Position numbers and translations under genes: made by a program. A stretch of DNA of 34,796 nucleotides from Alphaproteobacteria bacterium (GTDB lineage Bacteria; Pseudomonadota; Alphaproteobacteria; Caulobacterales; Caulobacteraceae): contig JAHJYN010000183.1 in assembly GCA_018826885.1 (NCBI GenBank), positions 1 to 34,796 on the forward strand, written 5' to 3'. Every line of letters begins with the position of its first letter. Position 1 is the first letter of the stretch. The notes under the pieces were generated by a model that ran no database searches, was not told the DNA's origin, and worked only from the letters and a program-made list of their open reading frames with translations. Positions 1-34,796 of the stretch are shown here, one piece after another.

Positions 1-4
1 GAAC

Positions 5-832
5 CTATCGGAACAGCGACAGGACCAGCTGCGGAGTCTGGTTGGCGATGGACAGGGCCTGAACCCCCAGTTGCTGCTTCGTCTGCAGCGCCTGAAGCTT
101 GGCGCTTTCCTTCGCCAGATCGGCATCGACCAGGTTCCCGACCCCCGACTCCAGCGAGTCCGTCAGCTTGCCGACGAACGTCAGATGGGTGGTCAGGGCC
201 TTCGACTTGGTGCCCAGACGCGCGAGCGCGCCAGAGACCGCATCGATGGAGTTGTTGACGGCCGTCAGTGAGGCGGTCGCCTTGGTCAGGGTCTCGATCG
301 ACTGCGTGGCGGCCACGGTGACATTGGTGCTTCCGAGCGCCAGCACCTCCGCTCCCACGGTGATGGTGGCGTTGCCTTGCGCATTGGCCAGGGCGTTGAA
401 ACCGGTCGCGCCGGTCTTCAGCAGGTTGATCCCGTTGAATTCGGCATTTGCGGTCACAGTCGCGATCTGGTCGCGCAGAGCTTCGAAGTCCTCGTTCAGC
501 GCGGCCCGCGCTGCCGTCTTCAGCGACGCGTCGGTCGCTGCCAGTGCCTTCTCCTTCAACTGCAGCAAGAGGTCAGAGACCGTCTCGCCCGCCGCGATGG
601 CCACATCGACTGCGGCAACGCCACGGTCCAGTGACTGTTTGACCGCCCCCAGGGCCCCGATGTCGGCACGTTGCCCCTGGGCGATCGCCCAGATGGCACC
701 GTTGTCCTTCACGCTGGACACCTTCTTGCCGGTGTTGATCCGGCTTTGGGTGACCGCGAGGTCGGAGTTGGTGGCGTTCAGGTTCTGGAGCGCAATCAGG
801 GCGCCCACGTTCGTATTGACCGAATTGCTCAT
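5..832 (-). CDS. Flagellin (Caulobacter FljJ-O type)
   Basis: Structural subunit of the flagellar filament, exported by the flagellar type III system. The 275 residues match the short alphaproteobacterial flagellins. The conserved N-terminal D0/D1 coiled region (SVNTNVGALIALQNLNATN, then SRINTGKKV) and C-terminal D1/D0 region (DLAKESAKLQALQTKQQLG, ending LSLFR) are both present, with a short Ala/Thr-rich middle and no large D2/D3 insertion. The start follows a GGAAGGA ribosome binding site about 8 nt upstream and the stop lies at the very edge of the window. It is downstream of flbT and flaF on the same strand, and across from flmG, which in Caulobacter glycosylates flagellins. A sigma-54-like promoter lies about 80 nt upstream. 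Which fljJ-O paralog it corresponds to cannot be told. Confidence 0.97.
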   Translation of the reverse strand: MSNSVNTNVGALIALQNLNATNSDLAVTQSRINTGKKVSSVKDNGAIWAIAQGQRADIGALGAVKQSLDRGVAAVDVAIAAGETVSDLLLQLKEKALAATDASLKTAARAALNEDFEALRDQIATVTANAEFNGINLLKTGATGFNALANAQGNATITVGAEVLALGSTNVTVAATQSIETLTKATASLTAVNNSIDAVSGALARLGTKSKALTTHLTFVGKLTDSLESGVGNLVDADLAKESAKLQALQTKQQLGVQALSIANQTPQLVLSLFR

Positions 833-910
833 CGGCGGGTCCTTCCATTCTGGTCGGGTGGGTTAACGGTCTTCTGACCGTCGAACCGGTTCTGGTTCAC
901 CCTCGCACAG

Positions 911-925
911 GCAAGAAAGATGCCG
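911..925 (-). promoter_or_regulatory. Candidate sigma-54 (-24/-12) promoter of the flagellin gene
   Basis: Read on the minus strand the site is CGGCATCTTTCTTGC. It keeps the GGCA and TTGC blocks of the TGGCACG-N4-TTGC consensus with exact GG/GC spacing (8 of 11 conserved positions). Transcription would start near 899, leaving a leader of about 67 nt before the flagellin ATG. In Caulobacter the late flagellin genes are sigma-54 dependent, and FlbT acts on the 5' leader of flagellin mRNA, so a leader of this kind fits. No experimental support. Confidence 0.5.
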
Positions 926-1018
926 CTGCTGCAAAGCTATCAATGATCTGATTTTACCGTGTTTTTCTGAGCGTCATCGCGCCGCGACCGGCAAGAGCTT
1001 CCGGGTCGGGAAAAAACT

Positions 1019-1384
1019 TCAGGCCGCTTCTGACGCTTGGGGGGCCAGGCCCTGCATGATCATACGGTTGATGTCGATCAGCGGCTCGAAGTCTTCCTCG
1101 CCCCGCATGATCTGCGAACTGTGGCGGCTGACGAACAGGCTGATCGAAATGATCTGCGCGCGGAGGGCCTCGCCCATGGCGTTGCCGGGGTCCGAGCAGT
1201 CCGTGGCCAGGGCCGACCAGACACGCCGGTTCCAGTCGAGGGCATCGATACGCGTCGCCACATCCGACGGATCGGTCTGGGCGGCATGCATCAGGGCACG
1301 GGTCACCTGGCCGAACAGCCGGTACTCCATCTCCCGGGGAGTTTCAGTCCGCGCTGCGGCCTTGCTGTACGCCTGAAGCGACAT
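1019..1384 (-). CDS. flaF: Flagellar biosynthesis regulator FlaF
   Basis: Small cytoplasmic protein needed for flagellin production or secretion in Caulobacter and relatives, acting as a positive counterpart to FlbT. The 121-residue protein opens with the family's typical [10 protein letters not shown] and continues with an all-helical body ([17 protein letters not shown], then [13 protein letters not shown]). The length is usual for FlaF. Its start lies inside the 3' end of flbT (41-bp overlap in another frame), so the two are translationally linked. Flagellin follows on the same strand after 186 bp. Family assignment is firm; the molecular mechanism is not visible in the sequence. Confidence 0.95.
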
Positions 1385-1769
1385 GACCCAACCTTTGCTC
1401 TTCGTAGTCGATCAGTTTGCGCGCCGTCATCAGCGCCTTGTAGTACTCGCGCGCCAGGACGTGGCGGGATGCCGCAACACAGTCGGCCATCGCGTCCGGA
1501 TTGCGTGTCGCGCTCATGAACTCGCTGACCCGCAGGGTGAATTCGTCATGGAATTTGGCCGCTGCCGCCTCATCCAGATACATCATCATGACGGGGAAAT
1601 AGATGCGCCGCGCCGGGCTGTTGACCTCGTCGGGCTGCATGATGTCCTTCTCGCGCAGCACGCTGGCCTTGTTCTGGAGAACCAGAACACTGCGGCGATC
1701 CCCGTTCTGGACCACGGCTCCGTTCAGCACGAAACGCTCACCCGGCTTCAAGGACAGTTTCAGCGGCAT
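1344..1769 (-). CDS. flbT: Flagellin mRNA regulator FlbT
   Basis: Post-transcriptional repressor that in Caulobacter binds the 5' leader of flagellin mRNA and promotes its decay until the hook is complete. The 141 residues show the family pattern: N-terminal [19 protein letters not shown], a central [18 protein letters not shown] block and a helical C-terminus ([21 protein letters not shown]). A GGGGAGG ribosome binding site precedes the ATG. It is first in a flbT-flaF pair with a 41-bp overlap, and divergent from flmG across about 145 bp that must hold both promoters; I could not place them. Confidence 0.96.
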
Positions 1770-1913
1770 CCGGCGGGCCTCCCCTTAAGTCCCGCCCCTG
1801 CGAGCTAGCGCGGCGGTCCCCAAAAGCCTCTAAACAGTCGTGGTTAACCGTGTGTTGTGACAGGGCCGCCAGAGTGCGGGGAATCGCGACGCCTTCGAGG
1901 GTATCAGGCCACC

Positions 1914-3707
1914 ATGTCCAATCCTGCACTCGCCACCCAGCCGGATGCCACAGCCCCCATCGCCCACGGCCCGTTCGCCGTGGCCCAGGGCGTGGCCGGG
2001 GACGCTGCCTCAACCGACGCGCTGAACCGCCTGTCTCGCAAGCTGGCCGGGCGCACAGGGACCGCGAAGGTCCAGCGCCGGATGGTCGAGCACCTGAAGG
2101 CAGCCGTCGCCGCTGTCCGCATGCAGGACTACACCCGCGGCGCCGAGCGCTGCCTCGAGGTCCTGAAGATCGACGAGAAGAGCGGCCTCGCCTGGCACGT
2201 CCTCGCGATCTGTCAGGAAAAGTCCGGCCATCTGGCCCAGGCGCTGTCGGCCTATGAGGCTGCCCTCGCCCTGATGCCGGACGAAAACAACATCGCCCAC
2301 GACCTCAGCCGCCTCGCCCAGCGGCTGGGTCAGCTCGAGATCGCCGAAAAGTTGCTGCGGAAATTCCTCGCGGTCGAGCCCGGCCACATCGACGCCACCA
2401 ACAACCTTGCCTGCGTCCTGCGCGATGCAAACCGGTATGCCGAAGCTGTGGACGTGCTGCGCGACATGATCCAGGTCGAGCCCGGCTGCGCCCTTCTCTG
2501 GAACACGCTTGGCACGGTCCAGAGTGATCAGGGCGACATGGCCACAGCCCTGACCTTCTTTGAAGAGGCCCTGCGCCTCGATCCCGAATTCTCCAAGGCT
2601 CGCTACAACCGCGCCAATGTCCGCCAGCCCCTGGGGGATCTGGAGGGAGCTCTGGCGGATATCGAGGCGGCCTTCCCGGGCGCCGAAGCCGGCTATGAGA
2701 CCGCCATGATGACGATGGCCCGGGCCCTGTTGCGCCTCGGCGCCGGCGACCTTCCCGGCGGCTGGGCCGATTACGAGATCCGGCTCAGCCCCGACATGCC
2801 CGAGGCCATGCATGCCGTTCTCGCCCTGCCGCGCTGGGATCCCGAGACCCAGCCCCTCGCAGGCCGACGCATTCTGGTGGTGGGGGAACAGGGCATCGCC
2901 GATGAAATGGTCTTTGGCAGCGCCCTGGGCGATCTGATCGAGGCGGTCGGCCCTGAAGGCCAGGTCATCGTTGCCGTAGAGCCGCGGCTGGTCGACCTGT
3001 TCCAGCGCAGCTTCCCGCAGGCGATTGTCGGCGGGCATCGCGCGGTAAAAATGGAAGGCCGCCTCTACCGCTACATCCCCTTCATGGAGGGCGAGAACGC
3101 GCCGGCGGCCGACGCCTGGGTGCCGATGGCCAGCCTGATGTCCGTCTTCCGGCCGACCGTGGCCGCCTTCCCTGACCGCGCGGGCTATCTGGTCGCCGAC
3201 CCCGCGCGCGTCGCTCACTGGAAGGCCGAGGTCGAGGCCCTGGGGCCCGGCCTCAAGGTCGGCCTGCACTGGAAGAGTCTGGTTCTGAGCGGCGTTCGCG
3301 CCCGCTACTTCTCCAGCTTCGAGCGGTGGAAGCCGGTCCTGAACACGCCCGGCTGCGTCATGGTCAATCTGCAATGCGGGGACGTGAGCGCGGATCTGGC
3401 CGCCGCCGAGGCCGCCGGCGTCAAGCTCTGGACGCCACCGATCAACCTCAAGGACGACCTCGAGGACCTGGCCGCCTTGTCGCTGGCCATGGATGTGGTG
3501 ATCGGACCGGGCATCGCCGGCACCAATATCGCCGCCGCCGTCGGCGCCGGGACCTGGCTGATCTATGCCCCCGACGATTGGCACCTTCTGGGCACCGACC
3601 GCTATCCTTTCTACCCGCACATGCGCACCTTCGCCCGCGCCTTCGACGGCTGGGACCAGGCGATCCGGGACGTCGCGGCAGCGCTGGCGGAAAGAGCCTC
3701 GGGCTGA
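1914..3707 (+). CDS. flmG: TPR-containing flagellin glycosyltransferase FlmG (FlbA)
   Basis: Probable cytoplasmic enzyme that attaches a nonulosonic acid such as pseudaminic acid to flagellins. About residues 60-280 are tandem tetratricopeptide repeats (for example ALSAYEAALALMPDENNIAHDL, AEKLLRKFLAVEPGHIDATNNLA, ALTFFEEALRLDPEFSKARYN), which in Caulobacter FlmG bind flagellin. Residues 310-590 form a GT-B-like domain (RRILVVGEQGIADEMVFGSAL, GLHWKS, VIGPGIAGTNIAAAVGAGTWL). The ORF track starts at a GTG at 1857; I prefer the ATG at 1914, which gives 597 residues, essentially the length of Caulobacter FlmG (about 596). Divergence from flbT and closeness to a flagellin support the call. The nonulosonic acid synthesis genes are not in the window. 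Confidence 0.88.
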   Translation: MSNPALATQPDATAPIAHGPFAVAQGVAGDAASTDALNRLSRKLAGRTGTAKVQRRMVEHLKAAVAAVRMQDYTRGAERCLEVLKIDEKSGLAWHVLAICQEKSGHLAQALSAYEAALALMPDENNIAHDLSRLAQRLGQLEIAEKLLRKFLAVEPGHIDATNNLACVLRDANRYAEAVDVLRDMIQVEPGCALLWNTLGTVQSDQGDMATALTFFEEALRLDPEFSKARYNRANVRQPLGDLEGALADIEAAFPGAEAGYETAMMTMARALLRLGAGDLPGGWADYEIRLSPDMPEAMHAVLALPRWDPETQPLAGRRILVVGEQGIADEMVFGSALGDLIEAVGPEGQVIVAVEPRLVDLFQRSFPQAIVGGHRAVKMEGRLYRYIPFMEGENAPAADAWVPMASLMSVFRPTVAAFPDRAGYLVADPARVAHWKAEVEALGPGLKVGLHWKSLVLSGVRARYFSSFERWKPVLNTPGCVMVNLQCGDVSADLAAAEAAGVKLWTPPINLKDDLEDLAALSLAMDVVIGPGIAGTNIAAAVGAGTWLIYAPDDWHLLGTDRYPFYPHMRTFARAFDGWDQAIRDVAAALAERASG

Positions 3708-3756
3708 CGGAACGGGGCTGGCTTGCGTCGCGTTCTCTCCCTGACAGGAGACAGCG

Positions 3757-4146
3757 ATGACAGCCCCCGACAATACCCCTGACGAGCAGGATCAATCCGA
3801 GACCTTCGACGAAACCCATATCGACGATGAAGGCGAGGGCGACATCCTCCCGGACCAGGCCGACCCTGTCCTCGACGTCACCCAGATGGAGGGCGACGCC
3901 GGGGAGGACGAAGAGGCCGACGACTACGTCCAGACCCTGCAGTCCGTCGACCCCGACGGTCAGGTGGACTCGCGGCCCGATGAGGTTGAACTGGTCTACG
4001 ACGGCCTGATGCGAAACCGTCGCGGCGCCCAGGCCAGCGCCGCCCATTGGGAGGCCCGGCGGCTCGACGACGACGATATCGAGGCGCTCGGCTATGGCCC
4101 CGATGACGACGACGCCCCTCCCCCGAACGACAGGACACCCGCATGA
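3757..4146 (+). CDS. Highly acidic hypothetical protein
   Basis: Unrecognised protein of 129 residues, extremely rich in Asp and Glu throughout and probably largely disordered, with one more ordered stretch near residues 80-110 (VELVYDGLMRNRRGAQASAAHWEARRLDDDDIEALGY). No signal peptide, membrane segment or Cys. A CAGGAG ribosome binding site lies 6 nt before the ATG. It overlaps the next small gene by ATGA, so the two are probably cotranslated. The composition is like DNA mimics or small acidic chaperones, but that is only a resemblance. Coding is supported by the ribosome binding site, the coupling and normal third-position GC. Confidence 0.75.
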   Translation: MTAPDNTPDEQDQSETFDETHIDDEGEGDILPDQADPVLDVTQMEGDAGEDEEADDYVQTLQSVDPDGQVDSRPDEVELVYDGLMRNRRGAQASAAHWEARRLDDDDIEALGYGPDDDDAPPPNDRTPA

Positions 4147-4355
4147 CCCACCCGGACAATGACAACCATCCCGGCAAGGACGACAGTGACACCGACGCCC
4201 CCTTCGCCCGCAAGGCCGAGCGCGAGACCGGCAAGCCCGACCAGTTGAAGGACAAGGTCTCGAAGTCCGAAAGCCGTCAGGACGCCCTGCAGGACGAGGC
4301 GGTCGAGGAGAGCTTCCCGGCCAGCGATCCGCCGACGCCCAAGCAGATCACCTGA
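4143..4355 (+). CDS. Small hydrophilic protein with ESFPASDPP motif
   Basis: A 70-residue charged protein of unknown function. The C-terminal DEAVEESFPASDPPTPKQ matches a short motif (E-S-F-P-A-S-D-P-P) that recurs in many small alphaproteobacterial proteins of unknown role, which supports it being a real gene. The start codon overlaps the preceding stop as ATGA, a mark of translational coupling. No signal peptide or transmembrane segment. A 9-bp perfect inverted repeat follows 32 nt after the stop. Confidence 0.8.
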   Translation: MTHPDNDNHPGKDDSDTDAPFARKAERETGKPDQLKDKVSKSESRQDALQDEAVEESFPASDPPTPKQIT

Positions 4356-4387
4356 ACCCTGTTCACCTGATCGTCCATCGGCTACCA

Positions 4388-4412
4388 CCCTTCCGGAAAC
4401 TCTCCGGAAGGG
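4388..4412 (+). promoter_or_regulatory. Perfect 9-bp hairpin overlapping the MoxR ribosome binding site
   Basis: CCCTTCCGG and CCGGAAGGG pair perfectly around a 7-nt AAACTCT loop. The right arm contains GGAAGGG, the only good Shine-Dalgarno sequence for the ATG at 4423 (10-nt spacing). In mRNA the hairpin would therefore hide the ribosome binding site. It could instead be the terminator of the two acidic genes, but no T-run follows. Confidence 0.5.
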
Positions 4413-4422
4413 ACTGCCATTC

Positions 4423-5283
4423 ATGAGCCGATTTACGGGCACGCAGCGCTATATCGCCACCGAGGATCTCAAGGTGGCCGTCAACGCCGCTGTGGCACTG
4501 GAGCGCCCCCTGCTGGTCAAGGGCGAGCCCGGCACGGGCAAGACCGTCCTGGCCTATGAACTGGCCGAGGCGCTCGATGCGCCTCTGATCACCTGGCACA
4601 TCAAGTCCACGACCAAGGCCCACAACGGCCTCTATGAATATGACGCCGTCAGCCGCCTGCGCGACAGCCAGCTGGGCGACGAGCGGGTGCACGATGTGCG
4701 CAACTATCTGAAGCCCGGCAAGCTGTGGGAGGCCTTCACCGCCCCGAAGCGCCCCGTGCTGCTGATCGACGAGATCGACAAGGCGGACATCGAATTCCCC
4801 AACGACCTGCTCCAGGAACTGGATCGCATGGAGTTCTTTGTCCACGAGACGGGCGAGACGATCCGGGCCGAGGCGCGGCCGGTCGTCATCATCACCTCGA
4901 ACAACGAAAAGGAACTCCCCGACGCCTTCCTGCGGCGCTGTTTCTTCCACTACATCCGCTTTCCCGACGCCGAGACGCTGAAGTCGATCGTCGATGTCCA
5001 CTTCCCCGACATCAAGCCGCGTCTGGTGTCCGAGGCCCTGCGCACCTTCTACGAAATCCGCGACACGCCGGGCCTCAAGAAAAAGCCCTCGACCTCCGAA
5101 CTGCTGGACTGGCTGAAGCTGCTGCTGGTCGATGACATCGACCCGGCGACGCTGCGCGAAACCAGTGGCTCGAAGCTTATCCCGCCCCTGCACGGGGCCC
5201 TGCTCAAGAATGAACAGGACGTCCATCTGTTCGAGCGCCTCGCCTTCCTCAACCGCCGCGAGGGCGCGCGCCCCGGCGGCTGA
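4423..5283 (+). CDS. MoxR-family AAA+ ATPase
   Basis: Cytoplasmic AAA+ ATPase of the MoxR type, a family that acts as chaperone for metalloenzyme or von Willebrand (VWA) partner proteins. Of 286 residues, Walker A is GEPGTGKT (34-41), Walker B is VLLIDEID (112-119), the sensor 1 region is IITSNNEKEL (157-165) and a FLRRC arginine-finger region follows near 170. Members of this subgroup usually lie beside a VWA/CoxE-like gene; here the next gene is an unrelated lipoprotein, so the partner must lie elsewhere. The start is set by GGAAGGG 10 nt upstream, inside the hairpin described separately. The family is certain, the client is not known. Confidence 0.93.
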   Translation: MSRFTGTQRYIATEDLKVAVNAAVALERPLLVKGEPGTGKTVLAYELAEALDAPLITWHIKSTTKAHNGLYEYDAVSRLRDSQLGDERVHDVRNYLKPGKLWEAFTAPKRPVLLIDEIDKADIEFPNDLLQELDRMEFFVHETGETIRAEARPVVIITSNNEKELPDAFLRRCFFHYIRFPDAETLKSIVDVHFPDIKPRLVSEALRTFYEIRDTPGLKKKPSTSELLDWLKLLLVDDIDPATLRETSGSKLIPPLHGALLKNEQDVHLFERLAFLNRREGARPGG

Positions 5284-5354
5284 CGGCGCCTTACCGCGAT
5301 TTCACTGGATTTCTGGGCCCCGACCCGCAGGATGGGACCGAAGAGGACGTGTTG

Positions 5355-6176
5355 ATGATGCGTACGCCCGCCCTGATCATGAGTAGTCTGCTGGTCGCTT
5401 GCACCGGCCTCGCCGCCTGTGGCGACGACTCCATCCGGATCACCACCACCCGTCAGGGCGGCGAGAACAAGGGCGTGCTCAAGGTCGTCCAGACCCTTCA
5501 ATGCCCCCAGACCCAGGGCAGTCTGACGCGCAAGGGCACGGCCCAGAACGGCGGCACGGTCTGCGTCTATGCGGGGCCGCGCGGATCCGAGGTCACCCTG
5601 CATCTCCAGCCGCTGAACGGCGCCAATGTGGAGGATGTGCTCAAGGCCTTCGAGGATCGCCTGTCAGGGGACATGCCCCGGACGGTCGCGGCCATCCAGG
5701 CATCGGCCCGGTCTGACACCAGCGGGCCTGCATCCGGATCGGACAGCGCCACAGTCTCGGCCCCCGGCGTCAGCGTCGAGGCCGAGGGTGACACGGCCCA
5801 GGTCAAGGTACCCGGCCTGTCGATCAATGCCGACGGTGACCGCGCCAGTATTCGCATCGGCGGCGTGACCATCGACGCCGATGACGGCGCCTCCAGCGTC
5901 AATGTCGAAGGCAACGCTGGGGGGGACAGCGTCAACATCCAGGCCGCCGCCGACGGCGCACTGATCCGCACCCGGGCGGCCGGCGACGCCACCCGCGCGA
6001 CCTGGCTGGTTACCGATGGCCAGACCGAGGGGCAGGGCTGGCGGCTGGTGGGATACGAGGCCCGTGGCCCCGCCGGTGGCCCCCTGGTGATCGCTGTTTT
6101 CAGGGCCAAGGAAACCGACAAGGACCCCCTGATGGACGACGCCCGCGCCCTCCTGACCCTCAACGTCGGCGAATAG
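5355..6176 (+). CDS. Putative lipoprotein with 16-residue Gly/Asp repeats
   Basis: Unrecognised exported protein of about 273 residues. The N-terminus MMRTPALIMSSLLVACTGLAACGDD has a lipobox (LAAC), so it is probably lipid-anchored in the envelope. The first domain is small and globular (Cys in TLQCPQ and GTVCVYAG). The middle has three near-identical 16-residue units (GVSVEAEGDTAQVKVP, GLSINADGDRASIRIG, GVTIDADDGASSVNVE). The last domain contains TWLVTDGQ and LVGYEARGPAGGPLVIAVFRAKE. The ORF track uses the GTG at 5349; the ATGs at 5355 or 5358 fit the GAGGA upstream better. The function is unknown. Confidence 0.85.
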   Translation: MMRTPALIMSSLLVACTGLAACGDDSIRITTTRQGGENKGVLKVVQTLQCPQTQGSLTRKGTAQNGGTVCVYAGPRGSEVTLHLQPLNGANVEDVLKAFEDRLSGDMPRTVAAIQASARSDTSGPASGSDSATVSAPGVSVEAEGDTAQVKVPGLSINADGDRASIRIGGVTIDADDGASSVNVEGNAGGDSVNIQAAADGALIRTRAAGDATRATWLVTDGQTEGQGWRLVGYEARGPAGGPLVIAVFRAKETDKDPLMDDARALLTLNVGE

Positions 6177-6247
6177 GCCAAATCTACCCGGCCCCTTGAT
6201 CCGAGGCTCAGGATCGGTCACCTGACCGCCTGATCAAAGGAACCCAC

Positions 6248-6925
6248 TTGGCTGACCGCTCTCCCTCTTCCCGCGCGCCCCGGGCCTGGCAACGCATGTT
6301 GTCGGGGCGACGCCTTGACCTGCTCGACCCCTCGCCGTTCGACATCGAGATCGAGGACATTGCCCACGGCCTGGCCCGCGTCGCCCGCTGGAACGGCCAG
6401 ACGGTCGGCGACCACGCCTTTTCGGTCGCCCAGCACAGTGTGGTTGTCCAGGAGATCGTGGCCCACATCCAGCCCGACATCGAGCCCCGGTGGCTGCTCG
6501 CCGCCCTGCTCCATGACGCCTCGGAATATGTGATCGGCGACATGATCTCGCCGTTCAAATCGGCACTCGGCGTGAACTACAAGGACTTCGAAAGCCGTCT
6601 GGAGACCGCCATCCACGTGCGGTTCGGCCTGCCTGCCAAAACGCCGCGCGCGATCAAGACCCTCATCAAGACCGCCGACAAGGCCTGCGCCTTTTTCGAG
6701 GCCACCCAGTTGGCCGGCTTCAGCAAGACCGAGGCGCTCGGCTTCTTCGGACGCCCCCCCGTCGGCTATGAGCTGGAGATCCGGCCCGAACCTGCCTCGA
6801 TCGCCCAGGCGCGCTACATGGATCGCTACCACGCCCTGATCGCGGCCCGCGATGCCGCCGCCGCACCCAAGGCGACAGCGTGGACGCCGAGGGCGCCGCG
6901 TCGCGCCGCCGGGCGCCGGGGCTGA
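6248..6925 (+). CDS. HD-domain phosphohydrolase (YfbR-like)
   Basis: Metal-dependent HD-superfamily phosphohydrolase resembling YfbR-type 5'-deoxynucleotidases, cytoplasmic, 225 residues. The metal ligands are visible as AQHS (His63), LLHD (His89-Asp90) and a later Asp in KTADKACAFFE. Near 6-90 the order SGRRLDLLDPSP ... VGDHAFSVAQHS is typical of the alphaproteobacterial family. The chosen start is a TTG with AAAGG 7 nt upstream; the first in-frame ATG (residue 17) would remove conserved N-terminal sequence less plausibly. The downstream regulator begins 2 nt after its stop, so the pair is an operon. The nucleotide substrate is not determinable. Confidence 0.88.
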   Translation: MADRSPSSRAPRAWQRMLSGRRLDLLDPSPFDIEIEDIAHGLARVARWNGQTVGDHAFSVAQHSVVVQEIVAHIQPDIEPRWLLAALLHDASEYVIGDMISPFKSALGVNYKDFESRLETAIHVRFGLPAKTPRAIKTLIKTADKACAFFEATQLAGFSKTEALGFFGRPPVGYELEIRPEPASIAQARYMDRYHALIAARDAAAAPKATAWTPRAPRRAAGRRG

Positions 6926-6927
6926 CC

Positions 6928-7887
6928 ATGGCCGACTCCGCCCCCCCGACCGGGATCCGCATCGGCCTTTCGGCTGTGGTGATCGGGCTACGGCTGGGCG
7001 AGGCGGTCGTTCTCACGACACGGGCCGAGGACGGCAGTGCCGCCCTGCCCTTCGGCCCCTTCGACCCGATGCGGGATCGCACCTTTGAACTGGCGCTGAG
7101 AGCCTTTGTCACGGCTCAGACCGGCTTTCGCCCCGGCTATGTCGAACAGCTCTACACCTTCGGCGACCTTGGCCGCGCCTCGCCCCGCGCCACGCCGGGT
7201 CCCGAGCGGTTGCGCGAGGTCTCGGTCGGCTATCTGGCCCTGACCGCCGACGCGACAGACACGGCCGCTATTGTCCGGCCCGGGGGCGAGGCCCGCTGGC
7301 AGCCCGTGCTCGACTTTTTTCCATGGGAGGATCACCGACAGGGGCGCCCTCCGGCGCTCGGCCCGCTGGACCACGCCCTGGGCACATGGGTCGAAGCCGA
7401 CCCCCGCCGCCGCGCCCGTGTCGACGCCCTGTTCGCCCCGCAACCGGACCAGCGCTGGAGCGACAGCCGCGTGCTGGAACGCTACGAACTGCTCTATGAG
7501 GCCGGATTGGTTCAGGAGGCAGCGCGCGACGCCGACCGCGACCGGCCGGCCCTGCCGTCGGGCGCACCGATGGCCTCGGATCATCGCCGCATCCTCGCCA
7601 CCGGCCTCGGCCGGCTGCGCAGCAAGCTGCGCTACCGCCCCGTCCTGTTTGACCTTGTGCCGCCCACCTTCACCCTCTCGGACCTGCAGCGCGGCGCCGA
7701 GGCCATCACCGGCATCACCCTGCACAAGCAGAATTTTCGCAGGGGCGTCGAGCGAACCGGTCTGGTCAGCCCGACGGGCCGGTTCAGCACCGGTACCGGC
7801 GGCCGCCCGGCCGAACTGTTCACCCGCAGCGCCGCCGATCCGCTGGACGGCCAGACCCTCGGCACGCCCCTCCCCGCCCTGCGCTGA
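6928..7887 (+). CDS. Nudix-like NAD regulator (NadQ/COG4111 type)
   Basis: Probable transcription factor made of a Nudix fold (about residues 10-160) and a C-terminal winged helix (about 235-310, FTLSDLQRGAEAITGITLHKQNFRRGVERTGLV). It belongs with the alphaproteobacterial 'NAD regulator' group. The Nudix box is degenerate: FGPFDPMRDRTFELALRAFVTAQTGF replaces GX5EX7REUXEEXGU and lacks the catalytic Glu pair, so it is likely a ligand sensor, not a hydrolase. The ORF track begins at a GTG at 6880 that overlaps the HD gene; I prefer the ATG at 6928, 2 nt after the HD stop, giving 319 residues. The target genes are not in this window. Confidence 0.8.
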   Translation: MADSAPPTGIRIGLSAVVIGLRLGEAVVLTTRAEDGSAALPFGPFDPMRDRTFELALRAFVTAQTGFRPGYVEQLYTFGDLGRASPRATPGPERLREVSVGYLALTADATDTAAIVRPGGEARWQPVLDFFPWEDHRQGRPPALGPLDHALGTWVEADPRRRARVDALFAPQPDQRWSDSRVLERYELLYEAGLVQEAARDADRDRPALPSGAPMASDHRRILATGLGRLRSKLRYRPVLFDLVPPTFTLSDLQRGAEAITGITLHKQNFRRGVERTGLVSPTGRFSTGTGGRPAELFTRSAADPLDGQTLGTPLPALR

Positions 7888-7905
7888 AATCGCGGCCCTG
7901 CCCCC

Positions 7906-7934
7906 TTGCGGCGCCGTGCCGGTGCGACTAGAGA
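7906..7934 (+). promoter_or_regulatory. Candidate housekeeping promoter for tRNA-Ser
   Basis: TTGCGG, a 17-nt spacer and TAGAGA resemble -35/-10 elements. Transcription would begin near 7941, about 28 nt before the mature tRNA 5' end. There is no other obvious promoter between the NAD regulator stop and the tRNA. Confidence 0.4.
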
Positions 7935-7968
7935 AGCCGTCCGTTCGACCAGAATACGACGGCCCCGC

Positions 7969-8059
<91 letters not shown>

Positions 8060-8185
8060 TTCCTTCATGCGTCGACGGCTACGGCCTGACCAGGAGACTG
8101 ACGACAAGTTTGCGCTAGACTGCCCGCACCATTGCGGTGCCTCAGGCGCTGCATTAGTCATGCGACAGGGTGCTGAAAGACGACC

Positions 8186-9232
8186 ATGGCCGGAGCGACC
8201 ATCTACGACGTTGCCGCCCGGGCAGGCGTCTCGATCAAGACCGTATCGCGCGTAGTCAACCGGGAAGCGAACGTCAGCCGGGCCATGCGCGAGCGGGTCG
8301 AGGAAGCCGTCGTCGCCCTGGGCTATCGACGCAGCCTGTCGGCGCGCGCCTTGGCGGGCTCGAACTCAACGATCATCGCCGCCCTCGTCGACGCCGGTCT
8401 GACCATCGAACACTGGAAGAGCGGACGCGGCAATGACTACCTCAGCCGGCTGGAGCTGGGCGCCCTGATGGAATGCCGGCGGGCCGAGTATCATCTGATG
8501 GTCGAACTCGTCGATCATGGCTCGGAAAACCTCGAGCGTGACATGCTGGCGCTGCTGGGGTCGATCCGCCCGGCAGGTGTGCTTCTCACACCTCCCAACT
8601 CCGATCACGCCCTGGTTCTGGACATTCTGGATGCCGCGGGCGTGGCCTATGCCCGTATCAGTCCGGAAATGGATCTGGGACGGGGCGTCTCGGTCCGGAT
8701 GGACGAGCGGCAGGCCGCTTTTGACATGACCCGGCACCTGATCGAACTCGGACATCGACGTATTGCGCACATTTCCGGGCCGGCGACCTATGCCGCCAGC
8801 CGCTTGCGCCGGGAAGGCTATGAACAGGCCTTGACCGAGGCCGGCCTGCCCCAGACCCCCTCCCTGATGATCGAGGGGGACTTTACCTTTGCCTCGGGAA
8901 TCACCGGCGTTGAACGGCTGCTGGCCGGCGAGCGTCCGACAGCAATCTTTGCCGCCAATGACGATATGGCGCTCGGCGTGCTGCAGGGTGCCGCTGCGGC
9001 GGGCCTCTCCGTGCCGTCCGATCTTTCCGTCGCCGGATTCGACGATACGCCCAGCGCGCTGTTCAGCACCCCACCCCTGACGACCATCCGCCAGCCGGTG
9101 GCCGAGATGGCGGCGGAGGCAACCCGCCGCCTGCTGCCGGCGGCGGGGCAGGACGAACCCGAGGCCGAGGGTCCGGTCGTCGTCGTCCCGTACTATCTCG
9201 TGGTGCGAGGTTCGACCGCCGTTTGCCCCTGA
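8186..9232 (+). CDS. LacI-family transcriptional regulator of the glucan/halogenase regulon
   Basis: DNA-binding repressor of the LacI/GalR family, 348 residues. The HTH is at about 5-25 (TIYDVAARAGVSIKTVSRVVN), the hinge helix follows (SLSARALAGSNS), and a periplasmic-binding-protein-like sugar-sensing core occupies 62-345 (HRRIAHISGP, PTAIFAANDDMALGVLQ, LSVAGFDDTPSALFSTPPLTTIRQP). Within 18 kb downstream there are five copies of TGACAGCGCTGTC(A/T), a CG-centred palindrome of the shape LacI proteins bind, each in front of a catabolic gene; it is the only LacI-type gene visible. No operator precedes lacI itself, so autoregulation is not indicated. The effector is probably a mono- or disaccharide released by the glycosidases. 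Confidence 0.95.
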   Translation: MAGATIYDVAARAGVSIKTVSRVVNREANVSRAMRERVEEAVVALGYRRSLSARALAGSNSTIIAALVDAGLTIEHWKSGRGNDYLSRLELGALMECRRAEYHLMVELVDHGSENLERDMLALLGSIRPAGVLLTPPNSDHALVLDILDAAGVAYARISPEMDLGRGVSVRMDERQAAFDMTRHLIELGHRRIAHISGPATYAASRLRREGYEQALTEAGLPQTPSLMIEGDFTFASGITGVERLLAGERPTAIFAANDDMALGVLQGAAAAGLSVPSDLSVAGFDDTPSALFSTPPLTTIRQPVAEMAAEATRRLLPAAGQDEPEAEGPVVVVPYYLVVRGSTAVCP

Positions 9233-9237
9233 CGGGT

Positions 9238-9251
9238 TGACAGCGCTGTCA
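9238..9251. promoter_or_regulatory. LacI operator 1 (GH3 promoter)
   Basis: A perfect 14-bp palindrome, TGACAGCGCTGTCA, starting 6 bp after the lacI stop and about 190 bp before the GH3 start. Preceded by T, it creates a TTGACA -35 hexamer inside the operator, with GAATGT 18 nt later as a weak -10. One of five copies in the window. Confidence 0.85.
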
Positions 9252-9291
9252 GGTTCACGCGAATGTGCGCCCCGGAGCGGTGATCAGATCG

Positions 9292-9415
9292 CACGGAGGG
9301 GGAAGCGGCGCGTGGACATCGCTCCGTGACTGCAGTGCCCTTTTGAGCGTCCGAAGACCGGGTTCAGAGCCATCTCCTCCTGAAAGCCTGGCGGCGGCGG
9401 GCAACCGTCGCCGCC
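9292..9415 (+). promoter_or_regulatory. Structured 5' leader of the GH3 gene
   Basis: Two inverted repeats lie between operator 1 and the GH3 ATG. CACGGAG (9292-9298) pairs with CTCCGTG (9322-9328). GGCGGCGGCGG (9390-9400) pairs over 11 bp (one G-T pair) with CCGTCGCCGCC (9405-9415), closed by a GCAA tetraloop of GNRA type. The second ends 25 nt before the start codon and is followed by CCTGTTTC, a poor U-tract. It may be the lacI terminator, an attenuator or an mRNA-stabilising stem. Confidence 0.5.
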
Positions 9416-9440
9416 CCTGTTTCGATGCCGAGGCCCCTTC

Positions 9441-11951
9441 ATGCGTGTTGCCGTTTCCGCCCTGGTTCTCCTGATGGCGCTTGGCCAGCCCGCCCTGGCC
9501 CAGCTCGCCGTTCCCGTCGACCCGGAAGCCGCCCGCGCGGATCCTGCAAACTGGCCGCGATCGGCCTCCCCTGCGGCCTTGACCGACGCCGAGACCGAGG
9601 CCTTCGTCGAAGACCTGCTGGGGCGGATGACGGTCGAGGAAAAGGTCGGCCAGCTGATTCAGGCCGACATCGCCTCGATCACCCCCGAAGACCTGCTGAC
9701 CTACCCCATCGGATCCATTCTCGCTGGCGGCAACTCTTCACCGGGCGGCAATGAGCGCGCCTCGGCCCAGGAGTGGGTTGATCTGGCCCGGAACTTCCGC
9801 ACGGCCAACATTGCGCGGGGCGGGACGGTGGTGCCGCTGATCTTCGGGATCGATGCCGTTCACGGCCACAACAATGTGGTGGGCGCGACGCTGTTTCCGC
9901 ACAACGTCGGCCTGGGCGCCGCGCGGGACCCCGATCTGATCCACCGGATCGGCGAGGCCACGGCCCTGGAGGTTGCGGCCACGGGTGCGGACTGGACCTT
10001 CGGGCCCACACTGGCCGTCCCGCGCGACGACCGCTGGGGCCGGGGTTACGAAGGCTATGGAGAGCACCCCGAGATCGCCCGGAGCTACGCCGGTCCGATG
10101 ACCCTGGGGCTGCAAGGCCCGCTGAGCGCCGACGGACCGATCGCCTATGGTCGCATCGCCGGATCGGCCAAGCATTTCCTCGCCGACGGCGGCACGGTCG
10201 GCGGCAAGGACCAGGGCGACTTCGTCGGGACCGAGCGCGAACTGATCGACATCCACCTCAGCGGCTATCCGCAGGCGATCGACGCAGGTGTGCTGTCGAT
10301 CATGATCAGCTTCTCCAGCTGGCAAGGCGTCAAACACTCCGGCAACGCCAGCATCCTGCGCGATGTGCTGTATGGACCGCTGGGCTTCACCGGCTTCACC
10401 GTCTCGGACTGGAATGCGCACGGGCAGATTCCCGGCTGCTCCAACGAGAGCTGCCCCCAGGCCATCAACGCCGGTATCGACATGCTGATGGCCCCGGACA
10501 GCTGGAAGCCGCTGTACGAGAACACCCTCGCCCAGGTGCGGTCGGGAGAAATCCCGATGGCGCGGGTCGACGAGGCCGTCCGTCGCATCCTGCGGGCCAA
10601 GGTCAAGGCTGGCCTCTTCCGGACGGAACGCCCGGTCGAGGGCCAGCTCGAACACCTGGGCTCGCCTGAACACCGGGCCCTGGCGCGAGAGGCCGTGCGC
10701 AAATCCCTCGTACTGCTGAAGAACGATGGGGTCCTGCCGATCCGTTCGGGCGCGAATGTGCTGGTCGTCGGGGCTGCGGCCGACGACATCGGCCAGGCGG
10801 CCGGTGGCTGGACCCTGACCTGGCAGGGCACGGGCAATACCAATGCCGATTTCCCCAACGCCCAGTCGATCTGGAGCGGCCTCGACGAAGCGGTGCGCGC
10901 CAGCGGAGGCACGGCGACCCTGAGTGTGGATGGCACCTGGTCGACGCGGCCCGACGTGGCCATCGTGGTGTTCGGGGAGACGCCCTACGCCGAGTTCCAG
11001 GGCGACCTGAGCCACGTTGATTTCCAGCCGGAACAGCCCCTGGCCATGCTGCGGCGGCTGCAGGCTGCGGGCATTCCGACGGTCGCCGTCTTCCTCTCCG
11101 GCCGCCCGATGTGGGTCAATCCCGAGCTGAACGCCTCCAACGCCTTCGTGGCCGCATGGCTGCCGGGCACCGAGGGCGGGGGCGTCGCCGACGTGCTGGT
11201 CGGCGGCCCCGATGGCACGCCGCGCCATGACTTCACCGGGCGGCTGAGCTTCTCATGGCCCCGGGACGCGACGGGGACTCCTCTCAATGTGGGCGACGAG
11301 AACTACGATCCCCTGTTCGCCTATGGCTACGGTCTGAGCTATGCGGCGCCCGGAGCGGTCGGTCCCGTATCGGAGGAAAGCGGCGTCGCCGCGAACGTCT
11401 CCAGCGTCGCCGACTATCTGGTTGACGGGCGTGTCGTCGAGCCGTGGTCGCTTGCTCTCGAAGACGCCGGAGGCCAGACGCGGGCAGGAGCCGAGGCCAG
11501 CATCGCCAGCCCGCGCGGCGCGGTCACCGTGGCCGTGGTCGATGATCTGGCCCAGGAAAGCGGACGGCGCCTGACCTTCGCCGGTGCCCCGCGTCAGCTG
11601 GCCCTGATCTGGGGGACCCCTGTCGATCTGAGCCGGCAGGCTAACGGCGAGATGGCGCTCAGCTTCCGCTATCGCGTTGACGCCGCACCGACGGATCGGG
11701 TGACCCTCTCGGCGGGGGCCGCCGATCCGGCCCGACTGGGCAGCCTCGACCTGACCCCGTATCTGACCGAAGGGCCGGTGGGCCAGTGGCGTACGATCAA
11801 GATCCGACTGTCCTGCTTCGGCGACGCCGGGGGGGATCTGACCGCGCTGGAGCGCCCGTTCCAGCTGTCGACGCCGGGACAGTTGACCCTGTCGGTGTCG
11901 GAGATCCGCCTCGCGTCCAACGAGGGCGATGCGGTCTGCCCGTCAGAGTGA
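9441..11951 (+). CDS. Secreted GH3 beta-glucosidase (ExoP-like exo-beta-glucanase)
   Basis: Glycoside hydrolase family 3 enzyme that removes glucose from the non-reducing end of beta-glucan oligosaccharides, probably periplasmic. The 836 residues begin with a signal peptide (VSALVLLMALGQPALAQ). The GH3 N domain covers about 50-390, with GIDAVHGHNN, SAKHFLADGGT and the nucleophile Asp323 in GFTVSDWN. The GH3 C domain covers about 410-625 (SLVLLKNDGVLPI, LFAYGYGLSY), and a C-terminal beta-rich extension of about 200 residues follows, as in ExoP-type glucanases. Operator 1 precedes it. Its last 9 bp overlap the convergent halogenase gene. The exact linkage (1,3, 1,4 or xyloglucan) cannot be read from sequence. 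Confidence 0.93.
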   Translation: MRVAVSALVLLMALGQPALAQLAVPVDPEAARADPANWPRSASPAALTDAETEAFVEDLLGRMTVEEKVGQLIQADIASITPEDLLTYPIGSILAGGNSSPGGNERASAQEWVDLARNFRTANIARGGTVVPLIFGIDAVHGHNNVVGATLFPHNVGLGAARDPDLIHRIGEATALEVAATGADWTFGPTLAVPRDDRWGRGYEGYGEHPEIARSYAGPMTLGLQGPLSADGPIAYGRIAGSAKHFLADGGTVGGKDQGDFVGTERELIDIHLSGYPQAIDAGVLSIMISFSSWQGVKHSGNASILRDVLYGPLGFTGFTVSDWNAHGQIPGCSNESCPQAINAGIDMLMAPDSWKPLYENTLAQVRSGEIPMARVDEAVRRILRAKVKAGLFRTERPVEGQLEHLGSPEHRALAREAVRKSLVLLKNDGVLPIRSGANVLVVGAAADDIGQAAGGWTLTWQGTGNTNADFPNAQSIWSGLDEAVRASGGTATLSVDGTWSTRPDVAIVVFGETPYAEFQGDLSHVDFQPEQPLAMLRRLQAAGIPTVAVFLSGRPMWVNPELNASNAFVAAWLPGTEGGGVADVLVGGPDGTPRHDFTGRLSFSWPRDATGTPLNVGDENYDPLFAYGYGLSYAAPGAVGPVSEESGVAANVSSVADYLVDGRVVEPWSLALEDAGGQTRAGAEASIASPRGAVTVAVVDDLAQESGRRLTFAGAPRQLALIWGTPVDLSRQANGEMALSFRYRVDAAPTDRVTLSAGAADPARLGSLDLTPYLTEGPVGQWRTIKIRLSCFGDAGGDLTALERPFQLSTPGQLTLSVSEIRLASNEGDAVCPSE

Positions 11952-13478
11952 CGCCGGGCAGTACTGTCTGAGGAAGGCCTCATGGTCGGGCATGGCACTG
12001 GCCGTGCGGGCGATGATGTGTCGTATGCCCGCCAGCCGGTTGCGCACCAGATCGGCCGGCAGGGCGTCGGCCATCGGATCCCGGGACCGGGGCTGGACAT
12101 TCTGACCCAGCAGGACGGCCAGCCAGCTATCGGCCGCAAACAGCTCATCGTCGAGCCGGAAAACCCGCCCCGTGGCGCGGAACAGATCCATGCGGGCCTG
12201 AAGACTGTCCGGAACCGCCATCGCTGCGACGTACCGCCAGAAGGCCGTGTCGTCCCGTCGCGTGGCCTTGTAGTGCAGGATAATGAAGTCGCGCACCTGC
12301 TCGAACTGCTGCTGCATCATGCGATTGTATTCGGTCGCCAGCAGGGGCTCGAAATCCCGATCGGGGAACAGCGCCAGCAGACGCGAGATCCCGGCCTGGA
12401 TCAGATGGATGCTGGTAGACTCCAGTGGCTCCAGAAAGCCTGACGACAGGCCCAGGGCGACCACATTGCCGACCCATTGGCTGCGCCGCCGCCCCGCCGT
12501 GAACCGCAGCGCCCGTGGCTCGGCGAGGGGCTCGCCCTCAAGGCCTTTCATCAGGGTTTCGAGCGCCGACTCCTCGGTGGTGAAGCCAGAGGCATGGACA
12601 TAGCCGTTGCCGGTCCGGTGCTGCAGCGGGATCCGCCAAGTCCAGCCGGCGTCACGGGCTGTGGATCGTGTGTAGGGCGTCAACGGGCCGACATTGCGCG
12701 TCGGCACCGCGAGGGCCCGGTCGCAGGGCAGCCAGTGGCTCCAGTCCTCATAGCCGGCCTGCATCGCTCCCTCGATCAGCAGGCCCTGGAACCCCGAGCA
12801 GTCGATGAACAGGTCGGCTTCGAGCGCGCGCCCGTCGTCCGTCCGGACGGCAGAGACATGTCCCGTGTCCGCGTCACGCATGACATCGGCGATGCGACCC
12901 TCGTGCCGGGTCACCCCCCGGCTTTCGGCGATCGCCCGCAGGAAGCGGGCATAAAGACCGGCATCGAAATGATAGGCGTACTTCAGGCTGGACAGCACGG
13001 TACGTGGGTCCGGAGACGGCAGGCACATCCGGTTGGCGAGGGCCGCGACCGTGGACAGATTGTAGTGGGCCAGGTCGCCGCCAAAGCCCTCCGCCTTCGC
13101 CCTCAGCCAGACCTGGGCGAACGGGACCGATTCGACATCCATGCCGATCGCCCCGAACGGATGGACATAGCGGTCGCCGAGAGCGCCCCAGTCGACAAAC
13201 TCGATGCCCAGCTTGAAGGAAGCCCCCGTACGTCGCATGAACTCGGCTTCGTCGATCCCCACCAAGGCGTTGAACGCGAGGATCGGCGGTATGGTCGCCT
13301 CCCCCACCCCAACAGTCCCGATCTGGTCCGATTCGATCAGGGACACCTCGGTCACACCATTGCCGGCAACGCGCGCCAGAGCGACGGCGGCCATCCAGCC
13401 GGCGGTACCGCCGCCGACGATCAGAATGCGCCGGAGGGGACGTCGCGCCGCCGCTGCAGCCGGGGGAATCGGGGTCAT
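11943..13478 (-). CDS. Flavin-dependent halogenase-like protein 1
   Basis: Member of the tryptophan-halogenase family (PF04820), 511 residues, cytoplasmic by absence of a signal. The FAD-binding GGGTAGW is at 22-28, GEATIP at 59-64, and the family's catalytic Lys is probably Lys89 (ASFKLGIEF). The WxWxIP signature is WTWRIP near 279. The region matching Glu346-Ser-Thr-Gly of PrnA is PLESTS with Glu353. In known enzymes FADH2 and oxygen give HOCl or HOBr, which passes to the Lys. Relatives in Brevundimonas (BrvH) and Xanthomonas lie near TonB receptors, brominate indole in vitro and have no known natural substrate. It diverges from the TonB receptor across operator 2 and converges on GH3 with a 9-bp overlap. 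Confidence 0.9.
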   Translation of the reverse strand: MTPIPPAAAAARRPLRRILIVGGGTAGWMAAVALARVAGNGVTEVSLIESDQIGTVGVGEATIPPILAFNALVGIDEAEFMRRTGASFKLGIEFVDWGALGDRYVHPFGAIGMDVESVPFAQVWLRAKAEGFGGDLAHYNLSTVAALANRMCLPSPDPRTVLSSLKYAYHFDAGLYARFLRAIAESRGVTRHEGRIADVMRDADTGHVSAVRTDDGRALEADLFIDCSGFQGLLIEGAMQAGYEDWSHWLPCDRALAVPTRNVGPLTPYTRSTARDAGWTWRIPLQHRTGNGYVHASGFTTEESALETLMKGLEGEPLAEPRALRFTAGRRRSQWVGNVVALGLSSGFLEPLESTSIHLIQAGISRLLALFPDRDFEPLLATEYNRMMQQQFEQVRDFIILHYKATRRDDTAFWRYVAAMAVPDSLQARMDLFRATGRVFRLDDELFAADSWLAVLLGQNVQPRSRDPMADALPADLVRNRLAGIRHIIARTASAMPDHEAFLRQYCPASL

Positions 13479-13546
13479 CTGGGTCCTGGGGCAGGGCGCG
13501 GAAGGGCGCGTTGATCTTATCCAAGCTGCATGATAGTGTCACGAAA

Positions 13547-13560
13547 TGACAGCGCTGTCA
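13547..13560. promoter_or_regulatory. LacI operator 2 (halogenase 1 / TonB receptor)
   Basis: Perfect TGACAGCGCTGTCA in the 118-bp divergent region, 69 bp from the halogenase 1 start and 37 bp from the receptor start. On the plus strand ATGACA, 17 nt and ATGAAT form a possible promoter; on the minus strand CTGACA, 17 nt and CACTAT do. One bound repressor could shut both directions. Confidence 0.87.
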
Positions 13561-13596
13561 GACTGTCGATGAATACATACTCCGAGGGGGGAAATC

Positions 13597-16500
13597 GTGG
13601 CTGTTACCCAAATGGGCGAAGGCGCCCCTGTGCGTGGAAGTCTGTCCGTCTTGCTCTGCGGCGCTTCGGGTCTGGCGCTGAGCGCGGTGTTGCTGGTGAC
13701 CCCGGCGAAGGCGCAGGACGCCGCCGGACAGGAGCCCGAGGCGACCGTGGTCGACGAGATTATCGTCACCGGTATCCGCTCCAGCCTGCGCAACGCCCAG
13801 AGCATCAAGCAGGACTCTGATGTCTTCGTCGACGCGATCAGCGCCGAGGACATTGGTGCCCTTCCCGACCGGTCGGTGACCGAAGCGCTGCAACGCGTGC
13901 CGGGCGTGTCCATCAGCCGCTTCGCCGGCGCCAACGATCCGGATCACTTCTCGGTCGAGGGGTCCGGCGTTGTGGTCCGCGGCCTGACCTTCGTCCGTTC
14001 GGAGCTGAACGGTCGCGACACCTTCTCGGCCAACAACGGGCGCGATCTGTCCTTCGCCGACGTGCCGCCCGAGCTGCTGGGCAGCGTCGAGGTGTTCAAG
14101 AACGTCTCCGCCGACATGATCGAGGGCGGCATCGCCGGCACGGTCAACCTGAATACGCGCCGCCCCTTCGACAGCCCCGGCCGGCTGATGGCCCTGTCGG
14201 TGGAGGGTAACTACGGCGACCTGGAGCAGAAGCTCACCCCCACGGTGTCGGCCCTGATCAGCGATCGCTGGGACACCGAGGCAGGCCAGTTCGGCTTTAT
14301 GCTCAGCGGCGTCTATTCCCAGCTCCAGTCGCGGTCCGACGGGCTCCAGTCGCTGAACTACCGGCTCGATCAGTCGACCGGCAGCGATCTGTGGACCCCC
14401 TCGGGCCTGGCATTCAGGACCCAGTCCTTCGACCGCGAGCGCACGGGTCTGGCGGCGGCGGGCCAGTGGCGCTCGAACGACCGCACCATGGAGGCGACCA
14501 TCCAGTACCTGCGGTCCGAGTCGACCCAGGCCTGGACGGAGAATGCGATCGAAACCATCGTCGACGACACGGGCAATCGCGTGCCCATTCCGGGCACCAC
14601 CTGGGAGTATGACGACGACGGGATCTTCACCAGCGGGATCATCACCTCGAACGCCGGCTGGCGCTCGGCCGATCCTTCCGTGCCGCTCGAAGGGATCCAG
14701 CACAGCTTCGTCAAACGTGGCGTCGATCAGCGCTACGTCACCAGCGATCTCGGCTTCAATCTGAAATGGTCGCCGACCGATCGCCTGCGCCTGAATTTCG
14801 ACGGTCAGTACGTGGAGTCGACGGTCCAGAACACGGACTTCCAGATCGCCAACTCCTTCTTCGCCGTCGACGTTATCGACCTGACCGGCGACACGCCGAC
14901 CCTCGGCCTGCTGCCGCCCAACGCCGGTGGCACGGGCGATATCGGCGCCTTCCTCGCGGACCCGTCGAACTACTACTGGCGCAACGCCATGGATCACAAG
15001 GAAGACAGCGAGGGCGATGAGTATGCCTTCCGGGCCGACGCCGAATACGATCTCGACGCGGGCTGGCTGGACTCGGTCAAGGTAGGTGCGCGGTACGCCG
15101 AGCGCGACCAGACCACACGGAACTCCCTGTACAACTGGGGAGTCCTGTCCGAGGTCTGGAACGGCGCCACCGGGCCGGTCTGGCTGGACCTGGGCAGCGT
15201 CGGTACGCCGCGCCTCACGGGCGGGCTGGCCAATGCCGGACTGTTCAACTTCTCGGCCATGGGCGTGCCGGTCTCGGCCTTTGGCTATGCTGGCAATCCC
15301 GGCAGCGACTATGACGCCGCTGTCGCCTTCGCACTCGGCATCAACCAGATCTGGGGCGGTGGCGGATGGGTCCCGCTGAGCATGCGGTCCAATGTCATTC
15401 CGGGCACGGATTATACGCCCGGCGAAATCAATGCGACCAACGAACAGACCCAGGCGGCCTACGCCCTGATCAAGTTCAGCAATGATGCTGACCCCATCTG
15501 GGGCGAGAGCATCTCGATCAGCGGCAATGTCGGCATCCGCTATGTCGAGACGACGATCACGGCAGAGGGCGCACTCGCCTTCCCGACGCAGGCCCAGGTC
15601 TTCTCGGGTGACTGTAGCGCCCCGCCGGCGCCGGGAGGCTCCATTCCCGCCTTCTGCCTGCTGACCCCGGCCGAGCAGGCCCGGGCGCTCGCCTTCGCGA
15701 CGGGTGCCTCCATCCCCAACAATGCCGAGAACACCTACGACAACTGGCTGCCCAGCGTGAACATCAAGGTCGGACTGACCCCCGACTTCCTGCTGCGGTT
15801 CGGCTATACCGAAGCGATCCGGCGGTCCGATCTCGGCCTGACGCGCAATCAGCTGCAGATCACGCCGCGCGTCGTCAACAACCAGTTCCTCGGTTTCGAG
15901 GCCCAGGCCGGCAACACCTTCCTCGAACCCATCCGGTCCCGGCAGTTCGACCTTTCGGCAGAGTGGTATTTCGCGCCGACCGGCTCGCTGACGCTGTCCC
16001 TGTTCCACAAGTCGCTGGAAGGCGTGATCACCAACGGCTTCTACGACCGTACCCTGACGAACGGCGGGGAGACCTACGACGTCTATGTGCGGGGCCCCAC
16101 GAACGCCACCGAGGACGGGGAAATCCAGGGCTTCGAATTGGCCTATCAGCAGTTCTATGACTTCCTGCCCGGCTGGTGGTCCGGCTTCGGTATCCAGGCC
16201 AACTACACCTATATCGACAGTTCGGGCGTGCCCCAGGAGAACCTGCAGGCCGACAAGGCCAATCCTGGTGGTTCCGAGCCGGCCATCGACACCAGCCTGC
16301 TGCCACTGGAGTCGCTGTCGGAGCACAACTTCAACTTCGCCGCCATCTACGAGAACGACACGATCTCGGCCCGTCTCGCCTACAACTGGCGGTCCGAATA
16401 TGTGCTGACGACGCGCGACGAAATCGTCCCGTTCGCCCCGATCTATTCGGACGATACGGGCCAGCTGGACGCCTCGTTCTTCTACACGGTCAACCCCACC

Positions 16501-16644
16501 TTCAAGGTCGGGGTCCAGGGGGTGAACCTGCTGGATGAAACGACCCGGACCTTCCAGGTGCTGGACGACCAACTGCTGCTGGCGCCGCGGTCCTGGTTCA
16601 AGAACGACCGTCGCTTCTCCTTCGTCGTCCGGGCGACGTTCTAG
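13597..16644 (+). CDS. TonB-dependent receptor, Caulobacter/Xanthomonas type
   Basis: Outer-membrane active transporter, 1015 residues, of the large class (TIGR01782-like) that imports oligosaccharides in Caulobacter and Xanthomonas. Signal region SLSVLLCGASGLALSAVLLVTPAKAQ; TonB box near 48 (VDEIIVTG); plug at about 60-185 (DVFVDAISAEDIGALPDRSVTEALQRVPGVSI, IEGGIAGTVNLNTRRPF); then a beta-barrel ending in the aromatic VVRATF expected for BAM recognition. The start is a GTG with an excellent GAGGGGGG ribosome binding site 5 nt upstream. Operator 2 lies just upstream, so uptake is induced together with halogenase 1. The substrate is inferred from neighbours to be a beta-glucan oligosaccharide. 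Confidence 0.94.
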   Translation: MAVTQMGEGAPVRGSLSVLLCGASGLALSAVLLVTPAKAQDAAGQEPEATVVDEIIVTGIRSSLRNAQSIKQDSDVFVDAISAEDIGALPDRSVTEALQRVPGVSISRFAGANDPDHFSVEGSGVVVRGLTFVRSELNGRDTFSANNGRDLSFADVPPELLGSVEVFKNVSADMIEGGIAGTVNLNTRRPFDSPGRLMALSVEGNYGDLEQKLTPTVSALISDRWDTEAGQFGFMLSGVYSQLQSRSDGLQSLNYRLDQSTGSDLWTPSGLAFRTQSFDRERTGLAAAGQWRSNDRTMEATIQYLRSESTQAWTENAIETIVDDTGNRVPIPGTTWEYDDDGIFTSGIITSNAGWRSADPSVPLEGIQHSFVKRGVDQRYVTSDLGFNLKWSPTDRLRLNFDGQYVESTVQNTDFQIANSFFAVDVIDLTGDTPTLGLLPPNAGGTGDIGAFLADPSNYYWRNAMDHKEDSEGDEYAFRADAEYDLDAGWLDSVKVGARYAERDQTTRNSLYNWGVLSEVWNGATGPVWLDLGSVGTPRLTGGLANAGLFNFSAMGVPVSAFGYAGNPGSDYDAAVAFALGINQIWGGGGWVPLSMRSNVIPGTDYTPGEINATNEQTQAAYALIKFSNDADPIWGESISISGNVGIRYVETTITAEGALAFPTQAQVFSGDCSAPPAPGGSIPAFCLLTPAEQARALAFATGASIPNNAENTYDNWLPSVNIKVGLTPDFLLRFGYTEAIRRSDLGLTRNQLQITPRVVNNQFLGFEAQAGNTFLEPIRSRQFDLSAEWYFAPTGSLTLSLFHKSLEGVITNGFYDRTLTNGGETYDVYVRGPTNATEDGEIQGFELAYQQFYDFLPGWWSGFGIQANYTYIDSSGVPQENLQADKANPGGSEPAIDTSLLPLESLSEHNFNFAAIYENDTISARLAYNWRSEYVLTTRDEIVPFAPIYSDDTGQLDASFFYTVNPTFKVGVQGVNLLDETTRTFQVLDDQLLLAPRSWFKNDRRFSFVVRATF

Positions 16645-16651
16645 AGCGTTG

Positions 16652-16687
16652 GCGGGGCGCGCCGGCCTTCACGGCTGGCCGCCCCGC
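16652..16687. terminator. Likely bidirectional terminator hairpin between TonB receptor and cupin gene
   Basis: GCGGGGC (16652-16658) pairs with GCCCCGC (16681-16687). Inside, GCGCCGGCC and GGCTGGCC continue the stem with one bulged C and one G-T pair around a TTCAC loop, giving a GC stem of about 15 bp. It sits between convergent genes. No T-run follows on either side, so efficiency is uncertain. Confidence 0.5.
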
Positions 16688-16703
16688 AGTCGTCTCTCGG
16701 GTG

Positions 16704-17693
16704 TCAGCGTCTGGTCAGGGCGCCGAGCAGGAAGGCCTTCAGGGTCCGGGCCGTCTCCGCGCTGAGCGGGCCCTGAATACCGTGGGCGTGGCTCGGCAGA
16801 TGCACCGGCGGCACGGCGTCGGGGCCGAAGACAAAGTGCTCAAACATCGCCCGCCACGCCGCGCGCGTCGGCTCCGGCAGGGCGCGGACCGCCAGCATGG
16901 CATGCACCAGGGCCTCAAAACCCGAGCCCGCCAGCGGATGGCTATCCCACCAATAGTTCACCAGCACATTGAACCGCTCTGACGCGCGCACGTGATGCCA
17001 CCACAGCGGCGGGATATAAATCGCATCGCCGGGCTCAAGCTCTGCGCTGACGGCCGCCGCTGCCGCATCCACAAACCGCGGATAGGCCTGGGCGTCGACG
17101 GCGCCCGGCCGCACCATGCTGACGGGCTGGCCTGCAAGCGTGTGTTCCAGCGGTCCCGGGTAGAGATTGCCCGTCTGGTCAGGCGGAAACAGCGTGAAGC
17201 GACGGCGGCCCGCCACAACGCAGGCCAGGTTCTCGGAAGCGTCGAAATGCGTTTGCACCTCGACGGCATTGCCCAGCCACAAGCGCGGAACGGCCGTCTC
17301 CGGCACGCCCGGCGGTGGATTGGCGCTCGAGAACTCCGGCAATCCCACCGGCAGCGGCGCCGCGCCCATGTAGAGGGCCGGAGCGCCGTCGACAGGGGCC
17401 GCCAGCAGATCGGCCACCATTGCTGACACTGTGATCGGTTCGCGAACAAAGTTGTGGCCGCGCAAATCGGGGCCATAGAAAAAATGCCCGCCGGCCCCGG
17501 GAGGTGCCCGCATGCGTGTGCTGGACGCCCCGGAATCCATGCCGGTCAGATAGGCGGCAATCTCGCTGTCCCCGCGGCGCGCGGTCTCGACGGCCGGCCA
17601 ATGCGCGACATGGCCCCGGAGCACGACCGGTTGGCCGGACGCCCGCGCATGGGCGAGGGCCGAAACGGCGTCTGATGGATTCACCTCAATCAT
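16704..17693 (-). CDS. JmjC/cupin-8 domain protein (Pass1-like)
   Basis: Cupin_8-family protein (JmjC-like fold) of 329 residues, likely an Fe(II)/2-oxoglutarate dioxygenase. The metal triad is visible: His149 and Asp151 in THFD, and a His at 233-234 in PPLWWHHV. WLGNAVEVQTHFD, RRRFTLFPPDQTGNLYPG and LEPGDAIYIPP are typical of this group, which recurs next to TonB receptors and tryptophan halogenases in Caulobacter and Xanthomonas relatives. The track start at 17852 runs back through the operator; the ATG at 17693 (MIEVNPSD) is preferred, giving a normal length. Operator 3 lies only 12 bp upstream. The substrate is unknown; hydroxylation of a protein or small molecule is possible. Confidence 0.85.
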   Translation of the reverse strand: MIEVNPSDAVSALAHARASGQPVVLRGHVAHWPAVETARRGDSEIAAYLTGMDSGASSTRMRAPPGAGGHFFYGPDLRGHNFVREPITVSAMVADLLAAPVDGAPALYMGAAPLPVGLPEFSSANPPPGVPETAVPRLWLGNAVEVQTHFDASENLACVVAGRRRFTLFPPDQTGNLYPGPLEHTLAGQPVSMVRPGAVDAQAYPRFVDAAAAAVSAELEPGDAIYIPPLWWHHVRASERFNVLVNYWWDSHPLAGSGFEALVHAMLAVRALPEPTRAAWRAMFEHFVFGPDAVPPVHLPSHAHGIQGPLSAETARTLKAFLLGALTRR

Positions 17694-17704
17694 GCAATGT
17701 GCCT

Positions 17705-17718
17705 TGACAGCGCTGTCT
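17705..17718. promoter_or_regulatory. LacI operator 3 (cupin-8 / MFS-halogenase operon)
   Basis: TGACAGCGCTGTCT, the one copy with a single mismatch (final A to T). It sits between the divergent cupin gene (start 17693) and MFS gene (ATG 17784). The preceding T makes a TTGACA -35 for the plus strand. On the minus strand a CATAGT at 17729-17734 could be a -10, placing the operator at the transcription start. Confidence 0.82.
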
Positions 17719-17783
17719 TTGAACGGCGCACTATGCCCCGGGAGCCCCGCGCTAGACAGGGACCGGGAGGCGAAAGTTTGGAA

Positions 17784-19073
17784 ATGAGCGGTGCGACATT
17801 GCCTAGCGATACCGCAGCGATGACAGTGGTCGCCGCGATGCCCCCAGATCACATCCCAAAGTCACCTGCCGGTGCGGTAGGCGGAGGGTTCATCGCCCTC
17901 TACACCCTGGCCCAGATCGGGGCCTTCATCGCCTTCATCCCGATGCTCAACCTCCTTCTGCCCTTGAAGGCCGAGGCTGTGGATCTGTCCGGAAAGGCCA
18001 TTCTGCTCAGCCAGGTCACCGTCCTCGGGGCCATCGTCGCCGGGTTCGCGAACCTGGCAGCGGGTATTCTCAGCGACGCGACGCGAGGCCGGTGGGGGCG
18101 CCGTCGGCCCTGGATCGCGGGCGGGGCGGTGGCCGTCGCCGGAGCCCACGGCCTCGTCTATCTGGCGGACGGACTCTGGAGCCTCATCGCCGCGGTCGTG
18201 GCGTTTCAGGTGGCGCTCAATCTGATGTTTGGCCCGCTCAATGCCGTGCTCGCCGATCGCGTGCCGGACCGGCAGAAGGGCACAGTATCCGCGCTCCAGG
18301 GCCTGGCGCTTCCGGCGGCAGGGCTGTTTTCAGCCGTGGTTCTGGCCATGGCCCTCGGGGGGCTCGCGGAGCGGTTCCTGATCACGGCGCTGGCCGTTCC
18401 ACTGCTGGTCCTCCCCTTCGCCCTTCTGGTGCCCGACCGTAGTGAGGCAGGGCTTCCCGTCGCGCGGCCCCGGCTGAGTCTGCGGGTCCTGGCCGATCGG
18501 GACTTCCGGCTGGCATTCACCTCCCGCCTGCTGGTGCAGGTCAGCATCACCCTCAATGTCCTGTATCTTCTGTTTTACCTTCAGGACGTGGCAACCCTCC
18601 CGGACCTTTCCGCCACCGCCGCAGAAACGGCCTTCGGCTGGCTCCTGACCGCCGGAACCCTGGGCGGACTGATCTTCGGTTTCGTCGGCGGCATTTTGTC
18701 GGACCGCACGCGGCGACGCCGGCTACTGGTGATGAGCGGCGGCCTGCTGATGGCCGTGGGCGCCGGCCTGATGGTGGCACAGCCGGTGTGGCCCGGGCCC
18801 CTGCTGGCCCAGATCGTGTTCGGCATAGGCCTCGGCCTCTATTCGACCGTCGACATCGCTCTCGTGGCGGAGGTGCTGCCCGATCGGTCGAGCGCGGGCC
18901 GGGACCTCGGCGTCATGAACCTGGCCATCACCATGCCTCAGATCGCCGCCCCCCTGATTGGCCTGGGCGTGCTCCTCGCTTTCGGCGGCGAGCTCCGATG
19001 GGTCTTCGCGATCTCGGCGGCCTTCGCACTTGTGGGCGCAATCGCGGTCATGGGCATCCGGAGAGTCCGATGA
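17784..19073 (+). CDS. MFS transporter, GPH/SLC45-like sugar permease
   Basis: Inner-membrane major facilitator of 429 residues with about 12 hydrophobic segments. The loop 2-3 signature SDATRGRWGRRRPWIAGG is typical of glycoside/pentoside/hexuronide and sucrose-type cation symporters. A matching half-repeat signature SDRTRRRRLLVMSGG starts the second half. It probably carries a glucoside or disaccharide from periplasm to cytoplasm. The track start at 17697 would include the operator in the coding region, so the ATG at 17784 (MSGATLPS) is chosen. The stop overlaps the next ATG (ATGA), making a three-gene operon with two halogenases. Confidence 0.88.
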   Translation: MSGATLPSDTAAMTVVAAMPPDHIPKSPAGAVGGGFIALYTLAQIGAFIAFIPMLNLLLPLKAEAVDLSGKAILLSQVTVLGAIVAGFANLAAGILSDATRGRWGRRRPWIAGGAVAVAGAHGLVYLADGLWSLIAAVVAFQVALNLMFGPLNAVLADRVPDRQKGTVSALQGLALPAAGLFSAVVLAMALGGLAERFLITALAVPLLVLPFALLVPDRSEAGLPVARPRLSLRVLADRDFRLAFTSRLLVQVSITLNVLYLLFYLQDVATLPDLSATAAETAFGWLLTAGTLGGLIFGFVGGILSDRTRRRRLLVMSGGLLMAVGAGLMVAQPVWPGPLLAQIVFGIGLGLYSTVDIALVAEVLPDRSSAGRDLGVMNLAITMPQIAAPLIGLGVLLAFGGELRWVFAISAAFALVGAIAVMGIRRVR

Positions 19074-20590
19074 CCGGCCGGAGCATACGGCGTGTGGTGA
19101 TCGTCGGCGGCGGTACGGCGGGCTGGATGACGGCGGCGGCGCTGGCCCGCCTGGTCAAGACCCCGGACGTGTCGATCCAGTTGATCGAGTCGGCGGAAAT
19201 CGGAACGGTGGGCGTCGGGGAGTCGACCCTGCCCCACATTCGCGCCTTCAACGAGCGCCTTGGGATCGACGAGGCCGCCTTCATGAAGGCCACCCGGGCG
19301 ACGTTCAAACTGGGGATCCAGTTCGAGGACTGGGGCCGCATCGGCGATCGCTACATTCACCCCTTCGGCGACTACGGTATGCCGGGTGGCGATGCGCCCT
19401 TCCATCACTACTGGCTCAAGGCGAGCGCTGAAGGCGACGTCGGACCGATCGACGACTATTCCCTGCCCGTCGTTGCCGCGCGGGAAGGACGGTTCGCGCC
19501 GCCGTCCGACAACGCCCGTTCCCTGATGTCGACCTATGGCTATGCCTATCAGCTGGACGCCTCTCTCTACGCCCGGTTCCTGCGTACCCTGTCCGAGGCG
19601 GAAGGCGTGGAGCGCCTGGAGGGCCGGATCGTCGACACTCGACGCGACCCGGAAAACGGTCTGATCACGGGCGTAGAAATGGAGAACGGTTCGATTGTCG
19701 AAGGGGACCTGTTCGTCGACTGCTCCGGCTTCCGTGGCCTGCTGATCGAACAGGTGATGGGGGCAGGCTTTCGCGACTGGTCCCACTGGTTACCCTGCGA
19801 CCGTGCGGTCGCCATGCCGTGTGCCACCGACCAGGCCACCGTTCCCTACACACGCGCCCGCGCGCTTGAGGCAGGCTGGCAATTCCGCATCCCGCTCCAG
19901 CACCGGGTCGGCAACGGCTACGTCTACTGCAGCGCCTTTCTGGACCCGGATGCCGCGACCGAGCGCCTGACCGGCCTGCTGGAAGGCGAGGCCCTGAATA
20001 CGCCTAACCATCTCCGCTTCACCGCCGGGCAGCGGCGACAGACGTGGATCGGCAACTGCGTCGCCATCGGCCTCTCGGGCGGCTTCATCGAACCCCTGGA
20101 GTCGACCAGCATCTATCTGATCCAGCAGGGCATCACACAGCTGATCGCCCTGTGGCCCGATCGCGACTTCGCCCCCCGGGCCATCGACGAATACAATCGC
20201 TGGATGGATCTGGAGTTCGAGCGGATCCGCGACTTCATCATCCTGCACTATTGCGCCACGGAACGGGACGACTCCGAGCTGTGGAATCACGTCCGCACCA
20301 TGCCTCTGCCCGACAGCCTGTCGGCGAAGCTGGCGTTGTGGCGCGAGGGCGGCGTGGTGCAGGAGTACCGCGACGGCCTGTTCCTGCATCCCAGCTGGGT
20401 GGCCGTGTATCTCGGACAGAGAATGCGGCCGGCGCGCTGGCATCCACTGGCCGACCGTCGCGAGACGGCCCAGCTCCTGCCCGCCCTCGCCCGTCTGCGC
20501 CAGACCGTCGCCTCGGCCGCCGCGCGTCTGCCATCCCAGGACGCCTACATTGCCGGCTATTGCGACTGGCGCACCCAGGAGGCTTCATGA
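19070..20590 (+). CDS. Flavin-dependent halogenase-like protein 2
   Basis: Second PF04820 paralog, 506 residues. FAD motif GGGTAGW (13-19), GESTLP (50-55), probable catalytic Lys80 (ATFKLGIQF), PLESTS with Glu344. The WxWxIP signature is altered to WQFRIP (Trp270, Phe272), unlike the other two copies. The track's 600-residue version begins inside the MFS gene; the ATG at 19070 overlaps the MFS stop as ATGA and puts the FAD motif near the N-terminus as in the family. Its stop overlaps the next halogenase ATG in the same way. It is controlled with the MFS gene from operator 3. No flavin reductase is adjacent. Confidence 0.9.
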   Translation: MTGRSIRRVVIVGGGTAGWMTAAALARLVKTPDVSIQLIESAEIGTVGVGESTLPHIRAFNERLGIDEAAFMKATRATFKLGIQFEDWGRIGDRYIHPFGDYGMPGGDAPFHHYWLKASAEGDVGPIDDYSLPVVAAREGRFAPPSDNARSLMSTYGYAYQLDASLYARFLRTLSEAEGVERLEGRIVDTRRDPENGLITGVEMENGSIVEGDLFVDCSGFRGLLIEQVMGAGFRDWSHWLPCDRAVAMPCATDQATVPYTRARALEAGWQFRIPLQHRVGNGYVYCSAFLDPDAATERLTGLLEGEALNTPNHLRFTAGQRRQTWIGNCVAIGLSGGFIEPLESTSIYLIQQGITQLIALWPDRDFAPRAIDEYNRWMDLEFERIRDFIILHYCATERDDSELWNHVRTMPLPDSLSAKLALWREGGVVQEYRDGLFLHPSWVAVYLGQRMRPARWHPLADRRETAQLLPALARLRQTVASAAARLPSQDAYIAGYCDWRTQEAS

Positions 20591-22116
20591 GCCCGCCCCC
20601 CTCCGGTCACCCGGCCCGTATCCGCAGCGTCTGCATCGTCGGGGGCGGCACCGCCGGCTGGATGACGGCTGCGGCCCTCGCCAAGGTACTCGGCCCCCAC
20701 TACGCCGAGATCACCCTGGTCGAATCCGATGAGATCGGCATCGTCGGCGTCGGCGAGGCGACCATTCCCCAGATCCGCCTGTTCAATCAGATGCTGGGCC
20801 TCGACGACGACGACTTCGTGCGCCGCACCCACGGCAGCTTCAAGCTGGGGATCCAGTTTGTCGACTGGGGCAAGCCGGGCGACCGCTACATCCACCCCTT
20901 CGGCCGCTACGGCATCGACATGGCGGGCGTGTCCTTCCACGCCTTCTATCTCAAGGGGCGGATGCTGGGCGAGACGCATGATCTGGCGCGCTATTCGCTC
21001 GAGGCCTCGGCAGCCCAGGCCAACCGCTTCATGCGGTCCATCGACGCCGGCAAGTCACCGCTGTCCAACGTCGCCTATGCCTATCATTTCGACGCAGGCC
21101 TCTATGCCCGCTATCTGCGCGAATATGCCGAGGCGCGAGGCGTGCGGCGCGTCGAGGGGCGCATCGTCAACGTCGCGATGCGCCCCGCCGACGGCTTTGT
21201 CGAGAGTATCGCCCTGCAGGATGACCGCCGCATCGCGGCCGACCTGTTCATCGACTGCTCCGGCTTCCGCGGCCTGCTGATCGAACAGGCCCTGCAGACC
21301 GGTTACGAGGATTGGTCGCGCTGGCTGCCGTGCGACCGGGCCCTGGCCGTGCCCTGCGAGAGCGCGGGCGCGCTGACGCCCTACACCCGCTCCACAGCCC
21401 GCGACGCCGGCTGGCAGTGGCGTATCCCGCTGCAGCACCGGATCGGCAATGGCTATGTCTATTGCAGCGGCCACCTGTCGGATGATGAGGCCGCGCGGAC
21501 CCTGCTGGCCAATCTGGACGGCAAGCCGCTGGCCGATCCCCGCCCGATCCGCTTCACGACCGGGCGTCGCAAGGCATTCTGGAACCGCAATGTGGTCGCC
21601 CTCGGTCTGGCGTCAGGCTTCATGGAGCCGCTGGAGTCCACCAGTATCCACATGATCCAGAGCGGCATCGCCCACCTGCTCACCATGTTCCCCGACCGCG
21701 ATTTCGACCCGGCCGAGACCGCCCGCTACAACCGCGTAATCGGCGAGGAGTACATTCGCATTCGGGACTTTCTGGTGCTGCACTATCACGCCAATCAGCG
21801 CCCCGGCGACTTCTGGGCGCAGATGCGCGGGATGGAGATCCCTGAAGGGCTGCGGGAGAAGTACGAGCTCTATCGTGCCCGGGGCCGGATCTATCGCGAG
21901 AACGATGAGCTGTTCAGCGAGACCAGCTGGTTCGCCGTCATGGCCGGCCAGAACCTGTGGCCGGCGACCTATGATCCCGTCGCCGATGTGCTGGACGATG
22001 CGGAGACGCTCAAGCGGCTCGCGGGCGCGCGGGGCGTCTACGACGCCTGCCTCGCCCAGATGCCGGGCCACGCCGACTTCATCGCGCGGAACTGCGCGAT
22101 GGCGGCCGCCGCCTAG
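20587..22116 (+). CDS. Flavin-dependent halogenase-like protein 3
   Basis: Third PF04820 paralog, 509 residues. FAD motif GGGTAGW (19-25), GEATIP, probable catalytic Lys86 (GSFKLGIQF), WQWRIPLQHR with the standard WxWxIP motif, and GFMEPLESTS with Glu350. The track start at 20044 lies in another frame inside halogenase 2; the ATG at 20587, coupled by ATGA, is the real start. The sequence is clearly homologous along its whole length to the two other copies, implying duplication. Its TAG stop is shared, through the palindrome CTAG, with the stop of the convergent GH5 gene. Confidence 0.9.
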   Translation: MSPPPSGHPARIRSVCIVGGGTAGWMTAAALAKVLGPHYAEITLVESDEIGIVGVGEATIPQIRLFNQMLGLDDDDFVRRTHGSFKLGIQFVDWGKPGDRYIHPFGRYGIDMAGVSFHAFYLKGRMLGETHDLARYSLEASAAQANRFMRSIDAGKSPLSNVAYAYHFDAGLYARYLREYAEARGVRRVEGRIVNVAMRPADGFVESIALQDDRRIAADLFIDCSGFRGLLIEQALQTGYEDWSRWLPCDRALAVPCESAGALTPYTRSTARDAGWQWRIPLQHRIGNGYVYCSGHLSDDEAARTLLANLDGKPLADPRPIRFTTGRRKAFWNRNVVALGLASGFMEPLESTSIHMIQSGIAHLLTMFPDRDFDPAETARYNRVIGEEYIRIRDFLVLHYHANQRPGDFWAQMRGMEIPEGLREKYELYRARGRIYRENDELFSETSWFAVMAGQNLWPATYDPVADVLDDAETLKRLAGARGVYDACLAQMPGHADFIARNCAMAAAA

Positions 22117-23084
22117 GGGTTCATCTCGCGCAGCATCTGTCGGACCAGCCGGCCCGACGGGCTAATCATGTCGTCGGTCCAGCCCCCCTGCCCCGATGCG
22201 CCAGGCCTCAGGGCGGCCGAGGTCTCGTCCTTGTCGGTGATCGACCAGTTCAGATGGCTGATGCCGTGGGCTTCCATGAACGCCCACCACAGCCGGGTCT
22301 CCGCCTCGTCGAGGATGCCGTTCCCGCTCGCCTCGCTGGTGCCCCACTCGGTGACGAACAGGGCCGCACCGAGGTCCATCGCTTTCAGCGCCTTGTCGCG
22401 CAGTTCCTGCCGATGCGTCCCGGCATAGAAATGCAGGGTGTAGGCGACATTGGAAAACGGCAGCGGATCGGCGGCGGCGATGTCCACGTCCTGAGACCAT
22501 GACGGTGTCCCGGCAATGATCAGGTTGTCAGGGTCGACGGCGCGAATGGCCGGGATGACCACCATGTGGAAGGGCTTGACCACTTCGGCCCAGCCATGGG
22601 TGTTGAGCGGCTCGTTATAGACCTCATAGATCAGGTTGGGGTGCCGCCCGTATTTGGCGGCGATCTGCGCAAAGAAGGCGGCGGCAGCCTCGGGATGCGG
22701 CTCATGCGCATGCCAGTCGACGATGACGTAAAGGCCTTCGGCGAGCGCGGCCTCGATGACGGCCTCTGCCCGGGCCATCTCCTGCTCCGGGTTGGCCAGA
22801 TAGCCGTCGTGGTCGACGGCGATGGCCGCCCGCACCACGGTGACGTTCCAGTCCGACCTCAGATGGGTCACTGTCTCGGCGTTGTAGAACTGCCCGCCCC
22901 ACTGACTCCAGAACAGCGACATGCCGCGCAGAACGACCGGAGCCCCGCTCTGGTCCACCACCCGCCCGCCCTCGATCCGCAGGGCGCCATGGCGCTCCAC
23001 GGGCGTCTGGGACAGGGCACAGCCCGCGAACAACAGCGTCGACACGCCAGCGAGCACGGACAGGAGTTTGCGCAAGTTTGCCAT
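22113..23084 (-). CDS. GH5 endoglucanase lipoprotein
   Basis: Glycoside hydrolase family 5 (cellulase A clan) enzyme of 323 residues that cuts internal beta-glucan bonds. It begins with a lipoprotein signal (VSTLLFAGC, Cys22), so it is likely anchored to a membrane and may act at the cell surface. Family motifs: LRGMSLFWSQW, VVRAAIAV, YVIVDWHAH, acid/base Glu158 in YEVYNEP, HFYAGTHR and nucleophile Glu246 in FVTEWGTS. The start is followed upstream by GAGG and, 14 bp away, by operator 4. It is a compact single domain with no carbohydrate-binding module. It supplies oligosaccharides for the TonB receptor and GH3 enzyme, by inference. Confidence 0.94.
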   Translation of the reverse strand: MANLRKLLSVLAGVSTLLFAGCALSQTPVERHGALRIEGGRVVDQSGAPVVLRGMSLFWSQWGGQFYNAETVTHLRSDWNVTVVRAAIAVDHDGYLANPEQEMARAEAVIEAALAEGLYVIVDWHAHEPHPEAAAAFFAQIAAKYGRHPNLIYEVYNEPLNTHGWAEVVKPFHMVVIPAIRAVDPDNLIIAGTPSWSQDVDIAAADPLPFSNVAYTLHFYAGTHRQELRDKALKAMDLGAALFVTEWGTSEASGNGILDEAETRLWWAFMEAHGISHLNWSITDKDETSAALRPGASGQGGWTDDMISPSGRLVRQMLREMNP

Positions 23085-23098
23085 GCCTCAGCTTCGCT

Positions 23099-23112
23099 TG
23101 ACAGCGCTGTCA
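23099..23112. promoter_or_regulatory. LacI operator 4 (GH5 / cation antiporter)
   Basis: Perfect TGACAGCGCTGTCA, 14 bp upstream of the GH5 start and 146 bp upstream of the antiporter. TTGACA is present on the plus strand; on the minus strand TTGACTTGACTGACAG precedes it. Its closeness to the GH5 ATG makes GH5 the surest target. Confidence 0.86.
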
Positions 23113-23258
23113 GTCAAGTCAAATCTCTCATTCGTACGGCCTGGCCCGTTCACTTCGGGTTGCAGGGACACTAGAGGCCCGCGGGGTCCGGGGGAATACA
23201 GAAGCAGGATCATGCGCTTTCCTGACCTTGCACGGGCTGACGGGACGGGAACGCCGAG

Positions 23259-24461
23259 ATGAACCACGCCACCAACACGGCGGAACTCTTCCTCATCGCC
23301 ATGCTGATCATCTTCAGTGTGCCGTATCTGATATGGCGCGGCCTTCGGACCGACTACTATGCGCCGCTGGTGGTCGTGCAGATCATCGGCGGCATTCTGC
23401 TGGGGCCCGGTGTCCTTGGCGCGGCCTTCCCCGACGCCCATGCGGCCGTCTTCAATCCCCCGGTGATCACTGCCCTGAACGGCGTTGCCTGGTGGGCAGT
23501 GATGATCTTCGTCTTCATCGCCGGGCTTGAGCTGGACCTCAGTCAGGCGTGGACGCATCGGATCGAGACCGGGGTGACCGCCGGCCTGTCTCTCATCACC
23601 CCGCTGGCATTCGGCGCGCTCGCCGCCATCGCTCTGTTACGATTTCCGGGATGGGCCGGACCGGCCGGACAGGAATGGCAGGTCGTGCTCGGCATCGGCA
23701 TGGCCTGTGCCGTGACCGCCCTTCCGATCCTGATCCTGTTCATGGACAAGCTGACCATCCTGCGACAGCCGCTGGGACAGCGCATCTTGCGTTATGCGAG
23801 CCTCGACGACATCGCCATCTGGGGGGTGCTGGCGCTCATCCTGCTGGATTGGGAGCGGCTCGGCCGCCAAGCCACCTTCGTCGTCGGCTTTGCGGTTGCG
23901 GCCGTCGCGATCCGGGCCCTCATGAAGCGCATTCCCGAGTCTGACCGCTGGTATGTCGGCCTCATCTGGCTTGCCGCGTGCAGCCTCGCCGGCGACTGGT
24001 CGGGTCTGCACTTCATGGTCGGCGCCTTTCTGGCCGGCGTGGTCCTCGACCAGGCCTGGTTCGACCGGACCCGGATGGACCTGTTCCGGGACCACATCCT
24101 GCTGGCCATCATGCCGGTCTTTTTCCTGAGCACCGGACTGCGGACGCAGTGGGAGCTCGGGGGCACAGCCGTCTTCATGGCCGCGGGCGTCCTGCTGGTC
24201 GCCTCCGTCGCCGGCAAGCTGGCCGGGGTTCACCTCGCGGGTCGACTCCTGAAGTGGCGCAAGGGCGAAGCCTCCGTCATCGGCTGGCTGCTTCAGACCA
24301 AGGCCCTGATCATGATCATCTTCGCCAACATTCTGCTGGACCGGCAGATCATCACCAACGATGCCTTCACGGCGCTGCTCCTGATGGCCGTCGCATCGAC
24401 CATGCTGACCATTCCCATGGTCACGCCCTTGTTGAAACCTCGGCCGAAGAGACCGACCTAG
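23259..24461 (+). CDS. CPA2-type cation/proton antiporter (KefB-like membrane domain)
   Basis: Inner-membrane monovalent cation:proton antiporter of 400 residues with about 11-13 membrane segments. The signature region IIGGILLGPGVLG, AWWAVMIFVFIAGLELDL, YASLDDIAIWGVLALILLDW (the DD pair expected to carry protons) and FMVGAFLAGVVLDQ fit the Kef/NapA group. There is no C-terminal RCK/TrkA-N domain, so it is the short ungated form. It lies inside the glucan block, facing away from GH5 with operator 4 upstream, and convergent with the FHS transporter (29-bp gap). Whether it is truly in the LacI regulon is uncertain; it could support ion-coupled uptake. Confidence 0.9.
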   Translation: MNHATNTAELFLIAMLIIFSVPYLIWRGLRTDYYAPLVVVQIIGGILLGPGVLGAAFPDAHAAVFNPPVITALNGVAWWAVMIFVFIAGLELDLSQAWTHRIETGVTAGLSLITPLAFGALAAIALLRFPGWAGPAGQEWQVVLGIGMACAVTALPILILFMDKLTILRQPLGQRILRYASLDDIAIWGVLALILLDWERLGRQATFVVGFAVAAVAIRALMKRIPESDRWYVGLIWLAACSLAGDWSGLHFMVGAFLAGVVLDQAWFDRTRMDLFRDHILLAIMPVFFLSTGLRTQWELGGTAVFMAAGVLLVASVAGKLAGVHLAGRLLKWRKGEASVIGWLLQTKALIMIIFANILLDRQIITNDAFTALLLMAVASTMLTIPMVTPLLKPRPKRPT

Positions 24462-24490
24462 CCAGCGCAGGTCACAAGCCGGCCCCGCCC

Positions 24491-25783
24491 TCAGTGCGAG
24501 CCGGGAGCGGCGACAACATCGGTCTGCGATGCCCGGGTCCGTGCACAGGTCACGGCGAAGATGGTCAGCAACGCATAGCCCACCAGCGGGACGTAGAAGA
24601 CGGGGTTCAGGGTCGTCGAGGCATCGGCCACCATGCCGGCCATCCACGGCAGGACCGCGCCGCCGACGATGGCGGTGCACAGCAGGCCGGAGGTCGCCGA
24701 AGCCGCCGCCGACGACCGCTCCAGCGTCAGGGTGAAGATGGTGGGGAACATGATGGAGTTGAACAGGCCAATGGCGATGGCGGCATAGGCCGCTGTGACG
24801 CCGTCCGTCTGGGTGACCGCGAGGCAGAGACCGCCGGCCATGACGGTGCAGATCGCGAGCAGCACACCCGGATTGACACGGGTCAACAGCACGCTGCCGA
24901 TCAGGCGCCCGACCATGGCCCCACCCCAATAGTAGCTGACCATCTTGCCGGCCTGCTCCAGCGGAATGTCGAGAATATTGGGGCTGTGGAGGAAGTTGGT
25001 CAGCAGGGCGCCGATGGTCACCTCGGACCCGACATAGAGGAAGATGGCCGCCGCGCCGAACAGGGCCCACTTCGAGGAGAAGGCCTTGAGCGGCGAAGAG
25101 ACTTCGACCGTCGATCCGGCGGCGGCCGCATTGATCTTCTTGCGGGCCGTGAAGATGAAGAAGGCGATCAGGGCGAAGAAGCCGCCCATGGCCAGGAAGG
25201 CGAAATCGATGCTGCGCAGGGACTCCGCGCGCGTGGCTTCCGTGATGACAGCACCCGCCGCAAATACGCCGCCCGTCAGCAGCACGGTCGACCCGAGGTA
25301 CGGTCCAAGCGTCGTCCCCAGCGAGTTGAAGAACTGCGAGAAGTTGAGGCGCGCGTGCGATCCCTTCGGCGTGCCCAGTGCGGCGACCAGCGGGTTGGCC
25401 GCGACCTGCAGGAGGGTGACGCCTGAAGCGATCACGAACAGGGCCAGCAGCACCCCGGGATACCAGTCCAGAATTGTGGCCACCGGAACGATCAGACACC
25501 CGCCGACCATCGTCGCGAGGGCGGCGATGATGGCACGGCTGTATCCCAGTTTGGACAGGACGGCCGCCGCCGGCACCGACACGACGGCATAGGCAATGAA
25601 CCATGCCGACGCGGCCAGGGTGGCCTCGGTGTAGCTGAGATCGAACACCCGCCGGGTCGCCGCCATCAGCGGGTCGATCAGCGACGTCGCAAAGCCCCAG
25701 GCAAAGAACAGGGTGGTGACATAGGCGAACGCGGCGCCCGTGCCCCGGGTGACGCGTGCAGTCTGCGGCGCGGTCTCGGTCAT
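24491..25783 (-). CDS. FHS-family sugar:proton symporter (GluP/FucP-like)
   Basis: Inner-membrane MFS protein of 430 residues with 12 membrane segments, of the fucose/glucose/galactose:H+ symporter family. FAYVTTLFFAWGFATSLIDPLM at the N-terminus, GVTLLQVAANPLVAALG and SRARLNFSQFFNSLGTTLGPYLG-like sequence (here SHARLNFSQFFNSLGTTLGP) are family hallmarks, as is YYWGGAMVGRLIGSVLL. It probably imports the glucose or galactose released by GH3. Operator 5 lies 62 bp upstream. No ABC or PTS sugar system is present in the region, so this and the GPH-like MFS are the inner-membrane steps. Confidence 0.93.
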   Translation of the reverse strand: MTETAPQTARVTRGTGAAFAYVTTLFFAWGFATSLIDPLMAATRRVFDLSYTEATLAASAWFIAYAVVSVPAAAVLSKLGYSRAIIAALATMVGGCLIVPVATILDWYPGVLLALFVIASGVTLLQVAANPLVAALGTPKGSHARLNFSQFFNSLGTTLGPYLGSTVLLTGGVFAAGAVITEATRAESLRSIDFAFLAMGGFFALIAFFIFTARKKINAAAAGSTVEVSSPLKAFSSKWALFGAAAIFLYVGSEVTIGALLTNFLHSPNILDIPLEQAGKMVSYYWGGAMVGRLIGSVLLTRVNPGVLLAICTVMAGGLCLAVTQTDGVTAAYAAIAIGLFNSIMFPTIFTLTLERSSAAASATSGLLCTAIVGGAVLPWMAGMVADASTTLNPVFYVPLVGYALLTIFAVTCARTRASQTDVVAAPGSH

Positions 25784-25845
25784 TCAACTCCCCCCGATCA
25801 ACCCGGATGAGGCCATCGCCGGCCCGGATCGCTTTCATTTATGTT

Positions 25846-25859
25846 TGACAGCGCTGTCA
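25846..25859. promoter_or_regulatory. LacI operator 5 (FHS sugar transporter)
   Basis: Perfect TGACAGCGCTGTCA, 62 bp upstream of the transporter start. On the minus strand CTGACA is followed by an AT-rich CATAAATGAAAG that could contain the -10. It is the last copy, marking the right edge of the regulon. The rest of 25860-26077 shows no gene or clear signal. Confidence 0.86.
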
Positions 25860-26077
25860 GCATAGGCGCGCTGCGCTCGGCTTGGCAATCGCGATTCCGC
25901 TCTCAAGGCTCACGCTCGAGAATTCGGGACGGACCCCCGCGCCCGGTCAACACGCTCGGATATTCAGATCAGCACACATCGGGCCATCCGGTTAAGTCCT
26001 GACGGAGCCCCGGTCGCTATTGGCAGGCCGGTGTCGGGTCAAAGCTCAGGCCAGACAAGACCCGTCGCACGGTGTCG

Positions 26078-27235
26078 CTAGCGCGGCCTGTGCCGGACGT
26101 GGCGTCTCGCCAGCGTCCGGATGTCAGGAACCCCCGCCAGGGCCAGGGTGCGTTCGAACTCGTCGCGCAGGATCTTGAGCGTTCGGGCGACGCCGGCCTC
26201 GCCCGCAGCGGCCAGACCATACAGATACGGTCGACCGATCGAACAGGCCGTCGCCCCCAGGGCGAGGGCCTTGACGACATCCGAGCCGCGCCGAACGCCC
26301 CCGTCGCAGATGACATCCGGGCCGTCGCCCAGCGCGTCTCTTACGGCGGCGACCTGGTCAATCGGGGCCGGTGCGCCATCCAGTTGGCGACCGCCGTGGT
26401 TCGAAAGGATCACGCCGCTCGCCCCGGAACGGATGGCACGCGAGGCGTCCTCCGGCGTCATCAGGCCCTTGATCGCAAGAGGCCCGTTCCACTCGGCGGC
26501 GAGCCATTCGACATCGCGCCAGGTCAGGCCTGGGTCGAACTGACGGCCGATGAAATCGAACAGGCTCATGGGAGTCTTTGCCAGTGCATCGGTCCTGTGA
26601 CTGACATTGGCCAGATCGAACCGGGCCCCCGTCAGCGCAGGGATCGACCAGCCGGGATGCAGGGCGAAATCCAGCAGAGAGCGCGCCGTCAGCCTCGGCG
26701 GCAGAGACAGACCGCTCCGGCGATCCCGCAGCCGGTTGCCCGCAACCGGCGTGTCGACCGTCAGGCACAGGCCGACGTAACCCGCCTCGCGGCACCGCGA
26801 GACGAACTCCCGCGTCAGCCCGCGATCCTTGAACACATAGATCTGGAACAGCATGGGCACCGAGACCTCGGCAGCCAGATCTTCAAGCCGGGTCGTGCCC
26901 ATGGTCGACAGACAGTACGGAATGCCCTCGGCTGCTGCTGCCCGGGCCACGGCCGGTTCTGCAGAACCATGGAACATCCGGGTGAGCCCGGTCGCCGAAA
27001 GCATCAAGGGCCAGGCGGCCGCCTGGCCAAAGAGGGTGGTCGCCGTCCGGATCGAGGAAACATCCGTCAGAACGTCAGGGACAATCTCGTAGTCCGCGAA
27101 GGCATCGACGTTACGCGCCAGCGACCACTCTTCGTCGCTGCCTCCATCCAGATAGTCGAAGATCGGACGCGGCAGGCGTCGGCGCGCCAGCGCTCTGAAG
27201 TCATCAACGCTGTGAGTCTGATCGACGGATGGCAC
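26078..27235 (-). CDS. FMN-dependent alpha-hydroxy-acid dehydrogenase (LldD-like)
   Basis: TIM-barrel flavoprotein oxidising L-lactate or another 2-hydroxy acid, 385 residues, the usual family length. N-terminal FDYLDGGSDEE (Tyr28), ATGLTRMFH, FQIYVFKDRG (Gln131, Tyr133), LTVDTPVAGNRLRD, Lys256 in AIKGLMTPED, catalytic His280 in SNHGGRQLDG, and CDGGVRRGSDVVKALALGA for the FMN phosphate. The substrate may be lactate, mandelate or glycolate; NRLRD is common in lactate enzymes. No lldP/lldR partners are present and it carries no LacI operator upstream, so it seems independent of the glucan block. Confidence 0.92.
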   Translation of the reverse strand: MPSVDQTHSVDDFRALARRRLPRPIFDYLDGGSDEEWSLARNVDAFADYEIVPDVLTDVSSIRTATTLFGQAAAWPLMLSATGLTRMFHGSAEPAVARAAAAEGIPYCLSTMGTTRLEDLAAEVSVPMLFQIYVFKDRGLTREFVSRCREAGYVGLCLTVDTPVAGNRLRDRRSGLSLPPRLTARSLLDFALHPGWSIPALTGARFDLANVSHRTDALAKTPMSLFDFIGRQFDPGLTWRDVEWLAAEWNGPLAIKGLMTPEDASRAIRSGASGVILSNHGGRQLDGAPAPIDQVAAVRDALGDGPDVICDGGVRRGSDVVKALALGATACSIGRPYLYGLAAAGEAGVARTLKILRDEFERTLALAGVPDIRTLARRHVRHRPR

Positions 27236-27551
27236 CCATGCCTTCTAGCCAAGGCGGCAACCCGGTGGAAGCTGACCTGGGCCTGCTGCGGGGCAATCGA
27301 CGCTGCTGACGCGGCGCTGCACATCCTCGGGGCCCGGCGGCACAGCGCGTCGCACGCATGGACGGCGGCGTGACTGCCCGTCGATTGCAGACAGTCGATC
27401 GCCCCGGGTGCGCACGCCCGATCCCTTCTTCCCGCCCTGGCTGCGGGCTGTGGCAGGATAGGGTCTCAACAGCAGGGAGGGGAGTGACGAGAGGGTTCCA
27501 GCCCAGCCGCAGCGGTCCGGAACGAGCGCTTGCGCCATAATCCGGATTTCA
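27236..27551. other. Intergenic stretch without supported gene
   Basis: Together with the adjacent 9-bp repeat this is about 390 bp without a gene. It must hold the promoter of the alpha-hydroxy-acid dehydrogenase (minus strand), which I could not place. ORFs reported here (for example 27245..27745 minus and 27358..27540 plus) have no homology that I recognise and run through the repeat or through gene 27627..28358 in another frame. Confidence 0.6.
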
Positions 27552-27623
27552 GACGGCCCAGACGGTTCAGACGGTTCAGACGGTTCAGACGGTTCAGACG
27601 GTTCAGACGGTTCAGACGGTGTT
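27552..27623. repeat. 9-bp tandem repeat (GACGGTTCA)n
   Basis: Six perfect consecutive copies of GACGGTTCA (27561-27614), flanked by one degenerate copy on each side (GACGGCCCA and GACGGTGTT), eight units in total. It ends 3 bp from the stop codon of the Anbu peptidase gene, so it is in the 3' untranslated region of that operon. Short identical repeats of this type often change copy number by slippage. Confidence 0.95.
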
Positions 27624-27626
27624 CGC

Positions 27627-28358
27627 TCAGAGCTCCGGATCGGGCAGCGAAAGGAAGGCGGACCTGAGCGCGACGGCCCAGTCGTGGGCGATGGTCTGGA
27701 AATAGGGGTCGTCCCGCTCGATCCGCTGCTCGTGGGTCGGCTCATACTGGCCGTCGGTGTAGGTCTGGAAGTCGATCGGCAGACCGACGGACAGATTGGC
27801 TTTCAGTGTTGAATCGAACGACACCACCAGCAATTTGACCGCCTGTTCGAAGCTCATGTCGGGGTCATAACCCCGCACCAGAATGGGGCGCCCGTATTTG
27901 GTCTCGCCGATCTGGAAATAGGGATTGTCGTCGGTCGCCTCGATGAAATTGCCCTGCGGATAGATCAGGAACAGGCGCGGGGGCGTGCCCTTGATCTGGC
28001 CGCCCATGATCAGGGTGGCGCCGAACATCGCCTCGGCCGACTGGCCGCTCTGGACATTGGTCTGGATGGTCTCGCGCAGGGCTTCGCCCACCAGCCGCGC
28101 GGCCTGGAACATGGTCGGGGTCTCGAGCAGCGAGGGGTTACGCTCGGCCGGAACCTTGGTGCGTTCATCGAGGATGCTGACCACCGACTGGGTGGTGGCC
28201 AGATTGCCGGCGGTCATCAGGGTGATCATCCGCTCGCCCGGCTTGTGCCAGGTGAACATCTTGCGGACCGTGGCAACATTGTCGACACCGGCATTGGTGC
28301 GGGTGTCCGACATGAACACCAGCCCCTTGTTGAGGCGCATGCCAACGCAATAGGTCAT
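27627..28358 (-). CDS. Proteasome-like peptidase Anbu (COG3484)
   Basis: Ntn-hydrolase peptidase related to HslV and proteasome beta subunits, 243 residues, cytoplasmic, forming open helical rings in characterised members. After removal of Met1 the nucleophile is Thr1 (MTYCVGMRLNKGLVFMSDTRTN); Asp17 is in place and a Lys lies at 32, close to Lys33 of proteasomes. RKMFTWHKPGERMITLMTAGNLATTQSVV is typical of the family. It is last in a four-gene operon behind the transglutaminase (33-bp gap). A 9-bp tandem repeat follows directly. Physiological substrate unknown. Confidence 0.95.
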   Translation of the reverse strand: MTYCVGMRLNKGLVFMSDTRTNAGVDNVATVRKMFTWHKPGERMITLMTAGNLATTQSVVSILDERTKVPAERNPSLLETPTMFQAARLVGEALRETIQTNVQSGQSAEAMFGATLIMGGQIKGTPPRLFLIYPQGNFIEATDDNPYFQIGETKYGRPILVRGYDPDMSFEQAVKLLVVSFDSTLKANLSVGLPIDFQTYTDGQYEPTHEQRIERDDPYFQTIAHDWAVALRSAFLSLPDPEL

Positions 28359-28391
28359 GGAGCGGTTACCTTCATTGCGGGCATGGCCGGA

Positions 28392-29192
28392 CTACTGCTG
28401 GACCTGCAGCTGAACGACCATCGACTCATTGCGGCCCCCGTAGACGATACCCGAGATCGGCGCCGCTTCGCCATAGTCGAGCCCGGTCGCCACGCGCACA
28501 TAGCGGGGATCGGGCGAGACACCGTTCGACACATCGAAGCCGACCCAGCCCAGCCCCTCGATGTGAACCTCGGCCCAGGCGTGGCCCGCCTCCTGGTCAA
28601 CCCGGTCATCCATGACCAGATAGCCGCTGACGTAGCGCGCCGGATACCCCATCAGCCGGGCCGCCGCGATCAGGATATGGGCGTGGTCCTGACAGACCCC
28701 CCGCCCGGTCTCCAGCGCCTGTTCCGCCGTCGTCGAGAAATCGGTGGTGCCCGTCTCATAGCCGACCGTCTGCAGGATCAGGGCCGACAGGGCGTGCAGG
28801 CGCGACGGATCATCGTCGAAGTCCTTGCCCAGATCGCGGACCAGCTGGCGCACGCGGGGACCGGGGCGGGTCTGCGGCGTCGCCCTCTGGAAATACCACA
28901 GGGGGGCAAAGCCGCCGTGCTGGCCGATCACGCCGGCGGTGTCCGAGGTATCGACCTCGCCTTCGCACAGAAGGGTCACCGTGCGGCTCCCCGGCTCGAT
29001 GGACAGCAGTTCGACCAGATTGTTGTGCTGATCGGTATAGGCGACCTCCTTGCGGCCGCCCTCGATCTCGGTCCGCCAGGACAGGACCGTCTGCCCGCCC
29101 GAGTGTTTGGGGGTCAGGCGGATCTTCTGCAGGCCGCGACTGACGGCGCCGTCATAATGGTATTCGGTGCTGTGCCGGACCTTCACGCGCAT
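28392..29192 (-). CDS. Transglutaminase-like cysteine peptidase of the Anbu operon
   Basis: Transglutaminase-fold protein of 266 residues. The beta-rich N-terminal domain (1-90, VRHSTEYHYDGAVSRGLQKIRLTP) is the 'bacterial transglutaminase-like N-terminal region'. The catalytic triad is visible as Cys167 (GRGVCQDHAH), His204 (AGHAWAEVH) and Asp220 (GFDVSNG). It may form or cleave isopeptide or amide bonds made by the upstream ATP-grasp enzyme. It starts 4 bp after the alpha-E stop, consistent with cotranscription. Confidence 0.95.
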   Translation of the reverse strand: MRVKVRHSTEYHYDGAVSRGLQKIRLTPKHSGGQTVLSWRTEIEGGRKEVAYTDQHNNLVELLSIEPGSRTVTLLCEGEVDTSDTAGVIGQHGGFAPLWYFQRATPQTRPGPRVRQLVRDLGKDFDDDPSRLHALSALILQTVGYETGTTDFSTTAEQALETGRGVCQDHAHILIAAARLMGYPARYVSGYLVMDDRVDQEAGHAWAEVHIEGLGWVGFDVSNGVSPDPRYVRVATGLDYGEAAPISGIVYGGRNESMVVQLQVQQ

Positions 29193-29196
29193 GGGA

Positions 29197-30138
29197 TCAT
29201 CCGTAGAACCTGTAGTCCTGCTCGATCTGCAGGCCGAGGGCGTGGTTGCGGGCGATGAAGTCGGTCAGCACCCCGTGCAGCCCCGCGTCAAAGATCGACT
29301 CGATCGAATGGTCGGCCAGCCGCTTGACGTTGGCCCGCGCCAGATCGTGGCTGGGCATCTCGCAGCCATAGGCCTCGGCGAGGAAGCCCAGATGCTCGGC
29401 GATCTGGCCCGCGCAAAACGCCAGCGAACGCGGCATGCGCCGGTCCAGAATGATCAGATTGGCAATCTGGCGCGGATTGGCGGTCCCGTCGCTCAGCCAG
29501 CGATAGGCGCGCTGGGCCGATACCGAGCGCAGGATCGTCTCCCACTGCACATTGTCCAGCGACGACCCGACATAGGAGACCGACGGCAGCAGCACATAGT
29601 ATTTGACGTCCAGGATCCGGGCCGTGTTGTCCGCCCGCTCGATGAAGATCCCCAGATGGGCAAAGTTGTAGACGTCGTTCTGCATCATGGTGCCGGTCAG
29701 GGCCCCGCGCACCAGGGCGTTCTGACGGCGGATGGTGGCCAGGATATCCGGCAGGCCGTTCTCGGACACGGGCCGCTTCAGCACCTCCCGGATCGTAATC
29801 CAGCCTTCGTTGGTGGCCTCCCACACCTCACGCGTCAGCGCCGTTCTGACCAGTCGGGCACTGGTACGGGCGCTGTTGATGGCCGAGACGACGCTGGACG
29901 GATTGTCCTTGTCGCGCAGCAGATAGTCGATGACGTTGGCGGCGTTGAACGCGTCGTACCGCTCCAGATAGCCCTTGCGGACCCCGGCGGTGCTGATGAC
30001 CGAAGCCCACTCCGCCTCGGCCGCCGCAGACCGGGTCAGGGCGATGCGAAAGCCGGCATCGACCAGACGTGCGGTGTTCTCGCTGCGCTCCAGCATGCGG
30101 AACATCCAGAACAGGCCGGCGGCGGTCTTGCCTAGCAT
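29197..30138 (-). CDS. Alpha-E domain protein
   Basis: All-helical alpha-E family protein (PF04168), 313 residues, always found with circularly permuted ATP-grasp enzymes. The N-terminus MLGKTAAGLFWMFRMLERSENTARLVDAGFR and the region NFAHLGIFIERADNTARILDVKYY are diagnostic repeats of the fold. It probably serves as the partner or carrier of the ATP-grasp protein. Gaps to the neighbours are 40 bp upstream and 4 bp downstream. Catalytic activity has not been established for the family. Confidence 0.95.
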   Translation of the reverse strand: MLGKTAAGLFWMFRMLERSENTARLVDAGFRIALTRSAAAEAEWASVISTAGVRKGYLERYDAFNAANVIDYLLRDKDNPSSVVSAINSARTSARLVRTALTREVWEATNEGWITIREVLKRPVSENGLPDILATIRRQNALVRGALTGTMMQNDVYNFAHLGIFIERADNTARILDVKYYVLLPSVSYVGSSLDNVQWETILRSVSAQRAYRWLSDGTANPRQIANLIILDRRMPRSLAFCAGQIAEHLGFLAEAYGCEMPSHDLARANVKRLADHSIESIFDAGLHGVLTDFIARNHALGLQIEQDYRFYG

Positions 30139-30178
30139 GACAGCCCTCCCCGCCCGCTGATGATGGTCGTGGCCACCC

Positions 30179-31606
30179 TCATTCTTCCAGCACCCAGGTG
30201 TCCTTGGTGCCCCCGCCCTGGCTGGAGTTGACCACCAGCGAGCCCGCCTTCATCGCCACCCGCGTCAGTCCCCCGGGGGTGATCTCGATCTTGCCGGGAG
30301 AGACCAGAACGAAGGGGCGCAGGTCCACATGGCGCGGTGCCAGTCCGGCCTTGGTCAGCACCGGCACGGTCGACAGGGCCAGAGTCGGCTGGGCGATATA
30401 GTTGGCCGGGCGGGACTTCAGCTTGTCGGCAAAGGCCGAGATTTCGCGCTTGCTGGCCGCCGGCCCCACCAGCATGCCGTAGCCGCCCGAGCCGTGAACC
30501 TCCTTCACGACCAGCTCGTCCAGATGTTCCAGCACATAGGCCAGAGCGTCCGGCTCGGCACAGCGCCAGGTCGGCACATTCTTCAGAATGGCGCTCTCGC
30601 CCGTGTAGAACTGGATGATGTCGGGCATGTAGCTGTAGATCGCCTTGTCGTCGGCGATGCCGGTGCCCGGAGCATTGGCGATGGTGATCCCGCCGGCCCG
30701 GTAGACATCCATCAGCCCGGGCACCCCCAACTGGGAGTCGGCATTGAAGCTCATCGGATCGAGATAGTCGTCGTCGACCCGGCGATAGAGCACATCGATC
30801 GGGGTGTAGCCCCGCGTCGTCCGCATGGCGATGCGCCCGTCGACCAGCTGCAGGTCCTGCCCCTCGACCAGTTCGACGCCCATCTGGTCCGCGAGGAAGG
30901 CGTGTTCGAAATAGGCCGAGTTGTGGATCCCGGGCGTCAGCACCGCGACCACCGGGCTTCCCGCGCAGCCCCTGGGGGCGCTGGCCGCCAGCGACCGTCG
31001 CAGCAGTTTGGGATAGTCGCTGACCTCGCGCACCGCGACCCGCGAGAACAGCTCGGGGAACATGCGCAGCATCGTCTCGCGATTTTCAAGCATGTAGGAC
31101 ACGCCCGACGGCGTGCGGGCATTGTCCTCCAGCACGAAGAAGTCGTCCTCGCCCGTGCGGACAATGTCGATGCCGACGATGTGGGTGTAGATCCCGCCGG
31201 GCGGCTCGACCCCGATCATCTGGGGCAGGAAGGCGGCATTGGCGGCGATTACGTCGACCGGAATGCGCCCGGACCGCAGGATCTCCTGCCGGTGATACAT
31301 GTCGTGCAGAAAGGCATTGATGGCCCGCACCCGCTGCTCGATCCCGCGGGTCAGGCGGCTCCACTCCCGGGCCGAGATGACGCGCGGCACAATGTCGAAC
31401 GGGATAAGCCGCTCGTCGGCTTCCTGCTGGCCGTAGACGTTGAAGGTGATGCCGGTCCGGCGGAAGAAGACCTCGGCGTCCTTGGATTTTTTCTTGAGAG
31501 TCTGCGCGCCCTGACGCTCGAACCAGTCAGCGTAGCTTGCGTAGGGCGGTCGGCACGACGTGCCGGAGCCATTCATCTCGTCGAAGAAGTCGGGCTTGTT
31601 CGCCAT
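30179..31606 (-). CDS. Circularly permuted type 2 ATP-grasp protein
   Basis: ATP-dependent carboxylate-amine ligase-like enzyme (DUF404/407, COG2308), 475 residues from the chosen start. Visible motifs: FFRRTGITFNVYG, ARAINAFLHD-like (here RVRAINAFLHDMYHRQEIL), DFFVLEDNARTPSGVSYMLENR, GIHNSAYFEHAFLADQMGVELVEGQDL, VVKEVHGSGGYGMLVGP. It is predicted to form amide bonds to a peptide or protein. First gene of the Anbu operon. The ATG at 31606 (MANKPDFFDEMN) is preferred over 31642 because homologs usually begin near DEM; neither has a strong ribosome binding site. Confidence 0.93.
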   Translation of the reverse strand: MANKPDFFDEMNGSGTSCRPPYASYADWFERQGAQTLKKKSKDAEVFFRRTGITFNVYGQQEADERLIPFDIVPRVISAREWSRLTRGIEQRVRAINAFLHDMYHRQEILRSGRIPVDVIAANAAFLPQMIGVEPPGGIYTHIVGIDIVRTGEDDFFVLEDNARTPSGVSYMLENRETMLRMFPELFSRVAVREVSDYPKLLRRSLAASAPRGCAGSPVVAVLTPGIHNSAYFEHAFLADQMGVELVEGQDLQLVDGRIAMRTTRGYTPIDVLYRRVDDDYLDPMSFNADSQLGVPGLMDVYRAGGITIANAPGTGIADDKAIYSYMPDIIQFYTGESAILKNVPTWRCAEPDALAYVLEHLDELVVKEVHGSGGYGMLVGPAASKREISAFADKLKSRPANYIAQPTLALSTVPVLTKAGLAPRHVDLRPFVLVSPGKIEITPGGLTRVAMKAGSLVVNSSQGGGTKDTWVLEE

Positions 31607-31724
31607 TGCAACATGTGTCGCACAGGGGGGGATGCGCATCAATGACCCAGCGGGATGACCGGGTCCCCGGCATTGCGACCCCGCAACGCAGAAAGTCCCC
31701 TTGCGGGCCCCTGCGCGTCTATGT

Positions 31725-31743
31725 ATTGCGACGCATTCTTATT
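31725..31743. promoter_or_regulatory. Candidate Fur box upstream of siderophore receptor
   Basis: ATTGCGACGCATTCTTATT agrees with the AATGAGAAT-n-ATTCTCATT type Fur consensus at 13 of 19 positions by my alignment, and lies 17 bp before the receptor's GTG start. The left half is the weaker. Iron control would fit the receptor class. Confidence 0.4.
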
Positions 31744-31759
31744 TGCACTGGAGTTCGTT

Positions 31760-33928
31760 GTGTCGCCGCGTGGTCTTGCCCTTCTGTCGTCTGTCGCCCT
31801 GATCGCCCTTGCGCCGGCCCTCCCCGCCCTGGCCCAGCAGGCCGATCCGCAGGAGACCCGGGTGGACGATATCGTCGTCACCGGATCGCAGGTGACGGTG
31901 CCGCCGGCCTATGCAGGCGGCCAGGTCGCGACCGGCGCGCGGGTCGGCCTGTTCGGGGCGATGGACCAGATGGACACGCCGTTCGCCTTCACCGCCTACA
32001 CCGAGGAACTGGCCCGCAATCAGCAGGCGCGCAGCGTCGGCGACGTGCTGCAGAACGATCCGGTCGTGCGGGTATCAAAGGGTTTCGGCAATTTCCAGGA
32101 GCTGTATGTCATCCGGGGCTTCCCCGTCTATTCGGACGACATGACGTACAATGGCCTCTACGGCGTGCTGCCGCGCCAGTTCGTGGCCGCCGAATTCCTT
32201 GAGCGGGTCGAGGTCTTTCACGGTGCCACCGCCTTTTTGAACGGCGCGGCACCGGGCGGAAGCGGCGTCGGCGGCGCCTTCAACCTGATGCCCAAGCGGG
32301 CCGGCAGTGCCCCCCTCACCCGCCTCACGGCCGGGCTGGAAGGCGGCGCCGAGACCTATCTGGCCGCCGATGTGGCCCGTCGCTTTGGTCTGGGTAACGA
32401 ATACGGCCTGCGCCTCAACCTGGCCCGCCGCGACGGCGAGAGCAGCGTCGAGGGTCAGGAGCGCGAGTTGAGCGTCCTGGGCCTGGGTCTGGACCGGCGG
32501 GGCGACCGCGCCCGCTTCTCGGCCGACATCGGCTGGCAGGATCATCGCATCGACGCCCCGCGCCCGACCGTCACCCCGGTCGGCGCCATCCCGGCCCCGC
32601 CCGCCGCCGACAGCAATTTCGCCCAGCCCTGGACCTATACGGACGAGCGTCAGCTGTTCGGTGTGGCCCGCGGCGAGTTCGATCTGACCGACACCGTCTC
32701 GGCCTGGGCGGCCTTTGGCGGGCGTCAGGGCAAGGAACAGAATGTGCTGGCCAATCCGACGGCCCAGCCCGACGGCACGCTCAGCGCCTATCGCTTCGAC
32801 AATGTGCGCGAGGATCAGATCATCTCGGGCGACATCGGCGTGCGCGCCGACCTGACCACCGGATCGATCGACCATCGTCTGGTCGCCTCGGCCTCGACCG
32901 TGCGCTCGCGGTCCGAGAACGCCTACGCCTTTTCGAACTTCGCCGGGTTTGCCAGCGACCTCTATGCGCCGGTCGATGTGGCCCCGCCCACGCCCGACTT
33001 CTTCGTCGGCGGCTCGCTCAGCGATCCCGATGTCACCGAGCGGGTCGAGAACAGCAGCATCGCGGTCGCCGACAGGGTGTCGGTCCTCGACGGGCGGCTG
33101 CTGGCCACGGTCGGCCTGCGCTATCAGTCGATCGAGACGCGGACCTATGACTACAACACCGGCGCCTTTGCCTCGGGCTATGAGGGCGACGCCGTAACCC
33201 CGGCCTTCGCCCTGGTCTACAAGCCGACCGAATGGGCCTCGCTCTATGCCAACTATGCCGAGGCCCTGATCCCCGGCCAGACCGCGCCCGCCGTCAGCGG
33301 CGGCGTGCCCGTCGCCAATGCCGGCGAAGTGCTGTCGCCGTTTCGGGGTGAGCAGGCCGAGGTCGGCTTCAAATATGATCTGGGCCGGTTCGGGGGCTCG
33401 GTCAGCCTGTTCTCGATCACCCTGCCCAGCGCCTTTGTCGAGGGCGGCGTATTTGCCGCCAATGGCGAGCAGCGCAATCGCGGCCTGGAAGTCACCTGGT
33501 TCGGCGAGCCGCGCGACGGCCTGCGCGTGCTGGGCGGCTGGACCTTCATCGATGCCGAACTGACCCGCACCGCCGGTGGCGCCCTGGACGGCAAGGCCCC
33601 GATCGGCGTGCCGGAACTGCAGTTCAACGCCAATGTCGAGTGGGACGTGCCGACGATGGCTGGCCTGACGGTTGAGGGCCGCCTGGTCCACACGGGCGAG
33701 CAGTCGGCCAATGCCGCCAATACGGTCGACCTGGAGTCCTGGACCCGACTGGACGCCGGCGTGCGCTACGGCTTTGAGCTGCAGGGTCGGCCGCTGAACC
33801 TGCGGGCGCGGGTCGAGAATCTGACGGATGAGGATCACTGGGTGGCCGTCGGCGGCTTCCCGGGTGCCAACTATCTGACGCTGGGCGCGCCCCGCACCCT
33901 GACCGTCTCGATCTCGGCGGACTTCTAG
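31760..33928 (+). CDS. TonB-dependent siderophore-type receptor
   Basis: Outer-membrane receptor of 722 residues from the GTG at 31760, chosen because GGAG lies 6 nt upstream and because the signal peptide (RGLALLSSVALIALAPALPALAQQ) then sits at the N-terminus. The track's ATG-less extension to 31655 adds an unlikely prefix. TonB box near 35 (VDDIVVTG); plug VGDVLQNDPVVRVSKGFGNFQELYVIRGFPVYSDDMTYNGLYGV, typical of ferric-siderophore receptors (FhuE/FpvA-like); barrel to the terminal VSISADF. A PepSY membrane protein follows 5 bp later, a common pairing for reductive iron release. The particular siderophore cannot be inferred. Confidence 0.93.
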   Translation: MSPRGLALLSSVALIALAPALPALAQQADPQETRVDDIVVTGSQVTVPPAYAGGQVATGARVGLFGAMDQMDTPFAFTAYTEELARNQQARSVGDVLQNDPVVRVSKGFGNFQELYVIRGFPVYSDDMTYNGLYGVLPRQFVAAEFLERVEVFHGATAFLNGAAPGGSGVGGAFNLMPKRAGSAPLTRLTAGLEGGAETYLAADVARRFGLGNEYGLRLNLARRDGESSVEGQERELSVLGLGLDRRGDRARFSADIGWQDHRIDAPRPTVTPVGAIPAPPAADSNFAQPWTYTDERQLFGVARGEFDLTDTVSAWAAFGGRQGKEQNVLANPTAQPDGTLSAYRFDNVREDQIISGDIGVRADLTTGSIDHRLVASASTVRSRSENAYAFSNFAGFASDLYAPVDVAPPTPDFFVGGSLSDPDVTERVENSSIAVADRVSVLDGRLLATVGLRYQSIETRTYDYNTGAFASGYEGDAVTPAFALVYKPTEWASLYANYAEALIPGQTAPAVSGGVPVANAGEVLSPFRGEQAEVGFKYDLGRFGGSVSLFSITLPSAFVEGGVFAANGEQRNRGLEVTWFGEPRDGLRVLGGWTFIDAELTRTAGGALDGKAPIGVPELQFNANVEWDVPTMAGLTVEGRLVHTGEQSANAANTVDLESWTRLDAGVRYGFELQGRPLNLRARVENLTDEDHWVAVGGFPGANYLTLGAPRTLTVSISADF

Positions 33929-33933
33929 GCCGA

Positions 33934-34796
33934 ATGCGATCCAGCACCATCCGGGCCTGGTCGTGGGTGCACACATGGTCGAGCCTGATCTCGACCGTGT
34001 TCCTGCTGATGCTGTGCCTCACCGGCCTGCCGCTGGTCTTCTCGCATGAGATCGACCACTGGCTTCTCGATGAGGCCTGGGCCCCGGCCAATCCGGAGGG
34101 GGACCGGCTGGATCTGGACCAGGTGCTGGACGTCGCCCTGTCGCGGCATCCCGGCGAGGTGCCGAGCTTCATGAGCTTCGACACAGACCGGCCGGTCGTG
34201 AATGTCACCAGCCGGGCGCCCGATGCCCCGGCCGGTGTCTACACCTTCCAGCCCATTGACCAGACCAGTGGCGAGGCCGCCCCCCCGGTCGCCGGCCATC
34301 CGGTGATGGAGTTCATCCTCCAGCTTCACACCGACCTGTTCCTCGGCCTGACCGGTATGCTGTTTCTGGGTTTGATGGGTCTGATGCTGGTGGCAGCGGT
34401 CGTGTCGGGGGTGGTGCTGTATGCGCCCTTCATGCGCCGTCTGCCGTTCGGGACCGTGCGACAGGCAAAGTCGGCCCGCACGCGCTGGCTGGACTGGCAC
34501 AATCTGGCGGGCATTGTGACCGTGGCCTGGGTGCTGGTGGTCGGCGGCACCGGCGTGGTCAACACGCTTGCCGTACCGATCATCGCCCACTGGAAAGACA
34601 CGGCGCTGGCCGATCTGGCCGCCGCCTATGATCCCCCCGTGGCGCTGGACGAGCGCGCCTCGCTGGAGGCTGCAGTCGAGCGGGCCAGGACCGCCCTGCC
34701 CGGACGCCAGTTGCAGTTCGTGGCCTTCCCCGGCTCGGACTATTCGACCGACAACCACTATGCGGTGTTCTTTCACGGCGACACGCCGCTGACGAC
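33934..34796 (+). CDS. PepSY-associated membrane protein (partial, runs off window)
   Basis: Not in the ORF track because no stop is reached; the frame stays open from ATG 33934 to the end (287 complete codons). The N-terminal segment RAWSWVHTWSSLISTVFLLMLCLTGLPLVFSHEIDHWL has the conserved H-x-W and H residues and first membrane span of PepSY-TM proteins. Further spans lie at LFLGLTGMLFLGLMGLMLVAAVVSGVVLY and WHNLAGIVTVAWVLVVGGTGVVNTLA, with conserved LHTDLF and LDWHNL. Such proteins (PiuB-like, FsqB-like) are thought to reduce ferric siderophores in the inner membrane. It starts 5 bp after the TonB receptor, so the two form an operon. Confidence 0.93.
   Translation, partial: MRSSTIRAWSWVHTWSSLISTVFLLMLCLTGLPLVFSHEIDHWLLDEAWAPANPEGDRLDLDQVLDVALSRHPGEVPSFMSFDTDRPVVNVTSRAPDAPAGVYTFQPIDQTSGEAAPPVAGHPVMEFILQLHTDLFLGLTGMLFLGLMGLMLVAAVVSGVVLYAPFMRRLPFGTVRQAKSARTRWLDWHNLAGIVTVAWVLVVGGTGVVNTLAVPIIAHWKDTALADLAAAYDPPVALDERASLEAAVERARTALPGRQLQFVAFPGSDYSTDNHYAVFFHGDTPLT

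Follow-up and report, generated by a model that had tools for sequence, protein, structure and literature searches.

What do three flavin-dependent halogenases act on when their genes stand among genes for sugar uptake and glucan breakdown? The question is raised by the window, i.e., the whole 34,796-nucleotide stretch of Caulobacteraceae DNA that was analyzed. It can be approached through the regulon that the halogenase genes share, their relationship to characterized enzymes, and the genes that accompany their relatives in other genomes.

The regulon and its predicted operators

The first gene of the set (8186..9232, + strand) encodes a LacI-family regulator of 348 aa (PF00356, PF13377), the presumed repressor, which has orthologues in the related loci L105, L107, and L109. 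It is followed by a GH3 beta-glucosidase-like enzyme (9441..11951, +; PF00933, PF01915, PF18559) with a signal peptide-like N-terminus; its best NCBIfam matches, exo-beta-1,3/1,6-glucosidase and BglX, are both partial and below cut-off. The halogenase gene hal1 (11943..13478, -) diverges from the gene for a TonB-dependent receptor of the TonB-Xanth-Caul subfamily (13597..16644, +; TIGR01782, 700 bits with a cut-off of 310). A cupin_8 gene for a JmjC-like Fe/2OG oxygenase (16704..17693, -; PF13621, E 1.3e-59, 203 bits) lies inside the span given by the original prediction. It diverges from an operon comprising a GPH-like sugar MFS transporter (17784..19073, +; PF07690 and PF13347 in its translation), hal2 (19070..20590, +), and hal3 (20587..22116, +), in which the MFS stop and the hal2 start, as well as the hal2 stop and the hal3 start, overlap in an ATGA. 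A GH5 family glucanase-like enzyme with a lipoprotein-like N-terminus (22113..23084, -; PF00150, E 9e-60) and a GluP-type glucose/galactose MFS transporter (24491..25783, -; TIGR01272, 215 bits, cut-off 202) complete the set.

Five copies of a predicted operator tie these genes together. The sequence TGACAGCGCTGTCA is found before GH3 (9238..9251; kept in three congeners), between the divergent hal1 and receptor genes (13547..13560), before GH5 (23099..23112), and before GluP (25846..25859; present in L105 too). A copy with one mismatch (17705..17718) separates cupin_8 from the MFS-hal2-hal3 operon, and the start of the GPH-like transporter was set downstream of this copy. Allowing up to three mismatches, there are nine matches against 1.86 expected, a number that none of 100 shuffles reached. 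In the 2.7-Mb draft genome, all exact 13-mer copies fall inside the window. Moreover, the operator sites precede the same genes in the three congeners. Collectively, the LacI gene and the five common operators, as predicted from the DNA, place the receptor, the transporters, GH3, GH5, cupin_8, and the three halogenases in one regulon. Its members should therefore be co-expressed when the inducing sugar is present.

The window contains a complete CUT-type set, that is, a TonB receptor, a regulator, an inner-membrane transporter, and a CAZyme. The regulon thus resembles the CUT loci (PMC1790865) and the BglR regulons of Caulobacterales (PMC4052901), which likewise group a regulator and a TonB receptor with transporters and glycoside hydrolases. 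In contrast to the regulon in the window, a halogenase appears in the text of neither paper.

Identity of the halogenases and of cupin_8

Halogenases of 511, 506, and 509 aa (hal1, hal2, and hal3, respectively) had been predicted to share an operator with the GH3, GH5, and TonB genes, and the PF04820 profile bears out their identity as the operator matches do their common control. PF04820 matches them with 655, 632, and 653 bits against a cut-off of 21 (E 1e-189 to 1e-197), covering 456-458 model positions, and they are the only full-length members of this family in the genome. Both hal2 and hal3 share 53-54% identity with hal1. The catalytic Lys and Glu are present in all three (Lys89 and Glu353 in hal1). 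The WxWxIP motif is intact in hal1 (WTWRIP) and hal3 and reads WQFRIP in hal2. The dN/dS values are 0.06-0.10 for hal1, 0.07-0.10 for hal2, and 0.05-0.10 for hal3.

The closest solved structures are 6Y1W, 9LUQ, and 6FRL (480-530 bits), while tryptophan halogenases reach at most ~306 bits. The free-tryptophan halogenases PrnA, RebH, and PyrH share the fold family, the Lys/Glu pair, GxGxxG, and WxWxIP (hal2 excepted) with hal1-3, but match them ~170-240 bits less well. Group C halogenases lack the C-terminal Trp-binding motif (PMC8269204); the alignments of hal1-3 to RebH and PrnA stop short of this region. BrvH, the indole brominase of Brevundimonas BAL3 (PDB 6FRL; PMC5945002), is 47-50% identical to hal1-3 and has the same catalytic residues; its halogenation depends on FADH2 and halide. 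The window very probably belongs to the genus of BrvH as well, since the receptor of the B. intermedia locus L022 is identical to that of L108, a locus of the window's genus. Xcc4156 of Xanthomonas campestris (PDB 6Y1W; PMC7336383) is 49-51% identical. BrvH is weakly active on indole and inactive on Trp, Xcc4156 accepts indoles and not free Trp, and the native substrates of these enzymes are not known (PMC5945002, PMC7336383); the indole activity and the lack of a known native substrate agree with the original prediction. Judged by these comparisons, hal1-3 are probably functional BrvH-type (group C) flavin-dependent halogenases, and probably brominases. A phage origin was considered and rejected: the named phage halogenases are cyanophage enzymes that are only ~31-33% identical. 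Two closer phage matches are unannotated faecal "phage" records.

Another possibility is that the proteins act in vivo as flavin monooxygenases, or as enzymes handling FADH2, O2, or hypohalite, for example by hydroxylating peptidyl-Trp in the manner of QhpG, and use halide only in vitro. The QhpG and LodB/GoxB maturase profiles do match hal1-3, weakly and far below cut-off (QhpG 25-30 bits, cut-off 240). In addition, some loci carry extra copies in which the catalytic Lys or Glu is missing, and thus non-halogenating members are kept. However, hal1, hal2, and hal3 all retain both residues, their halogenase match is better by hundreds of bits, and K83A abolishes the activity of BrvH (PMC5945002). 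Hence, we consider such a role improbable.

The HxD...H iron triad of cupin_8 aligns to that of JMJD5. Its nearest solved relatives, JMJD5, FIH, JMJD7, and TYW5, are mostly protein hydroxylases, which argues for a polypeptide target. Among receptor loci, a cupin_8, DUF6445, or SapC gene occurs at 9 of 35 linked to a halogenase and at none of 40 unlinked ones, and the nearest relatives of Xcc4156 in the comparison set (L121 and L126) are accompanied by SapC and cupin_8. SapC was discarded as a constant partner, since most genomes carry one copy of it as a core gene, and this copy is near halogenases only sometimes.

Halogenases as partners of sugar receptors

The comparison set comprised about 160 related loci. 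In 41 Caulobacterales genomes, a TIGR01782 receptor lies within 8 kb of 64 of the 78 halogenases, where 2.4 are expected, and such a receptor is found within 6 kb at 57 of 58 long GTDB loci. For the other 14 halogenases no receptor is listed inside the same 8 kb, and one of them adjoins ALAD; these count against the explanation favored below. Mapped on the receptor tree, halogenase partnership takes 11 changes compared with 38.5 for shuffled labels, and in one receptor clade every receptor (56 of 56) has a halogenase partner. At loci with several halogenases there is division of labour, with one halogenase per type: a type is repeated in only one of 61 such loci (9.2 expected; no fewer than 2 in any of 1000 shuffles). 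BrvH itself belongs here, as copies 97% identical to it occupy a GH3-TonB receptor-halogenase-halogenase-LacI locus. That locus differs from the present regulon in its halogenase type (type 15), its receptor clade, its two rather than three halogenases, and its lack of cupin_8. Our literature search, which extended neither to subscription journals nor to most preprints and is no proof of novelty, found no paper linking a tryptophan halogenase to TonB receptors in sugar loci.

One halogenase clade adjoins TonB receptors together with GH13 (alpha-glucan), GH68 (sucrose), GH10/GH43 (xylan), GH31, GH42, GH3, or GH5. As the same clade is found beside receptors for many sugars, the common factor is the receptor and not an aromatic linked to beta-glucan. 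The original prediction is supported where it places BrvH/Xcc-type enzymes under one operator with beta-glucan genes, and not where it points to a substrate tied to beta-glucan or to plant phenolic glucosides; a beta-glucan-specific substrate was rejected because the clade spans many sugar types. In its wider form, the proposal is that the halogenases act on aromatics attached to, or arriving with, polysaccharide, such as phenolic decorations or aryl glucosides. Phenolics can occur on plant xylans, loci of the xylan type (GH10, GH43) also have halogenases, and GH3 and GH5 are part of the regulon in the window. Yet the usual substrates of the GH68 and GH13 loci carry no aromatics. Moreover, GH3 and GH5 start like exported proteins and the halogenases look cytosolic; a glucoside should therefore be cleaved before meeting them. 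We regard this wider form as quite improbable.

Could the halogenases be passengers that hitch-hike with sugar loci and contribute nothing to them? Three related loci (L167, L170, and L171) have no halogenase, and the genome of L171 has none at all. Against this stand the low dN/dS values (0.05-0.10 overall), the conserved operators, the overlapping MFS-hal2-hal3 genes, and an association with receptors that spans several proteobacterial orders, which together make a passenger role very improbable indeed. We are highly confident that the halogenases belong to a conserved module that is accessory to carbohydrate TonB receptors. Consequently, BrvH, so far an orphan enzyme, gains a genomic home, and the question of its substrate becomes testable. 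As catalysts of bromination, BrvH and the Xanthomonas enzymes have been studied well. Their place in receptor-centred sugar regulons indicates the growth condition for a search (the inducing sugar), the strains to choose, and the order of targets, with receptor and envelope proteins ahead of metabolites.

Polypeptide or small molecule

Our best guess, a tentative one, is that the halogenases, at times together with cupin_8, modify a polypeptide, be it the receptor or a different one. Each of the putatively cytosolic halogenases would target aromatic side chains, at a site specific to it, in a polypeptide that is produced along with the module. The likeliest target would be the TonB receptor prior to its export, and the JmjC-like cupin_8 would be a second modifying enzyme that is not always required. 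Such modification might tune receptor stability or sugar binding. We know of no halogenated outer-membrane protein. Precedents are the halogenation of peptide Trp by MibH and SrpI (PMC10858898) and the dihydroxylation of a protein Trp by QhpG (PMC7876137); these flavin enzymes of related fold serve as models for the mechanism, but each is dedicated to its own peptide or subunit, and their sequence match to hal1-3 is weak. Peptide substrates have already been proposed for BrvH and Xcc4156 (PMC7336383). Also in favor, the compact regulon, with gaps of ~60-210 bases and an overlap of hal2 and hal3, offers no apparent space for a long precursor-peptide gene. Conversely, the orthologous regulon of L105 is otherwise complete but lacks cupin_8, and this counts against the mechanism.

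A possible but doubtful alternative is a small aromatic substrate, either phenolic or resembling indole, which the cell imports or produces during growth on sugars and which serves in signalling or defence; the link to the receptor would then be joint regulation only. In vitro, BrvH and the Xcc enzymes can brominate indole in free form as well as its derivatives (PMC5945002, PMC7336383), and the pocket is not adapted to free Trp. The linked loci are mostly devoted to sugar uptake, with a CAZyme at 29 of 35 compared with 5 of 40 unlinked receptor loci, as would suit a metabolite of plentiful carbon. On the other hand, the activity of BrvH on indole is low (PMC5945002), profile searches recognized no gene in the regulon for biosynthesis or export of a small molecule, and one compound would hardly call for the two to four non-redundant halogenases of a locus. 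The self-made signal of the original prediction is conceivable, but a gene for making one is likewise not recognizable in the regulon. Halogenase distance also tracks receptor distance (partial 0.21), and CAZyme content less so (0.07); the two relationships are weak.

Returning to polypeptide modification, its broadest version holds that many Proteobacteria brominate or oxidize sugar TonB receptors on aromatics with receptor-specific sets of flavin halogenases and JmjC-like or DUF6445 partners. This version appears unlikely as it stands. If true, it would add a new class of modification to those of outer-membrane proteins and give the BrvH/Xcc halogenases their native function; with the receptor as substrate, nutrient uptake by widespread aquatic and plant-associated bacteria would come under a new kind of control.

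The receptors were also searched for a signature of modification. The number of receptor Trp residues correlates with the number of halogenases in the raw data (rho 0.43), but the correlation disappears with independent contrasts (r 0.007); the notion that more halogenases go with more receptor Trp was thus rejected once the tree was allowed for. Residue contrasts over all receptors were set aside as well, since they reflect mainly receptor subfamilies. The maltodextrin receptors without a halogenase at their locus (L167, L170, and L171) keep every near-invariant Trp, and none was lost with the halogenase. Both Trp results count against the favored mechanism. Two conserved Tyr residues are replaced in these receptors (Y420N and Y570L); these replacements were not accepted as a signature, as they amount to a single evolutionary event and other receptors vary in these columns too.

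The regulon and its operator

The source genome of the window is a 2.70-Mb draft (91% complete), in which the window is contig C150. A compact regulon spans 8186-25859 and comprises a LacI regulator, GH3, the BrvH-type halogenase hal1, a TonB-dependent receptor (TIGR01782), the JmjC-like oxygenase cupin_8, MFS, the halogenases hal2 and hal3, GH5 and a GluP-type transporter. The hal1 and receptor genes form a divergent pair, while cupin_8 is divergent from the MFS-hal2-hal3 operon, where consecutive genes overlap by ATGA. The operator TGACAGCGCTGTCA lies before or between all units (9238, 13547, 17705 with one mismatch, 23099 and 25846), which bears out the original prediction that the halogenases share an operator with the GH3, GH5 and TonB uptake genes. 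Loose matches in the window number 9 against 1.86 expected, and the draft genome has no exact 13-mer copy outside the window. This locus recurs in the congeners L105, L107 and L109, where 4-5 operators occupy the corresponding positions (the L107 and L109 stretches compared stop within GluP). We infer that the window's LacI regulator binds these sites. Operator copy 4 is upstream of both GH5 and a probable cation/proton antiporter, judged from sequence alone (23259-24461, + strand, between GH5 and GluP).

PF04820 matches hal1, hal2 and hal3 end to end, and all three keep the catalytic Lys and Glu; WxWxIP is present in hal1 and hal3, with WQFRIP in its place in hal2. Their closest solved structures are Xcc4156, 9LUQ and BrvH, and dN/dS among congeners is 0.05-0.10. 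Read without a predictor, the FAD motif has no signal sequence ahead of it, and hal1-3 are therefore taken as cytosolic; GH3, GH5 and the receptor have exported-like N-termini.

The TonB receptor as common partner

In 41 Caulobacterales genomes, a TIGR01782 receptor lies within 8 kb of at least 64 of 78 full-length halogenases (2.4 expected), a lower bound since the receptor list was limited to 150 and 17 candidates per genome were scored. In GTDB loci of at least 20 kb, it lies within 6 kb of a halogenase in 57/58; these loci, which belong to the top 80 hits of hal1-3 and are thus biased to close kin, cover Caulobacter, Sphingomonas, Novosphingobium, Pseudoxanthomonas, Gilvimarinus, Ideonella and others. 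The CAZyme partners vary (GH3, GH5, GH10, GH13, GH31, GH42, GH43 and GH68). The receptor is thus the common factor of halogenase loci and the sole near-constant partner. On the receptor tree, in which 40 of 114 unlinked loci are represented, chosen largely from the upper end of the listing, halogenase partnership is clustered (11 changes vs 38.5 with shuffled labels), and in one clade 56/56 receptors are partnered.

Halogenase-linked receptor loci were also compared with the 40 unlinked ones. A CAZyme is nearby in 29/35 vs 5/40, and cupin_8, DUF6445 or SapC in 9/35 vs 0/40. The closest solved relatives of the window's cupin_8 are JMJD5, FIH and JMJD7; L105 (genome G012) has lost cupin_8 (10007-10284) and kept three halogenases and the operator. 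DUF6445 (PF20043; e.g., L030 9228-9980) occurs near these halogenases in 9/58 GTDB and 4/35 Caulobacterales loci, against 0/40 unlinked loci, and a sequence search found no solved relative.

No TonB receptor was seen near the halogenases at L137 7726-10488 and L133 8911-10488, of which one adjoins ALAD and enoyl-CoA hydratase and one a subtilase, nor near weaker-scoring halogenases at L134-L136 (that of L135 adjoins a TPR-sulfotransferase). Three GH13 maltodextrin receptor loci of a single clade (L167, L170 and L171), next to halogenase-bearing relatives (L116, L122, L075 and L100), are without halogenase, a natural experiment; in their receptors two conserved Tyr are replaced (Y420N and Y570L, L122 numbering).

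Halogenase sets and their possible target

On a tree of 231 halogenases, with types defined by a single cut-off, types recur in fixed combinations, one of each per locus; a type is repeated in 1/61 multi-halogenase loci (9.2 expected). Such sets argue for a division of labour. In many four-halogenase loci one copy is degenerate, with an incomplete Lys/Glu/WxW set, a type absent from the window. Degenerate copies of multi-halogenase loci (L065 6724, L082 11498, L019 8451, L073 8406, L072 6783, L021 6920 and others) have lost the catalytic Lys and/or Glu, often also the second Trp of WxWxIP, and form a conserved pseudo-enzyme type beside active ones.

As target we tentatively favor the receptor or another polypeptide, on which the halogenases would act. 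The reasons are that no partner except the receptor is near-constant, that the sets of halogenases track receptor clades, that cupin_8, DUF6445 or SapC were seen only with halogenase-linked receptors in the sample, and that peptide Trp is modified by related flavin enzymes (PMC10858898, PMC7876137). We tested two predictions of a receptor-Trp target and both failed, so the target stays a guess. A small-molecule substrate is nearly as likely; the plant phenolic glucoside originally suggested is unlikely, since sucrose and alpha-glucan loci also carry halogenases.

The genomic home of BrvH

Two halogenases from the window's genus, L125_9989 and L123_8381, share 97% identity with BrvH and lie in the gene order GH3-TonB receptor-halogenase-halogenase-LacI (BrvH and Xcc4156 queries were as aligned in structure-database matches). 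The neighboring halogenase is 42% identical to BrvH, matching the 42.7% published for the gene beside brvH (PMC5945002). BrvH thus has a genomic home, a sugar-receptor locus with GH3 and LacI. The genus is probably Brevundimonas, because the receptors of L022 (B. intermedia) and L108, whose genome belongs to it, are identical.

In the literature searched, we found no paper describing the halogenase-TonB receptor-sugar locus link, which specialists may know from annotations. Published accounts of CUT loci in Xanthomonas (PMC1790865) and of LacI regulons (PMC4052901) do not name halogenases in the text; the latter work predicted BglR1-3 for beta-glucosides in Caulobacterales. Two unannotated faecal "Bacteriophage sp." records, MT837902.1 and MT835646.1, carry halogenases 57-58% identical to hal3 and are probably bacterial DNA filed as phage.
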